Positions 1 through 64,000 of a stretch of DNA of 64,000 bases are shown here, piece by piece (the stretch's first letter is position 1; each line of letters opens with the position of its first letter). Position numbers and translations under genes: made by a program. Under the pieces are notes generated by a model. That model was given only the letters and a program-made list of their open reading frames with translations. It had not been told where the DNA came from and made no database searches. Source of the stretch: Catellatospora paridis (GTDB taxonomy: Bacteria; Actinomycetota; Actinomycetes; Mycobacteriales; Micromonosporaceae); assembly GCF_009720365.1 (NCBI RefSeq), contig NZ_ML769315.1, positions 465,621 to 529,620 on the forward strand, written 5' to 3'.

Positions 1-1544
1 CGCTCGGTGGCCGACATGTCGCGGGCGACCGGCTCGCGCTGAGCGGGGGTCTGCTCGGCCCGGTTGCGGCGTACGGCGGCAGCCTGCTCGGCCTGGCGCT
101 TGGTCAGCAGCGCGGACACCTGGTCGGCGCTGAGCAGGCCGGGCAGACCCAGGAAGTCCTCCTCCTCGGGCGTGCCGGCCTGGGCAGGCAGGCCGAAGGT
201 GGCACCGTCGAAGATCACCTGGTCGAGCTCGGCGGTGGCCGACAGCGCCTCGAACGACTTGGTCAGCTCACCGCTGGCGTTCTCGGACTGCTGCGCCCGC
301 TCCAGCAGCTCGTCGTCGAGCCCGTCCTTGGCCTTGGGGCCGCCGAGCACGTGGTCGCGCTCCAGCTCCATCTCGCTGGCCAGTCCGAGCAGCGTGGGCA
401 CGCTGGGCACGAAGACGCTGGCCGTCTCCCCCGGGCGGCGGGCCCGCACGAAGCGGCCGATGGCCTGGGCGAAGTACAGCGGGGTGGAGGCGCTGGTGGC
501 ATACACGCCGACGGCCAGCCGCGGAATGTCGACTCCCTCGGACACCATGCGCACCGCGACCATCCAGCGCTGCTGGGAACCCGCGAACTCGGCGATCCTG
601 GCCGACGCCCCGGTGTCGTCGGAGAGCACCACGACGGCCTTCTCGCCGCAGATGGTCTCGATCAGCTTGGCGTACGCCCGGGCGGTCTGCTGGTCTGAGG
701 CGATGATCAGGCCTCCGGCGTCCGGGATGCCACCGGCGCGCAGCACCTGCAGCCGCGCGTCGGCGGCCCGCAGCACCTGCGGCATCCAGTCGCCCTTGGG
801 ATCCAGCGCGGTGCGCCAGGCGTGCGCGATCAGGTCCTGGGTGAGCGGCTCCCCGAGGCGCACCGCCAGCTCGTCGCCGGCGCTGGTGCGCCACCGCGTC
901 TCCCCCGAATAGGCGAGGAAGATCACAGGCCGGACGACGCCGTCGGCGAGCGCGTCGGCGTAGCCGTACACCGAGTCGGCGCGCGAGCGCTGCACCTCGC
1001 CCACCCGCTCGTAGGTGACGAACGGGATCGGGTTCTCGTCGGACCGGAACGGGGTCCCGGTGAGCATCAGCCGCCGCACGGCGGGCTCGAAGGCCGCCTT
1101 CACGCCGTCGCCCCAGCTGCGCGAGTCGCCCGCGTGGTGGATCTCGTCCAGGATCACCAGCGTCCGGCGGGTCAGCGTGCGCCGCAGGTGCACCTGCGGC
1201 GCCATGCCGACCTGCGCGTACGTCACCACCGCGCCGTGGAAGTCGGCACTGGTGTGCACGTCGGCGTTGCGGAACATGGCGTCGAGCTGGATGCCCACCC
1301 GGGCCGCCGCCTGCGCCCACTGCAGCTTCAGGTGCTCGGTCGGGGCGACCACGGTGACCGCGTCCACGCTGCCGTCGGCCAGCAGCTCGGCCGCGATGCG
1401 CAGGGCGAACGTCGTCTTGCCCGCGCCGGGCGTGGCGACCGCCAGGAAGTCGGGGGAGCGCCGGCGGAGGTATTCGACCATTGCCTTGCGCTGCCAGGCG
1501 CGCAGCGCCGGGAACGACTCGGGGACGGGGCGGGCCAGCGCCAC
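1..1544 (-). CDS. DEAD/DEAH-box superfamily 2 helicase, C-terminus cut by window edge
   Basis: The frame stays open to the left edge; 514 residues are visible. Superfamily 2 motifs appear in order: Walker A ATPGAGKTT (about residues 37-45), DEIH (133-136), LTGTPFRSDE (161-170) and the motif VI arginine-finger stretch QAIGRFVRARR (360-370). Such proteins are ATP-driven DNA or RNA translocases; the substrate cannot be read from sequence. The GTG start is chosen because AGGAGG lies 7 nt upstream and the protein begins with an actinobacterial-looking MALARPVPESFPALR. Upstream (1545-1777) no gene is seen. It resembles the generic helicases of actinobacterial chromosomes related to the UvrB/type III restriction helicase fold; no nuclease domain is visible. 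Confidence 0.88.
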   Translation of the reverse strand, partial: MALARPVPESFPALRAWQRKAMVEYLRRRSPDFLAVATPGAGKTTFALRIAAELLADGSVDAVTVVAPTEHLKLQWAQAAARVGIQLDAMFRNADVHTSADFHGAVVTYAQVGMAPQVHLRRTLTRRTLVILDEIHHAGDSRSWGDGVKAAFEPAVRRLMLTGTPFRSDENPIPFVTYERVGEVQRSRADSVYGYADALADGVVRPVIFLAYSGETRWRTSAGDELAVRLGEPLTQDLIAHAWRTALDPKGDWMPQVLRAADARLQVLRAGGIPDAGGLIIASDQQTARAYAKLIETICGEKAVVVLSDDTGASARIAEFAGSQQRWMVAVRMVSEGVDIPRLAVGVYATSASTPLYFAQAIGRFVRARRPGETASVFVPSVPTLLGLASEMELERDHVLGGPKAKDGLDDELLERAQQSENASGELTKSFEALSATAELDQVIFDGATFGLPAQAGTPEEEDFLGLPGLLSADQVSALLTKRQAEQAAAVRRNRAEQTPAQREPVARDMSATE

Positions 1545-1777
1545 GCGGCAGCCTCCTGCTCTTCGAGGGATTCGCACGAAAGAGCCCTCGGGTCGGCGGA
1601 CCTCGAAGGCGGGGCCTTGAGTCTATCGGCTCGTCAGGACAGGTCCGCGCGACCGCCAGGTGGAAATCGGTGAGTCGCTTTGCACACCACCCGATCCGGG
1701 TGCCGCACGTCCAGCCGGATTCGGCCGGTCGCGCCCGCGTTCCGTCGCGGCGATGGCGCCGACCACCGGCGGCACGC

Positions 1778-2419
1778 CTAGCCGGACTCGGGCGTGGCAC
1801 CCCCGCCGAGCCGCGGCCGCGGCGCTGACCAGTGGCGGTAGAGGGCGGTGATACGCACCACGAACACCAGCAGCGCCGCGCAGGTGAAGGTGAGCACGCT
1901 CCCCCAGCCGAGCCGCACCAGGACCGCCACCGCGATCGCGCCGAGCAGCGACGCCACCGCGTAGATCTCCCGGCGCAGCACCACCGGGATCTCGGTGAGC
2001 AGCAGGTCGCGGACCAGTCCCCCGCCGATACCGGTGAGCATGCCGAGCAGGCACGCACCGACGGCGGGCACCCCGGCGTCGAACGCCTTGAGCGTGCTGG
2101 TGACCGTGAACAGGCCCAGCCCGGCCGCGTCCAGGCCGAGCACGGTGCGTCGCAGCCTGTCCAGGTGCGGATGCAGCCAGAACACGGCCAGCGAGGCGAC
2201 GGTCGCGGTGGCCGGATACCGCCAGTCGGCGAAGGCCAGCGGCGGCACCTGGTTGATCACCAGGTCGCGCAGGATGCCGCCGCCCAGCGAGGCGACGAAG
2301 CCCACGAAGACCACGCCGAACAGGTCGAGCCGCTTGCCGACCGCGGCGGAGCCGCCTGACGCGGCGAAGACGGCGACCCCGGTGAGGTCCCCGATCAGCA
2401 GGGCCGACGAACTGTCCAC
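1778..2419 (-). CDS. TRIC / YicG-family (UPF0126) membrane cation channel protein
   Basis: A 213-residue integral membrane protein made of two homologous UPF0126 halves. Each half carries the family glycine signature: GGGILRDL (about 46-53) and GGGLVRDLL (132-140), each followed by a proline. Hydrophobic segments fill nearly the whole chain, as expected for the seven-helix trimeric intracellular cation (TRIC) channels. Prokaryotic TRIC homologues conduct monovalent cations; the physiological role in bacteria is unclear. The gene stands alone, 84 bp downstream of the leftward ribokinase gene. The C-terminal 15 residues are basic and glycine-rich. Confidence 0.9.
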   Translation of the reverse strand: MDSSSALLIGDLTGVAVFAASGGSAAVGKRLDLFGVVFVGFVASLGGGILRDLVINQVPPLAFADWRYPATATVASLAVFWLHPHLDRLRRTVLGLDAAGLGLFTVTSTLKAFDAGVPAVGACLLGMLTGIGGGLVRDLLLTEIPVVLRREIYAVASLLGAIAVAVLVRLGWGSVLTFTCAALLVFVVRITALYRHWSAPRPRLGGGATPESG

Positions 2420-2503
2420 CGGCGCAGGCTACGACGCGGCACGGCGTACGCCCGCGCCGCCTCGCCGCCTACCGCCCGCCGGAACCCGCCCGGGGTGGCC
2501 GGG

Positions 2504-3445
2504 TCAGGTCTGGGGCTGGTAGGCGCGCTCGTAGAGCGCGTCGATGTCGGCCTGCAGGGGCAGCGAGGTCGAGGCGCCCCACTGCTGGGCGCAGGCCGCG
2601 CCCGCCGCGCACGCCCAGCGCAGCGCCTCCTCGATGGGGCGGCCCTGCGCCCAGGCCACGGCCAGCGCACCGGTGAAGGCGTCCCCGGCGGCCGTGGTGT
2701 CCACGGCGGCCACGGGCGGCGCGCCCACCTCCAGCCGCGTCCCGTCGCGGTCGGCGTAAGCGGCCCCGGCCGCGCCGAGCGTCAGCACCACCCGCGGCAC
2801 GGCTGCCAGCAGATTCGACAGCAGTTCCGGCACGTTGTCGGCCCGGGCGGCGTCGCGGCCGCCATCGAGCCCGGCCAGCACCGCGGCCTCGGTCTGGTTC
2901 ACCACCAGCACGTCCACCAGGGCCAGCAACTCGTCCGACAGCGCCCGGGCGGGAGCGGCGTTGAGGATGAAGACCGCCTGCCCGGCGCGCGCCGCGGCGG
3001 CGGCCTGCGCAACCGTCTCCAGCGGGATCTCCAGCTGGCAGAGCAGCACGTCGCAGCTCGCGATGAGCTCCCGGTCGACCGCGTCCAGCTCGGTGAGCTG
3101 CGCGTTCGCGCCGGGAGCGACGACGATGAGGTTCTCGGCGGCCGCGTCGACGGCGATCAGCGCCACCCCGGAGGGGCCGGCCACCCGGCGCAGCCCGTCC
3201 AGCTCGACCCCGGCCGCGGCCAGGCAACCCTTGAGCTCGTCACCGAAGGCGTCCAGCCCGACCGCGCCCAGGAAGTGGCACCGGGCTCCGGCTCGGGCGG
3301 CGGCGACGGCCTGGTTGGCCCCCTTGCCGCCGGGAACGGTCGAGAAGTCCTGCCCGAGCACGGTCTCGCCGGGGCGGGGCAGGGTGGGCGTCGCCACCAC
3401 CAGATCCATGTTCGCGCTGCCCACGACGACCACGCTCGCGGTCAT
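2504..3445 (-). CDS. rbsK: Ribokinase (PfkB family)
   Basis: A 313-residue PfkB-fold sugar kinase, usual length for ribokinase, which phosphorylates D-ribose to ribose-5-phosphate with ATP in the cytoplasm. Visible signatures are GSANMD near the N-terminus (9-14), the sugar-binding GGKGANQA loop (39-46) and the C-terminal catalytic/anion-hole motif DTTAAGDAF with the base Asp. The ATG start has CAGGAG upstream. No ribose transporter is adjacent. Its closest functional neighbours are the psuG-psuK genes 450 bp away, whose product is also ribose-5-phosphate, so a role in salvage of nucleoside ribose is a reasonable inference. Confidence 0.9.
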   Translation of the reverse strand: MTASVVVVGSANMDLVVATPTLPRPGETVLGQDFSTVPGGKGANQAVAAARAGARCHFLGAVGLDAFGDELKGCLAAAGVELDGLRRVAGPSGVALIAVDAAAENLIVVAPGANAQLTELDAVDRELIASCDVLLCQLEIPLETVAQAAAAARAGQAVFILNAAPARALSDELLALVDVLVVNQTEAAVLAGLDGGRDAARADNVPELLSNLLAAVPRVVLTLGAAGAAYADRDGTRLEVGAPPVAAVDTTAAGDAFTGALAVAWAQGRPIEEALRWACAAGAACAQQWGASTSLPLQADIDALYERAYQPQT

Positions 3446-3530
3446 GCCTACTCCTGGAGGAGAGTCCGGGGCGCGCCGAGACCCCCGTGCCGCGCGGCCT
3501 TGACAGCCGTGCGTCGGCGCGCAAGCCGGA

Positions 3531-3776
3531 TCATTCGGAGAGGTTCTCGTAGATCTCCTTGCACTCCGGGCACACCGGGAAGCGGTTGGGGTCGCGGGTG
3601 GGCACCCAGACTTTGCCGCACAGGGCGCGCACCGGCGTACCCTCGATCATCGCTTCGAGCAGTTTGTCCTTGGGAGCGTAGTGCGACAAGCGCTCGTGGT
3701 CGCCCTCGTCGAGGCGATAGTCCGTGGCCGTGCGCTCTTCAACGATGGTGCTGGGGTTCGTCACTGGTGTGGTCAC
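3531..3776 (-). CDS. DUF3039 domain protein, small zinc-ribbon-like
   Basis: An 81-residue cytoplasmic protein matching the actinobacterial DUF3039 family over its whole length (DYRLDEGDHERLSHYAPKDK, then ALCGKVW and CPECKEIYE). One cysteine in LCGK and a CPEC pair suggest a small metal-binding knuckle. The function is unknown. The start is GTG at 3776, giving MTTPVTNP. It is divergent from psuG, with a 122 bp shared promoter region (3777-3898). Confidence 0.85.
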   Translation of the reverse strand: MTTPVTNPSTIVEERTATDYRLDEGDHERLSHYAPKDKLLEAMIEGTPVRALCGKVWVPTRDPNRFPVCPECKEIYENLSE

Positions 3777-3898
3777 CCGAACATTGTCTCAGGTCACCGG
3801 CTACCAGCCCAGTCTGATATCCCGCCACGCTGGTAGGAGGCCCGGCCACGGCCGAATGCCCGCGCCCGCACGGCGGGCCTCGACCGCACAGTACTCTC

Positions 3899-4822
3899 AT
3901 GATCGTGACTGATGTGAGCATCCACCTCGGTGCCGAGGTCAAGGCGGCGCTGGCGACCGGGCAGCCGGTGGTGGCGCTGGAGAGCACGATCGTCTCGCAC
4001 GGGCTGCCCCGCCCGGACAATCTGCGGGTGGCCCGCGAGATCGAGCAGGTCGTACGCGACAACGGCGCGGTCCCGGCGACGATCGGCATGGTCGGCGGCA
4101 GGCTGGTGGCCGGGCTGGACGACGAGGCGCTGACCCGCCTGGCAGTCGGCGAGAACGTGGCCAAACTCTCGGTCCGCGACCTGGCCGTCGCGTCGGCGCT
4201 CGGCGTCGACGGCGCGACCACGGTCGCCAGCACCTCGGCGATCGCCGCCGCAGCCGGCATCGGCGTGTTCGCCACCGGCGGTCTGGGCGGCGTGCACCGC
4301 GAGGCCTCGCAGACCTTCGACGAGTCCGCCGACCTGACCACGCTGTCGCAGACGCCGATCGTGGTGGTCTGCGCCGGGGTCAAGTCGATCCTCGACGTGG
4401 GCGCGACCCTGGAGCGGCTGGAGACGTTGGGCGTCGCGGTGGCCGGCTACCAGACGGACCGCTTTCCGGGCTTCTTCATCCGAGACAGCGGGTTCGGCGT
4501 GGACTGGCGGCTGGACAACCCCGAGCAGATCGCCGCGGCCATGCGGGCGCAGCGCGACCAGGGCGTGCACCGCGGCGCGCTGGTGGTGGCCAACCCGCTG
4601 CCGCAGGACGAGCAGCTCGACCAGGACCTGCACGACCGCACGCTGGCCGAGGGCCTGGCGATCGTGGAGCGCGACGGGGTGACCGGCAAGCGGGTGACGC
4701 CGGTGCTGCTGTCGCACTTCCACGCGGCCACGCAGGGGCGGAGCCTGGCCGTCAACGTACGCATCATCCTGCGCAACGCGGCGCTGGCCGCGCAGATCGC
4801 CGTCGCGGCCGGCGACCAGTGA
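3899..4822 (+). CDS. psuG: Pseudouridine-5'-phosphate glycosidase
   Basis: 307 residues, the family length. PsuG cleaves the C-C glycosidic bond of pseudouridine-5'-phosphate to uracil and ribose-5-phosphate. Residues equivalent to the E. coli catalytic set are present: Glu28 in LESTIVSHG, Lys89 in NVAKLSVRD and the Schiff-base lysine Lys162 in CAGVKSILD. FATGGLGGVHR is also characteristic. The stop overlaps the next start (GTGA, 4819-4822), so it is translationally coupled to the pseudouridine kinase. Together the two genes form the complete cytoplasmic pseudouridine degradation pathway. Confidence 0.95.
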   Translation: MIVTDVSIHLGAEVKAALATGQPVVALESTIVSHGLPRPDNLRVAREIEQVVRDNGAVPATIGMVGGRLVAGLDDEALTRLAVGENVAKLSVRDLAVASALGVDGATTVASTSAIAAAAGIGVFATGGLGGVHREASQTFDESADLTTLSQTPIVVVCAGVKSILDVGATLERLETLGVAVAGYQTDRFPGFFIRDSGFGVDWRLDNPEQIAAAMRAQRDQGVHRGALVVANPLPQDEQLDQDLHDRTLAEGLAIVERDGVTGKRVTPVLLSHFHAATQGRSLAVNVRIILRNAALAAQIAVAAGDQ

Positions 4823-5733
4823 TCCTCTCCGTCGGAGACCTGGTCACCGACGTGCTGGCGGTGCTGCGAGCGCCGCTCGCGCAGGGCTCGGACACCCCGG
4901 CGACGGTGCACGTCGCCGGGGGCGGCCAGGCGGCGAACACCGCCGCGTGGCTGGCGGCGCTGGGCGCGCCGGTGACCTTCGTGGGCGCGGTCGGCGACGA
5001 CCAGGCCGGCCGCGACCGGCTGGCCGAGCTGCACCAGGCGGGGGTACGCACCCAGGTGAGCGTGCGCCCCGGGGCCAGCACCGGCAGCATCGTGGTGCTG
5101 ACGCACGGCGGCGAGCGCACGATGATCAGCGATCGGGGCGCGAACCTGCTGCTGGCCTCCAGCGACGTGGACGCCGCGATCGCCCAGGGCGCGTCGCTGC
5201 TGCACCTGTCCGGATACACCCTGCTGGACCAGCCCTCCCGGCCCACCGGGCGGTACGCGCTCGCCTCGGCCCGCGCCGCCGGCCTGCGCACCTGCGTCGA
5301 CGCCGCCTCGGCCGCCCCGCTGTACGCGGTCACCACGGAGCTGATCGAGGACGGGGTCACCGGGCACCCGTTCCTGGACTGGGTGCGCGGGGTGGACCTG
5401 CTGCTGGCCAACGCCGACGAGGCGAGCGCGCTGGCCGGGCCCGGGGAGCCCGCCGACCAGGCACTGCGGCTGTCGTACGCGATCGGCGGCGACGTGGTGG
5501 TGAAGCTCGGCGCGCACGGGGCGCTGTGGGCCGGCCCGGTCGGCGTGGTGCACGTCACCGGCGACCCGGTGCCGATCGTGGACGCCACCGGCGCGGGCGA
5601 CGCCTTCGCCGCGGGCCTGCTGGCAGCCTGGGCCGCCGGGGCCGGGCAGCACGACGCGCTGCTGGCGGGCTGCCGGCTGGGCGCCCGCGCGGTGGGCATC
5701 GTCGGCGCCCGCCCGCCCCTGCCGTCGCCCTGA
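4819..5733 (+). CDS. psuK: PfkB-family kinase, probable pseudouridine kinase
   Basis: A 304-residue PfkB-fold kinase with the substrate loop GGGQAAN (34-40) and the C-terminal DATGAGDAFAAG motif containing the catalytic Asp. The GTG start lies inside the psuG stop (GTGA overlap), which strongly suggests one operon. In known pairs this kinase makes pseudouridine-5'-phosphate, the PsuG substrate. The family is not substrate-diagnostic on its own, so the assignment rests on context. Its tail runs into GC-rich simple sequence after the stop. Confidence 0.85.
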   Translation: MILSVGDLVTDVLAVLRAPLAQGSDTPATVHVAGGGQAANTAAWLAALGAPVTFVGAVGDDQAGRDRLAELHQAGVRTQVSVRPGASTGSIVVLTHGGERTMISDRGANLLLASSDVDAAIAQGASLLHLSGYTLLDQPSRPTGRYALASARAAGLRTCVDAASAAPLYAVTTELIEDGVTGHPFLDWVRGVDLLLANADEASALAGPGEPADQALRLSYAIGGDVVVKLGAHGALWAGPVGVVHVTGDPVPIVDATGAGDAFAAGLLAAWAAGAGQHDALLAGCRLGARAVGIVGARPPLPSP

Positions 5734-5762
5734 CCACACCGCCCACCGCCCGCGCGCCCGCC

Positions 5763-5787
5763 CGGCCGCCCGGCCGCCCGGCCGCCC
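5763..5787. repeat. Short tandem repeat, GGCCGCCC units
   Basis: Three consecutive GGCCGCCC units sit just after psuK. This is simple-sequence DNA directly beside palindromic element A1; it may reflect slippage and has no evident function. Confidence 0.6.
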
Positions 5788-5789
5788 AT

Positions 5790-5866
5790 GATCGTCCGAC
5801 TTGCCTGGCACGTGTGCGTATCTTGAACCCGCTTTCGCCCATGTGCCGGACAAGTCGAGCGATCTT
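5790..5866 (+). repeat. Palindromic element family A, copy A1
   Basis: A 77-bp imperfect palindrome. The left arm GATCGtcCGACTTGCC and right arm (CAAGTCGaGCGATC) fold on each other, with a second matched pair around GGCAC/GTGCC. A nearly identical copy lies inverted at 6402-6479, on the other side of the DUF3099 gene. No coding potential. It resembles REP/MITE-type intergenic elements. Confidence 0.8.
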
Positions 5867-5960
5867 GGCCGCGGTCGGACCGACGCAGGCGCGGCCCGCC
5901 GTCGGCACCGCGCGCGGATGGGGGCAGGATGGAAGAGTTCCCCGGCGATCAGGAGGCATC

Positions 5961-6335
5961 GTGAAACGGCAGGCGGACCGGCCGGCGCTGATCACCGATG
6001 CGGCGGAGAGCCCAGAGGTGGAACTGCGGCGGCGCGAGCGGCGCTACATCGCGATGATGCTGCTGCGCGCGGCGTGCCTGATCCTTGCCTCGGCGCTGGC
6101 CATGCTCCAGGTGCCGCTGCTGTGGCTGTGGCTGCCGCTGTGCGGCCTGGGCATGGTGCTGCTGCCCTGGCTGGCCGTGATCCTGGCGAACGACCGCCCA
6201 CCCAAGGACGAGCACCGCTTCAAGCGCCACCGCCGGCAGACGCTGCCCGCCAACGCCCTGCCCGCCCAGCCCGCCGGCCCGGTCTACGAGGGCACCATCG
6301 ACGACGCCCCCGGCACCCCCGACCGCCCCGCCTAG
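5961..6335 (+). CDS. DUF3099 small membrane protein
   Basis: 124 residues with a GTG start preceded by a perfect AGGAGG at 5951-5956. Two adjacent hydrophobic segments (about residues 30-47 and 49-70, in MMLLRAACLILASALAML and the following LWLWLPL stretch) predict a two-pass membrane protein with both ends cytoplasmic. The basic stretch ANDRPPKDEHRFKRHRR follows. This is the actinobacterial DUF3099 pattern; function unknown. The gene is bracketed by two inverted copies of palindromic element A. Confidence 0.8.
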   Translation: MKRQADRPALITDAAESPEVELRRRERRYIAMMLLRAACLILASALAMLQVPLLWLWLPLCGLGMVLLPWLAVILANDRPPKDEHRFKRHRRQTLPANALPAQPAGPVYEGTIDDAPGTPDRPA

Positions 6336-6401
6336 CCCCACCCCCGGCCCCGCCTCGCGCCAGGCCGCCTCGGCCGACTCGTCGCGCAGTCGGGCCCCCT
6401 C

Positions 6402-6479
6402 AAGATCGCCGACTTGCCGGGCACATGGGCGAAAGTGGGCTCAAGATACGCACAGGTGCCAGGCAAGTCGAACGATCAA
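6402..6479 (-). repeat. Palindromic element family A, copy A2 (inverted)
   Basis: Reverse-complement copy of the element at 5790-5866. Shared landmarks are the outer GATCG/CGATC ends, CGACTTGCC, GGGCGAAAG and CAAGATACGCAC. Differences are mostly compensatory or in the loop. It lies between DUF3099 and the convergent alaX gene, a position where it could also act as a bidirectional terminator. Confidence 0.8.
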
Positions 6480-6525
6480 GGGCCGCCCGCGACGCCCACG
6501 GCGCGGGCCGCGCGGGTGGGCGCGG

Positions 6526-7260
6526 TCAGCTCAGGCGGACCCGGACGCGGCGGTTGGCCTTGCCCTTGGACTCGACCTTGACGACCTGGAGTTTGCCGAT
6601 CTGCGAGGTCGAGGCGACGTGGGTGCCGCCGTCGGCCTGCACGTCCAGACCGACGATGTCGACGATGCGGATCTCCTGCTCGTCGGCCGGGATCAGGTTG
6701 GACTGGGTACGGATGATGTCGGGCAGCGCCAGCGCCTCGTCTCGGCCCAGCACCCGGGTGACGACCTGGCGGTCCGCGCCGACCTCGGTGTTGACCAGCT
6801 CCTCCAGCCGCGCCTTGAAGTCGGCGGGCACCTCGGGCAGGTTGAAGTCCATCCGCGCCTCGCCCGGCTCCATGTTGCCGCCGGTGACCAGCGCGCCGAA
6901 GTCGCGGAACACCACGCCGCACAGCACGTGCAGCCCGGAGTGGGTGCGCATGAGCAGCGTGCGCCGGGTGTCCTCGACCGCGCCGGCGACCTGCGTGCCC
7001 ACGGGCGTCAGCGGGTCACCCTCGGCCGGGATCAGCCACAGGTCGTCACCCTTGCGGGTGCCGGTGATCCGGGTCTGCACGCCCTGCCAGAGCAGCACGC
7101 CGTGGTCCGGCGGCTGGCCGCCGCCGCCCGGGTAGAAGGCCGAGCGGTCGAGCACGATGCCCTGTTCGGCATCGGCGGCCAGCACCGTGCAGGTCCAGTC
7201 GCGCAGGGTCGGGTCGGCTAGGTCCAGGCGCTCGGTGCGCCCGTGGTGTGTGACGCCCAT
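6526..7260 (-). CDS. alaX: Alanyl-tRNA editing protein, AlaX family
   Basis: A 244-residue free-standing editing domain of the alanyl-tRNA synthetase type. The family hydrolyses mischarged Ser- or Gly-tRNA(Ala). FYPGGGGQPPDHG (42-54) and the zinc-binding THSGLH (His107, His111) are intact, and GGTHVAS holds His214. The usual Cys of the CGGTH motif is Asp210 here (QADGGTH). The ATG at 7258-7260 is preferred; an in-frame GTG at 7281 would add seven residues (neither has a strong ribosome site). It follows the large NRPS gene on the same strand after 123 bp of degenerate tandem repeat. Confidence 0.88.
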   Translation of the reverse strand: MGVTHHGRTERLDLADPTLRDWTCTVLAADAEQGIVLDRSAFYPGGGGQPPDHGVLLWQGVQTRITGTRKGDDLWLIPAEGDPLTPVGTQVAGAVEDTRRTLLMRTHSGLHVLCGVVFRDFGALVTGGNMEPGEARMDFNLPEVPADFKARLEELVNTEVGADRQVVTRVLGRDEALALPDIIRTQSNLIPADEQEIRIVDIVGLDVQADGGTHVASTSQIGKLQVVKVESKGKANRRVRVRLS

Positions 7261-7420
7261 GACCGGGAGTCTAGGCGTCACCGGCCGACGCGCGTTCGGC
7301 GACGCGACCGGCGACGTTCATGACCGTAGGGCCAGGCGTCACCGGCCGACGCCGCGCCCGGTGACGCTCATGACCGTGAGGACTTAGGCGTCCCCGCCGG
7401 AGGCGTTGTTCGGCGATGCG
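7259..7420. repeat. Degenerate tandem repeat between nrps and alaX
   Basis: Three units begin at 7259, 7320 and 7370 with ATGACCG and share a core close to AGGCGTCACCGGCCGACG. Unit lengths are about 61, 50 and 50 bp. The array spans the NRPS stop and the alaX start. Likely a local duplication; no function is evident. Confidence 0.55.
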
Positions 7421-10400
7421 ACGGTGCGGGCGGTGACCCGGCCGCCGGCCAGGATCTGCATCATCACGTCCTGGCTCGCGCCGGAGCGGGTGGCGGGACG
7501 CGGCGTGCGGCCCACCGACTTGGCGACCGCGGGACGGACGCCGCGCCCGGCGGGCCTGCGCCCGCGCCGCCCCGTGGGCCGCCGCCGCACCGCGACGGTC
7601 ACCCAGTGCTGCTCGGCGTCGGCGCCCCACTGCTCCTGGTGGAACCAGTAGCGCTGGCGCCCGCTCGGCGCGGTGCCGACCACCTGCAGCGGTTCCAGCA
7701 CGGTGTCCAGCTGTTCGAAGCTGACCTCGCCGTCGTCACCGGCGCAGCGGGTGAAGGCCTCCTTCAGCGTCCACATCCGCAGCAGCTGCTCACCCTGGTC
7801 GTCGGCCTCCATCAGGCGGGCGTGCTCGGCGGCCGACAGCACGGTCCAGGGCAGCGACGCGCCCTCCCGGCCGGCCGGTTCCAGATCCACCCCGATGTCG
7901 TATGCGTCCGAAACCGCCACCGCGATCGCCGAGTCGGTCTGCGACACGCTCACGTCGATGCCGAGCAGCGGCCCGGAGACGGTGAGCTTGCCGAATCCTC
8001 CGTAGTGCAGGCTCCAGTTGCGCGGCGCGACCTCGCCGTGCCACTCGATCGACAGGATCATGCGGACCAGTGCCCGGGTGACGATGAAGGAGCTGCGGCG
8101 CTCGCTCGAGCGCATGCTCTCGGCCTCGGCGCGCTCGGCCGCGCTGAGGAACTGCGCCAGGTCCTTCTCCCGGCGCCGGCACGCGGCCAGCGCGAACAGC
8201 GAGACCGCCACGCCCGCCGGCCGCCGCCGCCGCGGTGCGGGGGTGGCTCGCAGCTCGGTGAGCAGGGCCCGGGCCGCGGCCCGGGAACCGGCCCGGGGAC
8301 CGGACGCGCAGGGCGTGGGCCGGGTCCGGCGCGGTGCCGCGGGCAGCGGCTCGCACACCTGCCGGGCCGGGTTGCCGGTCCAGTCCTCGCCGTCGGGGAT
8401 CTGCTCGCCCTTCATCAGGAACGAGTGCGCGCCGACCACCGCGTCCTCGCCGACGGTGACGCCGTAGTGCACGAACGCCTTGACGCCGAGAGTGGCGCCG
8501 GAGCCGATGACGGTCGGCTCGGACCGGAACATGCCGTCCTCCTGGGAGTGGCACTGGATCACCACGCCGGAGTTGAGGCAGGCGTCGTCGCCGATGGTCA
8601 TCATGGTCCGTTCGGACATGTAGGCGCCGTCGTCGTACACCCGCTTGCCCATCTTGACGCCCAGCAGCCGCCACATGATCGGCCGGAACGGGGTGCCCGC
8701 GAACGGGACCGGCGCCTCCAGCTTCCACAGCCGCTCGTGCCACCAGTAGTACGGGTCGTAGATGGAGCAGCGTCGTGGGCGCAGCCGCCGGAATCCGCCG
8801 ACCAGCCGCTCCACCAGCACGCTGTAGCACAGCTGGAACACCAGCATGACCACCATCGCGGCCGGGATGACCAGCACGCTCCACTCGGAGTAGTTGTCCA
8901 GCGCGGCGGCGAGCACCACCAGGCCGACGGCCGCCGACAGCCAGCTCACGAACAGGAACCAGGCCATCGAGCGCAGGTTGTACCGGTTCTTCATGGTCAG
9001 CGCGCGGCGCAGCGCGTCACCGGTGGGCGCCTCGCAGCCGGCCTCCCGGGCCACGACCCGGGCGATCGGGAACGACGGCGAGCCGAGCAGGCCGCTGTCG
9101 TAGCGGATCGGGCCGTCGGTGGGCACCGTCGCCTTGGTCGCGTAGAGCACGTTCTGGCCGACGGCGTGGTCGGCCGGGAAGGTGACGTCGTTGCCGACGA
9201 AGGAGCGTGCGCCGATGGCGACCCGCGACATCTTGAACGAGGTGGGCGAGTAGTCGGCGTTCACCATGGACAGGCCGTCGGACACCATGGTGCCGGTGCC
9301 GATGGTGCACAGGAACGGCGAGTCGAACCGGAACTCGATGCCGAAGTTGGACCCGGTCTGCACGACCTGCTGCAGGTCGACGCCGATCCAGCGCAGGTAG
9401 TTCACGACGTACGAGCTGTCGCCGAACAGGCGCATGAACAGCGCGGAGTTGGTCATGCCGGAGATCGTCGAGGCGAGCCAGTACCGGAAGCTGTAGAGCG
9501 GGTAGACCGTGTCCGGCTTCCAGAGCAGGTTGAGCAGGCGCGGGATGACCACGATGGAGGCCAGGCCGGTCAGCAGCGCGATCACGAAGAGCACCGCCGA
9601 GGCCAGCACCAGGTCCAGGTAGATCATGCTGCTGATGGTGAACGGCTTGCGGTCGACCAGGCCGCGCAGCATCGGCACCTGGGTGACCAGCGCGACCAGC
9701 GCGCCGAACACCAGCGGGCCGCGGGTGAGCACCTGGTTGGCGATCTTGACGCCGGAGTAGACCGTCTTGCGCAGCCAGCCGCAGCTGCGGGCGGGGACCG
9801 CCGGCAGTCCGGGGTGGCCGGGCTGGGCGGGCATGCCCTGCCAGCTCTCCCCGGCCGGCACCACGTAGCCGGGGGGCAAGGTCGAGGAGTGCCCGAGCCG
9901 CGCGCCGTCGCCGATGGTGGAGTTGATGTCCAGCGCGGTGTGCTCGCCGACGATCACGTCGCTGCCGATGGTGATCCGGCCGGTCTGGATGTAGCCGGAC
10001 TGGGCGCGGTAGCCCATGAAGTAGCAGTCCTTGCGGATGACGGTGTTGTCGCCGATCGTCAGCAGGTCGGTGCAGATCGGCATGACCGGCGACAGGATCA
10101 CCACGTTGCGGCCGATCCTCGCACCGAGCAGGCGCAGGTACCACGGGTACAGCGGGGTGCCGTAGAACATCAGCAGGCGGCTGGCGCCCATGCACATGCG
10201 CACGTACCAGAAGCGCAGGTATTTCAGCCCCCACAGGGGTATCTCCTGCTCCTTCCACCGCCCGATGAGCAGCCATTTCATCGCGATCGGGTAGATGGTC
10301 AGGATCAGGAAGCCGGTGATGCTGAACGCCGCCGAGCGCAGGTACAGGTCGAGGTAGCCGTTGGCGGCGGCCATGAAGCGGAACGCGAAGATGAGCAGGA

Positions 10401-12426
10401 AGCCGCCCATCACCGCGGAGCCCAGCCCCATCAGCAGCTGCGCGGCTCCGCACGCCCAGTACTGCAGCGAGCTCGCCCGGCGGGCCACCCGGCCCGGGAC
10501 GGGCGCGGTGCGCGGGCGCACCTCCTCGGCGACCGGGGCGACCGCGGCGGCCAGCGCCCGTACCGTCGGGTACACGTACACGTCGCGCATGGACACCGAG
10601 GGCAGGTCGGCGCGCTGCCGCACCCGGGCGCAGAACCGTGCCATGAGCAGCGAGTCCGCGCCCACCTCCTCGAAGAAGTGGCTCTCCACGCCGACCCGGT
10701 CCACCCGGACGATCTCGGCCAGCACCTCGGCGTACCCCTGCTCGACCGGGGTGGCGGCTTCGGCCTCGGTGGGCGGGGCGGCCAGCCGGCGGTTGCTCGG
10801 CGGCGGCAGGCTCTTGCGGTCGGCCTTGTCGCTGGGCAGCATCGGGATCGCGTCGAGCTGCTCCAGGTACGACGGGATCATGTATCCCGGCAGCCGTTCG
10901 CGCAGCCACGCGTAGATCTGCTGGCGGTCCAGCGCGACGGTGTCGTTGCGCAGGCTGTAGTAGCCGACCAGCTCGGTCACGCCCGGTTCGGGGCTGTGCG
11001 TGTCGACGACGGCCTGGGCGATGCCGGGCACCTGCAGCAGCACCGACTCGATCTCGGTCAGCTCGATGCGGTAGCCGCGGATCTTCACCTGGGTGTCGAT
11101 GCGACCGAGGTATTCGATCTCGCCGGCTTCGTTGACCCGGCCCAGGTCACCGGTGCGGTAGATACGCCCGGACGGGTTGTTGGCGATGTTCAGGAAGTCG
11201 GGGATGAAGGCGCGTTCGGTCTGGTCGTCGCGGTTGACGTAGCCGACGGCCAGGCCGACGCCCGCGATGCCGATCTCACCCAGCTCGCCCGGGGGCAGGG
11301 CGCGGGGGGAGTCGGGGTCGAGGATGACCGTGGCGTACGTCGGCAGCGGCAGGCCCAGCGTGATCGGCTTGTCCGGGTGCACCGGCGTCCAGGTCGCGGT
11401 GACGGTCGCCTCGGTGGGCCCGTACACGTTGAGGAAGCGGCGGTTCGGGCGGTGCCAGCGGGTGACCAGGTCCTGCGGGCAGGCCTCGCCGGAGACCAGC
11501 AGGAAGCGCAGCTCGGGCAGGTCCTCGTCGAGTGTGGCCAGCAGCGTCGGCACGCAGCACATCGCGGTGACCTCACGCGCGGTGAGGAACTCCCACAGGT
11601 CCCGGCCGAGCAGGCCGGCCCCGCCGGGTTTGGGCACCAGGGTCGCGCCGACCATCCAGGACACCCAGATCTCCTCGACCGAGAAGTCGAAGGCGATGGT
11701 CATGCCCTGGTACATCCGGTCCTCCGGGCGCACCCCGTAGAGCTCGGCGGCGACCCGGACGAAGTTCACGATGGCGGCGTGCTCGACGGCGACGCCCTTG
11801 GGCCGGCCGGTGGACCCGGAGGTGTAGATGATGTACGCCAGCTCGTCGACGGGCTCGCCGCGTTCCTCGACGGCCAGCCGGTCCTCGGCGGCGGCCGCCA
11901 GCTCCGCGGTGATCTCGTCGAGGCAGAGCACCTCGGCCTCGGTGATCTCGGCCAGGTGCGCGCGCAGGTGCGACATCGACAGCACCAGCCGCGCCCCGGA
12001 GTCGCCGACGATGTAGGCCAGCCGGTCGGCGGGGAAGCCGGTGTCCAGCGGCACGTACGCGGCGTGGATCTTCCCGATGGCGAGCATGCCGACGTACGAC
12101 TGCACGGGCTGGTCGAACAGCAGCGCGATGCGATCGCCGGGCCGGGCCCCGCGGCTGATCAGGTGCCGGGCGAGCTGGTTGGCGCGCGCGTCGACCTGGT
12201 CGTAGGTGAGCGCTTCCTCCCCGGTGTCCACGGCGAGCTGCTCGCCCCGGCCGTACCGGCGCAACCGGTCGCACTGCTGCTCGAACAGCTGCGGCAACCG
12301 CTCCCCCGGCTGCCAGCGCGGCTCGTGCGCGTAGCCAGGGCAGGTCAGCACCAGACCGCCGTTGCGACCGGGTTCGACGTCAGGGAACTCGGGAAGATCA
12401 TTGACATCGAGGACGCGTGTGCTCAT
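7384..12426 (-). CDS. Pls-type membrane NRPS (A-PCP-6TM with three tandem domains) fused to a C-terminal phosphopantetheinyl transferase
   Basis: 1,680 residues. Order of parts: adenylation domain (about 45-545; YTSGSTGRPKG 201-211, FDFSVEE 246-252, NVYGPTEAT 333-341, GYRIEL 451-456, SDKADR 532-537); carrier domain (560-635, Ser592 in GADSLLM); six hydrophobic segments as pairs near 658-722, 900-960 and 1155-1205; three soluble hexapeptide-repeat domains between and after them; then a segment (about 1425-1612) with Sfp-type PPTase motifs GVDLEP and WTLKEAFTR; finally an Arg/Gly-rich tail. The A-PCP-6TM-triple-domain plan is that of epsilon-poly-L-lysine synthetase (Pls), roughly 1,300 residues; the PPTase is extra and could self-activate the carrier. 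ATG 12426 has GGAGGGAG upstream. The dat gene just upstream suggests diaminobutyrate as monomer (inference). Confidence 0.9.
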   Translation of the reverse strand: MSTRVLDVNDLPEFPDVEPGRNGGLVLTCPGYAHEPRWQPGERLPQLFEQQCDRLRRYGRGEQLAVDTGEEALTYDQVDARANQLARHLISRGARPGDRIALLFDQPVQSYVGMLAIGKIHAAYVPLDTGFPADRLAYIVGDSGARLVLSMSHLRAHLAEITEAEVLCLDEITAELAAAAEDRLAVEERGEPVDELAYIIYTSGSTGRPKGVAVEHAAIVNFVRVAAELYGVRPEDRMYQGMTIAFDFSVEEIWVSWMVGATLVPKPGGAGLLGRDLWEFLTAREVTAMCCVPTLLATLDEDLPELRFLLVSGEACPQDLVTRWHRPNRRFLNVYGPTEATVTATWTPVHPDKPITLGLPLPTYATVILDPDSPRALPPGELGEIGIAGVGLAVGYVNRDDQTERAFIPDFLNIANNPSGRIYRTGDLGRVNEAGEIEYLGRIDTQVKIRGYRIELTEIESVLLQVPGIAQAVVDTHSPEPGVTELVGYYSLRNDTVALDRQQIYAWLRERLPGYMIPSYLEQLDAIPMLPSDKADRKSLPPPSNRRLAAPPTEAEAATPVEQGYAEVLAEIVRVDRVGVESHFFEEVGADSLLMARFCARVRQRADLPSVSMRDVYVYPTVRALAAAVAPVAEEVRPRTAPVPGRVARRASSLQYWACGAAQLLMGLGSAVMGGFLLIFAFRFMAAANGYLDLYLRSAAFSITGFLILTIYPIAMKWLLIGRWKEQEIPLWGLKYLRFWYVRMCMGASRLLMFYGTPLYPWYLRLLGARIGRNVVILSPVMPICTDLLTIGDNTVIRKDCYFMGYRAQSGYIQTGRITIGSDVIVGEHTALDINSTIGDGARLGHSSTLPPGYVVPAGESWQGMPAQPGHPGLPAVPARSCGWLRKTVYSGVKIANQVLTRGPLVFGALVALVTQVPMLRGLVDRKPFTISSMIYLDLVLASAVLFVIALLTGLASIVVIPRLLNLLWKPDTVYPLYSFRYWLASTISGMTNSALFMRLFGDSSYVVNYLRWIGVDLQQVVQTGSNFGIEFRFDSPFLCTIGTGTMVSDGLSMVNADYSPTSFKMSRVAIGARSFVGNDVTFPADHAVGQNVLYATKATVPTDGPIRYDSGLLGSPSFPIARVVAREAGCEAPTGDALRRALTMKNRYNLRSMAWFLFVSWLSAAVGLVVLAAALDNYSEWSVLVIPAAMVVMLVFQLCYSVLVERLVGGFRRLRPRRCSIYDPYYWWHERLWKLEAPVPFAGTPFRPIMWRLLGVKMGKRVYDDGAYMSERTMMTIGDDACLNSGVVIQCHSQEDGMFRSEPTVIGSGATLGVKAFVHYGVTVGEDAVVGAHSFLMKGEQIPDGEDWTGNPARQVCEPLPAAPRRTRPTPCASGPRAGSRAAARALLTELRATPAPRRRRPAGVAVSLFALAACRRREKDLAQFLSAAERAEAESMRSSERRSSFIVTRALVRMILSIEWHGEVAPRNWSLHYGGFGKLTVSGPLLGIDVSVSQTDSAIAVAVSDAYDIGVDLEPAGREGASLPWTVLSAAEHARLMEADDQGEQLLRMWTLKEAFTRCAGDDGEVSFEQLDTVLEPLQVVGTAPSGRQRYWFHQEQWGADAEQHWVTVAVRRRPTGRRGRRPAGRGVRPAVAKSVGRTPRPATRSGASQDVMMQILAGGRVTARTVASPNNASGGDA

Positions 12427-12519
12427 GGGCTTCTCCCTCCGCGGACGACATGGACGGCTGAGTGAACGGGTGGCCCGCCAGGGGCGGGAGGACCGCGTTC
12501 GGTGAAGGCGGCTGCTGAT

Positions 12520-12548
12520 CCGGCGCGCCGTGGCAGGCGGCGCGCCGG
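12520..12548 (-). promoter_or_regulatory. Hairpin in the dat-nrps intergenic region
   Basis: Perfect 10-bp arms CCGGCGCGCC and GGCGCGCCGG around a 9-nt loop, between the dat stop and the NRPS start. It could attenuate read-through and set the dat:NRPS ratio, or stabilise mRNA ends. No T-run follows. Confidence 0.5.
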
Positions 12549-12589
12549 TCAGCCGCATTCGGTCGGGGCGCCTCTCGGCGCGCCGGTGC

Positions 12590-14011
12590 TCAGCCCATGC
12601 CGTCCGCTCCCGCGCGTGCGCTCGCCGGCTCGTCCGCCTCGGCGCCCGGGCGGCACGACTCCTCGATGGCGTCGATGACGATGCCGCAGGCGATGTCGAC
12701 GACCTCGGCGGTCACGTTCAGCGGCGGCAGGATCCGGATGACGCAGTCGTCGCGCCCGCCGAGTTCGACGATCAGACCGCGGCGCAGGGCACGGGCCTGC
12801 ACCTGACGGGCCAGCTGCCCGGCCGAGCGCCCGTCGCCGGGGTCGGCCAGCTCCACGCCCCACATCAGGCCTCGGCCGCGCACCTCGCGCACCACCGGGT
12901 GGCCTTGCAGTTCGGCGAAGCGGTCGGCCACCTGCGCCCCGCGCTCGCGCACGTTGGCCAGGATCTGGTCGCGGTGCAGGATCCGGACCGCCTCCGCCCC
13001 CGCGGCGAAGGCGAGCTGGTTGCCCCGGAAGGTGCCGGTGTGCGCGCCGGGCTGCCAGACGTCCAGCCGCTCGTCGTACATGATCAGCGCGACGGGCGTG
13101 CCGATGCCGGACAGCGCCTTCGACGCGACGATCACGTCGGGCTCGATGTCGTACTGCTCGAACGCGAACCAGGTGCCGGTGCGGCCGCACCCGGTCTGCA
13201 CCTCGTCGACGATCAGCGGGATGTCCAGCGACCGGGTCAGCGCCCGCACCCGCCGGACGAAGTCACGCGTGGCCGGGATGACCCCGCCCTCGCCCTGCAC
13301 CAGCTCCAGGATGACCGCGGCGGGACGCGCGACGCCGCCGTTCGGGTCGAGCAGCGACTTCTCCAGCAGCCCGGCGCAGTTGGTCTCGCAGCTGTCCGGT
13401 CGCAGACCCAGCGGGCAGCGGCCGCAGTACGAGTACGGGAAGAAGTGCACGCCCGGCATGCCGTTGGCGATCGGGCGCTTCTGCGAGACCAGCCCGGACA
13501 TGGCCATCGCGGCGGAGCTGCCGCCGTGGTAGCCGCCCTGGAACGAGACGATGTCGCCGCGGCCGGTGGCGGTCTTGCACAGCTTGATCGCGGCCTCGAT
13601 GGCGTTGGCTCCGGTCGGGCCGCAGAAGTGCACGCGCATGCGTTCACGCAGGCCAGGGGCCAACATTGACAGCTGGGCCTCGATGAACTCGTCCTTGGCG
13701 GGGGTCGGGAAGTCCAGCGCGTGGGTCAGCCGGCCCAGCTGGGACGTGACCACCCGCACCAGCTCGGGGTGGTTGTGGCCGAGTGACAGCACGCCCGCGC
13801 CGGTCAGGAAGTCGATGAACACATTGCCGTCGACATCGCGCACGAAGCTGCCGGAACCCTCGGCGATGGCGATCGGGATGTTGCGGGGATAGGTACGCGC
13901 GTTGGACTCGCGGCGCTGCTGGCGCTCCAGCAGCTCGGCCGAACGTGGTCCGGGCAGGTCGCAGTGGACGGACGGCCCGGTCAATGCGTCAGGCTCGCTG
14001 AGCATCGTCAT
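12590..14011 (-). CDS. dat: Diaminobutyrate--2-oxoglutarate aminotransferase (class III, PLP)
   Basis: A 473-residue class III aminotransferase. The [18 protein letters not shown] opening, [16 protein letters not shown], the tryptic-like cysteine stretch [17 protein letters not shown] and the PLP lysine in [12 protein letters not shown] are typical of L-2,4-diaminobutyrate transaminases (Dat/EctB/RhbA group), which make L-Dab from aspartate-4-semialdehyde and glutamate. No ectA or ectC is nearby, arguing against ectoine synthesis. It lies 163 bp upstream of the Pls-type NRPS on the same strand, so it most likely supplies Dab monomer for that enzyme. The ATG start is preceded by a GAGGAG-type site (TGAGGAGAACC). 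Confidence 0.88.
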
Positions 14012-14332
14012 TGGTTCTCCTCAGGCGGGACACGGTGGCGCCGGGAGGCATCCACCTGGACGAGCGGCCCACACACTCCGCCTGGATGGAGGAGCGCGGT
14101 GCCATAACGATTACCAAATGAAATCGTTAGCTCACCCTCCGTGATGCTACCGATCGGCTGATCGCTTGCTCCGGATTTCAGAAGGTTCGTCCGGTCTGCT
14201 ATGGACCGAACGACGGAATCCGGTCCGGACGCCTGCGCGAGGCTGCGCGAAACTGGTATACGAATAGGCAGGTCAACAGGCCTGCAAGCGGCGTGTCGGG
14301 CCCGGCGTGGCGGACCCCACTAACATGCGCGT
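14012..14332. promoter_or_regulatory. Divergent dat / lprG promoter region
   Basis: A 321-bp gap with an unusually AT-rich core (about 14100-14180) for this chromosome. It holds the 25-bp inverted repeat annotated separately and must contain the promoters for leftward dat and rightward lprG. TGGTATACGAATAGG just before lprG could be its -10 region. No gene is seen. Confidence 0.55.
14105..14129. promoter_or_regulatory. Putative operator upstream of dat-nrps
   Basis: A perfect inverted repeat TAACGATT / AATCGTTA with 8-bp arms and a 9-nt AT-rich spacer, in the AT-rich stretch about 95 bp upstream of the dat start. The size and symmetry suit a dimeric repressor. The protein is unknown and no regulator gene adjoins it; the spacing does not match the IdeR iron box. 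Confidence 0.5.
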
Positions 14333-15031
14333 ATGTCCCGCACCTCGTACGCGCTCGCCGCGCTCGCCGCAACGGCCCTCACCCTCACCGGGTGCACCTC
14401 CACAGCGGACGACAAGACGCCGCCCGCCGACCTGCCCGCCGCGCAGACCCTGCTGGTCGACGGGGCCAAGGCGATGGCCGAGGTCAAGTCCGCGCACTTC
14501 GTCATCGACGTCAACGGCAAGATCAGCGGTCTCAGCCTCAAGCGCGCCGAGGGCGACCTCACCCAGGCGGGCTCCGCACAGGGCACCGCCTCCATCGAGC
14601 AGTTCGGCCAGGCGATCGAGGCGCAGTTCGTCATCGTCGGCTCCGACCTCTGGCTGAAGGCCGCCACCGGCGGCTTCCAGAAGTTGCCGCTCGCCGCCGC
14701 GGCCACCGTGTACGACCCCTCGGCCATCCTCGACCCGAACCGCGGCGTCGCGAAGCTGCTCAGCAGCGTCAAGACGGCCACCACCCAGGCCAAGGAGACG
14801 GTGGACGGCAAGGAGACGTACAAAATCCAGGTCGAGCCGGACCCGGTCGCGCTGGCCGCGCTGATCCCCGGCGTCGGCACCGGCGTCACCGGGCACGTCT
14901 GGCTCGACGCCACCAGCAAGCAGCTGGTCAAGGGCGAGTTCAACATCCCCGCCAAGGGCAGCGACCCGGCCGGCACGGTCACCGTGACCTTCACCAAGTA
15001 CAACGACCCGGTGACGATCAGTGCGCCCTGA
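14333..15031 (+). CDS. lprG: LppX/LprA/LprF/LprG-family lipoprotein
   Basis: 232 residues with a lipoprotein signal: basic start, hydrophobic stretch and the lipobox LTGC (Cys about residue 21). The remainder matches the LprG-like lipid-binding fold ([20 protein letters not shown] at its start, TGHVWLDA later). In mycobacteria LprG carries triacylated lipids across the envelope and is co-transcribed with the P55 MFS pump. The same arrangement occurs here: the next gene overlaps by 11 nt and is an MFS exporter. Divergent from dat. Confidence 0.87.
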
Positions 15032-16610
15032 TCACGACGCCACGGGCGGCGGGGCGGCCCTCGGCAAGCACCGCCTCGCCGTCGGCATGGGCGGCCTCGC
15101 GGTGCTGCTCGGCGCGCTCGACGCGTACGTGCTGGTCTCGGTGCTGATCGACATCGTCAACGACCTCGGCATCCCGATCAACCACCTGGAACGGGCCACC
15201 CCGCTGGTCACCGGCTACCTGCTCGGCTACGTCGCGGCGATGCCGCTGCTGGGCAGCCTGTCCGACCGGTACGGCCGCCGGGTCCTGATCCTCGCCTGCC
15301 TGGCCGCGTTCGCGGTCGGCTCCGTGGTCACCGCCACCGCGACCGACCTGGTCCCGCTGGTCGCCGGGCGGGCGCTACAGGGCATGGCCGGCGGCGCGCT
15401 GCTGCCGGTGACCATGGCGCTGATCGCCGACCTGTTCCCGCCCGCCACCCGGCCCGCCGCCCTCGGCTGGGTCGGCGCGGCACAGGAGCTGGGCGCGGTG
15501 CTCGGCCCGCTGTTCGGCGCGGGTGTGGCGCTCTGGATCGGCTGGCGCGGCATCTTCTGGATCAACATCCCGCTGGCCGTGCTCATCGGCGTCGCGGTCT
15601 GGCTGCTGGTGCCGCCGCACCGCCCCGACCCCACCGCTCCCCCGCGCCGCGTCGACGTCGTCGGCGGGCTGCTGCTCGCCCTCGTCCTCGGCCTGTGCGT
15701 CATCGGCCTGTACAACCCCGACCCGGCGCACGCCGTGCTGCCGAGCTGGGGACCCGCGGTGCTCGGCGCGGCCGCCGTCGCCTTGGTCGCGTTCGTCGGC
15801 TGGGAGTGGCGCGCGCGCACCCGCCTGCTCGACCCGGCCGGCGTCGCCATGGGACCGCTGCTGGCCACCCTGGCCGCCAGCGCCTGCGCGGGGGCCGCGC
15901 TCATGGTCACCCTGGTGAACGTGGAGCTGGTCGGGCACACCCTGCTCCGGCTGGACAGCCTGGACAGCACGCTGCTGCTGACCCGGTTCCTGGTCGCGCT
16001 GCCGGTCGGCGCGGTGCTCGGCGGGCTGCTGCTGCGCCGCCTCAGCGAACGCCTGCTCACCGTCGTCGGCCTGGCCGGCTCCGCCGGGGCGTACCTGCTG
16101 ATCGCCGGCTGGCCCGCCGACCTGGTCGCCGCCCGGCACGAACTCGGCCCGGTCAGCCTGCCCCGGCTCGACACCGACCTGGTGCTGGCCGGACTCGGGC
16201 TCGGCCTGGTCATCGCCCCGCTGTCGGCACTCGTGCTGCGCATCGTGCCGGCCGTCCAGCACGGCGTCGCCTCCGCCGCGGTGGTGGTCGCCCGGATGAT
16301 GGGCATGCTGCTCGGCGTCGCCGCGCTGACCGCCTGGGGCCTGCACCGCTTCCAGGAGTTCACCAAGGACCTGCCCACGCCGCTGCCGTTCGGCATGACC
16401 GAGGACGAGTTCCGGCGCGCGCTGGCGGCCTACCAGACCGCCCTCGATGGCGCGCTGCGCGCCGAGTACCGCGAGATCTTCCTCGGCACCGCCGCGATCT
16501 GCCTGCTCGGCGCCCTCGCCGCCCTCGGCATGCGCACCCGCCGCGACCCGGCCACACCCCCCACCGACCCCGCCCCCGCCCCAGCCGAGCCAGCCCTCAA
16601 CAAAGCGTGA
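15021..16610 (+). CDS. MFS drug/lipid exporter, P55-like (DHA2-type)
   Basis: 529 residues with about 14 hydrophobic segments. The MFS signatures [13 protein letters not shown] (loop 2-3) and [14 protein letters not shown]-type motif C are recognisable ([16 protein letters not shown]). GTG start at 15021 overlaps the end of lprG, so the two are translationally coupled. The pair matches the mycobacterial lprG-Rv1410c (P55) operon, which exports lipids and some drugs. Its closeness to the NRPS pair leaves open a role in product export, but the lprG-P55 pairing alone explains it. Confidence 0.87.
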
Positions 16611-16675
16611 CCCCCACGCTCACCGTCCCCCCGCACGCCGCACGCCCCGCTCCGCGCTCCCCGCGCTGCATGCGA

Positions 16676-16722
16676 AGGAAGGGCACCTTCTTAACGCTTA
16701 GCGTTAAGAAGGTGCCCTTCCT
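16676..16722. repeat. Palindromic element family C, copy C1 (perfect 47-nt hairpin)
   Basis: Perfect 23-bp arms (AGGAAGGGCACCTTCTTAAC followed by GCT, and its complement) around one unpaired base. Related copies lie at 53737-53793 and 61011-61058. Followed 26 bp later by element D1. It could also terminate the MFS gene. Confidence 0.85.
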
Positions 16723-16748
16723 AACTCCCGTGGGCCCGCGTCGCGGCG

Positions 16749-16813
16749 GAGATCGCCGTTTGGTGTCAGAAACCGAGGTCTGACCGTAAGTTTCGACACC
16801 GAACAGCGATCTC
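16749..16813. repeat. Palindromic element family D, copy D1
   Basis: A 65-bp palindrome with GAGATCGC/GCGATCTC ends, and GTTTgGTGTC matched to GACACCGAAC. A close copy lies at 33913-33979 and a left half at 61095-61132. Non-coding. Confidence 0.82.
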
Positions 16814-16857
16814 GCGCATCCGACGGCAGGCGCGGCGCGGCTCAGTGGGTGCCCGGG

Positions 16858-17439
16858 TCAGGGCTTGGCGGCCTTGGCGTCGGCCTTCATCTGCTTCTTG
16901 AACTCGCGGACCTTGGCCAGCGACGCGGCGTCGCGGATGTCGGCGACCGAGCGCAGCGAGCCGTCCTCGCCGTACACCCCGGCGGCCTCGCGCCACCCCT
17001 CGGGCTGCACGTCGAACTGCTTGCCCAGCAGCGCGATGAAGATCTGCGCCTTCATCTTGCCGAAGCCGGGCAGCGCCGACAGGCGCTTGAACAGGTCCTT
17101 GCCGTCCTTCGCCCCGGTCCAGATCGTGGCGGCGTCGCCGTCGTAGTCGTCGACGATGGCGCGGGCGAGCTTCTGCGTGCGCTCGGCCATCGAACCGGGG
17201 AAGCGGTGGATCGCGAGCGGCATCGCGAACAACTCGGCGAACGCGGCCGGGTCGTAGTCGGCGATCTGTGTCGCGTCGAGCCGCTGCACGCCCATCCGCT
17301 CGGCAAGCCGGTACGGCCCCACGAACGCCTTCTCCAGCGGGATCTGCTGGTCCAATAGCATGCCGACCACCCGAGCAAGTGGGTCATCAAGAAGGAGTTC
17401 ATCCGCCGCAGCGTCCTGCGCCAACCACAACTTCGCCAT
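16858..17439 (-). CDS. HhH-GPD-type base-excision-repair-like protein
   Basis: 193 residues of the actinobacterial HhH-GPD family (TIGR03252-like): LLDQQIPLEKAF near the N-terminus and the helix-hairpin-helix LSALPGFGKMKAQIFIALLG near residue 120. These relate to 3-methyladenine/A-G-mismatch DNA glycosylases, but substrate and activity are unproven. ATG at 17439 is chosen (MAKLWLAQD); a GTG two codons upstream is possible. The C-terminus is lysine-rich. Upstream 17440-17605 is the divergent promoter region shared with mazEF. Confidence 0.82.
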   Translation of the reverse strand: MAKLWLAQDAAADELLLDDPLARVVGMLLDQQIPLEKAFVGPYRLAERMGVQRLDATQIADYDPAAFAELFAMPLAIHRFPGSMAERTQKLARAIVDDYDGDAATIWTGAKDGKDLFKRLSALPGFGKMKAQIFIALLGKQFDVQPEGWREAAGVYGEDGSLRSVADIRDAASLAKVREFKKQMKADAKAAKP

Positions 17440-17554
17440 GGTCACAGGATCTCAGAAGGACTGTCTTGTCCAGGGACCACCCACGAGAACCGCGTGTGCG
17501 ATCGGGTCGTGTCGCAGCGTCTCGTCAGCGGCGTATCCACCGCTGTCGCACCCC

Positions 17555-17598
17555 GGGTAGTACTACGAGTAGCATAGGAATAGTCCTTCGGGTAGCAT
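17555..17598 (+). promoter_or_regulatory. Repeat-bearing promoter/operator of the mazEF pair
   Basis: Contains the perfect palindrome GTAGTACTAC (17557-17566) and two direct GTAGCAT repeats (GAGTAGCAT ending 17575, GGGTAGCAT ending 17598) immediately before the antitoxin start. Typical layout for autoregulation by the antitoxin-toxin complex. Confidence 0.5.
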
Positions 17599-17605
17599 TT
17601 CATCC

Positions 17606-17836
17606 ATGAAACTGAGCGTCAGCCTGCCGGAGGAAGACATCGACTTCATCGATGACTACGCCGGCCGGCGTGGCAGTGCTTCTCGGTCCGCGGTTCTTCA
17701 TCGCGCCATCGACCTGCTGCGCGCGAGTGAACTCGAAGACGCCTACGCGGCGGCCTTCGACGAGTGGGACGCCAGCGAAGATGGCGAGCTCTGGAGCGCC
17801 ACCGCCGCCGATGGGCTGGCTGATGCAGCGCGGTGA
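17606..17836 (+). CDS. mazE: Ribbon-helix-helix antitoxin, MazE-like
   Basis: A 76-residue protein opening with MKLSVSLPEEDIDFIDDYA, a CopG/MetJ-type ribbon-helix-helix DNA-binding arm. The second half is acidic and tryptophan-containing (DEWDASEDGELW), the part that typically occludes the toxin. It overlaps the toxin start by 14 nt. The upstream palindrome and direct repeats support autorepression. Confidence 0.85.
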   Translation: MKLSVSLPEEDIDFIDDYAGRRGSASRSAVLHRAIDLLRASELEDAYAAAFDEWDASEDGELWSATAADGLADAAR

Positions 17837-18170
17837 CGTTTATCTGGTCGACCTCGACCCGGCCCAGGGAGCTGAGTCCGACAAGGTCCGACCGGCGGTT
17901 CTCGTGGGCAACACCGTGGCCAACCGCACCGCCGAACGAAACGGCCGCGGGGTCGTCACGCTCGTCCCGGTGACCTCCAACGTCGAACGGATCTATCCGT
18001 TCCAGGCCTTGATCTCAGCGGGTGAAGGCGGGCTGGCCCGCGATTCGAAGGCACAGGCGGAACAGGTCAGGTCTGTCGACTGTGCGCGCCTGCGCAAACG
18101 GCTGGGCAGCCTGCGTCCCGACACGCTCCGCAGACTGGACGCCGCGTTACGCGTACACCTAGATCTTTAG
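17823..18170 (+). CDS. mazF: MazF/PemK-family mRNA interferase toxin
   Basis: 115 residues, standard MazF length, beginning MQRGDVYLVDLDPAQGAE. The PemK/MazF core is clear: RPAVLVGN and VTLVPVTSN. MazF toxins cleave single-stranded RNA in a sequence-specific way; the recognition site cannot be predicted. The ATG at 17823 is favoured (an ATG four codons upstream at 17811 is possible). Coupled to the antitoxin by overlap. The last codon is only a few bases from the end of the convergent vanZ gene. Confidence 0.9.
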   Translation: MQRGDVYLVDLDPAQGAESDKVRPAVLVGNTVANRTAERNGRGVVTLVPVTSNVERIYPFQALISAGEGGLARDSKAQAEQVRSVDCARLRKRLGSLRPDTLRRLDAALRVHLDL

Positions 18171-18173
18171 GGG

Positions 18174-18725
18174 TCATGCCGGGCGGGGAACCGCGGTGCG
18201 TGACCACCAGGGGTGGGTGGCCAGGCCGCCGAGCAGGCAGCCGATCGCGTTGACCAGGACGTCGTCCACGCTGAACACGCGGTTCGTGACGAACAGCAGC
18301 TGGGTCACCTCGATCGCCAGCGAGCACGCCGCCCCGAGCAGCAGCAGCCGGGCAGGCGAGGCGAGGGCGGCGAACCGCACCGGTGCCCCCACCCCCAGCG
18401 CGAAGAACACCAGCAGGTTGCCGCCCACCTGCGCGATCACCCACGGCAGCGGCCGGGTGAAATAGGAGCCCAGGTCACTCAGCGGCACCAGGTACACCAT
18501 GGTCGTGCCGGGCGGCACCTGCTGCGGGGTCAGGGTCATCCACAACCAGGGCAGCGTGCCCAGCACCATCACGCCCTCGGCCAGCGACCACCGCCACGCG
18601 CGGGCCCGCGACACGCCCGCCCGGGACCGGCGCCGGACCATCCCGGCGACGACCAGCAGGGCCAGGGGCACCAAAGCCGCTGTGGTGATCCATACGGTGT
18701 GCCAGAGCTCCCATACCTGCGCCAT
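18174..18725 (-). CDS. VanZ-family membrane protein
   Basis: 183 residues from ATG 18725 (MAQVWELWHTV). Four to five hydrophobic segments and the VanZ core (LTP, GGNLLVFFALG, SLAIEVTQLLF, SVDDVLVNAIGCLLG) are present. VanZ itself gives low-level teicoplanin resistance, but the wider family has no known function. Divergent from the methyltransferase, with only about 25 bp between likely starts. Confidence 0.85.
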   Translation of the reverse strand: MAQVWELWHTVWITTAALVPLALLVVAGMVRRRSRAGVSRARAWRWSLAEGVMVLGTLPWLWMTLTPQQVPPGTTMVYLVPLSDLGSYFTRPLPWVIAQVGGNLLVFFALGVGAPVRFAALASPARLLLLGAACSLAIEVTQLLFVTNRVFSVDDVLVNAIGCLLGGLATHPWWSRTAVPRPA

Positions 18726-18750
18726 GCGCCGGAGGGTAGTGCACGATGTT

Positions 18751-20217
18751 GTGGTGCAGACGCTGCTGGAGACCGCTGACATCGATCATCTGCGGGACGC
18801 GCTGACCCGGGCCGGGTTCACCGCCTCGGGCATCGCGGCGCGGCTGGGGCCGCAGGCGGCCGCCGACGCGGGCCGCAGCGACTTTCGCGCCGCGCTGCGG
18901 ATCACCGATTCGGGTGCTCCGCTGGACACCCTGATCAGGCTGTTCATCTGCGGGCAGACCGAGCCGGAGGCGGCGGTGGCCGCCGCGCTGGCCCCGCTGC
19001 CGGTCGCCGCGGCCCGCGCGGCCGGGCTCCTGGTGCAGGGCGACGGCGGGCTCGCGGCGGGCGTCGATCTGGAGCCGTACGGCGACTGGTGGGTCCTGTC
19101 CGATCTGCCCGCCCAGCCTGGCCGCCAGCTGCCCGCCGACCATGTGCTCGGGGTCGGCGGCGCGTCCACGACGCTGGCCGGCGCGACGGTGCGCACGCCC
19201 GTCGGCACCGCGCTCGACCTGGGCACCGGCTGCGGTGTGCAGGCGCTGCACCTGAGCACGCACGCGCGCGCGGTCACCGCCACCGACCTGTCGCCGCGTG
19301 CGCTGCGCTTCGCCGCGACGACGGCCGCGCTCAACGGCCTGAGCTGGGAGCTGCTGCAGGGCGACATGCTGGCGCCGGTCGCGGACCGCCGGTTCGACCT
19401 CGTGGTCAGCAACCCGCCGTTCGTGGTCGGGCCCGGCCTGGCCACGCACGTCTACCGCGACTCCGGCCGCGCCGGCGACGGCGTCTGCGCCGAGCTCGCC
19501 GGGGCCGCGCCGACGTTGCTGGCCGAGGGCGGCACGCTGCAGTTCCTGGCGAACTGGGTGCATGTGAAGGGCGAGGACTGGGAGGACCGTGTCGCGGGCT
19601 GGTTCGCGGGCACCGGCATGGACCTGTGGGCGATCCAGCGTGAGGTCAGCGACCCGCTGGACTACGTACGCCTGTGGCTGGCCGACGCGAGCGAGAAGCA
19701 CGACGCGCAGCGGGCGGCGCAGTGGCTGGACTGGTTCGCCGCGCACGGCGTCGAGGCGATCGGCTTCGGCCTGGTCACGGCACGCAACAACGGCAAGGCC
19801 GACCCGTCGGTGGTCTGCGAGGACCTGCGCCAGCAGGTGCAGGCCCCGCTCGGCGACCGCGTCGCGGAATGGTTCACCCGCCGCGACTGGCTCGACGCCC
19901 ACGACCGCGAGCAGCTGCTGGCCGCCCGCTACCGCCGCGTCGACGGCCTCCAGCTGCGCCAGGAGGCCACCATGGGCGACGACGGCTGGATGGTCGACCG
20001 CCAGCTCCTGGCCATGCCCGAAGGCCTGCGCTGGGTCGAGGAGATCGACCCCCTCATCCTCGCCCTGGTCAGCGGCTCCAACGGCGACCTCCCCCTCCGC
20101 GACCAGATCGCCCTCCTCGCCACCGCCCACGAAGCCCCCCTCGACGCCCTCTCCGAAGCCCTCCTCCCCGTCATCGACCACCTCGTCGAACGCGGCCTCC
20201 TCCTCCCCACCTCCTGA
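18751..20217 (+). CDS. Class I SAM-dependent methyltransferase with N-terminal helical domain
   Basis: About 488 residues. The N-terminal ~130 residues match the helical domain that precedes actinobacterial methyltransferases of this type (DUF7059-like: LRDALTRAGFTASGIAARLG). The Rossmann core shows ALDLGTGCGVQAL (motif I), TATDLS and the catalytic NPPF of N6-adenine/N5-glutamine methyltransferases. A C-terminal domain of ~180 residues follows. Target unknown; RsmC/PrmC-like chemistry on RNA base or glutamine amide is the usual guess. Start unclear: GTG 18751 is listed, with GTG 18739 or ATG 18724 as alternatives around GGAGGG at 18731-18736. Confidence 0.82.
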   Translation: MVQTLLETADIDHLRDALTRAGFTASGIAARLGPQAAADAGRSDFRAALRITDSGAPLDTLIRLFICGQTEPEAAVAAALAPLPVAAARAAGLLVQGDGGLAAGVDLEPYGDWWVLSDLPAQPGRQLPADHVLGVGGASTTLAGATVRTPVGTALDLGTGCGVQALHLSTHARAVTATDLSPRALRFAATTAALNGLSWELLQGDMLAPVADRRFDLVVSNPPFVVGPGLATHVYRDSGRAGDGVCAELAGAAPTLLAEGGTLQFLANWVHVKGEDWEDRVAGWFAGTGMDLWAIQREVSDPLDYVRLWLADASEKHDAQRAAQWLDWFAAHGVEAIGFGLVTARNNGKADPSVVCEDLRQQVQAPLGDRVAEWFTRRDWLDAHDREQLLAARYRRVDGLQLRQEATMGDDGWMVDRQLLAMPEGLRWVEEIDPLILALVSGSNGDLPLRDQIALLATAHEAPLDALSEALLPVIDHLVERGLLLPTS

Positions 20218-20220
20218 CCG

Positions 20221-20282
20221 GTTGATCATGAACTTATGGCAAGGTTCGACGGTGTGTCGCCGACCTAACTTCATGATCGACG
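20221..20282 (+). repeat. Palindromic element family B, copy B1
   Basis: A 62-bp imperfect palindrome with ends GTTGATCATGAACTTATGGC and its near-complement, immediately after the methyltransferase stop and 19 bp before dtd. An inverted copy is at 20756-20816. Confidence 0.85.
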
Positions 20283-20301
20283 CAGGGAGAGGGGTGCGCC
20301 G

Positions 20302-20724
20302 GTGCGCGCGGTAGTGCAGACGGTCAGCCGGGCGAGTGTGACGGTCGACGGCGAGGTGGTCGGGGAGATCAAGGACGGGCTGCTGGTGCTGCTGGGGGTG
20401 ACGCACGACGACACCCAGGCCACCGTCGAGACGATGGCCCGCAAGGTGTACGAGGTGCGCCTGCTCGACGGCGAACGCAGCGCCTCCGACGTCGGCGCGC
20501 CACTGCTGGTGGTCAGCCAGTTCACCCTCTACGGCGACGCCCGCAAGGGCCGCCGCCCCACCTGGCAGGCCGCCGCCCCCGCCGAGGTCGCCGAGCCGAT
20601 GGTCACCGCCTTCGTCGCGGCCCTGCGCGCCCGCGGCGCCACCGTCGAAACGGGACGCTTCCGCACCCACATGCTGGTCGAATCCGTGAACGTCGGCCCC
20701 AACACCCTGATCCTCGACCTCTGA
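20302..20724 (+). CDS. dtd: D-aminoacyl-tRNA deacylase
   Basis: 140 residues, close to the family norm. DTD removes D-amino acids (and glycine) from mischarged tRNA. Family motifs are SQFTLYGD (mid-protein) and the C-terminal GPNT in [11 protein letters not shown], the cross-subunit Gly-Pro element. GTG start at 20302 ([13 protein letters not shown]). The gene stands alone between two inverted copies of palindromic element B. Confidence 0.95.
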
Positions 20725-20755
20725 CCCCACCCCGCCCGGCCACCGGCCAGGGCTA

Positions 20756-20816
20756 GTTGATCATGAACTTATGGCGGCGACACGCCGTCGAGCCGTGCCA
20801 TAAGTTCATGATCAAC
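20756..20816 (-). repeat. Palindromic element family B, copy B2 (inverted)
   Basis: A 61-bp palindrome (GTTGATCATGAACTTATGGC to GCCATAAGTTCATGATCAAC). Its reverse complement aligns with B1, including the central TCGACGG and TGTCGCCG. It lies between the convergent dtd and spo0M-like genes. Confidence 0.85.
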
Positions 20817-20830
20817 CCGGCGAAGTGCGG

Positions 20831-21616
20831 TCAGAACAGGGGGCCTTTGCGGGCGGTGGATTGGGCTAGCCAGTCGGTGAGGAGGCCGCGCCAGTCGGTG
20901 TCGGCGATGGTGGCGGGGTCGACCGTGAATCGGCCGAAGATGTCGCGGTCGGCCAGCGGGCCGACTTTTCTGTCCAGTTCCATCACGACGTGGAGCTTGC
21001 GGTCGGTGGCGACGAAGGTGACCTCGAGGTTGCGCAGCTGGGCGGCGTACGCCGTGCCGGGCAGGAACTCGATCTCCTGGTAGAACGGCAGCGTCTGCGG
21101 CAGCCCGCGCAGGCGGCCCCGTTCGACGTCGGCCTTCACGAACTGGAAGCCGAGCTTCACCAGTGCGTCGAGGATGTGCTGCTGGGCGGCCGTCGGATCG
21201 ATCTCGACCGGATCCAGGTCGGTGCGGTCGACCTCGCGCGCGACCTCCAGCTCGGTGCGCAGCCCGACGTTCATCCCGGCCAGCGGCTGCCCGAAGGCAC
21301 GGGTCAGCGGGGTCTCCAGCGGCACGTCACAGGTGATGTCGAATATCCGACGCTCCCGCGCGGCCAGCGTGAAACCCTCCACCACCTTCTGCCGGCTGAT
21401 CTCTCCCGTGGACTGGTCACCGAGCAGGCCGCCCTGCACACCGACGTCGGTGACCAGCGCCAACGCGATGTATCCGATGGACACCTGGTGATCCCCGCCG
21501 GTGACCTCGACCGTGCCGCTGAGTTTGCCGCCGGGCTTGGCCCGCGACACCTTCAACTCCGTACGCACCGACGGTCCGCCGACCCCGAACATGCGCATCA
21601 GGCGCTTCACGACCAC
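20831..21616 (-). CDS. Spo0M/SpoOM-family sporulation-control protein
   Basis: 261 residues with the arrestin-like Spo0M fold signature: [20 protein letters not shown] near the N-terminus and [12 protein letters not shown] later. In Bacillus Spo0M influences sporulation; in actinobacteria its role is less clear. The GTG at 21616 follows GGGGAGGG; GTG 21610 is also possible. Divergent from the sigma-factor gene across 113 bp, which could reflect shared control. Confidence 0.85.
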
Positions 21617-21729
21617 ACGTCCCTCCCCTGTCCGCCCCATGGTGGCAGATTCACGAAATCGTCTCACCGCCGTCTCACGCGCCATACACCAAGCTGTCCA
21701 GTACACAAGGCGACACGGGGAGGACAGCG

Positions 21730-22710
<981 letters not shown>

Positions 22711-22728
22711 CGTCTTCCCAGCTGAACC

Positions 22729-22760
22729 GCACGGCCCCGGTCGCCTGACCGGGGCCGTGC
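22729..22760 (+). terminator. Intrinsic-type terminator after the sigma gene
   Basis: 13-bp perfect stem GCACGGCCCCGGT / ACCGGGGCCGTGC with a 6-nt loop, 18 nt past the stop. No long T-run, as usual in actinomycetes. Confidence 0.75.
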
Positions 22761-22801
22761 GCCGTTACCCTCCCCGTCGCTCAACCTTTCCGGCTGCTCG
22801 C

Positions 22802-22821
22802 GTGTTCGGTGAGGTGAACAC
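22802..22821 (+). promoter_or_regulatory. Small palindrome upstream of the ECF sigma gene
   Basis: GTGTTC and GAACAC separated by 8 nt, just before the GGGGAGAG ribosome site. Could be an operator; weak evidence. Confidence 0.35.
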
Positions 22822-22840
22822 ACGAGGGGAGAGCGATCCG

Positions 22841-23341
22841 ATGCCCGACGACGACTTCCAGGCGTTCGTGGAGCAGCGCTACACCGCGCTGTTACGCACG
22901 GCGTACCTGCTGTGCGGATCTCGCGACCGCGCCGAGGACGTGCTGCAGAACGCGCTCGCCGCCGCGCTGCCCAAATGGCGGCGCATGGAGCACCCGGAGG
23001 CGTACCTGCGCCGGGTGATGGTCAACCAGCTCGCCAACGACTGGCGGCGGCCGATCCGCGAGATCGTCACCGCGGCCCTGCCGGACCGGGCGCGCCACAC
23101 CGGCGACGCCGTCGAGGAGCGCGACGAGCTGTGGAGCGCGCTGCGCCGCCTGCCCGTGCGCATGCGCGCCGTGCTGGTGCTGCGCTACTGGGAGGACCGG
23201 TCGGAGCAGGAGACCGCGCAGATCCTCGGGGTGACCGTGGGCACCGTCAAGAGCCACTCCTCGCGCGGCCTGGCCCGGCTGCGCGAGCTGATCGAGCCGG
23301 GCACGTCGGCCGCTCTCACCACCGCGAACGGGGGTAACTGA
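22841..23341 (+). CDS. SigE-family ECF RNA polymerase sigma factor
   Basis: 166 residues. Region 2 (FQAFVEQRYTALLRTAYLLC, DRAEDVLQNAL, HPEAYLRRVMVNQ) and region 4 (LPVRMRAVLVLRYWEDRSEQ, VGTVKSHSSRGLARLRE) are typical of the actinobacterial SigE-family ECF group, which often has many paralogues. The following membrane protein starts 1 nt after its stop, so the two are co-expressed; that protein lacks a recognisable zinc anti-sigma motif. Confidence 0.9.
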   Translation: MPDDDFQAFVEQRYTALLRTAYLLCGSRDRAEDVLQNALAAALPKWRRMEHPEAYLRRVMVNQLANDWRRPIREIVTAALPDRARHTGDAVEERDELWSALRRLPVRMRAVLVLRYWEDRSEQETAQILGVTVGTVKSHSSRGLARLRELIEPGTSAALTTANGGN

Positions 23342-23342
23342 C

Positions 23343-24773
23343 ATGATCGAGGAACTTCGGGCGACTTTGGACCGGCACGCCGCAGAGGTGACACCGCAGC
23401 CCGACCCGTACCCCCGGGTGGTCAGCCGGCACCGCCGGCAGCGCCGCCGCGTCACCGCCGCGATCGCGGCCCTCGCCATGCTGCTGGTCGTCGCACCGGG
23501 CGCCTGGCTGCTCGGTCGGCCGCAGCCCTACCTGCCGGTCGCCGGACCGCCGCCGGCTGCGCTGCTGCCGCTGCTGAACTCCCCCACCCGCGGCAGCCTC
23601 GCCGCGGACAACGCCTACATCGAGTCGCTGCGGCAGCTGGTGGCGGAGGACGACACGAACAGCGACGGCGGATCGCGGCTGCCCGACGATCCGGGCCGGA
23701 TCAAGGTGCTCTTCGCCGGGGACATCGGTGCGCGGCGCATCGCGGTGGTCGCCGGTGTGGACGGCAAGCCGCTGGTGGCGGCGTACCAGGGCAAGCCTGG
23801 AGACGATGCCGACGAGCTGTCGCCCACCATGCTCGCCGTGCTGGAACCGGCGCTGGGCACGGGCTTCGCCATGGACAACGGCAACGCCGAGCGGACCTAC
23901 CTGCTGCTCGGGCCCGTCGGTGCGGTCTACGAGACGGCGGAGACCCGCTACACCGGCACCGGGATCCAGCGGAACTGGACGCGCCTCGACGCGCCCGACG
24001 GTTACGTCGGCATCGCCGACCTGGTCCGGCAGCAGCGCTTCCGGGTGCTCACCGGCGGCACCGTGCTCTACGAGACCGAGGGCGGCGCGGCGGCCGCGCC
24101 CGGAAGGACGGTCACGGTGGACCCGCAGCCGGCGGGTGGCCGGGGCAGCCCGATGCCCGCCGCCGCCACGCAGATCGCCAACAGCCTGGCCACAATGACC
24201 AGGCTGACCGGGCCGGACGTGACGTACCGGGTGCTGTGGAGTGATGAGATCGACATGCCGGGCACCAGCACCGGTCGGGCCGCCGTCGTCACCGTGCAGG
24301 CGGTCACCGCGGACGGCGGCGGTCCGTACAGCACCGGCACGATCGACACCGGGGAGGGCTATTACCGCGACCATCCTTCGGGTTACGGCATCGCCGGCGA
24401 CGTGGAGCACAGCCTGCTGGCCATGCGGCTGCCGTGGTACCAGGTGGAGAGCGACCGGCTGCAGATCATCGCCCCGCCCGCCGCGGTGCGGGCCGAGGTG
24501 GTCCGCGACGGGCAGACGGCCGAGGCCACGCTCGTCAAGGGCGTGGGCGGGCTGGCGGTGCCACTGAACTCGCAGCTCACCATCCGGGTGTACGACGCCA
24601 CCGGCGCGCTGCTGGCGACGAAGGACTACGCGGACCGCAACGAGTTCGGCTGCGACCGGTTCGACCCGGCCGCCTGCGCGACCGGGTCGCCGACCCCGTC
24701 CGCGACGGCGACCCCGTGGCCGGCGAACCCGGGCTTCGACGCCACGGTAGGACCTGTCGGCAATCGAGAGTGA
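23343..24773 (+). CDS. Single-pass membrane protein encoded with the ECF sigma factor
   Basis: 476 residues, unrecognised family. A short cytoplasmic N-terminus (about 36 residues, Arg-rich near SRHRRQRRRVTAAIAALA) precedes one membrane segment (about 37-58), so about 400 residues should lie outside. The exterior ends in a Thr/Pro/Ser-rich tail (TGSPTPSATATPWPANPG). The topology (short inside, long outside, directly downstream of sigE-type gene) is that of many anti-sigma or sensor partners, which is inference only; no HxxxCxxC is present in the N-terminus. Confidence 0.75.
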   Translation: MIEELRATLDRHAAEVTPQPDPYPRVVSRHRRQRRRVTAAIAALAMLLVVAPGAWLLGRPQPYLPVAGPPPAALLPLLNSPTRGSLAADNAYIESLRQLVAEDDTNSDGGSRLPDDPGRIKVLFAGDIGARRIAVVAGVDGKPLVAAYQGKPGDDADELSPTMLAVLEPALGTGFAMDNGNAERTYLLLGPVGAVYETAETRYTGTGIQRNWTRLDAPDGYVGIADLVRQQRFRVLTGGTVLYETEGGAAAAPGRTVTVDPQPAGGRGSPMPAAATQIANSLATMTRLTGPDVTYRVLWSDEIDMPGTSTGRAAVVTVQAVTADGGGPYSTGTIDTGEGYYRDHPSGYGIAGDVEHSLLAMRLPWYQVESDRLQIIAPPAAVRAEVVRDGQTAEATLVKGVGGLAVPLNSQLTIRVYDATGALLATKDYADRNEFGCDRFDPAACATGSPTPSATATPWPANPGFDATVGPVGNRE

Positions 24774-24789
24774 TGGCTGTCGCCCGGAA

Positions 24790-24821
24790 TGCCCGGCCAT
24801 GGCGCGAGTCATGGCCGGGCA
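24790..24821. terminator. Bidirectional terminator hairpin
   Basis: Perfect 12-bp stem TGCCCGGCCATG / CATGGCCGGGCA with an 8-nt loop, between convergent genes (membrane protein and pat). Confidence 0.75.
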
Positions 24822-24853
24822 CTTCTGCCTAGGAGCTGGGTAAGGGAGTGTCC

Positions 24854-27427
24854 TCACCTGAGCTGGCGGGGGCCGGTGTCGGGGCGGGGGGTGGCTTCGG
24901 TCAGCTCGCCGCGCGCGTGCAGGACGGAGACGCCCGCGGAGTGCACCAGGACCGGGTTCAGCACCAGGTGGCGCAGGCGCGCGGTGTCGGCGGCCAGCCG
25001 GCCGAGGCGGACCAGCAGCTGTGCCAGGGCCGACGCGTCGGCGGCGGCCAGCAGCGGGGCCGCCTTCGGCGCGCGGACCAGCGCGGCCGCGTCGGTGTCG
25101 GTGAGCGGCGCGGCCCGCCAGGCCCGGTCGCCGACCAGCTCGGGCACCGGCCCGGCCAGCCCGAATCCGACCACCGGCCCGAACGCCGGGTCGTCGACGA
25201 TCTCGACCACGCAGGCCACGCCGGGCGACACCATCGGCTGCACCAGCACCTCCACGCCCACCCCGAACAGGCCCTCCAGATCGGCATAGGCGCGCCGGGC
25301 CTCCTCGGGCCCGCCGAGGTTGAGTCGCACTGCGCCCAGGTCGATCCGGTTCGGCCGGTCCGCGACCTTCAGCGCCACCGGGGCCGCGTACGCCGCCGTC
25401 GCCGCCGCGACGTCGTCCCCGCCGGCCGCCCGGGTGCTCGGCACGACGGTGACGCCGTACGCGTCGAGCAGGGCGTCGACCGTGGGCGCGAGCGGATCGG
25501 CACCGGGCGGCGCGGGCGGCAGCGTGCCAGGCGGCTCGCGCAGCCAGGCGGCGCGGCGGGTCACCTGGGCGAGCGCCCGCACCGCCTCCTCGATCGAGCG
25601 GTAGGACGGCACCCCGGCCGGCCCGCGCCCGGCGAGGAAACTGGCCAGCACCGGCTTGTCCGCCTCGTGCACCGCCTTGGCCAGCGCGTCGGCGTACGGG
25701 GCCAGCAGCGCCGTCTCCGCGCTCTGGTCGGCGGCGAGCGGGCCGGTGGGCAGCGGCGGCGCGACCACCACGATCACCGCGTCGGTGTCGTCGCTGTGCA
25801 GCGCGGCGTGCACCGCGGCGGCGAACTCGTCCGGCCCGGCGGCGGGGCCGACCGCGCCCGACCGGCCGACGCGCAGCCCGGCGGCCCGGATCTCGGCCGC
25901 GGCCAGCGCCGACAGCGCGAACGCGTTGCTCACGACGCCGATCCGGTCGCCGGTCGGCAACGGCTGGGCTGCCAGCAGCGTCGTCACGTCGAACAGCTCG
26001 CCGACGGTGCCGACCTCGATCACGCCCGAGTGCGCCCGCAGCGCCTGCATCGCGGCGTCGTCCAGGGCGGAGCCGCCATGGCCGGTGTGCCCGGCCAGCA
26101 TCACGATCGGCCTGTGCCGCCCCGCGGTGCGCACGATGCGGGCGAACTTGCGCGGGTTGCCGAACGACTCCAGATACATCGCGACGACGTCGGTGTGCGG
26201 GTCCTCGGCCCAGAACTGCAGCAGATCGTTGCCGGACACGTCGGCGCGGCGGCCCGCGCTGACGAAGCCGCTCATGCCCAGCCCGCGGCGTTCGGCCTCG
26301 GCCAGCAGCAGCAGGCCCAGCGTGCCGGAGTGGCAGAACAGGCTCACCCGTCCCGGTCCGGGCAGCCGCGGCACGAGCGTGGCGTTGAGCCGTACCGCGT
26401 GGTCGGCGATGCCGAGGCTGCCGGGGCCGATCACCCGCATACCGGCGACCCGCGCAGCTCGCACCAGCTCCCGGCGCTGCGCGGGGTCCATCTCGGTGAG
26501 CACGAGCAGCCCGTGCACCCCGGCCGCGGCCGCGTCGGCCAGCACGTCCGGCAGCGCCGCGGACGGCGTGGCCACCACCGCGAGATCGATCGCGGATCCG
26601 GCCTCCTCCTCGCCACGATGTGCCAGCCCGGATCCCGGCGGACCGGCTGCGGCAGCCGCCCCCGCACCGTCGCCGCCGTCGGTGGGCGACGCCGTCACGG
26701 ACGGAGCCAGGTCGGCGAGCGAGCGCAGTGGCCCGTCCGGGTGCACGTGGTGGATCGGCCCGGTGAAGCCTGAGGCACGCAGGTGGGCCAGCACGGCCGC
26801 GCCGACGCCGTGACCGGACGCGCTCGCACCGTAGACGGCCACGGCGCGCGGGCGCAGCAGCCGGGCCACCGAACGGGCCTCGGTGCGCTGCTCGCGGTCG
26901 GCCTGCACGGCGCGGGAGCGTTCGGTGGGCGCGACCGGGAAGGTCAGCGTCACCACACCGTCGGCGTAGCGCCGGGTCACCTCGTACCCGGCGTCGGTGA
27001 AGACCCGCAGCATGGCGCCGTTCTCTGGGAGCACCTCGGCGACGAAGCGGGTGATGCCCACCTGCGCGGCGGCCGCGGACAGGTGCTCCAGCAGCACCGA
27101 GCCCACGCCGCGGCCCTGGTAGGCGTCCTCGACCACGAATGCGACCTCGGCCTCGTGCGACTGCGCGCCGAGCCGCTCGTACCGGCCGACCGCGACCAGC
27201 CGCTCGCCCGCGGCGACCACGAACGCCTCCCGGTCGAGGTGGTCGACGTTGACGAACCGGTGCAGGTCGCGGGCGGGAATCCGGGGGTACGGGGAGAAGT
27301 AGCGCAGGTAGCGGGTGCGCTCGGAGAAGCGCGAGTGCATCGCCACCACCGCGTCGGCGTCCAGCGGCGTGATCTGTCGCAGGTGGACCGTAGTGCCGTC
27401 GGACAGCAGCACATCCGCGCCGGCCAC
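24854..27427 (-). CDS. GNAT acetyltransferase fused to ADP-forming acyl-CoA synthetase-like region (Pat-type protein acetyltransferase)
   Basis: 857 residues. A GNAT domain fills about residues 1-165 (EAFVVAAGERLVAVGRYERL, then YQGRGVGSVLLEHL acetyl-CoA loop). A CoA-binding, succinyl-CoA-ligase-like region and ATP-grasp-like part follow to the end. This N-terminal-GNAT order matches the actinobacterial PatA type that acetylates lysines, notably on AMP-forming acyl-CoA synthetases. The acyl-CoA synthetase half is thought to be regulatory rather than catalytic. It lies 3 bp downstream of acuC, a lysine deacetylase gene, so writer and eraser are co-transcribed. Confidence 0.87.
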   Translation of the reverse strand: MAGADVLLSDGTTVHLRQITPLDADAVVAMHSRFSERTRYLRYFSPYPRIPARDLHRFVNVDHLDREAFVVAAGERLVAVGRYERLGAQSHEAEVAFVVEDAYQGRGVGSVLLEHLSAAAAQVGITRFVAEVLPENGAMLRVFTDAGYEVTRRYADGVVTLTFPVAPTERSRAVQADREQRTEARSVARLLRPRAVAVYGASASGHGVGAAVLAHLRASGFTGPIHHVHPDGPLRSLADLAPSVTASPTDGGDGAGAAAAAGPPGSGLAHRGEEEAGSAIDLAVVATPSAALPDVLADAAAAGVHGLLVLTEMDPAQRRELVRAARVAGMRVIGPGSLGIADHAVRLNATLVPRLPGPGRVSLFCHSGTLGLLLLAEAERRGLGMSGFVSAGRRADVSGNDLLQFWAEDPHTDVVAMYLESFGNPRKFARIVRTAGRHRPIVMLAGHTGHGGSALDDAAMQALRAHSGVIEVGTVGELFDVTTLLAAQPLPTGDRIGVVSNAFALSALAAAEIRAAGLRVGRSGAVGPAAGPDEFAAAVHAALHSDDTDAVIVVVAPPLPTGPLAADQSAETALLAPYADALAKAVHEADKPVLASFLAGRGPAGVPSYRSIEEAVRALAQVTRRAAWLREPPGTLPPAPPGADPLAPTVDALLDAYGVTVVPSTRAAGGDDVAAATAAYAAPVALKVADRPNRIDLGAVRLNLGGPEEARRAYADLEGLFGVGVEVLVQPMVSPGVACVVEIVDDPAFGPVVGFGLAGPVPELVGDRAWRAAPLTDTDAAALVRAPKAAPLLAAADASALAQLLVRLGRLAADTARLRHLVLNPVLVHSAGVSVLHARGELTEATPRPDTGPRQLR

Positions 27428-27430
27428 GGC

Positions 27431-28606
27431 TCAGTCCCGCGGGTCGTGCGGGTCGAGCCCGTGCAGCGGGAAGACCGCGCGCCGCGCCGCCATGATCGCG
27501 CGGTCCAGCCGGTCGCCGTCCGACTCGGGCTGCCAGGGGGTGAACGTGACGTCTCCGCCGTCGGTGAGCGTGGTCGGGACGTCCCTGCCGGGCACGCGCG
27601 CGGCGGCGAACGCCCGCCACGACTCCGGCAGCGGGGTGGCCGGGTCCAGCGGCTCGCCGGTGACCATCGCCAGCAGGTGGGTCCAGGCCCGCGGCACCAC
27701 CTCGACCAGGGCGTATCCGCCCCCGCCGGTGGCCACCAGCCGTCCTTCGCACAGCTCGTCGGCCAGCGCGCGCACGGCCAGCTGGGCCGCCCGCTGCCCG
27801 TCCACGGTCAGCCGCAGGTTCGCCAGCGGGTCCAGCCGGTGCGTGTCCGCCCCGGCCTGCAGCACGATGAGCTGCGGCCGGAACGCGCGCACCACCGACG
27901 GCACCACCGCGTGGAAAGCGCGCAGCCAGCCCGAATCGCCGGTGCCCGGCGGCAGCGGCACGTTCACCGCGCTGCCCTCGGCCTTCGGCCCGCCGGTCTC
28001 CTCGACGTACCCGGTGCCGGGGAACAGCGTCAGCGGGCCCTCGTGCAGGCTCACCGTGAGCACGCGCGGATCGTCGTAGAAGATCTCCTGCACGCCGTCG
28101 CCGTGGTGCACGTCGACGTCGACGTACGCGATCCGCTCCGCGCCCTGGGCGAGCAGGTCGGCGATGGCGACGGCCGGGTCGTCGTAGACGCAGAACCCGG
28201 CCGCGCGGGCCGGCATGGCGTGGTGCAGGCCGCCCGCCACGTTCACCGCGCGCTGCGCCCGGCCCGACCACACGGCCCGGGCCGCGGCCAGCGTCGCGCC
28301 GCAGACCAGCGCCGACGCCTCGTGCATGTGATCGAAGACCGGGTTGTCCGGGGTGTTGAGGCCGTACCCGCGGAAGAACGGGTCGTCCGGCGCGGCCCGC
28401 ACCGCGTCCAGATAGTCCCGGCGGTGCACCCGCAGCAGCTCGGCCTCGGTGGCCGGCTCCGGCACGACCAGCTCCACCCCCGGCCGGTCGAGCACGCCCA
28501 GCTCGCGGGCCAGCGCCATGGTCAGCTCGACCCGCACCGGGTTCAGCGGATGGTCGCCCATGTCGTAGGCGAGCAGCGCATCGGTCCACACCACGGTCGC
28601 CGTCAC
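27431..28606 (-). CDS. acuC: AcuC-type acetoin-utilisation / class I-like lysine deacetylase
   Basis: 391 residues of the HDAC/arginase fold. HPLNPVRVELTM opens the family core, GLHHAMPARAAGF holds the tandem His pair, YVDVDVHHGDGVQEIF the zinc-ligand Asp/His, and GADTHRLDPL the second Asp. AcuC deacetylates and reactivates acetyl-CoA synthetase in Bacillus. The GTG start overlaps the stop of a 21-codon micro-ORF (GTGA), with GAGGAGG inside that micro-ORF as ribosome site. Directly followed by the Pat-type acetyltransferase. Confidence 0.92.
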   Translation of the reverse strand: MTATVVWTDALLAYDMGDHPLNPVRVELTMALARELGVLDRPGVELVVPEPATEAELLRVHRRDYLDAVRAAPDDPFFRGYGLNTPDNPVFDHMHEASALVCGATLAAARAVWSGRAQRAVNVAGGLHHAMPARAAGFCVYDDPAVAIADLLAQGAERIAYVDVDVHHGDGVQEIFYDDPRVLTVSLHEGPLTLFPGTGYVEETGGPKAEGSAVNVPLPPGTGDSGWLRAFHAVVPSVVRAFRPQLIVLQAGADTHRLDPLANLRLTVDGQRAAQLAVRALADELCEGRLVATGGGGYALVEVVPRAWTHLLAMVTGEPLDPATPLPESWRAFAAARVPGRDVPTTLTDGGDVTFTPWQPESDGDRLDRAIMAARRAVFPLHGLDPHDPRD

Positions 28607-28668
28607 GCCGCCTCCTCGCCGCGCCTGTCAGCGACACGGCGACCGGTCGGCACGGTTCGCCCGCTCAT
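28603..28668 (-). CDS. Putative coupled micro-ORF 2 (21 aa) upstream of acuC
   Basis: ATG followed by 20 codons, product starting MSGRTVPTGRRVADRRGEE. AGGAGAGG lies 2-3 nt upstream. Its ATGA overlaps the preceding micro-ORF stop and its TGA overlaps the acuC GTG. Arg-rich and probably not folded; likely a translational-coupling relay rather than a functional peptide. Not homologous to anything I recognise. Confidence 0.4.
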   Translation of the reverse strand: MSGRTVPTGRRVADRRGEEAA

Positions 28669-28727
28669 GCCCTCTCCTCGCTCCGCTCGTCGGCGGCATC
28701 GAAGATGTTCAAGATTCGCCCGCTCAT
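28665..28727 (-). CDS. Putative coupled micro-ORF 1 (20 aa) after rhodanese
   Basis: Encodes MSGRILNIFDAADERSEERA. Its ATGA overlaps the rhodanese stop and its stop overlaps the ATG of micro-ORF 2. Both micro-ORFs begin with the same 15 bases (ATGAGCGGGCGAA plus two), suggesting duplication. It keeps ribosomes on the message between rhodanese and acuC. Confidence 0.4.
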   Translation of the reverse strand: MSGRILNIFDAADERSEERA

Positions 28728-29539
28728 GCGCGGCCGACCGGCCGGGACGGGTCGGTGATCCAGTGGCTCCAGGAGCCGACGTAGAGCGCGGCGTCGGTAC
28801 GGCCCGCGGCGTGCAGGGCCAGCACGGTGTGCGCGGCGGTGACGCCGGAGCCGCAGTATGCCCCGACCCGCCCGTCGCCGAGGTCGGCGAACACGGCGGC
28901 GAGGTCGGCGCGCAGCGTGCCGTCGGCGGCGACCAGCTCGCCGTAGGGCAGGTTGCGGGCGCCCGGGATGTGCCCGGCCACCGCGTCGATCGGCTCGGTC
29001 TCACCCCGGAACCGTGGCGCGACGCGCGCGTCCAGCAGGACCCCGTCGGCGGCGAGCGCGGCCGCGCCGGCGGCGTCGAGCACCGGCATACCCCCCGGCA
29101 CCACGGTCACGTCGCCCCGGATGACGTCGGTCGGCTTGTCGGTCACCTCACCACCGGCGGCGGTCCAGGCGGCGAAACCACCGTCGAGCACGCGCACGTC
29201 GGCGTGCCCGGCCCAGCGCAGCGTCCACCAGGCGCGGGCCGCGGCCATGCCGTCACCGGCGTCGTAGACGACGACCGGCCTGCCCTCGCGTACGCCCGCG
29301 GCGCGCAGCGCGCCCTCCAGCGCCTCCGGGTGCGGCAGCGGGTGGCGGCCACCCGCCCCGGGCGGCCCGCACAGGTCGCGGTCCAGGTCGACGAAGACCG
29401 CGTCCGGCAGGTGGCCGGCGTAGTAGTCGTCGCGGCCGGGCGGGCCGGACAGCCGCCACCGCACGTCCAGCACGGTCGTGGGCTGCCCGGAGCGGAGCCG
29501 GTCGGCCAGCTCCGCCACAGTGATCAGTGGAGTACGCAC
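28724..29539 (-). CDS. Thiosulfate/3-mercaptopyruvate sulfurtransferase (two rhodanese domains)
   Basis: 271 residues, two rhodanese repeats. The N-terminal one is inactive-looking (DAGDGMAAARAWW), the C-terminal one carries the catalytic Cys in YCGSGVTAAHTVLAL; CGSGVT-type loops are typical of mercaptopyruvate sulfurtransferases. Transfers sulfane sulfur to cyanide or thiols in the cytoplasm. First gene of the leftward rhodanese, micro-ORFs, acuC, pat run, all coupled by overlaps. Confidence 0.92.
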   Translation of the reverse strand: MRTPLITVAELADRLRSGQPTTVLDVRWRLSGPPGRDDYYAGHLPDAVFVDLDRDLCGPPGAGGRHPLPHPEALEGALRAAGVREGRPVVVYDAGDGMAAARAWWTLRWAGHADVRVLDGGFAAWTAAGGEVTDKPTDVIRGDVTVVPGGMPVLDAAGAAALAADGVLLDARVAPRFRGETEPIDAVAGHIPGARNLPYGELVAADGTLRADLAAVFADLGDGRVGAYCGSGVTAAHTVLALHAAGRTDAALYVGSWSHWITDPSRPVGRA

Positions 29540-29611
29540 ATTCGCCAGTCAACACCATCGGCGTCCGGGTGTCGTGGCGCACTGTCCCACCCTGCTGCGA
29601 GACTTCCGGCC

Positions 29612-30043
29612 ATGACTTTCGCCGGTCGCATCAGCATGGTGACCTTGGGCGTCACCGACCTGTCCCGCTCCACCGCCTTCTACCAGAGGCTGGGCTGGCC
29701 GCTGTCCGCCCGCTCGCAGGACGGCATCAGCTTCTTCCGCACCGCGGGCGCTCTGCTGGCGCTGTATCCCAGCAGCGAGCTGGCCGCCGACGCGCTGCTG
29801 CCGGCGCAGGAGCCGGCCGGGTTCCGCAACGTCACCTGTGCCGTGAATCTGGCCACTGAGGCGGAGGTGGACGAGGCGCTCGCGACAGCCGTGACGGCCG
29901 GTGCGACACTGCTGAAACCCGCCCAGAAGGTGGAGTGGGGCGGCTATTCGGGCTACTTCGCCGATCCGGACGGACATGCCTGGGAGGTGGCATACAACCC
30001 GTTCTGGCCGCTCAACGACGCAGGCCTGCCCGAACTGCCATGA
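29612..30043 (+). CDS. VOC (glyoxalase/dioxygenase-fold) protein
   Basis: 143 residues with one vicinal-oxygen-chelate domain: VTLGVTDLSRSTAFYQRLGW at the start and GYFADPDGHAWEVAYNPFW at the end, the latter with the metal-ligand Glu. Substrate cannot be told; family members act in aldehyde detoxification, fosfomycin resistance or ring cleavage. Stands alone, divergent from the rhodanese gene. Confidence 0.85.
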   Translation: MTFAGRISMVTLGVTDLSRSTAFYQRLGWPLSARSQDGISFFRTAGALLALYPSSELAADALLPAQEPAGFRNVTCAVNLATEAEVDEALATAVTAGATLLKPAQKVEWGGYSGYFADPDGHAWEVAYNPFWPLNDAGLPELP

Positions 30044-30142
30044 GCGGTGCGGCCACAGGTTGATCAACCGACATACGCCGACGGGTGTCGCTGCGGTGAC
30101 ACGCAATAGAATCGCAGCCAGCGACTTGGAGAGGACCCGTTC

Positions 30143-30859
30143 ATGTCCGACCTCATTGACACCACCGAGATGTATCTGCGCACCATCCTCGAGCTCGAGG
30201 AGGAGGGCGTGCCGCCGCTGCGCGCCCGCATCGCCGAGCGCCTGCACCAGAGCGGCCCGACGGTCAGCCAGACCGTGGCCCGCATGGAGCGCGACGGTCT
30301 GCTGACCGTCGTGGAGACCGACCGCCATCTGCAGCTGTCCGAGGCCGGCCGGGCGCACGCCGTCGCCGTCATGCGCAAGCACCGCCTCGCCGAGCTGCTG
30401 CTGGTCAACGTCATCGGCATGCCCTACGAGGAGGCCCACGAAGAGGCCTGCCGGTGGGAGCACGTGATGAGCGACGCCGTGGAGAAGCGCGTCTACGACC
30501 TGCTCAACCGGCCGACCCGGTCGCCGTACGGCAACCCCATCCCCGGCCTGGACGCCCTCGACATCAAGCCCCGCGACACCGACGGCGGCGACACCCCCGA
30601 GCGCAACCTCGCCTTCCCCGGGCTCACCGGCCAGGTCGTGGTCCGCCGGATCTGTGAGAGCGTGCAGACCGACTCCGAGGTGCTGCGCCAGCTGCACGCC
30701 GCCGGCGTCGACCCGGGCGCGACGGTCACCGTCGCCCAGGAGCGCGACGGCGTCTCGATCGACCACGGCGGCGAGCCCGTCCGCCTGCCCCGCGAGGTGG
30801 CCTCGCGGGTGTTCGTCACTGCGACATTGGCGCCCGCCTCCGCGGGCGCGGCTGTTTAG
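30143..30859 (+). CDS. ideR: Iron-dependent repressor, DtxR/IdeR family
   Basis: 238 residues: winged helix-turn-helix N-terminus (IAERLHQSGPTVSQTVARME), metal/dimerisation domain with the primary-site signature CRWEH (Cys, Glu, His) plus HKHRLAELLL ancillary ligands, and a C-terminal SH3-like domain (HAAGVDPGATVTV). Length and ligands match IdeR, which represses siderophore and iron-uptake genes with Fe2+. No iron-box sequence or siderophore gene is seen in this window. ATG preceded by GAGAGGA. Confidence 0.92.
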   Translation: MSDLIDTTEMYLRTILELEEEGVPPLRARIAERLHQSGPTVSQTVARMERDGLLTVVETDRHLQLSEAGRAHAVAVMRKHRLAELLLVNVIGMPYEEAHEEACRWEHVMSDAVEKRVYDLLNRPTRSPYGNPIPGLDALDIKPRDTDGGDTPERNLAFPGLTGQVVVRRICESVQTDSEVLRQLHAAGVDPGATVTVAQERDGVSIDHGGEPVRLPREVASRVFVTATLAPASAGAAV

Positions 30860-30888
30860 CCGCGGGTGGGTCGAGCAGTCGTTCGTCA

Positions 30889-30927
30889 ACCAGGTCCCGT
30901 CTGCGCTGCCGCGCGACGGGGCCTGGT
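30889..30927. terminator. Bidirectional terminator hairpin after ideR
   Basis: Arms ACCAGGTCCCGTC / GACGGGGCCTGGT, 13 bp with one G-T pair, in the gap between convergent ideR and the lipoprotein gene. Confidence 0.7.
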
Positions 30928-30942
30928 CTGTTTCACCGCCGG

Positions 30943-31488
30943 TCAGACTCCGGCGCGGTCGATGTCCTTGGCCAGCTCGACGACGTCGGGCAGCAGGGCA
31001 GCCCCGTCGCCGCCCTCCGGCAGGGTGACCTTCAGCACCAGCAGGCGGGCGTTGCCGGCGAGCCAGCCGACCTCCACGTACGGCCCACGGCCCGTGGCGG
31101 CCGGTTTGAGCTGCGAGTAGGCCACCTTGCCCAGCGCCGGCACGGCTTTCGCGCCGTCGGGCAGCATCTTGTCCTTGAACACGGCGACGTCGGACTTGGT
31201 CGGGGTCACCGACACGCTCAGCTCCGGCAGCGCCGCCTCGGTCGGCCGGGCCACACACGTGCTGGTCTTCTCGTGGTTCGCCGCGCCGGCCACCGCCATC
31301 CGCACGTGCAGCCGCTGCTCGATGCCGGGGAAGTCCAGCAGCAGGCAGGCACCGGTCGGCGCGGGCGGGCTGGGCGACACGACCCGCGGCGACGCCTGCT
31401 CGGGCGGCTCGTGCGCGGACGCTCCGGCACCCGAGCAGCCTGCCAGCAGCGTTCCGCTCGCCACCAAGGCCATCACTGTCGTCCGCAC
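30943..31488 (-). CDS. Small secreted lipoprotein, DUF3558-like
   Basis: 181 residues with a lipobox LLAGC (Cys at about residue 18). The mature part has two cysteines (GACLLLDF and STCVARP) and a fold resembling the DUF3558 lipoproteins of actinobacteria. Function unknown. Transcribed towards ideR. Confidence 0.7.
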   Translation of the reverse strand: MRTTVMALVASGTLLAGCSGAGASAHEPPEQASPRVVSPSPPAPTGACLLLDFPGIEQRLHVRMAVAGAANHEKTSTCVARPTEAALPELSVSVTPTKSDVAVFKDKMLPDGAKAVPALGKVAYSQLKPAATGRGPYVEVGWLAGNARLLVLKVTLPEGGDGAALLPDVVELAKDIDRAGV

Positions 31489-31561
31489 CGGACCAAACTA
31501 GTCGCTGTCCGGGTACGCCGAAAGTCCGCTCACGTTCGAGTGCGGTGCCTAGCCTGATGCC

Positions 31562-31939
31562 ATGACGGGAAAAGTGGTGCATTTCGAGCTCCCGGCCGAC
31601 GACGTCGAACGGGCCCGGGCGTTCTACACCGACGCCTTCGGCTGGCAGCTCGACGCCATGCCGGAGTTCGACTACATCTGGGTGCGCACCGTCGCCACGG
31701 ACGACCGCGGCAACCCGACCGAACCCGGCGCCATCAACGGCGGCATGACCCGGCGCGAGGCACCGGTGACCGGGCCGGTCATCACGGTCGAGGTCGAGGA
31801 CATCGACACGGCGCTCGCCAAGATCGTCTCGTGTGGCGGCCGGGTGGTCCAGGAGCGCCGATCGGTCGGCACGATGGGTTTCACCGCGTACATCGCCGAC
31901 AGCGAGGGCAACACGGTCGGGCTCTGGCAGAACGCGTGA
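31562..31939 (+). CDS. VOC family protein (CFP32/glyoxalase-like)
   Basis: 125 residues, one VOC domain: [20 protein letters not shown] at the start and [20 protein letters not shown] at the end. The single-domain CFP32/YdfO-like group. Substrate unknown. The stop lies inside a hairpin (31934-31969). Confidence 0.85.
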
Positions 31940-31969
31940 CGGGGGCGGGAGCGCCCGTCCCCGTCACGC
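31934..31969. terminator. Bidirectional terminator hairpin
   Basis: GCGTGACGGG... pairs with ...CCCCGTCACGC, inner CGGG/CCCG, tetraloop AGCG; overlaps the VOC stop and sits just after the convergent gene's stop. Confidence 0.75.
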
Positions 31970-31976
31970 GGCCGGG

Positions 31977-32738
31977 TCAGCCCACCTGCTCGATCTGGCC
32001 GCGGATCTGGACGAACTCGGCCTTGACCTCGTTCACGGTCTTGAAGTACCAGACCACCATGCCCAGGCTGCCCTTGTCGGCCCAGGCGCAGACGACGAGC
32101 GGCACCGCCTCGGCCTTGGCGCTGCCGCACTTCGCCTCGCCGCCGAGCGGGCCCGCGTCGACCGGGGCGATCCCGGTCGCGACGACACCCGAGGTGCCCA
32201 TGCCGGCGAACGCGGCGTCCAGCTCCCGGCTGGGACTCGTGATGGGCGCCGCCGCGGCGAAGACCATCACGAGGTCCTGCTTGGCCTGGTCGCCGTAGAA
32301 CGCCGCCACGGCGTTCGTCGACGACGGCAGCATCGTCTCGAAGCTGCCCTTCATGGTGTCCGTCAGCGCCTCGAGCTGCGGATCGGTGGACTTGGGCCGT
32401 CCGGCGAGCGACGCGGGGGCGACCACGGTGATGTCCTTGGCCGCGGCCTGCGCGCTGGCCGAGGCGAGCACGTCTCCGACGGTCTGCTCGAGCTGGTCGG
32501 CGGTGTCCTTGAGCAGGAACCAGCCGCCGATGCCGCCGCCGCAGCAGAGCAGCAGCACACCGAGCCCGATGCCGATCCAGAGGCCGGCCCGGGACTTCTT
32601 CGGGGCCGGCGGCACGGGCTGTCCCGGGTAGCCGGGCTGGGCGGGATACCCCGGCTGGGCGGGATATCCGGGCTGGGCGGGGTAACCGGGCTGCTGCGGG
32701 GGGCCGGGCTGCTCCGAGGGCGGGGGTGGATACGTCAT
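31977..32738 (-). CDS. Proline-rich single-pass membrane protein of unknown function
   Basis: 253 residues. The cytoplasmic N-terminus is a Pro/Gly/Tyr/Gln-rich repeat (four [12 protein letters not shown] units), followed by one membrane segment (about 51-76) ending in a CC pair, then about 175 residues outside. The exterior has two cysteines ([16 protein letters not shown]) that may pair. This layout (proline-rich cytoplasmic arm plus exported domain) is common in actinobacterial envelope proteins; no function is known. Confidence 0.8.
32622..32693 (-). repeat. 18-bp tandem repeat in the proline-rich arm
   Basis: Four near-identical 18-bp units (GGGCTGGGCGGGATATCC-like) encode GYPAQP. A variable copy number among strains would be expected. 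Confidence 0.7.
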
Positions 32739-32900
32739 GAAGGGCTCCTGGCGTTCGGGGTCAGCGCATCGTATCGGCGGACCCCGTCATCCGGGACCCT
32801 CGGTGTCCGGCTCCGGACGCCGAGTGGCGGGTGGCGGGCGCCGCGGGGCGGGAACCGGCTCCCCGGGCGCGCCCACCCCGTGCGGGGAGAAGATGGAGGC

Positions 32901-33902
32901 ATGACCGCTATGCGACGCATCGGCAGCAACGGCCCCGAGGTCAGCGCCATCGGCCTCGGGTGCATGGGAATGAGCTTCGCCTACGGGCAGCGCGACGACG
33001 AGGGGTCGGCCGCGACGCTGCGGCGTGCCCTGGACATCGGGGTGACCCATTTCGACACCGCCGACATGTACGGCTTCGGCCACAACGAGGAGCTGATCGG
33101 CCGCACCATCGGCGACCGGCGCGACGAGTACGTGCTGGCCACCAAGTTCGCCAACCGCGGCGAGACCGACGCGCAGGGCAACCTGGTCCGGCGCTGGATC
33201 GACTCCTCGCCGCAGTGGGCCCGCCAGGCGGTGGAGGACTCGCTGCGCCGCCTGCGCACCGACCACATCGACCTGTACTACATGCACCGGCGCAGCCCGG
33301 ACGTGCCGATCGAGGACACCGTCGCGGCCATGGCCGACTTCGTCAAGCAGGGCAAGGTCCGCTACCTGGGCCTGTCCGAGGTCAGCCCCGCGACGCTGCG
33401 GGCCGCCCACGCCGTGCACCCGATCTCCGCGGTGCAGATGGAGTACTCCCTGTTCACCCGCTTCGTCGAGGACGAGATGCTGGCGACCTGCCGCGAGCTC
33501 GGGGTGGGGCTGGTGGCGTACTCCCCGGTGGGTCGCGGCTGGCTCACCGGCAAGATCACCTCACCGGCGGATCTGGCCGACGACGACTTCCGTCGCTCCG
33601 TGCCGCGCTTCGCCGAGGAGAACTTCGCCCACAACATGGCCCTGGTGCAGGCCGTCCGCGAGGTCGCCGACGAGGTCGGCGTGACACCCGCCCAGGCCGC
33701 CCTGGCCTGGCTCCTGGCCCAGGGCGACGACGTCCTCCCGATCCCCGGCACCAAGCGCGTGCCCTACCTCGAGGAGAACATGGCCGCCGCCGATGTCGTG
33801 CTCACCGCCGACCAACTCCGCCGCCTCACCGAAGCGGTCCCACCCGGCGCCGTAGCCGGCGAACGCTACGCCCCCTCCGGCATGTCCACCGTCAACCTGT
33901 AG
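32901..33902 (+). CDS. Aldo/keto reductase
   Basis: 333 residues, NADPH-dependent TIM-barrel oxidoreductase. Catalytic tetrad parts are visible: [16 protein letters not shown] (Asp, Tyr), LATKFA (Lys) and DLYYMHR (His). [10 protein letters not shown] and [14 protein letters not shown] are the cofactor-binding segments. The YghZ/AKR13-like general reductase group. ATG 32901 has GGGGAGA upstream; ATG 32910 (MRRIGS) is also plausible. Followed by palindromic element D2. Confidence 0.92.
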
Positions 33903-33912
33903 CGGCGAGCCT

Positions 33913-33979
33913 GGTGATCGCTGTCTCGTGTCAGGATCCGCAGCCTGACCCGACTTTCCGGCACGAAACAGCGATCACC
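33913..33979. repeat. Palindromic element family D, copy D2
   Basis: A 67-bp palindrome with ends GGTGATCGCTG / CAGCGATCACC and inner TCGTGTC... / ...GGCACGAAAC, plus CAGCCTGACCCG shared with D1. Lies 10 bp after the aldo/keto reductase stop. Confidence 0.82.
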
Positions 33980-34030
33980 GCCCGCCAACCGCCCGGCGAC
34001 CTCGACCGCCGGGGGTGAACGGCGCGGCGG

Positions 34031-34957
34031 TCAGCCGGTGCGGGCCAGGCCCGCGACCGCCGCCAGCATCAGCACCACCCCGGCGGCCGCCGCCAAGGTG
34101 ATCCGCTCGCCCAGCAGCCCGACCGCGATCAGCACGCCCGCCACCGGCTCCACCAGGGTCACCACTGCCGTCACCGTCGCCGGGACGACCGCCACCCCCG
34201 CGAAGAACAGCCGGTAGGCCAACGCCGTCGGCACCGCCCCGAGGTACAGCAGCCAGCCGATCGTGCCCGCGAGCCCGCCCGCCGACAGCGCGGCCGGACC
34301 GCCCACCGACGGCAGCAGCCCCTCCGCCACCGCGATCGGCAGCAGGCAGCCCGCCGCCATCGCGAAGGAGGCGACCGTGGCCCCGGACAGGTCGCCCCCG
34401 ACGCGCCGCGAGTAGATCGTCACCACCGCGTACCCGGCCGCCGACAGCAGCCCGAACGCCACCCCGAGCACCGGCGCGGACCCGGCCTGCCCGCCGCCGC
34501 CCACCAGCAGCACCAGCCCCGCCAACCCCACCGCCACCGCGACAACCCGGCCCGCGGTCAGCGCCTCGCCGAGCACCCGACGAGCCGCGAGCGCGATCAC
34601 CACGGGGCACGCGCCGAGCGTGACCACGGTGCCGACGGCCAGCCCGGCGTACGCGATCGAGCCGTAGTAGGCCGTCTGGTACACCGCCAGCCCGGCCCCG
34701 AGCACCAGCGCGTCACGCCATCGCGCGCCGAACCGCTCGCCGACGGCCAGGTGCAGGCCGGCCAGCATGGCGATGCCGACCACCAGCCGCCAGAAGGACA
34801 CCGCCACCGGGCCCAGGCCACTGGTGCGGTAGAGGACCGCGGCGACCGCGCCGCCGGTGCCCCAGGCGGCCGCCGCGACCGCCACGTAGAACATGCCGCG
34901 CCCGTACGACGCGGACCGGCCCGCGCACGACGGCGCGAGCCCTGAAACGGACTCCAT
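34031..34957 (-). CDS. EamA/DMT-family transporter
   Basis: 308 residues with ten hydrophobic segments in two EamA halves (first from FYVAVAAAAWGTGGAVAAVL, second from VLGVAFGLLSAAGYAVVTIY). Both halves end with the VEPVAG/GE..T-type signature (VEPVAGVLIAVGLLGE). These export metabolites or amino-acid-like compounds; substrate unknown. ATG 34957; ATG at 34894 would remove 21 residues before the first segment. Confidence 0.88.
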   Translation of the reverse strand: MESVSGLAPSCAGRSASYGRGMFYVAVAAAAWGTGGAVAAVLYRTSGLGPVAVSFWRLVVGIAMLAGLHLAVGERFGARWRDALVLGAGLAVYQTAYYGSIAYAGLAVGTVVTLGACPVVIALAARRVLGEALTAGRVVAVAVGLAGLVLLVGGGGQAGSAPVLGVAFGLLSAAGYAVVTIYSRRVGGDLSGATVASFAMAAGCLLPIAVAEGLLPSVGGPAALSAGGLAGTIGWLLYLGAVPTALAYRLFFAGVAVVPATVTAVVTLVEPVAGVLIAVGLLGERITLAAAAGVVLMLAAVAGLARTG

Positions 34958-35149
34958 CTTCCCTTGTCTCCACTGCTCGATGGCCGACGATTCCGCGTAC
35001 GCGGACGGGCCACCGGACGCGCGGCCGAGCCGTCACGTCAGTGGTGCTGCGCCGTCCGCCTCAGGCGACCGGCGGGGAGATGATCGAGTGAGCCATGGCC
35101 GCGATGCTAGCCGGGGAATTCGCGGGCCATCCAGCGAGTTGTCCGATGC

Positions 35150-35458
35150 GTGGGAATCCTGGAGGAGTACGAGCGCGGAAGGCTGTTCTTCGACTACGGC
35201 GACTACATCACGGCTGCCCAGATCCTGGGACCCGTGGTGGACGAGGCACCCGACGACGTGGCGCCCCGGCTGCTGCTGGCGCGCGCCTACTACCACTCGG
35301 CCCAGCTGCACAAGGCCGAGGAGCAGCTGCGCCGGGTGCTCGACCACGACCCTGCCGAGCACTACGCCCACCTCATGCTGGGCCGCTGCCTGCAGCGGCA
35401 GAGCCGCCACGACGAGGCCCGCCCGCACCTGCGCATCGCCGACGCGATGGGGGCCTGA
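35150..35458 (+). CDS. Small tetratricopeptide-repeat protein
   Basis: 102 residues (GTG start), about two and a half TPR units: TAAQILGPVVDEAPDDVAPR, then LLLARAYYHSAQLHKAEEQL and the last ending with EHYAHLMLGRCLQRQSRHDE. A cytoplasmic protein-interaction module of unknown partner. No coding neighbour on the same strand; between the EamA start and this gene (34958-35149) I see nothing but divergent promoter space. Confidence 0.8.
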   Translation: MGILEEYERGRLFFDYGDYITAAQILGPVVDEAPDDVAPRLLLARAYYHSAQLHKAEEQLRRVLDHDPAEHYAHLMLGRCLQRQSRHDEARPHLRIADAMGA

Positions 35459-35470
35459 GCCCCACGGACA

Positions 35471-35519
35471 CGCGGCACCGGGGCTGGACGCCGTTGCCCT
35501 GTCCAGCCCGGGTGCCGCG
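35471..35519. terminator. Bidirectional terminator hairpin
   Basis: 19-nt arms CGCGGCACCGGGGCTGGAC / GTCCAGCCCGGGTGCCGCG (one mismatch) with an 11-nt loop between convergent genes. Confidence 0.78.
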
Positions 35520-35537
35520 GCCGAATCGTCGGCCGGG

Positions 35538-36035
35538 TCACTCGTGGTCGTAGAACTCGACCGTGATGCCGGTGCGCCGGACGGTCACCGTGGCATGGTC
35601 ACCGAACGCCTCCAGCAGCACGTCATCGAACTCGCCGTCCCAGACGCCGTCCGCCAGCGCCCGGATTCGCTCATAGCGCTCCTGCTCATCGCCTTCGTAC
35701 GGCAATTCGGCACGCGGGTACGTGCCTCGATTCGACAGGCACCGGCCGCCCAGGGTCGGATGCCGGCCGGAGTACTTGCCGACCCCCAGCACGCGCCAGT
35801 CGTCGCGCGCGGCATCCGAGGTCGTACGCGCCCAGAACGAGTGCGCGCCGAACACACACGTGTCGCCGTCGTTGAAGTACGGCGTGTACTGCTGCCAGCC
35901 GAACTCCACGACCGCGTCGTCGTCCAGCACCGCCGTCAGCAGCGGTCTCAGCTCCGACAGCGGGCGCTGCGGCACCCGGTCGCTCCTGGTGATCTCACCC
36001 TCGACCGGGATGCCCAGAAAACTGGTGTGGCTCAA
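35538..36035 (-). CDS. Hypothetical protein co-encoded with DUF6915
   Basis: 165 residues, unrecognised. Rich in aromatic and acidic residues (FGWQQYTPYFNDGDTCVFGA, VEFYDHE at the end). No signal peptide or membrane segment. The proposed start is TTG at 36035, overlapping the stop of the upstream gene (TTGA) with GGGAGAGGA ahead; this gives MSHTSFLGIPVEGE. Tight overlap implies co-function with the DUF6915 protein. Confidence 0.65.
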   Translation of the reverse strand: MSHTSFLGIPVEGEITRSDRVPQRPLSELRPLLTAVLDDDAVVEFGWQQYTPYFNDGDTCVFGAHSFWARTTSDAARDDWRVLGVGKYSGRHPTLGGRCLSNRGTYPRAELPYEGDEQERYERIRALADGVWDGEFDDVLLEAFGDHATVTVRRTGITVEFYDHE

Positions 36036-36394
36036 CGGTGGTCCTCTCCCAACAGCGTCGACAACGGCACCTCTTTGCGCTGCGCGCCCGACATCCACGG
36101 CTTGATCGCCATCCCGGCGATGTAATCGGCGGGCGAGGGCAGCCAGCCCAGGTCCTCCAGGACGTGCCGCTCCGCGATCAGCCGCACCGGGATGCGCTTG
36201 CGCCCGACCTGCAGCGTGTCGCCGAAAATGCGCTGGCACAGGTAGACGCCCGCGGTGTGGTGGTACATCGAGCGGTGCCGGACATCGCCGATGATCTGCT
36301 TCGAGGAGTCGATGAACTCCTCGATGGCCAGGTAGTCCTCCGGCTCGCCGCCCCACTTGCGGGCGGCCGACAGCGCGTGGTGCCACGAATTCAT
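36032..36394 (-). CDS. DUF6915 family protein
   Basis: 120 residues from ATG 36394 (MNSWHHALSAARKWGGEPED). Full-length match to the DUF6915 pattern: DSSKQIIGDVRHRSMYHH, CQRIFGD, RHVLEDLGWLPSPADY, then W-containing tail. Histidine-rich helical segments could bind metal; function unknown. First gene of an overlapping pair with the 165-aa protein. Confidence 0.7.
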   Translation of the reverse strand: MNSWHHALSAARKWGGEPEDYLAIEEFIDSSKQIIGDVRHRSMYHHTAGVYLCQRIFGDTLQVGRKRIPVRLIAERHVLEDLGWLPSPADYIAGMAIKPWMSGAQRKEVPLSTLLGEDHR

Positions 36395-36450
36395 GGCGCG
36401 AAGGTTAGGCAGCTCCCCCGACAATTCTTGATCGATGTCAGGATGTCCTG

Positions 36451-37149
36451 ATGGCGGGCGACAACGCGGTGCGCAGACTGGATCTCGGCTACTTCATCCG
36501 GCCCGCCGAGGAGGCCGGAGGTCCACATCCGAGGGTCGAGGCGGTCCTGGCGTACCTGGTGGACGGCGCGGACGGGCTCATTCTGTTCGACACCGGCCTG
36601 GGCCGGGGCGACGACGAGACCGAGGCCCACTACCGGCCGTTTCGCCGCCCGCTGCCGCAGGCGCTGGCCGACCATGGCGTACGCCTCGACGACATCGCCC
36701 TGGTCGTCAACTGCCACCTGCACTTCGACCACTGCGGCGGCAACCCGCTGCTGCCCGGCCGCCCCGTGTTCACCCAGCGCATCGAGCTGGCGACCGCGCG
36801 GGCCGGCGACTACACCTTCGACCACCTGGTCGACTTCCCCGGCGTCGACTACCAGGAACTCGACGGTGAGGCCGAGATCAGCCCCGGCGTGTGGATCGTC
36901 CCGACGCCCGGCCACACCGCCGGGCATCAAAGCCTGGTCGTACGCAGCCCCGACGGCGTGACGACGATCCTGGCCGGGCAGGCCTACGACCTCGCCACCG
37001 ACTTCAGCTGCGCACACCTCGCCCGCCAGGCGGTGGCCGACGGTGCCGCCGCGCCACTCCCGCCCTACCACCCGTGGCTGGACCGCCTCGCCACCCTCGA
37101 CCCGCAGCGTGTCCTGTTCGCGCACGACGCCGCGGCCTGGCTCGCCTGA
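36451..37149 (+). CDS. Metallo-beta-lactamase-fold hydrolase, AHL-lactonase-like
   Basis: 232 residues. Zinc motif CHLHFDHCGGN (HxHxDH), GHTAGHQSL (third His), and terminal FAHDAAAW (Asp/His) place it among the AiiA/AttM-like lactonases. Such enzymes open N-acyl-homoserine lactones, but in actinobacteria true substrates are often unknown and could be other lactones. Stands alone; the convergent TA operon ends 2 bp away. Confidence 0.82.
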   Translation: MAGDNAVRRLDLGYFIRPAEEAGGPHPRVEAVLAYLVDGADGLILFDTGLGRGDDETEAHYRPFRRPLPQALADHGVRLDDIALVVNCHLHFDHCGGNPLLPGRPVFTQRIELATARAGDYTFDHLVDFPGVDYQELDGEAEISPGVWIVPTPGHTAGHQSLVVRSPDGVTTILAGQAYDLATDFSCAHLARQAVADGAAAPLPPYHPWLDRLATLDPQRVLFAHDAAAWLA

Positions 37150-37151
37150 TC

Positions 37152-37577
37152 TCAGGATCCTTCGGCCCAGTATCGGTTCAGCCGCGCCACGGCCTCGTCC
37201 TTTGTCATCGCCGCAACCGCGGCCCCGGCCAGCCCGACGCGATGGATCAGCAGGTAGACGAGGTCCGCGGGCAGGGCTTCGGCCGGGACCTCGGGCTCGC
37301 CGCGATCGGGCTTGATGCCGTCCTGAACGCAGGTCCAGAACTCGATCTCGGTGACGTCGAGCTGGTCGCGGAGGATGTGGCTCCAAATGCCCGGCCCGTA
37401 GCTGGTCCGGTCGACGGGGTGGGAGATCCTGGTCCGGAGGATCCGGCCGTCCTTGAGGTGGAGTTCGTAGGTGACGTGGTGGGTGCCCGTCCGCCCACGG
37501 GCGTCGCGCACCCGGTCCCACTTCTCCACGTGGCAGAAACTCTCGTGCGCCTGCCTGGTCGGCTGCGGCCAGGTCAT
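37152..37577 (-). CDS. Toxin-like protein of a type II TA operon (unrecognised toxin class)
   Basis: 141 residues from ATG 37577 (MTWPQPTRQAHESF). The stretch RTGTHHVTYELHLKDGRILR, the conserved TRISHPVDRTSYGP and a C-terminal helical bundle recur in actinobacterial proteins called cytotoxic translational repressors. Longer than HicA or RelE. Its ATGA overlaps the antitoxin stop. Toxicity is inferred from operon layout. Confidence 0.6.
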   Translation of the reverse strand: MTWPQPTRQAHESFCHVEKWDRVRDARGRTGTHHVTYELHLKDGRILRTRISHPVDRTSYGPGIWSHILRDQLDVTEIEFWTCVQDGIKPDRGEPEVPAEALPADLVYLLIHRVGLAGAAVAAMTKDEAVARLNRYWAEGS

Positions 37578-37990
37578 CGTCCGGCCCCGACGAGCCAATC
37601 GCGCAGCTGGCCGTCGTCACTGAGGCTCACCAGCTGCACCAGCCCCCAGTTGCCCGCGTGATTGGGCGCGTCGAGCAGGTGGTCCTGCCAGTCCTCGGCG
37701 TACTCGCGCAGGGCGAGGACCATCTCGTCCAGCGCCTCGTCGAACGTCGCTCCATCGGCCGCCACCGGCAGGCCGGGGATGAAGACCGACCAGCCGCCGT
37801 TCTCGGCGACGACCTGTGCCCGCGAAGGGCTGACCACGGCGAGGAAGTGCCGCAGGCGTTCGCGGTCGACGAATGCCGTCGTCCGGCTGTCCCGCCGCAC
37901 CGTGGCGACCCGCCCCCGATCGGCGGCGTCGAGCAGATCCTTCAGATGTGTACGAGCGTCCGTGTAGCTGTCGTAGTGAACGGCCGACAT
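37574..37990 (-). CDS. Composite antitoxin: Phd/YefM-like N-terminus plus HicB-like domain
   Basis: 138 residues from ATG 37990 (MSAVHYDSYTDARTHLKDLL). Residues 1-50 look like Phd/YefM (TDARTHLKDLLDAADRGRVA and TTAFVDRERLRHFL); residues about 60-110 match HicB (GGWSVFIPGLPVAADGATFD, EALDEMVLALREYAEDW). It precedes the toxin-like gene, as expected, and a multipartite palindromic operator lies 45 bp upstream. Confidence 0.65.
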   Translation of the reverse strand: MSAVHYDSYTDARTHLKDLLDAADRGRVATVRRDSRTTAFVDRERLRHFLAVVSPSRAQVVAENGGWSVFIPGLPVAADGATFDEALDEMVLALREYAEDWQDHLLDAPNHAGNWGLVQLVSLSDDGQLRDWLVGAGR

Positions 37991-38034
37991 GCCACCCTCC
38001 CTGTTCTCTGGTCCCAAGGTTGCCGGACACGGCC

Positions 38035-38060
38035 AAGTACGTCAAGTACTTAACGTACTT
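38035..38060. promoter_or_regulatory. Composite operator of the Phd/HicB-like TA operon
   Basis: Three related 8-mers in 26 bp: AAGTACGT (38035-38042), the palindrome AAGTACTT (38044-38051) and ACGTACTT (38053-38060). First and third are inverted copies. Ideal for cooperative binding of an antitoxin dimer or higher complex just upstream of its own gene. Confidence 0.65.
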
Positions 38061-38071
38061 ATGCCGGGCCT

Positions 38072-38995
38072 TCAGGTGAGAGCGACCGCCAGGACGTCGT
38101 TCAGGAGGGCCGCCGTGGTCGTCTCGGAGTTGCTGAGGATCACGACGCGGTGGTTCGAGGCCGGTACGCAGGCGGCGTAGGTGCGGAAGCCGCCGTTGCC
38201 GCCGGAGTGGTGGAACCAGGCCCGCCCGTCGACGGTCCCCACGACCCAGCCGTAGCCGTATCCGCTGGCCTCCGGGCGGCCACCGGTCGGGGCCTGCTCG
38301 GACAGCATCAGCCCGAGGTGGTGCTCGTCGAGCAGCCGCCCGGCCCGCAGCTCGTCGATCCAGCGGACCACGTCGCCGGTGGTGGACCAGAGGTCACCCG
38401 CGCCCATGCCGACGACGTCCAGCTCGTACGACGGCGTCGGCAGGCCGTCCTCGCCGAGGCCGCCGGCGAGGTCCGTTCGGTCTCCCGGCTCGCCCGCGAA
38501 GGTGTCCGCAAGCCCGAGCGGCGTGAAGATCTCCCGCTCCAGCAACTCCCGGTACGGCGTGTCCGCGGCCCGCTCCGCCACGTGCGCCAGCAGCACGTAC
38601 CCGGGGCTGCTGTAGTGCCAGCCGCCACCGGGCGCGAACAGCGGCGGCACCTCGTGGAACGTCTTGAGCAGGTCGTCCAGCGGCACCCACCGGAACAGGT
38701 CGATCATCGGGTACTCGTCCCAGTGCCCCAGCCCTGACGAGTGCGCCAGCAGGTGGTGCAGCGTGATGTCCTGCCACGACGGCGGGCAGCCGCCGATCCA
38801 CCGCCCGACGGGGTCGTCCAGGCGCAGCACACCGCGCTGGGCCTGTAGCAGCACGGCCGCGGCCGTGAACTGCTTGCTCACCGAGGCGAGCTGGAAACGG
38901 GTGCGCGCGCTGACGCCAGGGCTGGTGACGTCGGCGATCACGTCGTCGCCCTTCATGATCAGCACCGCGCCGGGGATCTCGGGGAGGGTCGGCAT
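38072..38995 (-). CDS. Serine hydrolase, class C beta-lactamase/esterase family
   Basis: 307 residues, penicillin-binding-protein-like fold. Nucleophile motif SVSK (Ser40), YSSP as the second element (Tyr154-like) and HSGG near the C-terminus (third box). No signal peptide, so cytoplasmic. Members include esterases and D-aminopeptidases; the substrate is unknown. Confidence 0.88.
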   Translation of the reverse strand: MPTLPEIPGAVLIMKGDDVIADVTSPGVSARTRFQLASVSKQFTAAAVLLQAQRGVLRLDDPVGRWIGGCPPSWQDITLHHLLAHSSGLGHWDEYPMIDLFRWVPLDDLLKTFHEVPPLFAPGGGWHYSSPGYVLLAHVAERAADTPYRELLEREIFTPLGLADTFAGEPGDRTDLAGGLGEDGLPTPSYELDVVGMGAGDLWSTTGDVVRWIDELRAGRLLDEHHLGLMLSEQAPTGGRPEASGYGYGWVVGTVDGRAWFHHSGGNGGFRTYAACVPASNHRVVILSNSETTTAALLNDVLAVALT

Positions 38996-39044
38996 CCACC
39001 GACCCTACGACCGGCCGCCCATCCCGGCCGTCCCGGAAAACGGG

Positions 39045-39077
39045 GAACGGGACCGGGCCCAGGGCCCGATCCCGTTC
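39045..39077 (-). terminator. Terminator hairpin downstream of nrdJ
   Basis: 16-nt arms GAACGGGACCGGGCCC / GGGCCCGATCCCGTTC (one mismatch), one-base loop, 40 nt past the nrdJ stop. Confidence 0.75.
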
Positions 39078-39116
39078 TCTCGTCACGTCACCGGCGGCTT
39101 GCACCGCCGTGGGTGC

Positions 39117-41924
39117 TCAGCTGCAGCCGCTGGTGGAGCCGCAGCCCTCGCAGACGTAGCAGCTGCCCGCGGGGCGCATCTTGGTGCCGCAGGTGTAGCA
39201 CAGCGGCGCGTCCGACGCCTTGCCCGTGATGGACTCCAGCACCTCGGTCGAGGAGCCGACCCGCACCGGGGCGGCCGGGACCACGGCCGACGAGACGACC
39301 GGGGCGGCCTGCGGCACCCACTCCACGCCCTCCTCCTCGGCCCGCAGCCGCGCGGCGCGCTCGGCGGCGGTGAAGACGCCCAGCTCGGCCCGCTGCTCGT
39401 AGGGCAGGAAGTCGAGCGCCAGGCGGCGGAAGATGTAGTCCATCACCGAGTTCGACAGGCGGATGTCCGGGTCGTCGGTCATGCCGGCGGGCTCGAACTT
39501 CATGTTCATGAACTTCTCGACGTACGTCTGCAGCGGCACGCCGTACTGCAGCGCGACGGAGACGGCGATCGAGAACGCGTCCATGACACCGGCCAGGGTC
39601 GAGCCCTGCTTGCCCAGCTTCAGGAAGACCTCACCGAGGCCGTCGTCGGGGTACGACGACGCGGTCAGGTAGCCCTCGGCCTCGCCGACCGTGAAGGACA
39701 CCGTCTGCGACGGGCGCTTCTTCGGCAGGCGCTTGCGCACCGGGCGGTACTCGATGACCTTCTCCACGACGGGGGCGGACACCGGGGCGACGGCCGCGGC
39801 GGGCTCCTTCTCCTTCTTGGAGACCGACAGCGGCTGGCCGACCTTGCAGTTGTCCCGGTAGATGGCCAGGGCCTTGAGGCCCAGGCGCCAGCCGTCGAAG
39901 TACATCTGCTCGACCTCTTCGACCGTCGCCGACTCCGGCATGTTGACGGTCTTGCTGATCGCGCCGGAGATGAACGGCTGCACCGCGGCCATCATCAGCA
40001 CGTGGCCCATGGGCGCGATCGAGCGCTCGCCCATCGCGCAGTCGAAGACGGCGTAGTGCTCCGGCTTGAGGCCGGGGGCGTCGACGACGTGGCCGTGCTC
40101 GGCGATGAACTCGGTGATCGCCTCGACCTGCTCCTCCTGGTAGCCCAGGTTGCGCAGGGCGCGCGGCACGGTCTGGTTGACGATCTGCATCGAGCCGCCG
40201 CCGACCAGCTTCTTGAACTTGACCAGCGCCAGGTCCGGCTCGACGCCGGTGGTGTCGCAGTCCATCATGAAGCCGATGGTGCCGGTGGGGGCGAGCACGC
40301 TGGCCTGGGAGTTGCGCCAGCCCTGCTTCTCACCGAGGGCGTTGCCGGCCTTCCACTGCTTCTGCGCCTCCTTGGCCACCAGGGTCGCGACGGCGCCCTG
40401 CGGCTTGAGGGCTTCCGCGGCGGCGGCGTGCTTGCGCATGACCCGCTGGTGCGGGGTGGCGTTGCGGGCGTAGCCGTCGTACGCGCCGACGACGCCGGCG
40501 AGCTCGGCCGAGCGCCGGTAGGCGACGCCGGTCATCAGCGCGGTGATCGCGCCGGACAGCTGGCGGCCGCCTTCGGAGTCGTACGGCAGGCCCGAGGCCA
40601 TGAGCAGCGCGCCCAGGTTGGCGTAGCCGATGCCGAGCTGCCGGTAGGCCCGGGTGTTCTCGGTGATCTTCTGGGTCGGGAAGTCCGCGAAGCAGATGGA
40701 GATGTCCATCGCGGTGATCACGAACTCGACCGACTTCGAGAACCGCGCCACGTCGAACGAGCCGTCCGTGCCGAGGAACTTGAGCAGGTTCAGCGACGCC
40801 AGGTTGCAGGACGTGTCGTCCAGGTGCAGGTACTCCGAGCACGGGTTGCTGGCCGTGATGCGGCCGGTCTCCGAGCAGGTGTGCCAGTCGTTGATGGTGT
40901 CGTCGTACTGGATGCCGGGGTCGGCGCAGGCCCAGGCGGCCTCGGCCAGCTTGCGGAACAGGCCCTTGGCGTCGACGGTGTCGATGACCCGGCCGTCGAG
41001 GCGGCCCAGCAGGTCGAAGCTCTTGCCCTCCTCGACCGCGGACATGAACTCGTCGGACACGCGCACCGAGTTGTTGGCGTTCTGGTACTGCACGCTGACG
41101 ATGTCGCGGCCGCCCAGGTCCATGTCGAAGCCCGCGTCCCGCAGCGCGCGGATCTTGTCCTCCTCGCGCGCCTTGGTCGCGATGAACTCCTCGATGTCCG
41201 GGTGGTCCACGTCGAGGATGACCATCTTGGCCGCGCGGCGGGTCGCGCCACCGGACTTGATGGTGCCGGCCGAGGCGTCGGCGCCGCGCATGAAGCTGAC
41301 CGGGCCGGAGGCGGTGCCGCCGGAGGACAGCAGCTCCTTGCTGGCGCGGATGCGGGAGAGGTTGACGCCGGAACCGGAGCCGCCCTTGAAGATCAGGCCC
41401 TCTTCCTTGTACCAGTCCATGATGGAGTCGACCGAGTCGTCCACGGACAGGATGAAGCAGGCGCTGACCTGCTGCGGGCTGGCGGTGCCCACGTTGAACC
41501 AGACCGGCGAGTTGAAGCTGAACACCTGGTGCACCAGCATCCAGACCAGCTCGTGCTCGAACAGCTCGGCGTCGGCGGCGGTGGCGAAGTAGCCGTGCTT
41601 CTCACCGGCGGCCCGGTAGGTCTTGGCGACCCGGTCCACCAGCTGCTTCAGGCTCCACTCCCGCTCGGGGGTGTCCACCGCGCCGCGGAAGTACTTGGTC
41701 GTCACGATGTTGGTCGCGTTGACGCTCCAGAAGTCGGGGAACTCGACCCCCCGCTGCTCGAAGTTGATCGAGCCGTCGCGCCAGTTCGTCATCACGACGT
41801 CCCGGCGCTCCCAGGCGATCTCGTCGTACGGGTGGACGCCCTCGGTCGTCCACACCCGCTCGATCTTCAGACCTCCGGCGTTCGCCCGCGTGCGCTTCGC
41901 GCTCGCCGTGGCGTTCTCCCCCAT
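39117..41924 (-). CDS. nrdJ: Vitamin B12-dependent (class II) ribonucleoside-diphosphate reductase
   Basis: 935 residues from ATG 41924 (MGENATASAKR), preceded by GAGGGG. Makes deoxyribonucleotides using adenosylcobalamin in place of oxygen-dependent radicals. Active-site stretches include NPCSEYLHLDDTSCNLASLN and APTGTIGFMMDCDTTGVEPD. The C-terminus is a redox/zinc tail with CYTCGTKM and CYVCEGCGSTSGCS. Downstream of nrdR in one leftward operon under NrdR boxes. No class I nrdAB is in the window. Confidence 0.96.
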   Translation of the reverse strand: MGENATASAKRTRANAGGLKIERVWTTEGVHPYDEIAWERRDVVMTNWRDGSINFEQRGVEFPDFWSVNATNIVTTKYFRGAVDTPEREWSLKQLVDRVAKTYRAAGEKHGYFATAADAELFEHELVWMLVHQVFSFNSPVWFNVGTASPQQVSACFILSVDDSVDSIMDWYKEEGLIFKGGSGSGVNLSRIRASKELLSSGGTASGPVSFMRGADASAGTIKSGGATRRAAKMVILDVDHPDIEEFIATKAREEDKIRALRDAGFDMDLGGRDIVSVQYQNANNSVRVSDEFMSAVEEGKSFDLLGRLDGRVIDTVDAKGLFRKLAEAAWACADPGIQYDDTINDWHTCSETGRITASNPCSEYLHLDDTSCNLASLNLLKFLGTDGSFDVARFSKSVEFVITAMDISICFADFPTQKITENTRAYRQLGIGYANLGALLMASGLPYDSEGGRQLSGAITALMTGVAYRRSAELAGVVGAYDGYARNATPHQRVMRKHAAAAEALKPQGAVATLVAKEAQKQWKAGNALGEKQGWRNSQASVLAPTGTIGFMMDCDTTGVEPDLALVKFKKLVGGGSMQIVNQTVPRALRNLGYQEEQVEAITEFIAEHGHVVDAPGLKPEHYAVFDCAMGERSIAPMGHVLMMAAVQPFISGAISKTVNMPESATVEEVEQMYFDGWRLGLKALAIYRDNCKVGQPLSVSKKEKEPAAAVAPVSAPVVEKVIEYRPVRKRLPKKRPSQTVSFTVGEAEGYLTASSYPDDGLGEVFLKLGKQGSTLAGVMDAFSIAVSVALQYGVPLQTYVEKFMNMKFEPAGMTDDPDIRLSNSVMDYIFRRLALDFLPYEQRAELGVFTAAERAARLRAEEEGVEWVPQAAPVVSSAVVPAAPVRVGSSTEVLESITGKASDAPLCYTCGTKMRPAGSCYVCEGCGSTSGCS

Positions 41925-41985
41925 CGTCAGCCCCCTCAGGTTTCTCTCTGAAACAACAATCAACTGCACGTTCTGATGCCGAGAC

Positions 41986-42516
41986 TCAGCTCACGACGTG
42001 ACCGGCGGGCATCGACCCGTCGGCCGCTTCCGCGGGGAGTTCGGCTGGCTCTTGCCCAGTCGCACGGGTTTTAACCGCGGCACGCAGTGCCTCGATCTCC
42101 CGGATGAAGTCCTCGGCGGACTGGAAGTCCTGGTACACGCTGGCGAAGCGCAGGTAGGCCACCTCGTCCAGGTCGCGCAGCGGCCCGAGGATGGCCAGCC
42201 CGACCTCCCCGCTGGGCACCTCCGCCGCCCCCCGCGCGCGGACCGCCTCCTCCACCCGCTGCGCCAGCAGCGCGATGGCGTCCTCGTCGACCGGGCGGCC
42301 CTGGCAGGCCTTGCGCACGCCGCCCATGATCTTCAAGCGGCTGAACGGCTCGGTCACCCCGCTCCGCTTGACCACGGCCAGCACCGACTCCTCGACCGTG
42401 GTGAACCGCTTGCCACATTCGGGGCAGTGCCGGCGGCGGCGGATGAGCTGGCCGTCGTCGGCCTCCCGGGAGTCCACCACGCGGGAGTCCGGGTGCCGGC
42501 AGTACGGGCATCGCAT
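41986..42516 (-). CDS. nrdR: Transcriptional repressor NrdR
   Basis: 176 residues. Starts with the zinc ribbon [18 protein letters not shown] with [10 protein letters not shown], followed by the ATP-cone ([20 protein letters not shown] and [12 protein letters not shown]). Represses ribonucleotide-reductase genes when dATP is high. ATG 42516 is the family start. First gene of nrdRJ; two NrdR-box candidates lie about 150-190 bp upstream. Confidence 0.96.
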
Positions 42517-42663
42517 CGCTGTCACCTCCCACGTCCTCTGTCGTCTCGGGCGGCGTCCCGACCCGCATTCCGGGCACGGCACCGCCGGCGTCCGCGTCGT
42601 CGCGGGCGCCCGGGGGTGGGTGCGGATGCGGGGGTACGGCCATACCCCCAGATCGGGCTCTTA

Positions 42664-42710
42664 CCCCAATCTATGGGTGGTCGGCTCGGTGCCACCACAA
42701 GATGTTGGGG
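42664..42710 (-). promoter_or_regulatory. Tandem NrdR boxes upstream of nrdR-nrdJ
   Basis: CCCCAATCTATGGGTG (42664-42679) and CCACAAGATGTTGGGG (42695-42710) both fit the C-w-A-t-A-T-a-T-w-G core of NrdR boxes at most positions and start exactly 31 bp apart, the usual three-turn phasing. They sit within the 402-bp divergent nrdR-lexA gap (42517-42918), which otherwise holds only the lexA promoter and no gene. Confidence 0.7.
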
Positions 42711-42829
42711 TTGAACCTATGCCCCAACCGACGCGTAGGCAAGTTGAAACGCCCTTGCGAGTGGCGTGTCGCGGACAACAACACGCACCGTCACCCACTC
42801 GTGAAACATGCGTGACACCGTCGACAGAG

Positions 42830-42870
42830 TCGTACAGATGTTTGAAACTGACATCATGTCGCATTAGTGT
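42830..42870 (+). promoter_or_regulatory. lexA promoter with SOS (LexA) box
   Basis: TCGTACAGATGTTTGA (42830-42845) matches the actinobacterial SOS box TCGAAC-N4-GTTCGA with two mismatches, close to the mycobacterial lexA self-box. It overlaps a sigma-70-like promoter: TTGAAA (42842-42847), 17-bp spacer, TAGTGT (42865-42870). Confidence 0.7.
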
Positions 42871-42918
42871 GTCCGGTGAGAGTCGCTGTTCACTGTCACT
42901 ATCCACCGGAGGTCCGAC

Positions 42919-43659
42919 ATGTCCCCCACTGAGCGAGCGTCCCGGCCCGGCCGGCCGCCCGCGGCGCCTGCCGGCGCGGGGCCTGTGCGCGCGGTCTCCG
43001 CGACCAGCGCCTCCCCCGCCGACCTTCAGTCAACCGACCTGAGCAGCCGCCAGAAGCGCATCCTCGCGGTCATCCGCGAGTGGGTGGAGCAGCACGGCTA
43101 CCCGCCGACCGTGCGCGAGATCGGCGAGGCCGTCGGCCTGGTCTCCCCGTCCTCGGTCGCTTACCAGCTCAAGGAGCTGGAGCGGAAGGGCTTCCTGCGC
43201 CGCGACCCGTCGCGCCCGCGCGCGGTGGACGTGCGCACCCCGGTCGACCCCGACGAGGAGGCTGCCGCCCTGCTGGCCCGGCCCACCCCGGTATACGTGC
43301 CACTGCTCGGCCGCATCGCCGCCGGTGGGCCGATCCTGGCCGAGGAGTCGATCGAGGAGGTGCTGCCGCTGCCGCGCGAGCTGGTCGGGCAGGGCACGCT
43401 CTTCTCGCTCCAGGTCAAGGGCGACTCGATGATCGAGGCCGCGATCTGCGACGGCGACCTGGTCGTGGTGCGCCAGCAGCCCAACGCCGAGAACGGCGAC
43501 ATCGTCGCCGCGATGATCGACGGCGAGGCCACGGTCAAGGTCTACCGGCTGCGCGAGGGCCACGTCCTGCTGATGCCGCGCAACCCGGCATACGACCCGA
43601 TCCCCGGCGACGCCGCGGTCATCCTCGGCAAGGTCGTCTTCGTGATGCGCCGCGTCTGA
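42919..43659 (+). CDS. lexA: SOS-response repressor LexA
   Basis: 246 residues. Winged HTH ([35 protein letters not shown]) and the S24 self-cleavage domain: cleavage site Ala-Gly in [12 protein letters not shown], catalytic Ser in GDSMIEAAI and Lys in ATVKVYRL. A roughly 40-residue Pro/Ala-rich N-terminal extension precedes the HTH, as in other actinomycetes. Autoregulated through the upstream SOS box. Confidence 0.96.
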
Positions 43660-43670
43660 GCCACACGGCA

Positions 43671-43700
43671 GCGGCCCGCCCCCGACCGGGGACGGGCCGC
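43671..43700. terminator. Terminator after lexA (bidirectional)
   Basis: GCGGCCCG / CGGGCCGC with inner CCCCG/CGGGG pairing, followed by TTTCC; between convergent lexA and the tail-protein gene. Confidence 0.78.
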
Positions 43701-43713
43701 TTTCCGCATGCGA

Positions 43714-45303
43714 TCAGCGGTACTGCTGGTAGCCCTGCTGGTTCGGCTGTCCGCCGTCGGGGTGGTAGTAGGTCGGCTCGGGCTGGTAGCCGCCGTCACC
43801 GGGCACCTGGGCGCCGTACTGCTGGCCCTGGTACTGCTGGGGGCCGCCGTACTGCTGGCCGTAGCCGGGCTGGCCGTAGCCGGGGTCGTAGCCCTGCTGG
43901 CCGCCCTCGTAGCCGTTGCCCGCGTACACCTGCTGGCCGCCGTAGCCGGGGTCGTAGCCGCCCGGCTGGCCGCCGTACTGCTGACCGTGGCCCGGGTCGT
44001 AGCCGCCGCCCTGCTCGGCGTAGTAGCCGGACTGGTAGCCGCCCCCGCCGACGCCGACCGGCGCCAGCATCGTGGTGGCCGAGTTGTCGGCCGACTCCGG
44101 ACCGTCCTCGCCGTCATCGCCCTTGCGGCCCCTGCGCTTGCGGCCCTTGACCACGCCGACCACGCCGAGCACCACCAGCAGCACGCCGACCACGCCGACC
44201 CCGGCCAGCGCCGTGTAGAGCTGGTCGATGTCGCTGAAGAGGCTGAGGTACCAGGCCTTGCCGGCCTTTTCGGGTCCCTTCGCCGGGGCCTGCTCGACGA
44301 ACTCCTTCACCGACGGGGTGTAGCTCAGCAGCGTCGGCTTCTGCGGGTCCGCGATCGCGGTGCGGGTCTGCTCGGTCTCCGAGACGGTGAGGAACTTGCC
44401 GTCGGGCCCGTAGGCGATGGCCTCGCCGAACGGCTCCTCCGGCAGGTGCGTGACCCGCGGCTTGTCCTTGGTCAGCGCACCGACGATGTCGTCGCCCGTG
44501 ATGTCCCACTCGAACGCGTCGGCGTAGGTGCGCAGCACGACCTTGGTGCCGTCGTCGTTCTTGGCGGCGCCGGTCACCTGGCGGCGGCCCAGGCCGCCCA
44601 TCGGGTTGGCCGTCTCCGTGCGCGGCAGGGTGAGCGAGCCCAGCTCCTTCATCGGCGTCGGCTCACCGGCCTCGACCAGCGGGCCGGTGGGCGCGAAGAG
44701 GTAGGTCTTGCCCTCGGCCGCGGTGAAGTCCCAGTCCTTGGTGACCAGGATCGGCTCGCCCTTGCTGTCGATGATCAGCGCTTCGGAGTCGAACTTCTTG
44801 GCGGGGTAGGACAGCCGGTACGGGCCGCTCGGCTTCCCGTTGACGAACTTCCACAGCGCGACCCGCGGGCGCTCGTGGGTGACGGTGAAGTTCTCCTGGT
44901 TGATGTGCGAGTCGCCGGTGTCGGCGACCCAGATCGCACCGTCCGGACCGACCGCGACGTCCTCGGGGTCGAGCGCGCCGTCACCCTTGTACTTGTACGA
45001 ATTCGTCACCTTGCAGGCGGCATTGAGCTTGAACAGCTTCATGTTCGCCTTGACGTCGTTGCTGTCGTTGATCGCGTAGTAGCCGGTGCCCACCGCGACC
45101 AGGCCCGAGAGTTCGGTCAGGCCGGGGGTGTTCGCCGTCGGGCCCGTGACGGTGCAGACCTTCGTGCCCGGCACGGCGTTCTGGGCCGCACCGCTCGGAG
45201 CCGGGCTGGGCGCGGCCCCCGCGGGGGCGCCGAGCAGCCCGACTCCGAGCGCGGCCGCGAAAAAGGCCGCACCTGTCTTCACCAGGAATCCCGTAAACCG
45301 CAT
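43714..45303 (-). CDS. Exported beta-propeller-like protein, membrane-anchored, with G/Y/Q-rich cytoplasmic tail
   Basis: 529 residues. Signal peptide (LVKTGAAFFAAALGVGLLGA, cleaved near APAGA), then an exterior of about 320 residues with repeated propeller-like strands (GYYAINDSND, AIWVADTGDSHINQ). A membrane segment at about 364-385 (LYTALAGVGVVGVLLVVLGV) is followed by a very basic patch GRKRRGRKGDDGED and a 125-residue low-complexity tail of YDPGYGQ-, QYGGQ- and GGYQ-type repeats. Function unknown. Located between lexA and hflX. Confidence 0.8.
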   Translation of the reverse strand: MRFTGFLVKTGAAFFAAALGVGLLGAPAGAAPSPAPSGAAQNAVPGTKVCTVTGPTANTPGLTELSGLVAVGTGYYAINDSNDVKANMKLFKLNAACKVTNSYKYKGDGALDPEDVAVGPDGAIWVADTGDSHINQENFTVTHERPRVALWKFVNGKPSGPYRLSYPAKKFDSEALIIDSKGEPILVTKDWDFTAAEGKTYLFAPTGPLVEAGEPTPMKELGSLTLPRTETANPMGGLGRRQVTGAAKNDDGTKVVLRTYADAFEWDITGDDIVGALTKDKPRVTHLPEEPFGEAIAYGPDGKFLTVSETEQTRTAIADPQKPTLLSYTPSVKEFVEQAPAKGPEKAGKAWYLSLFSDIDQLYTALAGVGVVGVLLVVLGVVGVVKGRKRRGRKGDDGEDGPESADNSATTMLAPVGVGGGGYQSGYYAEQGGGYDPGHGQQYGGQPGGYDPGYGGQQVYAGNGYEGGQQGYDPGYGQPGYGQQYGGPQQYQGQQYGAQVPGDGGYQPEPTYYHPDGGQPNQQGYQQYR

Positions 45304-45354
45304 CCGGACAGTTTGCCACGAGAGGGCTCTGTCACGTGTAACACGATTAATACG

Positions 45355-46791
45355 TCACGATGCGTCGGTAACCCAGTCACCATCTGTGATGGCATAAACG
45401 CCCAGCTCAGCGGCCAGCTCCCGATCCACACGGGCCCGGAGCTGGGTCCCGGCGGCGGTGTGTCCCGACGCCAGCACCTCACCCCTGCGGTGGACCTTCG
45501 CCACCAGATCGCCCCGGTCGTACGGGACGCAGGCGACCACCTCCACCGCAGGCACCGGCAGCCGCGACTCGATGATCTCGCGCAGCTCCTCGATGCCCTC
45601 ACCGGTGCGGGCCGACACGAACACCGCGTCGGGCCACTCCCGCTTGAGCCGCAGCAGCATCTCCTGCGGCGCGGCGTCGGCCTTGTTGACCACCAGCAGC
45701 TCGGGCAGCCGGTCCGCGCCGACCTCGGCCAGCACCTCGCGCACCGCCCGCACCTGCTCCTCGGGGTCCGGGTGGGCCCCGTCGACCACGTGCACCACCA
45801 GGTCGGCGTAGCCGACCTCCTCCAGCGTGGAGCGGAACGCCTCGACCAGCTGGTGCGGCAGGTGCCGCACGAAACCGACCGTGTCCGACAGGGTGTACAC
45901 CCGGCCGTCGCGCGCCTCGGTGCGGCGGGTCGCCGTGTCCAGGGTCGCGAACAGCGCGTCCTCGACCAGCACTCCGGCTCCGGTGAGCCGGTTGAGCAGG
46001 CTGGACTTGCCCGCGTTGGTGTACCCGGCGATGGCCACCGACGGCACCGTGTTGCGACGCCTTCCGGCCCGCTTGGTGTCGCGGATGACCCCCATCGCGG
46101 TGATCTCCCGCTTGAGCTTGGCGATCCGGGTGCGGATACGCCTGCGGTCGGTCTCCAGCTTCGTCTCACCGGGACCGCGCAGACCCACGCCGCCGCCCGC
46201 GCCGCCGCCGCGACCGGAACCACCGGTCTGCCGCGACAGGGCCTCGCCCCAGCCTCGCAGGCGCGGCACCAGGTACTGCAGCTGCGCCAGCTCGACCTGG
46301 GCCTTGCCCTCCTTGCTCTTGGCATGCTGGGCGAAGATGTCCAGGATCAGCGCGGTCCGGTCGACCACCTTGACCTTGATCTTCTGCTCCAGGTTGCGCA
46401 GCTGGCTCGGGGACAGTTCGCCGTCGCAGATCACGGTGTCCGCGCCGGTCGACTCCACCGCCGCCTTCAGCTCGTCCACCTTGCCGCGGCCGATGAATGT
46501 CGCGGCGTCAGGCTGGCTGCGCCGCTGGATCAGGCCTTCGAGCACCTGTGAGCCGGCGGTCTCCGCGAGCGCGGCGAGCTCCGCGAGGGAGTTCTCCGCG
46601 TCCACGACGGTGCCGGAGGTCCAGACGCCCACCAGCACCACCCGTTCCAGCCGCAGCTGCCGGTATTCGACCTCGGTGACGTCGGCGAGCTCGGTGGAGA
46701 GCCCGGCCACCCGGCGCAGCGAATGCCGCTCCGAGAGTTCAAGGTCACCGGTGGTCTCTTCGGCCACCAGGGTGTCGGGGAAAGTAGGCAA
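45355..46791 (-). CDS. hflX: Ribosome-associated GTPase HflX
   Basis: About 478 residues from TTG 46791, chosen because GAAGGAG lies 5 nt upstream; a GTG at 46854 would add 21 residues. HflX N-terminal domain (FIGRGKVDELKAAVESTGAD), the GGGVGLRGPGETKLETDRRR linker and the G domain: GYTNAGKSS (G1), DTVGFVRHLP (G3), VVNKAD (G4), SARTGEG (G5). HflX rescues stalled or heat-damaged ribosomes. Its place in the miaA-dapF-hflX neighbourhood is conserved in actinobacteria. Confidence 0.94.
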   Translation of the reverse strand: MPTFPDTLVAEETTGDLELSERHSLRRVAGLSTELADVTEVEYRQLRLERVVLVGVWTSGTVVDAENSLAELAALAETAGSQVLEGLIQRRSQPDAATFIGRGKVDELKAAVESTGADTVICDGELSPSQLRNLEQKIKVKVVDRTALILDIFAQHAKSKEGKAQVELAQLQYLVPRLRGWGEALSRQTGGSGRGGGAGGGVGLRGPGETKLETDRRRIRTRIAKLKREITAMGVIRDTKRAGRRRNTVPSVAIAGYTNAGKSSLLNRLTGAGVLVEDALFATLDTATRRTEARDGRVYTLSDTVGFVRHLPHQLVEAFRSTLEEVGYADLVVHVVDGAHPDPEEQVRAVREVLAEVGADRLPELLVVNKADAAPQEMLLRLKREWPDAVFVSARTGEGIEELREIIESRLPVPAVEVVACVPYDRGDLVAKVHRRGEVLASGHTAAGTQLRARVDRELAAELGVYAITDGDWVTDAS

Positions 46792-46977
46792 ATCTGCTCC
46801 TTCGTCTCTCGATCCGTCGGCTTCAAGGTTGGCACGGAAGTACCCGGAGCGCACCTGTGTTACCCCATGCAGCGCGGCGAACGTTGTCAGAGTTACCGGG
46901 TGGTTCAGCAGGCGGTGGCGGAGCCTTGCCCACGGAGTGGGAAAATGAAACCGACTGACCTCATGAAAGGCGACAAC

Positions 46978-48420
46978 GTGCCCACTACGCGTCTGCCCAG
47001 CGCCGGATACTCCATCACCGTACGCGTGGCGGTGATCGCCGACTCGTCGGCGATCGGCCGGCTAACCACCGCCGTCGGCGAGGCGGGCGCCATCGTCACC
47101 GCGGTCGACGTGGTCGACTCCGACCACCTGCGCGTCGTCGCCGACGTGACCTGCGACACCGCCGACAGCGCTCACGCCGACCAGGTCGTCAAGACCCTGG
47201 AGGCGATGGAGGGCGTCGAGGTCCGCAAGGTCTCCGACCGCACCTTCCTGCTCCACCTCGGCGGCAAGATCGAGGTCACCTCCAAGGTCAACCTGAAGAC
47301 CCGTGACGAGCTGTCCCGGGCGTACACCCCCGGAGTGGCCCGGGTCTGCCAGGCCATCGCCGACAACCCCGAGGACGCCCGGCGGCTGACCATCAAGCGC
47401 AACACCGTCGCAGTGGTCACCGACGGCTCGGCCGTGCTCGGCCTGGGCAACCTCGGCCCGGCCGCCGCACTGCCGGTCATGGAGGGCAAGGCGGCCCTGT
47501 TCAAGCGCTTCGGCGGGGTCGACGCCTGGCCGGTCTGCCTGGACACCCAGGACACCGAGGAGATCATCAAGATCGTCAAGGCGATCGCCCCGGTCTACGG
47601 CGGCATCAACCTGGAGGACATCGCCGCGCCGCGCTGCTTCGAGATCGAGGCCCGGCTGCGGGAGATGCTCGACATCCCGGTCTTCCACGACGACCAGCAC
47701 GGCACCGCGATCTGCGTGCTGGCCGCGCTGACCAACGCGCTGCGCGTGGTCGGCAAGAAGCTCGCCGACGTCAAGGTCGTCGTCTCCGGCGCGGGCGCCG
47801 CCGGGACCGCGATCATGAAGCTGCTGCTGCGGCAGGGCGTCGGCGACGTCATCGCGTACGACCGCCGCGGCGCACTGCACCGCGACATGGCCGGCCTCGG
47901 CCCGGACTGGCAGTGGCTGGTCGACAACACCAACAAGGAGAACTACTCCGGCGACCTGCCCGGCGCGATCGTCGGCGCCGACGTCTTCATCGGGGTCAGC
48001 GCGCCCAACCTGCTGGTCGGCGACGACATCGCCCGGATGGCCCCGAACGCGATCGTGTTCGCGCTGGCCAACCCCGACCCTGAGGTCGACCCGCGGGAGG
48101 CCCGCAAGCACGCCGCGGTGGTCGCCACCGGCCGCTCCGACCAGCCCAACCAGATCAACAATGTGCTGGCCTTCCCCGGTGTGTTCCGCGGCATGCTCGA
48201 CGCGCAGGCCAAGGAGTTCACCGAGGAGATGGCGCTGGCCGCCGCCATGGCGATCGCCGACGTCGTCGGCGAGGAGAAGCTCAACCCGAGCGTCATCGTG
48301 CCCAGCGTCTTCGACGTCCGCGTCGCCCCCGCGGTCGCCGCGGCCGTCCGCGCCGTCGCCCAGCAGTCGACCACGTCGTCGGTCCTCGACTCCGACCCCG
48401 CCCCCATCCCGGAGGCGTGA
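46978..48420 (+). CDS. NAD-dependent malic enzyme with N-terminal ACT domain
   Basis: 480 residues from GTG 46978 (AAAGG 7 nt upstream). ACT domain at about 14-90 ([20 protein letters not shown]). Malic enzyme core: [12 protein letters not shown], the malate-binding [36 protein letters not shown], and the Rossmann GAGAAGTAI. Oxidative decarboxylation of malate to pyruvate in the cytoplasm. The ACT domain suggests amino-acid or nucleotide regulation. It lacks the phosphotransacetylase extension of MaeB. Confidence 0.92.
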
Positions 48421-48430
48421 CCGCCTACAT

Positions 48431-48494
48431 CCGCAACTCTTAAAGACGCGCGGCCTCCGAGACGATCGGAGGCCGCGCGTCTTAAGAGTTGCGG
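48431..48494. terminator. Very long inverted repeat between convergent maeA-type gene and dapF
   Basis: A 30-nt left arm (48431-48460) and 29-nt right arm (48466-48494) pair perfectly except for one bulged A, with a 5-nt loop GACGA. Outer ends CCGCAACTCTTAA. Serves as a bidirectional terminator; the arm length is unusual. Confidence 0.75.
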
Positions 48495-48527
48495 CAGGTG
48501 GGGCGGTCGGGTCGGCGGCGCGGCGCG

Positions 48528-49328
48528 TCAGGGGCGGGGGGCGAGGGCGGTGGGGTCGAGTTCGCCGGTGAAGGTGAGCACGGCGGGGCCGGCCAGCCAG
48601 GAGGTGCGGGCGTCGCGGGTGACCTCCAGGCGGCCGCCGGGCACGTCGACGGTCACCGTGCCGGTGTCGCGGCCACTGGTGTGCAGGGCGGCCACGCCGA
48701 CGGCGGTCGCGCCGGTGCCGCAGGACATGGTCTCGCCGGAGCCGCGCTCGTAAACCCGCATGCGCCGGTGGTCCTCGGCGAGCTTGACCGAGAACTCCAC
48801 GTTGACCCCGGCCGGGAACAGCGCCGGGTCGGTCTGCGGGGCGCGGGACAGGTCGACGGCCGCGGCCACGTCGGCGGGCACGTCGCAGACCAGGTGCGGG
48901 TTGCCCATGGAGATCGCCAGCCCGGGGTAGCTCACCCCGTCGATGACCGCGGTGGACGTGCCGAGCAGCGCGGGCGGGGCCATGTCGACCCGGACCAGGT
49001 CGCCCTCGACGTACGCGGTGCGCAGGCCGCCCCGGGTGGACAGCGGGATCTCGTCGCCCGCCAGCCCGGTGGTGTGCAGGTAGCGGGCGAAGACGCGGAC
49101 ACCGTTGCCGCACATCTCCGACAGCGAGCCGTCGGAGTTCCAGTAGTCCATGAAGTAGCGCGCGGCCGGATCGGTCGAGGGCTGTACCCGCAGCACGCCG
49201 TCGCCGCCGATGCCGAAGCGCCGGTCGCACAGGGCCGCGACGAGGGCGGGCGTCAGCTCGACGGTCCCTTCGAGGTCCTCGATGATCACGAAGTCGTTGC
49301 CGGTGCCGTGCCCCTTGGTGAACTTCAC
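48528..49328 (-). CDS. dapF: Diaminopimelate epimerase
   Basis: 266 residues. Converts LL-DAP to meso-DAP for peptidoglycan and lysine. The two catalytic cysteines are in SEMCGNGVR and SCGTGATA. GTG start at 49328 overlaps the miaA stop (GTGA). Follows miaA in the conserved actinobacterial order. Confidence 0.96.
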   Translation of the reverse strand: MKFTKGHGTGNDFVIIEDLEGTVELTPALVAALCDRRFGIGGDGVLRVQPSTDPAARYFMDYWNSDGSLSEMCGNGVRVFARYLHTTGLAGDEIPLSTRGGLRTAYVEGDLVRVDMAPPALLGTSTAVIDGVSYPGLAISMGNPHLVCDVPADVAAAVDLSRAPQTDPALFPAGVNVEFSVKLAEDHRRMRVYERGSGETMSCGTGATAVGVAALHTSGRDTGTVTVDVPGGRLEVTRDARTSWLAGPAVLTFTGELDPTALAPRP

Positions 49329-50254
49329 GGCGTCTCCCTCACCATCCGCAGCGCCTGGGCCACCAGGTCGGGGGCCGCGCCGTCGAGCCAGCGTACCGAG
49401 GGGTCGCGGCGCAGCCACGAGCGCTGGCGCCGGACGAAGCGCCGTGTCCCGGTGACGGTGTCGTCGTGGGCCTGCTGCTCGGTGCACCTACCGTCAAGGT
49501 ACGCCAGGACCTGCTGGTAGCCGAGCGCCCGCGACGCTGTCAGGCTGCCCGCCAGTCCGTGCGGCAGCAGGCCCCGCACCTCGTCGACCAGCCCGTCGGC
49601 CCACATCTTGCCCACCCGCTGCTCGACCCGCACGTCCAGGTCCGCGCGGTCCACCGCGAGCTGGCGCACCGGGTACACCGGCACCGGGTCGGGCAGCGAG
49701 GCGGTGAACGGCTGCCCGGTGAGCTCGATCACCTCCAGCGCCCGTACGATCCGGCGGCCGTTGCTGGGCAGGATCTTGTCGGCCGCGACCGGGTCGGCCG
49801 CGCGCAGCCGCTCGTGCAGCGGGCCGGGGCCCACCTCGGCCAGTTCCGCCTCCAGCCGGGCGCGCACGTCGGGGTCCGTGCCCGGGAAGGAGAAGTCCTC
49901 CAGCACCGCCCGCTGGTAGAGCCCGGACCCGCCGACCAGCAGTGCCACCCGGCCACGGCGCTGGATGTCGTCGATCGCCGCGCGGGCCAGGCGCTGGTAC
50001 TCCGCGACGCTGGCGGGCTCGGTGACCGGCCAGATGTCGAGCAGGTGGTGCGGCACGCCCTCGCGCTCGGCGACGGTGAGCTTGGCGGTGCCGATGTCCA
50101 TGCCGCGGTAGAACTGCATGGAGTCGCAATTGACGACCTCACCGCCTAGGGTGTGGGCCAGGGCGAGGGACAGCGCCGACTTTCCCGCGGCGGTGGGACC
50201 GACTACCGCGATCACCGTTGCGTCCGTTTTCGCACCTGTCTCGTTCACCCGCAC
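49325..50254 (-). CDS. miaA: tRNA dimethylallyltransferase
   Basis: About 309 residues. P-loop VVGPTAAGKSALSLAL, DSMQFYRGMDIGTAKLT and the KILPSNGRRIVRALEV region are all MiaA-type. Adds the isopentenyl group to A37 of tRNAs reading UNN codons; MiaB (61209) then adds methylthio. Start uncertain: GTG 50254 or GTG 50248, neither with a strong ribosome site. Overlaps dapF by GTGA. Confidence 0.95.
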   Translation of the reverse strand: MRVNETGAKTDATVIAVVGPTAAGKSALSLALAHTLGGEVVNCDSMQFYRGMDIGTAKLTVAEREGVPHHLLDIWPVTEPASVAEYQRLARAAIDDIQRRGRVALLVGGSGLYQRAVLEDFSFPGTDPDVRARLEAELAEVGPGPLHERLRAADPVAADKILPSNGRRIVRALEVIELTGQPFTASLPDPVPVYPVRQLAVDRADLDVRVEQRVGKMWADGLVDEVRGLLPHGLAGSLTASRALGYQQVLAYLDGRCTEQQAHDDTVTGTRRFVRRQRSWLRRDPSVRWLDGAAPDLVAQALRMVRETP

Positions 50255-50488
50255 GGGACAACCGTAATCGGATCGTGCCCTGCACTGCGGGGCGGAGCAG
50301 GTGCGGTGTCGGCGCGGACCCCGTAAGGTCACCTTGTCCTGGGCGCGCGCCGCGCGTCCAGCCGGACCTGTGACAATGCTGAAGGAGAGACGAACTACTC
50401 TCCCCGGTACAACGGGTCAACTGCGCTGTGGCGGCGACCTCGCACGTGATGGCGAGGTTCGGTCGGGAAGAACGAGGATGGGCACATC

Positions 50489-51697
50489 ATGAGCGACTGG
50501 GCATCGTATGGCCGGGTGGACGCGGACGGCACGGTCTGGGTGAAGTCGGCCGCGGGCGAGCGCGCCGTCGGATCATGGCAGGCCGGCACCCCTGAAGAGG
50601 GGCTGGCGCACTTCGTCCGCCGGTACGAGGATCTCGTCACCGAGGTCGACCTGATCGAGACCCGCCTCAAGTCCGGGGCCGCGGACGCCTCGCAGACCCT
50701 GACCACCGTCAAGCGGCTGCGTGCCGGCCTGGACGAGGCACACGTCGTCGGCGACATCGACGGCCTGGCCGCCCGGCTGGACCGCCTGACCACCCTGGCC
50801 GAGGAGAAGGCGGGCGAGGCCAAGGCCGCCCGCGACGCCGCCCGGGTCGAGGCCGTGGCCCGCAAGACCGCCCTGGTCGACGAGGCGGAGAAGCTCGCCG
50901 CCGAGTCCACCAGCTGGAAGGCGACCGGCGACCGGTTCAAGGAGATCCTCGACGAGTGGAAGACCATTCGCGGGGTCGACAAGAAGACCGACGGTGACCT
51001 GTGGAAGCGGTTCTCGGTCGCCCGCGACAGCTTCACCCGCCGTCGCGGCGGCCACTTCGCCACCCTCGACGCCGCCCGCAAGCAGGCCCAGACCGCCAAG
51101 GACGACCTCGTCGCCGAGGCCGAGACGCTGGCCGACTCGACCGACTGGGCGGCCACCGCGGCCCGGCTCAAGGAGCTCATGGCCGACTGGAAGGCCGCAC
51201 CGCGTGCCTCCAAGGAGGCCGAGCAGAAGCTGTGGGACCGGTTCCGCGCCGCGCAGGACGCGTTCTTCACGCGCCGCAGCGAGGTCTTCTCGGCCCGCGA
51301 CAACGAGCAGAAGGCCGCGCTGACCCGCCGCCAGGAGCTGCTGACCCAGGCCGAGGCCCTCGACGTGGACGCCGACCCGAAGGCCGCGCAGAACCTGCTG
51401 CGCGAGATCCAGGGCCAGTGGCACGACACCGGCCGCGTCCCCCGCGAGAACGTGGCGGGCCTGGACCGCCGCATGCGCGCGGTCGAGGACAAGGTCCGCG
51501 ACGCGATGGACGCCGCCTGGCGGCGCACCGAGCCGTCGGCGAACCCGCTGCTCAAGCAGATGCGCGAGCAGGTCGCCGAGGCCGAGGCACGGCTGGAGCG
51601 GGCGCAGGCCGCCGGCGACGCCAAGCGCATCAAGGAGGCCGAGCAGGCCCTGGCCGGCAAGCGCAACTTCCTGGCCCTGGCGGAGAAGTCGAGCTGA
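50489..51697 (+). CDS. DUF349 coiled-coil protein
   Basis: 402 residues, highly helical and charged. Begins MSDWASYGRVDADGTVWVKS, then three DUF349 units each ending with W-W/F-R/K patterns (WKTIRGVDKKTDGDLWKRF, LMADWKAAPRASKEAEQKLW, IQGQWHDTGRVPRENVAGLD). DUF349 proteins are widespread; function unknown, some cold-shock or RNA links proposed. Conserved near miaA in actinobacteria. A strong hairpin follows. Confidence 0.88.
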   Translation: MSDWASYGRVDADGTVWVKSAAGERAVGSWQAGTPEEGLAHFVRRYEDLVTEVDLIETRLKSGAADASQTLTTVKRLRAGLDEAHVVGDIDGLAARLDRLTTLAEEKAGEAKAARDAARVEAVARKTALVDEAEKLAAESTSWKATGDRFKEILDEWKTIRGVDKKTDGDLWKRFSVARDSFTRRRGGHFATLDAARKQAQTAKDDLVAEAETLADSTDWAATAARLKELMADWKAAPRASKEAEQKLWDRFRAAQDAFFTRRSEVFSARDNEQKAALTRRQELLTQAEALDVDADPKAAQNLLREIQGQWHDTGRVPRENVAGLDRRMRAVEDKVRDAMDAAWRRTEPSANPLLKQMREQVAEAEARLERAQAAGDAKRIKEAEQALAGKRNFLALAEKSS

Positions 51698-51712
51698 TCT
51701 ACAGCTGAACCG

Positions 51713-51742
51713 AGGGGGCGGTCGCGCGAGCGGCCGCCCCCT
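51713..51742 (+). terminator. Terminator after DUF349 gene
   Basis: AGGGGGCGG... pairs with ...CCGCCCCCT with a GCGA loop, then TTGCTG. Confidence 0.78.
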
Positions 51743-51839
51743 TGCTGTGTACGCCATCGGCGGTGCACGATGTACCCGGAGCCAGGGCAGGCACGCATTT
51801 CCCGATCACGCACGTCCGTTGTGGATGGAGCAATCCGAA

Positions 51840-53549
51840 ATGCGTTGGAAGACTCGTACGACCGCGTTCACTGCGGCCCTGGCCGCCGCGCTCGCCGCCG
51901 CGGCCACCGCCCTCGTGGCGATCACGTTCTCCGCCGGACCGGCCAGCGCCGACACCGGCACCGGCTACCTGCGCACCAGCGGCCGCAACATCGTCGACAG
52001 CACCGGCCGCACGGTGCGCCTGACCGGCATCAACTGGTTCGGCATGGAGACCGACAACAAGACCTTCCACGGCCTGTGGGCCAACGCCCCCGCCACCTGG
52101 AAGGGCCAGCTCGACCGGATGGCGTCGCTGGGCTTCAACACCCTGCGCGTGCCGTACTCCGGCGACGCGCTCAAGGCCGGGGCGGTCGCCACCGGCATCA
52201 ACGACTTCACCAACCCCGACCTGGTCGGCAACTCGCCGCTGCAGATCCTCGACAAGGTGGTCGCCTACGCGGGCACCAAGGGCATGCGGGTCATCCTGGA
52301 CCGGCACCGGCCGACCGCGGCCGGGCAGACCCCGCTCTGGTACACCGCGTCGGTCTCCGAGGCCAGCATGATCGCCGACTGGGTGATGCTGGCCCAGCGC
52401 TACGCCGGCAACCCGACGGTGATCGGGGCCGACCTGTTCAACGAGCCGCACGCCGAGGGCACCGAGCCCAACGCGACCGGCGCCTGCTGGGGCTGTGACG
52501 TGCAGGCCCGGGACTGGCGGCTGGCCGCGGAGCGCATCGGCAACGCGGTCCTGGCGGCCAACTCCAACTGGCTGATCTTCGTCGAGGGCGTGAGCTGCCT
52601 GTCCGGCGGCGTCGCCAACGAGTGGGACAACATCCCCGACGACCCGATGGCCTGCGACTGGTGGGGCGGCAACCTGTCCGCCGCGATCGACAAGCCGGTA
52701 CGCCTGAACGTCGCCAACCGGCTCGTCTACTCCCCGCACGAGTACGGCATCTCGGTGTTCGACCGGCAGAAGTGGTTCAACGACCCCAACTTCCCGAACA
52801 ACATGCCCGCGGTCTGGGACTTCTTCTGGGGCAAGCTCGCCAAGCAGAACGTCGCCCCGATCCTGGTCGGCGAGTTCGGGAGCACGCTGGCCAACCCGCT
52901 GGACACGCAGTGGCTGACCAAGCTGATGGGCTACATCGGCGAGAACGGGCTGTCGTTCACGTACTGGTCGTGGAACCCGAACTCCGGTGACACCGGCGGC
53001 ATCGCGCTGGACGACTGGTACTCGATCAACCAGACGAAGTACAACATCCTCCAGCCGTACCTGAACCCGCCGTCGGGCAACCCGACCACGCCGGGCCCGT
53101 CGCCGTCGATCTCACCCTCCCGGCCGCCGTCGCCGTCAGCATCCCCCTCGCGACCCCCGTCGCCGTCGGCCTCCGCCTCGCGGCCGCCGTCGCCCTCCCC
53201 GTCGGTCTCGCCGTCCACGCCGCCGAGCCCCGGCACCGGGGCGTGCACGAAGGTCGTCGTGATCACGAACTCGTGGCAGGGCGGCTACCAGGCCGAGGTC
53301 CGGGTGACCAACACCGGGACCGGCGCCGTCAACCCGTGGACGGTGACCTGGACCGTGCCGAGCGGGGTCACCCTGACCAACGGCTGGAACGCGACGGTCA
53401 CCCAGAGCGGCACCACGTTCACGGCCGCCGCGCCGAGCTGGAACACGTCGCTGGCCCCGGGCGCCACAGCGACGATCGGCTTCACCGCGACCGGCCCGTC
53501 CTCGCCCGCCCCGAGCAACGTCCGCCTCAACGGCGCGGCCTGCGCCTAA
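51840..53549 (+). CDS. Secreted GH5 endoglucanase with C-terminal CBM2
   Basis: 569 residues from ATG 51840 (MRWKTRTTAFTAALAAALAA). Signal peptide cleaved at ASA/DTG. GH5 catalytic barrel follows: LTGINWFGME, GFNTLRVPYSG, acid/base Glu in DLFNEPHAEG, nucleophile Glu in ILVGEFGS, with TYWSWNPNSGDTGG. A Pro/Ser-rich linker (about 408-465) leads to a CBM2 (ITNSWQGGYQAEVRVTN to the end; conserved W residues). Cleaves beta-1,4-glucan outside the cell. No CebR-type operator (TGGGAGCGCTCCCA) is seen upstream. Two hairpins follow (53616-53705). Confidence 0.93.
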   Translation: MRWKTRTTAFTAALAAALAAAATALVAITFSAGPASADTGTGYLRTSGRNIVDSTGRTVRLTGINWFGMETDNKTFHGLWANAPATWKGQLDRMASLGFNTLRVPYSGDALKAGAVATGINDFTNPDLVGNSPLQILDKVVAYAGTKGMRVILDRHRPTAAGQTPLWYTASVSEASMIADWVMLAQRYAGNPTVIGADLFNEPHAEGTEPNATGACWGCDVQARDWRLAAERIGNAVLAANSNWLIFVEGVSCLSGGVANEWDNIPDDPMACDWWGGNLSAAIDKPVRLNVANRLVYSPHEYGISVFDRQKWFNDPNFPNNMPAVWDFFWGKLAKQNVAPILVGEFGSTLANPLDTQWLTKLMGYIGENGLSFTYWSWNPNSGDTGGIALDDWYSINQTKYNILQPYLNPPSGNPTTPGPSPSISPSRPPSPSASPSRPPSPSASASRPPSPSPSVSPSTPPSPGTGACTKVVVITNSWQGGYQAEVRVTNTGTGAVNPWTVTWTVPSGVTLTNGWNATVTQSGTTFTAAAPSWNTSLAPGATATIGFTATGPSSPAPSNVRLNGAACA

Positions 53550-53615
53550 CCGACACCTACCACCGGCCCCGCGCGTCCATCTGTTTAGGACAATGGGCGC
53601 GCGGGGCACATGGTC

Positions 53616-53705
53616 ACCTGGCGCCCTGCATCGATCCCACCGGCGACAGCCGGGATGGGCGCCAGGTCTCGCCGGCCCGACTGCGACCGCCGCACCGGGC
53701 CGGCG
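53616..53705. terminator. Two stem-loops between the cellulase gene and the ebo-like operon
   Basis: First: ACCTGGCGCCC / GGGCGCCAGGT (53616-53667) with inner ATCCC-CCGGC pairing. Second: CGCCGGCCCG / CGGGCCGGCG (53670-53705). Double terminator for convergent transcription. Confidence 0.72.
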
Positions 53706-53736
53706 AGGTCCTCCCACCAGGTGATTTCCTCCCCGC

Positions 53737-53793
53737 GCGTTAAGAAGGTGCCCTTCCTCCACCTATGGCGATGTGAACGTGCCCTTCCTTCAG
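53737..53793. repeat. Palindromic element family C, copy C2 (degenerate)
   Basis: GCGTTAAGAAGGTGCCCTTC followed by CT (53737-53758) is identical to the right arm of C1; the right part (CGATGTGAACGTGCCCTTCC) resembles C3. Overlaps the last codons of the ebo-like operon. Confidence 0.65.
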
Positions 53794-55178
53794 GACAGGC
53801 CGGCCAGGCGGAGGAGGAGGGGTTTTACTTCGGTGGCGGTGAAGGCTTCACGTCGGGCGGTGGGGTCGGAGCAGATCAGGAGGGGGCCGTCGGCGGGGTC
53901 GGCGGGCAGGCGGCCGTGGGAGCCGCGGACGGCGCGGGCTCCGGCGTCGAGGCCGACCACGTTCATCAGGTAGCGCATGCCGGCCTTCTTGCGGAGCAGG
54001 GCGGCGGCGGCGCGGCGCTTGGCGGCGGCGGGGGCGGCGGGGTCGAAGAACAGCTCGGCGGGGTCGTAGCCGGGCTTGCGATGGATCTCGACCAGGCGGG
54101 CGAAGTCGGGGGCCTTGGCGTCGTCGAGCCAGTAGTAGTACGTGAACCAGGCGTCCGGTTCGGCGACCAGCACGAGTTCGCCGGAGCGCGGGTGGTCGAG
54201 CCCGTGGGCGGCCTTGCCCGCGTCGTCGAGCACCTGGGCCACCCCGGGCAGGTTCGCGCAGATCTTGGCGACGACGGCCCGGTCGGCCGGGTCGGCCACG
54301 TAGACGTGGGCGATCTGGTGGTCGGCGACGGCGAAGGCCCGCGAGGTCCACGGATCGAGGTATTCCATGCCGGCCTGGGTGTGCACGCGCAGCAGGCCCT
54401 CGGCGCGCAGCGCCCGGTTGACGTCCACGGGCCGGCGCACCGGCGTGATGGCGTACTCCGACAGTGCCACCACCGTCGCCCCGCGCGCGTCGGCAGCGTC
54501 GAGCAGCGGGCCGAGCACGTCGTCGAGTTCCCGCGCGGCGACGGCGGCCTCGGGGCCGTACGGGCCGAAGCGCTGCAGGTCGTAGTCGAGGTGCGGCAGG
54601 TAGACCAGGGTGAGGTCCGGGGAGTGCGCGGACATGATGTGCCTGGCGGCGGCCGCGATCCAGCGCGTCGAGGCGATGCCCGCCCCCGGCCCCCAGAACT
54701 GGAACAGCGGGAACGTGCCCAGCTCGGCGGTTAGCGCGTCGTGCAACTGCGGCGGGTCGGTGTAGCAGTCGGGCTCCTTGCGCCCGTCGGCGCGATACAC
54801 CGGCCGCGGCGTGACGGTCCAGTCGACGTCCGCGCCCATGGCGTACCACCAGCAGACGTTGGCGACCGTGTAGCCGGGGCGGGCCTTGCGCGCGGCCTGC
54901 CACACCTTCTCGCCGCCGACCAGCGCGTGGTGCTGCCGCCACAGCAGCACCTCGCCGAGATCGCGGAAGTACCAGCCGTTGCCGACGATCCCGTGCTGGG
55001 CCGGCAGCACTCCGGTGAGCAGGGTCGACTGGGCTGAGCAGGTGACCGCGGGCAGCACCGTGCCCAGCGGGGCGGCGAAACCGGCGTCGGCGACGGCCCG
55101 CAGCCGGGGCATGTGCTCCAGCAGGCAGGGGGTCAGCCCGACGACGTCGAGCACGACCACCGGGGTCACGGTGTCCAC
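53790..55178 (-). CDS. Alkaline-phosphatase-superfamily phosphodiesterase/nucleotide pyrophosphatase (ebo operon)
   Basis: 462 residues from GTG 55178 with CAGGAGG upstream; overlaps the eboE-like stop by 13 nt. VVVLDVVGLTPCLLEHMPRL opens the family core; metal/nucleophile Thr region in PAVTCSAQSTLLTGV, HGIVGNGWYF, YLPHLDYDLQRFG, SEYAITPV and DHQIAHVYV supply Asp/His ligands. It should hydrolyse phosphodiester or pyrophosphate bonds of a small metabolite. Last gene of the six-gene leftward operon; EboF-like position. Cytoplasmic by sequence (no signal peptide). Confidence 0.87.
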   Translation of the reverse strand: MDTVTPVVVLDVVGLTPCLLEHMPRLRAVADAGFAAPLGTVLPAVTCSAQSTLLTGVLPAQHGIVGNGWYFRDLGEVLLWRQHHALVGGEKVWQAARKARPGYTVANVCWWYAMGADVDWTVTPRPVYRADGRKEPDCYTDPPQLHDALTAELGTFPLFQFWGPGAGIASTRWIAAAARHIMSAHSPDLTLVYLPHLDYDLQRFGPYGPEAAVAARELDDVLGPLLDAADARGATVVALSEYAITPVRRPVDVNRALRAEGLLRVHTQAGMEYLDPWTSRAFAVADHQIAHVYVADPADRAVVAKICANLPGVAQVLDDAGKAAHGLDHPRSGELVLVAEPDAWFTYYYWLDDAKAPDFARLVEIHRKPGYDPAELFFDPAAPAAAKRRAAAALLRKKAGMRYLMNVVGLDAGARAVRGSHGRLPADPADGPLLICSDPTARREAFTATEVKPLLLRLAGLS

Positions 55179-56383
55179 GGGCGGACCTCCTGCAGTTCCA
55201 TCGTGCTCAGCGGTGCGGCGGGACCGCTCGGTGTCATCCCGAGCGCGATCAGCTCGTCGCGGGCGAAGGCCAACTCCGCCGCGATGCCCGAGGCCAGCTG
55301 CGCGGGCGTGACCGGCCGCTGCGCCTGGGGCAGCACGTTCCAGGTGTACGTCTCCACGTCGACGTGGTCGCAGCCCGCGGTCGGCCCGCCGAACAGCTCC
55401 TTGAGCGCCACTCGCAGCTCGGGCAGGGTGCTGCCGAGTGGCGCGGCCGGTTCGGCGTGCAGCGGCACGTGGTAGTGCACCCGCCACGGCTGCGGGGTGC
55501 GGCGCGGGCGCGGCAGCAGCCGGTCCAGGGCCTCGCCGAGGTCGTCGGCGGCCTCGCCGCGCGAACCGCGGGTCTGGTGCAGGAAGCGGGGCTCGTCGTA
55601 GCCGCGCAGCACGGCCTGTGCGGCGACCGGGTCGTCGGCGGTCAGCGCCGCGGAGACCTGCACCTTCATCACCGGCAGCCCGGCCCGGGCGAGCCGGGCC
55701 AGCGCCGCGGCGGGCTCCTCCCAGGCACAGGCCAGGTGCGCGAGGTCGAGGCATACGCCCAGCCAGTCGCCGTCCATGCCGGACCACAGCCGGGCGGCCT
55801 GCTCGGTGGTCTCGACCACGCAGCCGGGTTCGGGCTCGAAACCGACCTGCACGGTGCGCCCGGTGCGACCGGCGATGGCCGCCAGGCCGTCGGCCAGCTC
55901 GTCCAGCACCCGACCGGCGGTCCCGGCGCGTTCGGTGTCCCAAGGCTCGCGCCAGGCGAGCGGAAGCGTGGAGATCGAGCCACGCACCGCGTCGTCGGGC
56001 AGCAGGTCGGCCAGCACCACGGCCAGGTCCAGGGTGTAGCGCAGCCGCTCCGGGGTGGTCCAGTCCGGGTGGTACACCGCGTGCTTGACGACCTCGGCCT
56101 GGAACGACTGGTACGGGAAGCCGTTGAGGGTGACCACCTCCAGCCCACGGAAGTCCAGCTCACGCCGCAGCCGGCGGCGCAGGTGCGGCTCGGCGGCCAG
56201 CGCGGACGCCGCGGGCGCGGCCAGCCACAGGCCCAGCCCCAGCACCTCGGCGTCCAGCTCGCGCCGGATGGCCGTGCCGTACGTGTCGAGCTGCGCCACG
56301 ATGCCGTCGAGGTCCTCGGCCGGGTGCACGTTGGTGCAGTAGCTCAGGTGCACCGTCTGCCCGTCGGCATGCGCCAGCCGCAT
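55166..56383 (-). CDS. eboE: EboE-type metabolite traffic protein, TIM-barrel
   Basis: 405 residues, ATG 56383 overlapping the upstream stop (TGATG). MRLAHADGQTVHLSYCTNVH and HPAEDLDGIVAQLDTY are the EboE opening. A xylose-isomerase-type barrel follows with GFEPEPGCVVETTEQ and CLDLAHLACAWEEP carrying metal-site Glu/Asp/His, then LHQTRGSRGEAADDLGEAL and PLHAEPAAPLGSTLPELRVA. In cyanobacteria the ebo cluster is needed to move scytonemin precursors to the periplasm. The partner set here is similar. Confidence 0.85.
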   Translation of the reverse strand: MRLAHADGQTVHLSYCTNVHPAEDLDGIVAQLDTYGTAIRRELDAEVLGLGLWLAAPAASALAAEPHLRRRLRRELDFRGLEVVTLNGFPYQSFQAEVVKHAVYHPDWTTPERLRYTLDLAVVLADLLPDDAVRGSISTLPLAWREPWDTERAGTAGRVLDELADGLAAIAGRTGRTVQVGFEPEPGCVVETTEQAARLWSGMDGDWLGVCLDLAHLACAWEEPAAALARLARAGLPVMKVQVSAALTADDPVAAQAVLRGYDEPRFLHQTRGSRGEAADDLGEALDRLLPRPRRTPQPWRVHYHVPLHAEPAAPLGSTLPELRVALKELFGGPTAGCDHVDVETYTWNVLPQAQRPVTPAQLASGIAAELAFARDELIALGMTPSGPAAPLSTMELQEVRPWTP

Positions 56384-57231
56384 CAGGCGCCACCCCGCTT
56401 GATCGAATTCCCGGCGAAGTCGGCGGGCGAGTCGGCGTCCGACAGGTCCAGCCGCCCGGACTGGCCGTAGAACTCGACCGGGTTGCGCCACAGCACCCGG
56501 TCCACGTCGTCCGCGCCGAACCCGGCCGCGAGCATCGCCTCGCCGGTGCGCCGGGTCAGCAGCGGGTCGGAGCGGCCCCAGTCGGCCGCGGAGTTGACCA
56601 GCATGCGCTCGGTGCCGTGGCGGCGCAGCAGCTCGACCATGCGCGGCGGCGACATCTTGGTGTCCGGGTAGATCGAGAAGCCCAGCCAGCAGCCGGTGTC
56701 GCGGACCAGCTCCACGGTCACCTCGTTGAGGTGGTCGATCACCACCCGGCCCGGGTCGATCCCGGACTCCTTCACCACGTCCAGGCTGCGCTGCGTGCCG
56801 CGGACCTTGTCCCGGTGCGGCGTGTGCACGAGCGCCGGCAGGTCGAACTCGACCGCCAGTGCGAGCTGCGCCGCGAAGGCGATGTCCTCCAGCGGGGTCA
56901 TCGAGTCGTACCCGATCTCGCCGACCGCGACCACCGCGTCCTTGTCCAGGTAACGCGGGACCAGTTCGAGCACCTCGCGGCAGCGCGGGTCGTTGGCCTC
57001 CTTCGGGTTCAGCGCGATGGTGGCGTGGTGGCGGATGCCGAACTGCCCGGCCCGGAACGGCTCCCAGCCGATCAGCGCGTCGAAGTAGTCGGCGAACGAA
57101 CCGGGGCTGGTGCGCGGTTGGCCGAGCCAGAACGCCGGCTCGACCACGGCGCGCACCCCGGCGGCCGCCATCGCCTCGTAGTCGTCGGTGGTGCGTGAGG
57201 TCATGTGCACGTGCGGGTCGAAGATGCGCAT
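56383..57231 (-). CDS. eboB: TatD-family metal-dependent hydrolase, EboB-like
   Basis: 282 residues from ATG 57231 (MRIFDPHVHMTSRTTDDYEA). The HVH dimetal motif, AVGEIGYDSMTP (Glu), LVHTPHRDK and VIDHLNEVT (His ligands) and NSAADWGRSDPL (Asp) are present. An amidohydrolase-fold enzyme. TGATG overlaps at both ends fix its place in the operon. Substrate unknown. Confidence 0.87.
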   Translation of the reverse strand: MRIFDPHVHMTSRTTDDYEAMAAAGVRAVVEPAFWLGQPRTSPGSFADYFDALIGWEPFRAGQFGIRHHATIALNPKEANDPRCREVLELVPRYLDKDAVVAVGEIGYDSMTPLEDIAFAAQLALAVEFDLPALVHTPHRDKVRGTQRSLDVVKESGIDPGRVVIDHLNEVTVELVRDTGCWLGFSIYPDTKMSPPRMVELLRRHGTERMLVNSAADWGRSDPLLTRRTGEAMLAAGFGADDVDRVLWRNPVEFYGQSGRLDLSDADSPADFAGNSIKRGGA

Positions 57232-58739
57232 CAGATCCCCTTCTCTGCTTTGAGGCGGGCCAGCAGCGCCGCCGCGTCGGCCGGCAGCTCGCGCCCGGCG
57301 GCGTGGCGCTCGTCGGCGACCCCGGCCAGCATCGCGGCGAGCTCGCTGTCGGCCCGGTGGTCGAGGTCGTCCACGCAGGACAGCGCGATGCCCATGAACA
57401 CGCACTTGACCACCGCCTGCCGCCAGGCGGCCGCGTCCAGGTGCGCGGCGTACGGCCCCAGCGCCGCGGCGACGAGCCGGGTGTCGTTGGTGCGGATCGC
57501 GTCGTGCAGCAGCTCCACCGCGCTCGCGCCGACCGGCAGCAGCGGCAGCGCGCGCAGCACGGCCCGCTTCTCGGCCGCGTCGCCGTGCCGGTAGAGCGCG
57601 CGGGCCTGCACCGCCGCGCGTTCGGCGGGCAGCATGGCCAGCAGCACCGCACGGGCCGCCTCGTCTGCGGTCCAGCCGGGCAGGACCTCGGCGCGCCCGC
57701 AGCGGCGGGCCGCGGCCGGGAACAGTCGGCTGATCACGGACGGGTCGGCGGCCACCCGGCGCAGCGCCTCGTCCAGCCACCCGCCGTCGTCCACGCCGGC
57801 CAGCGCGGCACGCAGCACCTCGGGCGCGGGCACCGCCCCGGCCGGGCGGCGCTGCCCCGGGGCACGCATGCCCGGCGCGGCGGCGGACCGGTCGGTCGCG
57901 GTGCCGGACTGCCCCGCCGCGGCGCGCAGGAAGGTGAGCGAGCGGCGCGCCACGTCCGGCGCCGCGTGCGAGTGCCGGGGCAGCTCCACCCCGACCAGGC
58001 CGCGGTATCCGGCGTCGGCCAGCGCCCGCAGCACCGGCGGGAAGTCGATCTCGCCTTCGCCGAACTCCAGGTGCTCGTGCACCCCCCGGCGCATGTCCTC
58101 GATCTGCACGTTGACCAGCCACGGCGCGGCCGCCACGACGCAGTCGGCGACCGGCTCCGGCTCCAGGCAGCGGCAGTGCCCGAGGTCGAGGGTCAGCCCG
58201 AACGCGCGCGGCATGCCCAGCGCCCGGTGCAGCGTCCGCCAGCCGGACAGGTCCTGCACGAACATGCCCGGCTCCGGCTCGAAGCCGACCGGCACGCCCG
58301 CCTTGGACGCCGCCTCGGTCAGCCGGGCGCAGCCGTCGACCAGCCGGTCCCAGGCCAGCTGCGCGTCGACCGCCGGCGGGCGCACCCCCGACCAGCACGA
58401 CACGGCCTCCGCGCCCAGGTCGGACGCGATCGACACGGCGCGCAGCAGGAAGTCCAGCCGCACCTCGCGCTCGTCGTGCAGCAGCGTGGGCGCGTGCTTG
58501 CGGCGCGGGTCGAGCAGGTAGCGCGCGCCCGTCTCGACCACCACGGACAGGCCCAGTTCCATCAGCCGGGTGGCCAGGCCGGAGACCCGGCGGGCCAGGC
58601 CCGGGGCGTACGGGTCGAGGTGGTGGTGGTCGAGGGTGAGCGCGACGCCGTCGTAGCCGAGGTCGGCGAGCACGGCCAGCGCGTCACTGAGGCGGTGGTT
58701 GGCGAAGCCGTTGGTGCCGTACCCGAAGCGCAGGTTCAT
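57231..58739 (-). CDS. Sugar phosphate isomerase/epimerase barrel fused to an EboA domain
   Basis: 502 residues from ATG 58739 (MNLRFGYGTNGFANHRLSDA). The first ~275 residues are an xylose-isomerase-type barrel (YDGVALTLDHHHLDPYAPG, GFEPEPGMFVQDL, LTLDLGHCRCLEPEP, VQIEDMRRGVHEHLEFGEGE with His/Glu ligands). A Pro/Ala linker (about 285-310) leads to an EboA-like helical domain (WTADEAARAVLLAMLPAERA, VELLHDAIRTNDTRLVAAAL, CVFMGIALSCVDDLDHRADS). ATGA overlap with the UbiA gene. A fusion of two ebo-type roles. Confidence 0.85.
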   Translation of the reverse strand: MNLRFGYGTNGFANHRLSDALAVLADLGYDGVALTLDHHHLDPYAPGLARRVSGLATRLMELGLSVVVETGARYLLDPRRKHAPTLLHDEREVRLDFLLRAVSIASDLGAEAVSCWSGVRPPAVDAQLAWDRLVDGCARLTEAASKAGVPVGFEPEPGMFVQDLSGWRTLHRALGMPRAFGLTLDLGHCRCLEPEPVADCVVAAAPWLVNVQIEDMRRGVHEHLEFGEGEIDFPPVLRALADAGYRGLVGVELPRHSHAAPDVARRSLTFLRAAAGQSGTATDRSAAAPGMRAPGQRRPAGAVPAPEVLRAALAGVDDGGWLDEALRRVAADPSVISRLFPAAARRCGRAEVLPGWTADEAARAVLLAMLPAERAAVQARALYRHGDAAEKRAVLRALPLLPVGASAVELLHDAIRTNDTRLVAAALGPYAAHLDAAAWRQAVVKCVFMGIALSCVDDLDHRADSELAAMLAGVADERHAAGRELPADAAALLARLKAEKGI

Positions 58740-59755
58740 GTGGCCGAGATCCTCCGGACCAGGCACCGGGCCAGCGGCGCGAGAGCGGCGAGGGCGAGCC
58801 CGGTGAGCCCGGCCCCGGTGCGGGCGGCCAGTGTGCCCTGCAACGTGGGCAGGCAGGTGATGCCCGAGCCGACGGCGGCGCGGACCCGGGCCGCGTCAGG
58901 CTGCGCGGCGGCACGGGCCTGCGTCCGGCCGTAGTGGGTGAGATACCAGCCCGCCAGCGCCACGGGCAGCACGGCCCGCCAGCCCTTGGCGCGGGTTGCC
59001 CCGGCCGCCGTCGCGGCGACGGCGACCGTGCCGGCCAGCGTGGCCACCGGAAGCTTCGCGTCCGCGCCGGACACCTCGCGTCGCGACAGCGCCGTGACGG
59101 TGTACGTGTGCGCGGCGACGGTCAGCGCCGCGGGCACCGCCTTCGCGGCCCGTCCGGTCGACGCGCCGAGCAGCACGTCCAGGCCCCGGCAGGCGGCCAT
59201 CACGGCGGGACCGGCCGCGGTGTTCTTGGCCTTCACGTCGTACGCCCACACCGTGGCGGCCAGCGGCACCGCCGTGGCCAGGCCGCGGCGGCCGCCCGCC
59301 CACGCGGCCAGGCCCACCCCGGCGGCGGTGAGCCCGGCGGCCAGGCCGAGCGCGGTCCGGGGCGACACCCGCCCGCTGGGGATCGGCCGCTCCGGCCGCT
59401 CGACGGCGTCGAGCTCCCGGTCGGCCCAGTCGTTGGCCGCCATGCCCGCCCAGTACAGGCACACCGACGCCGCCGCGAGCCCCGGCGTGCGCCGGTTCAG
59501 CGTTCCCGCGGCGGCCGCCCCCGCGATCACGTCCCCGGGCACCGACAGCGCCGCAGGAGCACGCACCAGCTCCGCGAGGTCACCCAGCACAGCCGGCCAC
59601 GGGCGGCGGCCATGTCCCGCGACCACGGGGAGCCGCCCGGTGTCCGCCTGGCGCGGGACAACCCGCCGGGCGGTGACGCGGCGGCCCTGGGCGGCGCGCA
59701 GGGCGCGGGCGGCGGGCAGCGCCGCGGCGCGCTGCGCCTCGGTCAGCGCGGTCAC
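58736..59755 (-). CDS. UbiA-family prenyltransferase, SCO3242-type (EboC-like)
   Basis: 339 residues, seven to nine hydrophobic segments. First Asp-rich motif NDWADRELDAVERPERPIPS (prenyl-diphosphate/Mg2+ site); the second site is reduced to YDVKAKN. UbiA enzymes join isoprenoid chains to acceptors in the membrane. GTG start overlaps the inositol-phosphate-synthase stop (GTGA). Its operon partner set matches the S. coelicolor SCO3242-SCO3243 neighbourhood as I recall it. Confidence 0.85.
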   Translation of the reverse strand: MTALTEAQRAAALPAARALRAAQGRRVTARRVVPRQADTGRLPVVAGHGRRPWPAVLGDLAELVRAPAALSVPGDVIAGAAAAGTLNRRTPGLAAASVCLYWAGMAANDWADRELDAVERPERPIPSGRVSPRTALGLAAGLTAAGVGLAAWAGGRRGLATAVPLAATVWAYDVKAKNTAAGPAVMAACRGLDVLLGASTGRAAKAVPAALTVAAHTYTVTALSRREVSGADAKLPVATLAGTVAVAATAAGATRAKGWRAVLPVALAGWYLTHYGRTQARAAAQPDAARVRAAVGSGITCLPTLQGTLAARTGAGLTGLALAALAPLARCLVRRISAT

Positions 59756-60885
59756 GCCATTCCCTCGACCATCCGGACCAGCGCGTCGAACTGGGCGGTC
59801 AGCCCGTGCTCGACGTCGCCGAGCGGGTCCTTGAAGAAGAACGCCAGCTCCGACAGCGGGCCGCTGCGCCCGGCGCGGTGCGCGGCGGCGGTGAGCCGGA
59901 CGAGGTCCAGCACCAGCGGGGCGGCCAGCGCCGAGTCGCAGCCGTGCCAGCTGAACTCCATCCGCATCGCGGTGCCGAGGAACCCGCGGAAGGTGATCAG
60001 GTCCCAGGCGGTCTTGAACTCGCCCAGGTCCTCGACGTACTCGATGCGGGTCTCACCCTGCGGCGTGTAGCCCAGCGTCTCGGCCAGCACCCGCTGCTTG
60101 CTGGCCGCCTTGGCGGCGTTCGGCGCGGGCTGCGACAGGTTGGCCCCGTCACCGCCGCCGAGCAGGTTGGCGCCCGACCAGCTGCGCACGTCGAGCGCCC
60201 GCATCGCGAACATGGGCGCGAGCACCGACTTGACCAGGGTCTCCCCCGTCTTGCCGTCGTGCCCGGCGTACGGCACGCCGCGCTCGTACGCCAGCTGCGA
60301 CAGCGCCGGCAGCCGGGCTCCGGTGGACGGGGTGAAGTCGACGAACGAGCACCCGGCGGTGAACGCCGCGTACGCGTACAGCGAGCTGGGCGGCAGCACC
60401 GGCACCGGCCCCCGCAGGGCCTCCCGCAGCACGTCGAGGGCGGCATGCGCCTCGTGCGGCTCGGCGGCGGGCTCCGTGGACGACACGTTGACGACCACCA
60501 CCCGGCCGAGTTCGTGGCGCCGGCGGAAGTCGTCGACGTCGGCGGCGATGAGCGCGGCGGTCTCCGCCTGGGTCGCCCCACGTGGCGCGGGGCGCACCTC
60601 GGCGTCGAGCTCGGCGAGTTCCGACTGCAGGGCGGTCACCAGGCGGCCGGGCAGCACGCCCGCGGCCGCGAGTGCGTCCGCCTTCTTGAGGATCGGGGTG
60701 GCGATCACGTCGTGCCCGCCGAACACCAGGTCGGCCAGGCTCGGCAGCTGCGGGCCGCGCAGTTGCGGCAGTTCCGTGACACAGCCGGTGGGCTCGGCGA
60801 GCCCCGCGCGCAGCGCGACGGCTCCGACCATGCTCGTGACGGCGACCGACCCCCGCCCGCCGACCAGCCAAACACCTGTTCGCAT
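59752..60885 (-). CDS. Inositol-3-phosphate synthase-like, first gene of ebo-like operon
   Basis: 377 residues. Rossmann motif WLVGGRGSVAVTSMVGAVAL for NAD+; VVVVNVSSTEP, AGHDGKTGETLVKSVLAPMF and SWHGCDSALAAPLVLDLV are family blocks that hold the catalytic lysines. Ino1 enzymes cyclise glucose-6-phosphate to myo-inositol-3-phosphate. Only one of a possible set; this version sits in an ebo context, so it may cyclise another sugar phosphate. Leads the operon; a short promoter region with TTGATTTC-like AT-rich DNA lies upstream. Confidence 0.88.
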   Translation of the reverse strand: MRTGVWLVGGRGSVAVTSMVGAVALRAGLAEPTGCVTELPQLRGPQLPSLADLVFGGHDVIATPILKKADALAAAGVLPGRLVTALQSELAELDAEVRPAPRGATQAETAALIAADVDDFRRRHELGRVVVVNVSSTEPAAEPHEAHAALDVLREALRGPVPVLPPSSLYAYAAFTAGCSFVDFTPSTGARLPALSQLAYERGVPYAGHDGKTGETLVKSVLAPMFAMRALDVRSWSGANLLGGGDGANLSQPAPNAAKAASKQRVLAETLGYTPQGETRIEYVEDLGEFKTAWDLITFRGFLGTAMRMEFSWHGCDSALAAPLVLDLVRLTAAAHRAGRSGPLSELAFFFKDPLGDVEHGLTAQFDALVRMVEGMA

Positions 60886-61010
60886 GCGGTCTCCCGGGGA
60901 GATGGAGGAGAAACCAAGACAGATTACTTGATTTCGCCGAGACTACCCGGATTCGGACTTACGGGCGTTTCGCGAAACATCGTCGCAGCTCACCCCCGCG
61001 TGTCTCACGA

Positions 61011-61058
61011 AAGAAGGGCACCTTCCCATCGCAAAGCGATGTACAAGGTGCCCTTCTT
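61011..61058. repeat. Palindromic element family C, copy C3
   Basis: AAGAAGGGCACCTT / AAGGTGCCCTTCTT arms (61011-61024, 61045-61058) with a nested ATCGC-aaa-GCGAT hairpin. Followed 36 bp later by the half D3, the same C-then-D order as at 16676-16813. Confidence 0.8.
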
Positions 61059-61094
61059 AACGTGCGTCTGCGCTCCGGCGCTCCGGTTGTGGGC

Positions 61095-61132
61095 GGAGAT
61101 CGCCGTTTCGTGTCAAGATCTGCAGTCGGACC
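61095..61132. repeat. Palindromic element family D, left half (D3)
   Basis: GGAGATCGCCGTTTCGTGTC onwards matches the left arm of D1 (GGAGATCGCCGTTTgGTGTC); the right arm is absent, so this is a decayed copy. Confidence 0.7.
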
Positions 61133-61208
61133 ACGGGCCGGCCGCGCGGACCGAGCTAGCCGTGTTCGCACGGAGAGCCGGCCGCAGCGACGGAGGCGGC
61201 GGGCGGTT

Positions 61209-62738
61209 TCAGCTTGCGGCGCAGGCGGAGGCGGCCGGGGTGGGCTGGGTGGGGGGCTTGCCGATGGTGGGCAGGCCGAGCATGACGCCGGCGGTGCGGG
61301 CCACGCGGCCCGCCTCATAGGCGTCGCCGGCGCGGGTGCGCCGGTGCGAGACCAGGGGGCCGTCACAGTTCAGGTGGTGCGGGGCGGCGTAGTCGACCGT
61401 GGTGTGCACGATGTCGCCGGGCCGCACCAGCGGAACCTGCTCCGGGGCCACCGCGAAGTGCACCAGCCGGCCGTCGCGGGCGCGGCCCGACATACGCCCG
61501 GTGGCCTGGTCCTTACGGCCCTCGCCGACCGCGACCAGCACCTCGACCTCGCGCCCGACCAGCTTCTTGTTCTCCGCCCAGGTGATCTCCTCCAGGGTGG
61601 CCACGAGCCGTTCGTAGCGCTCCTGCACCACCGCCTTGGGCACCTGGTTGTCCATGGTCGCCGCGGGCGTGCCGGGCCGGATCGAGTACTGGAACGTGAA
61701 CGCGCTGGAGAACCGCGACTCCCGCACGACCCGCAGGGTCTCCTGGAAGTCCTCCTCGGTCTCCCCTGGGAAGCCCACGATGATGTCGGTGGTGATCGCC
61801 GCGTCCGGCATCGCCGCACGCACCTTCTCGATGATCGACAGGTACCGGTCGGACCGGTACGAGCGCTTCATCGCCTTGAGCACCGCGTCGGACCCCGACT
61901 GCAGCGGCATGTGCAGCGAGTGGCAGACGTTGTCCGTCTCGGCCATCGCCTCGATCACGTCGTCGGTGAACGCGGCCGGGTGCGGGCTGGTGAAACGCAC
62001 CCGCTCCAGGCCCTTGTCCCGTAGCTGCCCGGTGGCCCGCAGCAGCTTGCCGAAGGCGAGCCGGTCGCCGAACTCGACGCCGTACGTGTTCACGTTCTGG
62101 CCGAGCAGGGTCACCTCGAGCACGCCCTCGGCGACCAGCGCCTCGACCTCGGCGAGCACGTCGCCGGGGCGGCGGTCCTTCTCCTTCCCGCGCAGGCTGG
62201 GCACGATACAGAAGGTGCAGGTGTTGTTGCAGCCGACCGAGATCGACACCCAGCCGGAGTACGTCGACTCGCGCCGGGTCGGCAGCGTCGACGGGAACAC
62301 CTCCAGCGACTCCAGCAGCTCGACCTGTGCCTGCTCGTTGTGGCGGGCCCGCTCCAGCAGCACCGGCAGCGAGCCGATGTTGTGGGTGCCGAACACGACG
62401 TCGACCCAGGGCGCCTTCTTGACGATCTCGCCCTGGTCCTTCTGCGCGAGGCAGCCGCCGACGGCGATCTGCATGCCCGGGTGCTTGTCCTTGACCGGGC
62501 GCAGGTGGCCGAGGTTGCCGTAGAGGCGGTTGTCGGCGTTCTCGCGCACCGCACAGGTGTTGAACACGACGACGTCCGGCGTGCGGCCGGGTTCGGCGGC
62601 CGGGTCCAGCCGCACGTATCCGGCACCGTCGAGCAGGCCCGAGATGCGCTCGGAGTCGTGCACGTTCATCTGGCACCCGTACGTACGCACCTCGTAGGTG
62701 CGGGCGGGCGCGCTCTGGGTTTCAGGCTGACTGGTCAT
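61209..62738 (-). CDS. miaB: tRNA-2-methylthio-N6-dimethylallyladenosine synthase
   Basis: 509 residues. Radical-SAM methylthiotransferase: N-terminal MTTase domain ([20 protein letters not shown] with its three cysteines), radical SAM CxxxCxxC in [20 protein letters not shown], and C-terminal TRAM domain ([20 protein letters not shown]). Acts on A37 after MiaA. The C-terminus extends about 40 residues past TRAM, rich in Thr/Pro/Ala. Start ATG 62738; weak ribosome site. Confidence 0.95.
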
Positions 62739-62884
62739 CTCAATCGACCAGGGTATCCGGTCGCGGGCACGGGCAGGGAATCCGGGGAAGTTACCCGGCT
62801 GTGACCATCCAGCGCCGTTGCCGTCACCCCGGCGGCCCTAAGGTCGGTGGGACGACGATGTACGCACCCCGAAAGGACGGTGGC

Positions 62885-63628
62885 ATGTCCCACGAACCGC
62901 TCATTGTGCTGGACGCGGTGAACAAGTGGTTCGGAGACCTGCACGTGCTCCGCGATGTGAGCCTCACGGTGGACCGCGGTGAGGTGGTCGTGGTGATCGG
63001 CCCGTCCGGCTCGGGCAAGTCGACGCTGTGCCGTGCCGTCAACCGGCTGGAGACGATCAACTCGGGCTCCATCCGCTTCGACGGCAAGGAACTGCCGGCC
63101 GAGGGCCGCGCGCTGGCGAAGCTGCGCAGCGAGGTCGGCATGGTCTTCCAGTCGTTCAACCTCTTCGCCCACATGAGCATCCTCGACAACGTCATGCTCG
63201 GGCCGCTGAAGGTGCGCGGCGAGAGCAAGGCGGTCGCCCGCGAGCGCGCCCTGGCGCTGCTCGACCGGGTCGGCATCGCCAGCCAGGCCGACAAGCTGCC
63301 GGTGCAGCTGTCCGGCGGTCAGCAGCAGCGGGCCGCGATCGCCCGCGCGCTGGCCATGCAGCCCAAGGCGATGCTGTTCGACGAGCCCACCAGCGCGCTG
63401 GACCCGGAGATGGTCGGCGAGGTGCTGGAGGTCATGACCTCGCTGGCCAAGGAGGGCATGACCATGATCGTGGTGACCCACGAGATGGGCTTCGCCCGGG
63501 CCGCCGCCGACCGGGTCGCCTTCATGGCGGACGGGCAGCTGGTCGAGCAGGCGCCGCCCGCCGAGTTCTTCGGCAACCCGAAGAGCGAGCGGGCGCGCGA
63601 CTTCCTGTCCAAGGTCCTGCAGCACTGA
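62885..63628 (+). CDS. gluA: Glutamate-type amino acid ABC transporter ATPase
   Basis: 247 residues from ATG 62885 (AAAGGA upstream). Walker [20 protein letters not shown]-loop [15 protein letters not shown], signature [15 protein letters not shown], Walker [16 protein letters not shown], switch [10 protein letters not shown]. Type-three polar-amino-acid uptake ATPase (GlnQ/GluA group). The binding-protein gene follows; permeases gluC/gluD would lie beyond the window. Divergent from miaB. Confidence 0.93.
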
Positions 63629-63635
63629 ACAGACT

Positions 63636-63657
63636 CCGCCGCCTCACCAGGCGGCGG
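63636..63657 (+). promoter_or_regulatory. Intercistronic hairpin between gluA and gluB
   Basis: CCGCCGCCT / AGGCGGCGG with a 4-nt loop. Typical for attenuated read-through or mRNA stabilisation that favours the binding protein over the ATPase. Confidence 0.6.
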
Positions 63658-63712
63658 CATGGAACGCCTGACGTCGCGCACGCGGCGCGCGGGCTCATAG
63701 GGAGGGACACCA

Positions 63713-64000
63713 ATGCGCATCAAGCGTCTTGCCGCCATCGCGGCCGTCGCCGTGCTCGCGCTCGGGGCCGCCGCCTGCGGCAGCGACAGCGACACGCCGA
63801 GCACCCCGTCCGGCGAGAGCCCGCTGGTCGCGAAGGCGAAGGCCGGCCAGCTCAAGTTCGGCGTCAAGGCCGACCAGCCGGGCCTCGGCCTGCAGGCCGG
63901 CAGCGCGTACGAGGGCTTCGACATCGAGATCGCGAAGATCATCGCGAAGGGCCTGGGTGGCGACGCCGCCAAGAACACCTACGTGACCACCGTGTCGGCC
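63713..64000 (+). CDS. gluB: Glutamate-type ABC transporter substrate-binding lipoprotein, 3' end cut
   Basis: 96 residues visible. GGAGGG ahead of the ATG. Lipoprotein signal with lipobox LGAAAC, Ser/Thr-rich linker, then the family opening AGQLKFGVKADQPGLGL and YEGFDIEIAKIIAKGLG of polar-amino-acid binding proteins (GluB). Runs off the right edge. Confidence 0.92.
   Translation, partial: MRIKRLAAIAAVAVLALGAAACGSDSDTPSTPSGESPLVAKAKAGQLKFGVKADQPGLGLQAGSAYEGFDIEIAKIIAKGLGGDAAKNTYVTTVSA

Follow-up and report, generated by a model that had tools for sequence, protein, structure and literature searches.

The ebo genes are widespread yet poorly understood, occurring in bacteria and in the plastids of some algae, and ebo-like operons were also seen on haloarchaeal plasmids. 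In Nostoc, as stated in the relevant passages of PMC6282210, ebo is required for scytonemin production and for bringing a metabolite to the periplasm, and no product of the ebo cluster is named in the portions of the literature cited here. Canonical ebo operons of cyanobacteria, Bacteroidota and eustigmatophyte plastids encode EboD, a sedoheptulose-phosphate-cyclase-like enzyme. The canonical operon exists as eboABCDEF or in a form with eboG, EboG there being the alternative to EboA. Two further described systems resemble parts of the operon reported below. SCO3242 and SCO3243 of Streptomyces coelicolor, which we compared by description, have adjacent numbers, one being a putative transferase and the other a myo-inositol phosphate synthase, and the section of PMC3610822 that deals with them lists them as genes of the CDA cluster, not of ebo; one NCBI family of UbiA proteins is named after SCO3242. 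In the BE-40644 pathway, as outlined in part of PMC5133447, a cyclitol-making enzyme is likewise coupled with a UbiA-family prenyltransferase that farnesylates the product, but the cyclitol synthase is a sedoheptulose-phosphate cyclase (EEVS) and the UbiA protein is other than EboC. No description of an Ino1-type ebo operon was found among the matches listed in a full-text search, supplements, subscription papers and preprints being outside its range.

An ebo operon led by ino1 in C. paridis

In this study, we analysed a window of 64,000 nucleotides from Catellatospora paridis and found that its positions 53790-60885 hold six leftward genes joined at each junction by a translational overlap (Table 1). 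The junctions read GTGA (ino1/ubiA), ATGA (ubiA/isomerase-EboA) and TGATG (both isomerase-EboA/eboB and eboB/eboE), and eboE and eboF overlap by 13 nt from the first GTG or by 4 nt from the second. Both the sequence and domain matches confirm the original prediction that these genes encode Ino1-like, UbiA-like, isomerase-EboA, EboB, EboE and phosphodiesterase proteins. This arrangement is not due to chance, since 78 loci were called with the gene order ino-ubi-iso-eboA-eboB-eboE-pde.

Table 1. Genes and domains of the Ino1-type ebo operon in the window
Feature	Position	Strand	Family or domain match
Ino1-like sugar-phosphate cyclase, 377 aa, first gene	59752..60885	-	Pfam NAD_binding_5 + Inos-1-P_synth
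UbiA-superfamily prenyltransferase, SCO3242 family, EboC counterpart, 339 aa counted from GTG	58736..59755	-	NF045897
Isomerase-EboA fusion	57231..58739	-	PF01261 (AP_endonuc_2) + NF035938
Extra TIM-barrel isomerase (iso) part of the fusion	about 57840-58739	-	PF01261
EboA domain of the fusion	about 57252-57749	-	NF035938
EboB, TatD-like metal-dependent hydrolase, 282 aa	56383..57231	-	PF01026 (TatD_DNase)
EboE, TIM-barrel protein, 405 aa	55166..56383	-	NF035939
EboF, NPP/alkaline-phosphatase-fold protein, non-canonical metal site, 462 aa	53790..55178	-	PF01663 (Phosphodiest)

Like canonical ebo, the operon is tightly clustered and contains homologues of EboA, EboB, EboE and EboF together with a UbiA-family counterpart of EboC. 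Unlike canonical ebo, it has Ino1 and an extra TIM-barrel protein in the place of EboD, its UbiA is of the SCO3242 subtype, and its isomerase is fused to EboA, a minority form seen as one ORF in 7 of the 91 loci where both were called. The absence of EboD from the operon, already noted in the original prediction, extends to the genome: an EboD gene elsewhere was looked for by a whole-genome DHQ-synthase search, and this returned only AroB (contig C26) and, on C17, one weak match. The latter is better regarded as a member of the iron-type alcohol dehydrogenase family, and it lies beside a CDP-alcohol phosphotransferase gene.

The genome carries a canonical Ino1 gene adjoining a PadR-family gene (contig C12), an Ino1-like gene on C11 and a second copy of the ebo operon on C20; the operon ino1 is thus rejected as the sole source of inositol. 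A second Ino1, as the original prediction considered, is indeed present, but the redundancy it was expected to indicate does not follow. It argues the opposite way, because the C12 gene already covers plain inositol synthesis and the operon protein is very distant from it.

Distribution of Ino1 and EboD among ebo loci

Among 197 fetched loci, 94 were Ino-type ebo and 77 were EboD-type, none carried both cyclases at any reported score, and 24 carried neither; the two further Ino1 loci (L148 and L149) have ino1 without ebo genes and were excluded from the 94. The mutual exclusion of EboD and Ino1 held in all these loci. The extra isomerase was called in 90 of the 94 Ino-type loci (three of these calls rest on a haloarchaeal profile, the two TIM-barrels of the haloarchaeal loci being counted as iso by a profile made from one of them) and in none of the 77 EboD-type loci. 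Ino-type operons belong to Actinomycetota (90/94; a biased sample of 86 genome draws and 4 Streptomyces plasmids), three haloarchaeal plasmids and Gemmatirosa. The EboD-type loci are also a biased sample, being mostly the best 80 EboF matches, from a longer list, to an EboD-type query. The EboE profile called no EboE in the haloarchaeal Ino-type loci. An EboE match was present in 19 actinobacterial genomes; 18 of these have no match of EboD strength, and the remaining one, which has such a match, is the genome with the EboD-type ebo locus.

Among the loci with neither cyclase, one group has EboF alone or EboF with EboE, or lies on contigs that are short or cut (L066, L071, L073, L097, L110, L116, L136, L202, L233 and L234, together with L114 and L132, whose stretch lacks eboD). 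The others are EboE-only loci (L215, L244, L247, L256 and L257, plus L258, a variant), loci that are degraded or partial (L056, and L198, which has only a fragment), second ebo copies in genomes where another copy has ino1 (L039 and L194), and two further loci: in L228 a levoglucosan-dehydrogenase-like gene occupies the slot, and in L140 the stretch contains no cyclase gene.

Quick trees of EboB, UbiA and EboF were built from 54, 52 and 53 census rows, respectively, of which 10 actinobacterial Ino-type rows were drawn at random and the others were picked by name. The EboB tree requires at least three changes between Ino and EboD types; on it, a single clade of all Ino-type rows was rejected (p-AU 2e-80), as was the joining of Gemmatirosa with the actinobacterial Ino-type rows (5e-41). 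The EboB and EboF of Gemmatirosa are placed among EboD types. Its UbiA falls among those of the actinobacterial Ino types (support 85, not starred), and a placement next to the EboD-type loci to which the Gemmatirosa EboB is related was rejected (p 0.019). NCBIfam scores agree with this mixed placement. The Gemmatirosa operon is therefore of mixed ancestry, and a cassette seems to have been swapped. In the haloarchaeal Ino-type loci no UbiA swap was seen, since their UbiAs group with EboD-type UbiAs (support 80) and fit the EboC model a little more closely (score 177.7) than the SCO3242 model (169.9). The ebo Ino1s themselves are not a single clade, the haloarchaeal ones grouping with two haloarchaeal Ino1s of non-ebo loci. 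EboD was thus exchanged for Ino1 plus isomerase on more than one occasion. The proposal that the Ino1-like protein takes the EboD slot is well supported by this polyphyletic switch, by the lack of co-occurrence in the 94 and 77 loci, and by the 18 of 19 actinobacterial genomes.

A related pairing exists outside ebo. Clusters on plasmids of Roseomonas, Methylobacterium and Hymenobacter (L149, L153, L264 and L263) also have an Ino1 relative and, 4-6 kb off, a member of the iso family, but they lack ebo profile matches, and YcaO and Gfo/Idh/MocA genes are annotated between the two in L149 and L263.

Proteins of the operon and their predicted roles

The closest solved structure to the Ino1-like protein is A. 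fulgidus Ino1 (1u1i, E 9.5e-69). With this enzyme and the archaeal/Bacteroidota-type inositol-3-phosphate synthases it shares both Ino1 domains and the catalytic lysines, aspartates and asparagine, and it differs from them in its operon context and, in actinobacterial rows, in an altered loop. All 94 Ino-type rows retain eight catalytic positions of A. fulgidus Ino1; of these, N255, K278 and K367 appear as altered letters in aligned mutant chains. The score with the actinobacterial mycothiol-type Ino1 model TIGR03450 is 32.9 bits against a cut-off of 638. Judged by its sequence, the operon cyclase is an archaeal, A. fulgidus-type inositol-phosphate synthase. Inositol phosphate is its likely product because the eight residues are retained, and these argue for ordinary Ino1 chemistry rather than action on heptose phosphates.

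The UbiA protein scores 381.6 bits with NF045897 (cut-off 260) versus 146.7 with the EboC model (cut-off 250), and the N/D/D/D/R positions of the prenyl-binding motif are kept in 93/93 Ino-type and 73/73 EboD-type rows. The iso part is a relative of hydroxypyruvate isomerase and IolO/IolE. The EboA domain reaches 147.2 bits with NF035938 (cut-off 50) and 72.7 bits with a narrower EboA family model (cut-off 320); its predicted model is confident (pLDDT 97.5), and a comparison with solved chains gave no match below E 0.36, the top matches including artificial HEAT-like helical repeats. EboB aligns and groups with ebo EboBs, and seven candidate metal or active-site positions show no variation across the 94 Ino-type and 74 EboD-type rows compared. 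EboE scores 412.9 bits with its model (cut-off 250). EboF shares 56 percent identity with the EboF of EboD-type L042 and 52 percent with that of Calothrix; its model has the NPP fold with the zinc-ligand positions replaced, and it is doubtful as an ordinary two-zinc phosphodiesterase.

Taken together, we consider it probable that EboD has been replaced in the Ino-type operon by an archaeal-type inositol-3-phosphate synthase plus a TIM-barrel isomerase, with a matching UbiA subtype in Actinomycetota and Gemmatirosa. Ino1, using its own NAD, would convert glucose 6-phosphate to inositol phosphate, as its conserved residues suggest; the TIM-barrel and TatD-like enzymes may then remodel the cyclitol, and the UbiA enzyme, given its family and motifs, would prenylate it. 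EboA may serve as a scaffold built of helices, and a late step may fall to EboF as a non-canonical protein of the NPP fold. The product would be used in a process outside the cytoplasm which, from the neighbouring genes, is probably secreted sugar oxidation in actinobacteria.

Neighbouring genes, alternative readings and implications

Flank clustering by single linkage, which may merge unlike proteins, covered the actinobacterial genome loci other than the window (85 of 86). In 21 of 25 actinobacterial genomes, chosen after this clustering had revealed the neighbour and including the query source, GSDH/ThuA matches (secreted sugar-dehydrogenase/ThuA) lie within 7 kb of an ebo EboE gene; within the window there is no such match. 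Elsewhere, ebo adjoins genes for a GSDH-plastocyanin protein (Natronococcus), a PQQ dehydrogenase (Salipiger), and a ScyD/ScyE protein with a multicopper oxidase (two Streptomyces plasmids). GSDH neighbours were dropped as a feature of EboD-type loci: only 9/77 have matches, and these say little because GSDH-family genes are present in 32 of 34 EboD-type genomes, with Bacteroidota frequently having ten or more. ScyE-like neighbours, which the scanned set shows at 4 Ino-type loci and 1 EboD-type locus, were likewise dropped as a general feature.

Several other readings have to be weighed against replacement of EboD. That the exclusion reflects only phylogeny, with two old operon forms in their own lineages and Ino1 and EboD not functionally equivalent, agrees with the largely actinobacterial origin of the Ino-type loci and with the strong clustering by type in all three trees. 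Such a reading is quite improbable in view of the repeated type changes on the EboB tree, the Gemmatirosa Ino1 on an EboD-type EboB/EboF background, and the EboD-type operon without ino1 in an actinobacterial genome (L042 in G381, on a 46-kb contig of a 110-contig assembly, where misbinning is possible). We regard it as very unlikely that ino1 merely supplies inositol phosphate for general use from an incidental position: despite its ordinary catalytic residues, the ubiA start codon overlaps the ino1 stop codon, the genome has a canonical Ino1 gene elsewhere, and the link between ino1 and the operon persists in different phyla and in two domains of life and is not seen with eboD.

An Ino1-like enzyme acting on another substrate, such as sedoheptulose 7-phosphate or fructose 6-phosphate, and giving an EboD-like kind of product is conceivable but unlikely. 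The loop adjoining catalytic N255/D261 reads N-[LIV]-L-GGG-D in all 90 actinobacterial ebo rows, NILGN.D in other ebo and archaeal/Bacteroidota-type rows and NILGDYD in A. fulgidus, and a member of the wider family, 6k96, a five-membered-cyclitol-phosphate synthase using fructose 6-phosphate, makes another ring. Nevertheless, all eight checked residues are retained, the solved enzyme most similar to it is an ordinary Ino1, and the haloarchaeal and Gemmatirosa ebo Ino1s retain the ordinary loop. We give little credence, too, to the operon being a catabolic route for oxidised (3-keto) sugars instead of a biosynthetic one. Neighbours with GSDH, ThuA, 3-keto-disaccharide hydrolase, secreted TIM-barrel, sugar-binding, ROK and Gfo/Idh/MocA-like products, the TIM-barrel and amidohydrolase-type enzymes within the operon, and the stand-alone EboE of L244 beside E1-dehydrogenase and alcohol dehydrogenase genes would suit this, but catabolism offers no easy place for a UbiA prenyltransferase and a cyclase, ebo is required for scytonemin in Nostoc (PMC6282210, in part), and the window has no such neighbour.

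It is also tempting, albeit with a low probability of being correct, to speculate that both ebo forms make a cyclitol-derived, quinone-like lipid, probably aromatised as well as prenylated, which would be an electron carrier for extracytoplasmic oxidations. Counted in its favour are the farnesylation of quinoline-like aromatic substrates by an EboC-type UbiA (reported in part of PMC9235831), the cyclitol-to-farnesyl precedent of BE-40644 (PMC5133447, in part) and the GSDH/ThuA, Natronococcus, Salipiger and Streptomyces neighbours. Against it stand the few EboD-type loci with GSDH, its absence from the window, and the retention of scytonemin monomer in the cytoplasm of Nostoc ebo mutants, a location described in part of PMC6282210 that fits export better. 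If this redox-lipid reading is true, the oxidations served would be those of secreted GSDH/PQQ-type sugar dehydrogenases, multicopper oxidases and scytonemin dimerisation, and the apparent metabolite traffic would be supply of a redox lipid.

In summary, the Ino1-type operon is a version of the known ebo pathway. The natural exchange of EboD for Ino1 plus isomerase, which in one case extends to the prenyltransferase, suggests that the building block shared by both forms is a cyclitol and that the UbiA enzyme uses it next, and it narrows the kind of starting ring. It also opens a cheap test, the Ino1 assay being well known and labelled inositol purchasable, and the neighbouring genes suggest a physiological process worth examining.

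Gene content of the operon and the exchange of its ring-making step

The six leftward genes at 53790-60885 each overlap their neighbour, and re-reading of the window sequence showed the coordinates and gene junctions of the original prediction to be correct (see table). Against the EboC model, the operon's UbiA scored only 146.7 bits in the family scan, with a cut-off of 250. The isomerase and EboA form a single ORF in 7 of 91 loci of the fetched set, and this fusion in Actinobacteria had already been noticed, with data not shown, by Yurchenko et al. (PMC5133447).

Features of the operon and of related genes (window coordinates unless a locus or contig is named; L, fetched locus; C, contig of the same genome)
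Feature	Location	Strand	Assignment
ino1-like, first gene	59752-60885	leftward	both Ino1 domains (family scan)
UbiA-like	in 53790-60885	leftward	SCO3242 family, 381.6 bits, cut-off 260 (family scan)
Isomerase-EboA fusion	in 53790-60885	leftward	AP_endonuc_2 and EboA domain (family scan)
TatD-like EboB	in 53790-60885	leftward	TatD_DNase (family scan)
EboE	in 53790-60885	leftward	412.9 bits, cut-off 250 (family scan)
EboF	53790-55178	leftward	Phosphodiest (family scan)
GAAGGGCACCTTCTTAAC repeat, inverted pair	16678-16720
GAAGGGCACCTTCTTAAC repeat, once	53739-53756		just downstream of operon
Ino1-family gene 1	operon of window
Ino1-family gene 2	C12		canonical mycothiol-type, adjoins PadR-family gene
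Ino1-family gene 3	C11		shorter
Ino1-family gene 4	C20		inside second operon copy
Second complete six-gene operon copy	L007 (C20:62000-76000), 2759-9385
Gfo/Idh/MocA-type gene	L228, 12525-13703	-	in expected ino1 place

EboD as a cyclitol maker, with its product prenylated by EboC, is a proposal of Yurchenko et al., and the word "inositol" is absent from the main text of that paper (PMC5133447). Farnesylation of quinoline-like aromatics, with 8-HQA as the best substrate, has been reported for an EboC-type enzyme (PMC9235831), the requirement of ebo genes for scytonemin production has been read as monomer translocation by Klicki et al. (PMC6282210), and gene lists of the CDA cluster include SCO3242 and SCO3243 (PMC3610822). 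Judged by their family name, these two genes, present in S. coelicolor M145, are members of the Ino-type system. The full-text literature searched contained no description of an ebo operon of the Ino1 type. Whereas the canonical ebo operon has EboD, the window operon is without it and carries Ino1 and an extra TIM-barrel isomerase (iso) instead; because EboD was looked for and is not there, we classed the operon as an Ino-type variant rather than canonical ebo.

EboE was above the cut-off in 18 of 396 genomes of a phylum draw and in 90 of 394 of a class draw, the two draws overlapping. Stretches of up to 20 kb were fetched for 19 places from the former and for 80 from the latter (part of its EboE matches), and were joined by the best 80 EboF loci of a longer list (species collection, EboD-type query), 16 plasmid loci, the window and its copy on contig C20. 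Among these 197 loci, profile searches found 94 ebo loci with ino1 (Ino-type), 77 with eboD (EboD-type) and 24 with neither, and two with ino1 but no ebo genes. None had both cyclases at any reported score, so that the mutual exclusion of EboD and Ino1 raised by the original prediction held throughout. Since an iso of at least 80 bits was present in 90 of the 94 Ino-type loci (three of these calls, in haloarchaea, resting on a profile seeded with haloarchaeal sequence) versus none of the 77 EboD-type loci, EboD has been exchanged for a pair. The suggestion that the Ino1-like protein takes the EboD slot is therefore borne out as to the exchange, but not as to Ino1 acting alone. We consider it probable that the window operon is an Ino-type ebo operon in which EboD has been exchanged for Ino1 and iso.

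Among the remaining loci, L228 has an ebo operon without either cyclase and with the Gfo/Idh/MocA-type gene of the table, whose nearest family is levoglucosan dehydrogenase (373 bits, below the cut-off of 650). Five loci (L244, L215, L247, L256 and L257) have EboE above the cut-off without other ebo profile matches; in L244 its neighbours are E1-dehydrogenase, transketolase-type, zinc alcohol dehydrogenase and M24 peptidase genes. A shorter EboE variant of about 172-192 bits, covering profile positions 1-242, occurs in a number of genomes that belong to one family (L258 and other places of group f91). The 17-base core AAGGGCACCTTCTTAAC of the GAAGGGCACCTTCTTAAC repeat has 38 exact copies in the genome, versus none for the reversed control.

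Ino1 and DHQ-synthase relatives

The genome search found four Ino1-family genes in the 9.0-Mb genome, and the C20 operon copy is 57 to 82 percent identical to the window operon in local alignments. There were two DHQ-synthase matches: AroB on C26 and, on C17, a weak match that was rejected as EboD because it belongs to the iron-type alcohol dehydrogenase family and lies beside a CDP-alcohol phosphotransferase. Because these were the only matches, the DHQ-synthase search detected no EboD in this genome. Among the 19 actinobacterial genomes in which EboE was matched, only one (G381) gave a match of EboD strength (421.5 bits), and this same genome alone has an ebo operon with eboD and without ino1; one incomplete genome (G318) gave no DHQ-synthase match, and top matches in the others reached at most 144.7 bits, which we took as AroB level.

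The nearest solved relative of the operon's Ino1 is A. fulgidus Ino1 (E 9.5e-69). Eight positions of the latter (D225, N255, D261, K274, K278, K306, D332 and K367), whose letters were checked and which we take to be catalytic, are identical in all 94 ebo Ino1s and also kept in every other aligned Ino1. The catalytic loop reads N-[LIV]-L-GGG-D in all 90 actinobacterial ebo rows, and NILGN.D in the remaining four ebo Ino1s as well as in the compared plasmid Ino1s, with NILGDYD in A. fulgidus, in a comparison of rows other than the mycothiol-type, C11 and Arthrobacter Ino1s. A changed substrate is the rival to ordinary inositol-phosphate chemistry, and the latter is most likely judging from these alignments. 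As a very long branch (>3 changes per column) parts the operon's Ino1 from the resident mycothiol-type Ino1, it was probably not derived from that gene. The haloarchaeal ebo Ino1s cluster with two haloarchaeal Ino1s of loci without ebo matches, and thus ino1 was recruited more than once.

In four plasmid loci of Roseomonas, Methylobacterium and Hymenobacter (L149, L153, L263 and L264), an Ino1 relative lies 4-6 kb from a member of the iso family, without ebo profile matches; YcaO and Gfo/Idh/MocA genes are annotated between the two in L149 and L263. These loci may represent an undescribed biosynthetic cluster.

Independent exchanges and a mosaic operon

Ninety of the 94 Ino-type loci are actinobacterial, and the other four are plasmids, three from haloarchaea (Halobaculum, Halocatena and Natronococcus) and one from Gemmatirosa (Gemmatimonadota). 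Together with a Haladaptatus locus (L140), which has neither cyclase within the fetched stretch, the haloarchaeal plasmids (L137, L140, L146 and L147) carry EboB, two TIM-barrels, UbiA and EboF, with ino1 in three of four. Since the EboE profile makes no call there, "ebo" is a loose label for these loci.

The EboB, UbiA and EboF trees are quick ones, and SH-aLRT is their sole measure of support. Across the 54 rows of the EboB tree, at least three changes between the two types are needed. A single clade of all Ino-type rows is worse by 478 log units (p-AU 2e-80), and one that unites Gemmatirosa with the actinobacterial rows is worse by 220 (p-AU 5e-41). Judged from its gene trees, the Gemmatirosa operon is a mosaic. 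Its EboB stands beside those of the EboD-type actinobacterial locus L042, Deinococcus and Thermomicrobiales (support 82, with 96 and 99 on the branches around this group), and its EboF within EboD types of Myxococcota and Pseudomonadota (88-89). Its UbiA, which has a long end branch, clusters with actinobacterial Ino types (85, not starred); a topology that moves this UbiA to the EboD-type relatives of the Gemmatirosa EboB is rejected (p 0.019). NCBIfam scores agree with the tree, SCO3242 versus EboC being 172.5 versus 135.6 bits; for the UbiA of L042 they are 86.4 versus 97.9. The adjacent genes run ubi, ino, iso in Gemmatirosa and ino, ubi, iso in Actinobacteria. The simplest reading of the Gemmatirosa arrangement would be a functional cassette. 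This fails for UbiA in haloarchaea, because the haloarchaeal UbiAs cluster with EboD-type ones (support 80; the one scanned gave EboC 177.7 versus SCO3242 169.9 bits), and our confidence in the reading as an Ino-type ebo operon is slightly lower accordingly. The exchange of the ring-making step itself is real, conserved and repeated, and its function and product are inferred.

Companion proteins and flanking genes

EboB metal-site candidates and the UbiA motif positions N, D, D, D and R do not vary in either ebo type, and of the seven iso positions checked, five are the same in all 93 rows. Because these positions are kept, EboB, UbiA and iso are probably active enzymes. The EboF model has an NPP fold (pLDDT 87.6), with Xanthomonas NPP as top structure match. 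Compared with what we assume to be the NPP metal ligands, EboF retains the threonine and one aspartate, and a V aligns at the first aspartate ligand. In both ebo types the DxxxH histidine is Q in 184 of 187 rows and L in three, and E-Y stands in place of the aspartate-histidine pair of SDHG in all 187; the label "phosphodiesterase" therefore calls for caution in both types. The EboA model is an all-helical domain without a clear structural match, which fits the scaffold role suggested in PMC6282210.

Flanks of 85 actinobacterial Ino-type loci were clustered. One large-protein cluster, whose example has GSDH, PKD, CBM6, ThuA and 3-keto-disaccharide-hydrolase domains, is represented in 53 loci, and another, exemplified by a TIM-barrel with a Tat-like leader, in 33; sugar ABC, ROK and Gfo/Idh/MocA-like genes also recur. 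As a direct query, the GSDH/ThuA example matched 56 of 86 actinobacterial loci versus 9 of 77 EboD-type loci. Match positions placed it within 7 kb of the ebo EboE gene in 21 of 25 chosen genomes (all but G150, G712, G597 and G268), about 0.6 genomes being expected, given the match count of each genome and a span of 20 kb. The same direct search gave no match in the window, and the C20 copy has sugar-dehydrogenase/ThuA-like neighbours close by. The ebo genes lie near a gene for a GSDH-plastocyanin protein in Natronococcus and near one for a PQQ dehydrogenase in the EboD-type Salipiger. On two Streptomyces plasmids (L139 and L144), the Ino-type ebo operon is immediately preceded by a ScyD/ScyE-family gene and has a multicopper oxidase gene on its downstream side.

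The ebo system would thus appear to be tied to sugar oxidation outside the cell; a redox lipid, the bold form of this tie, seems unlikely.
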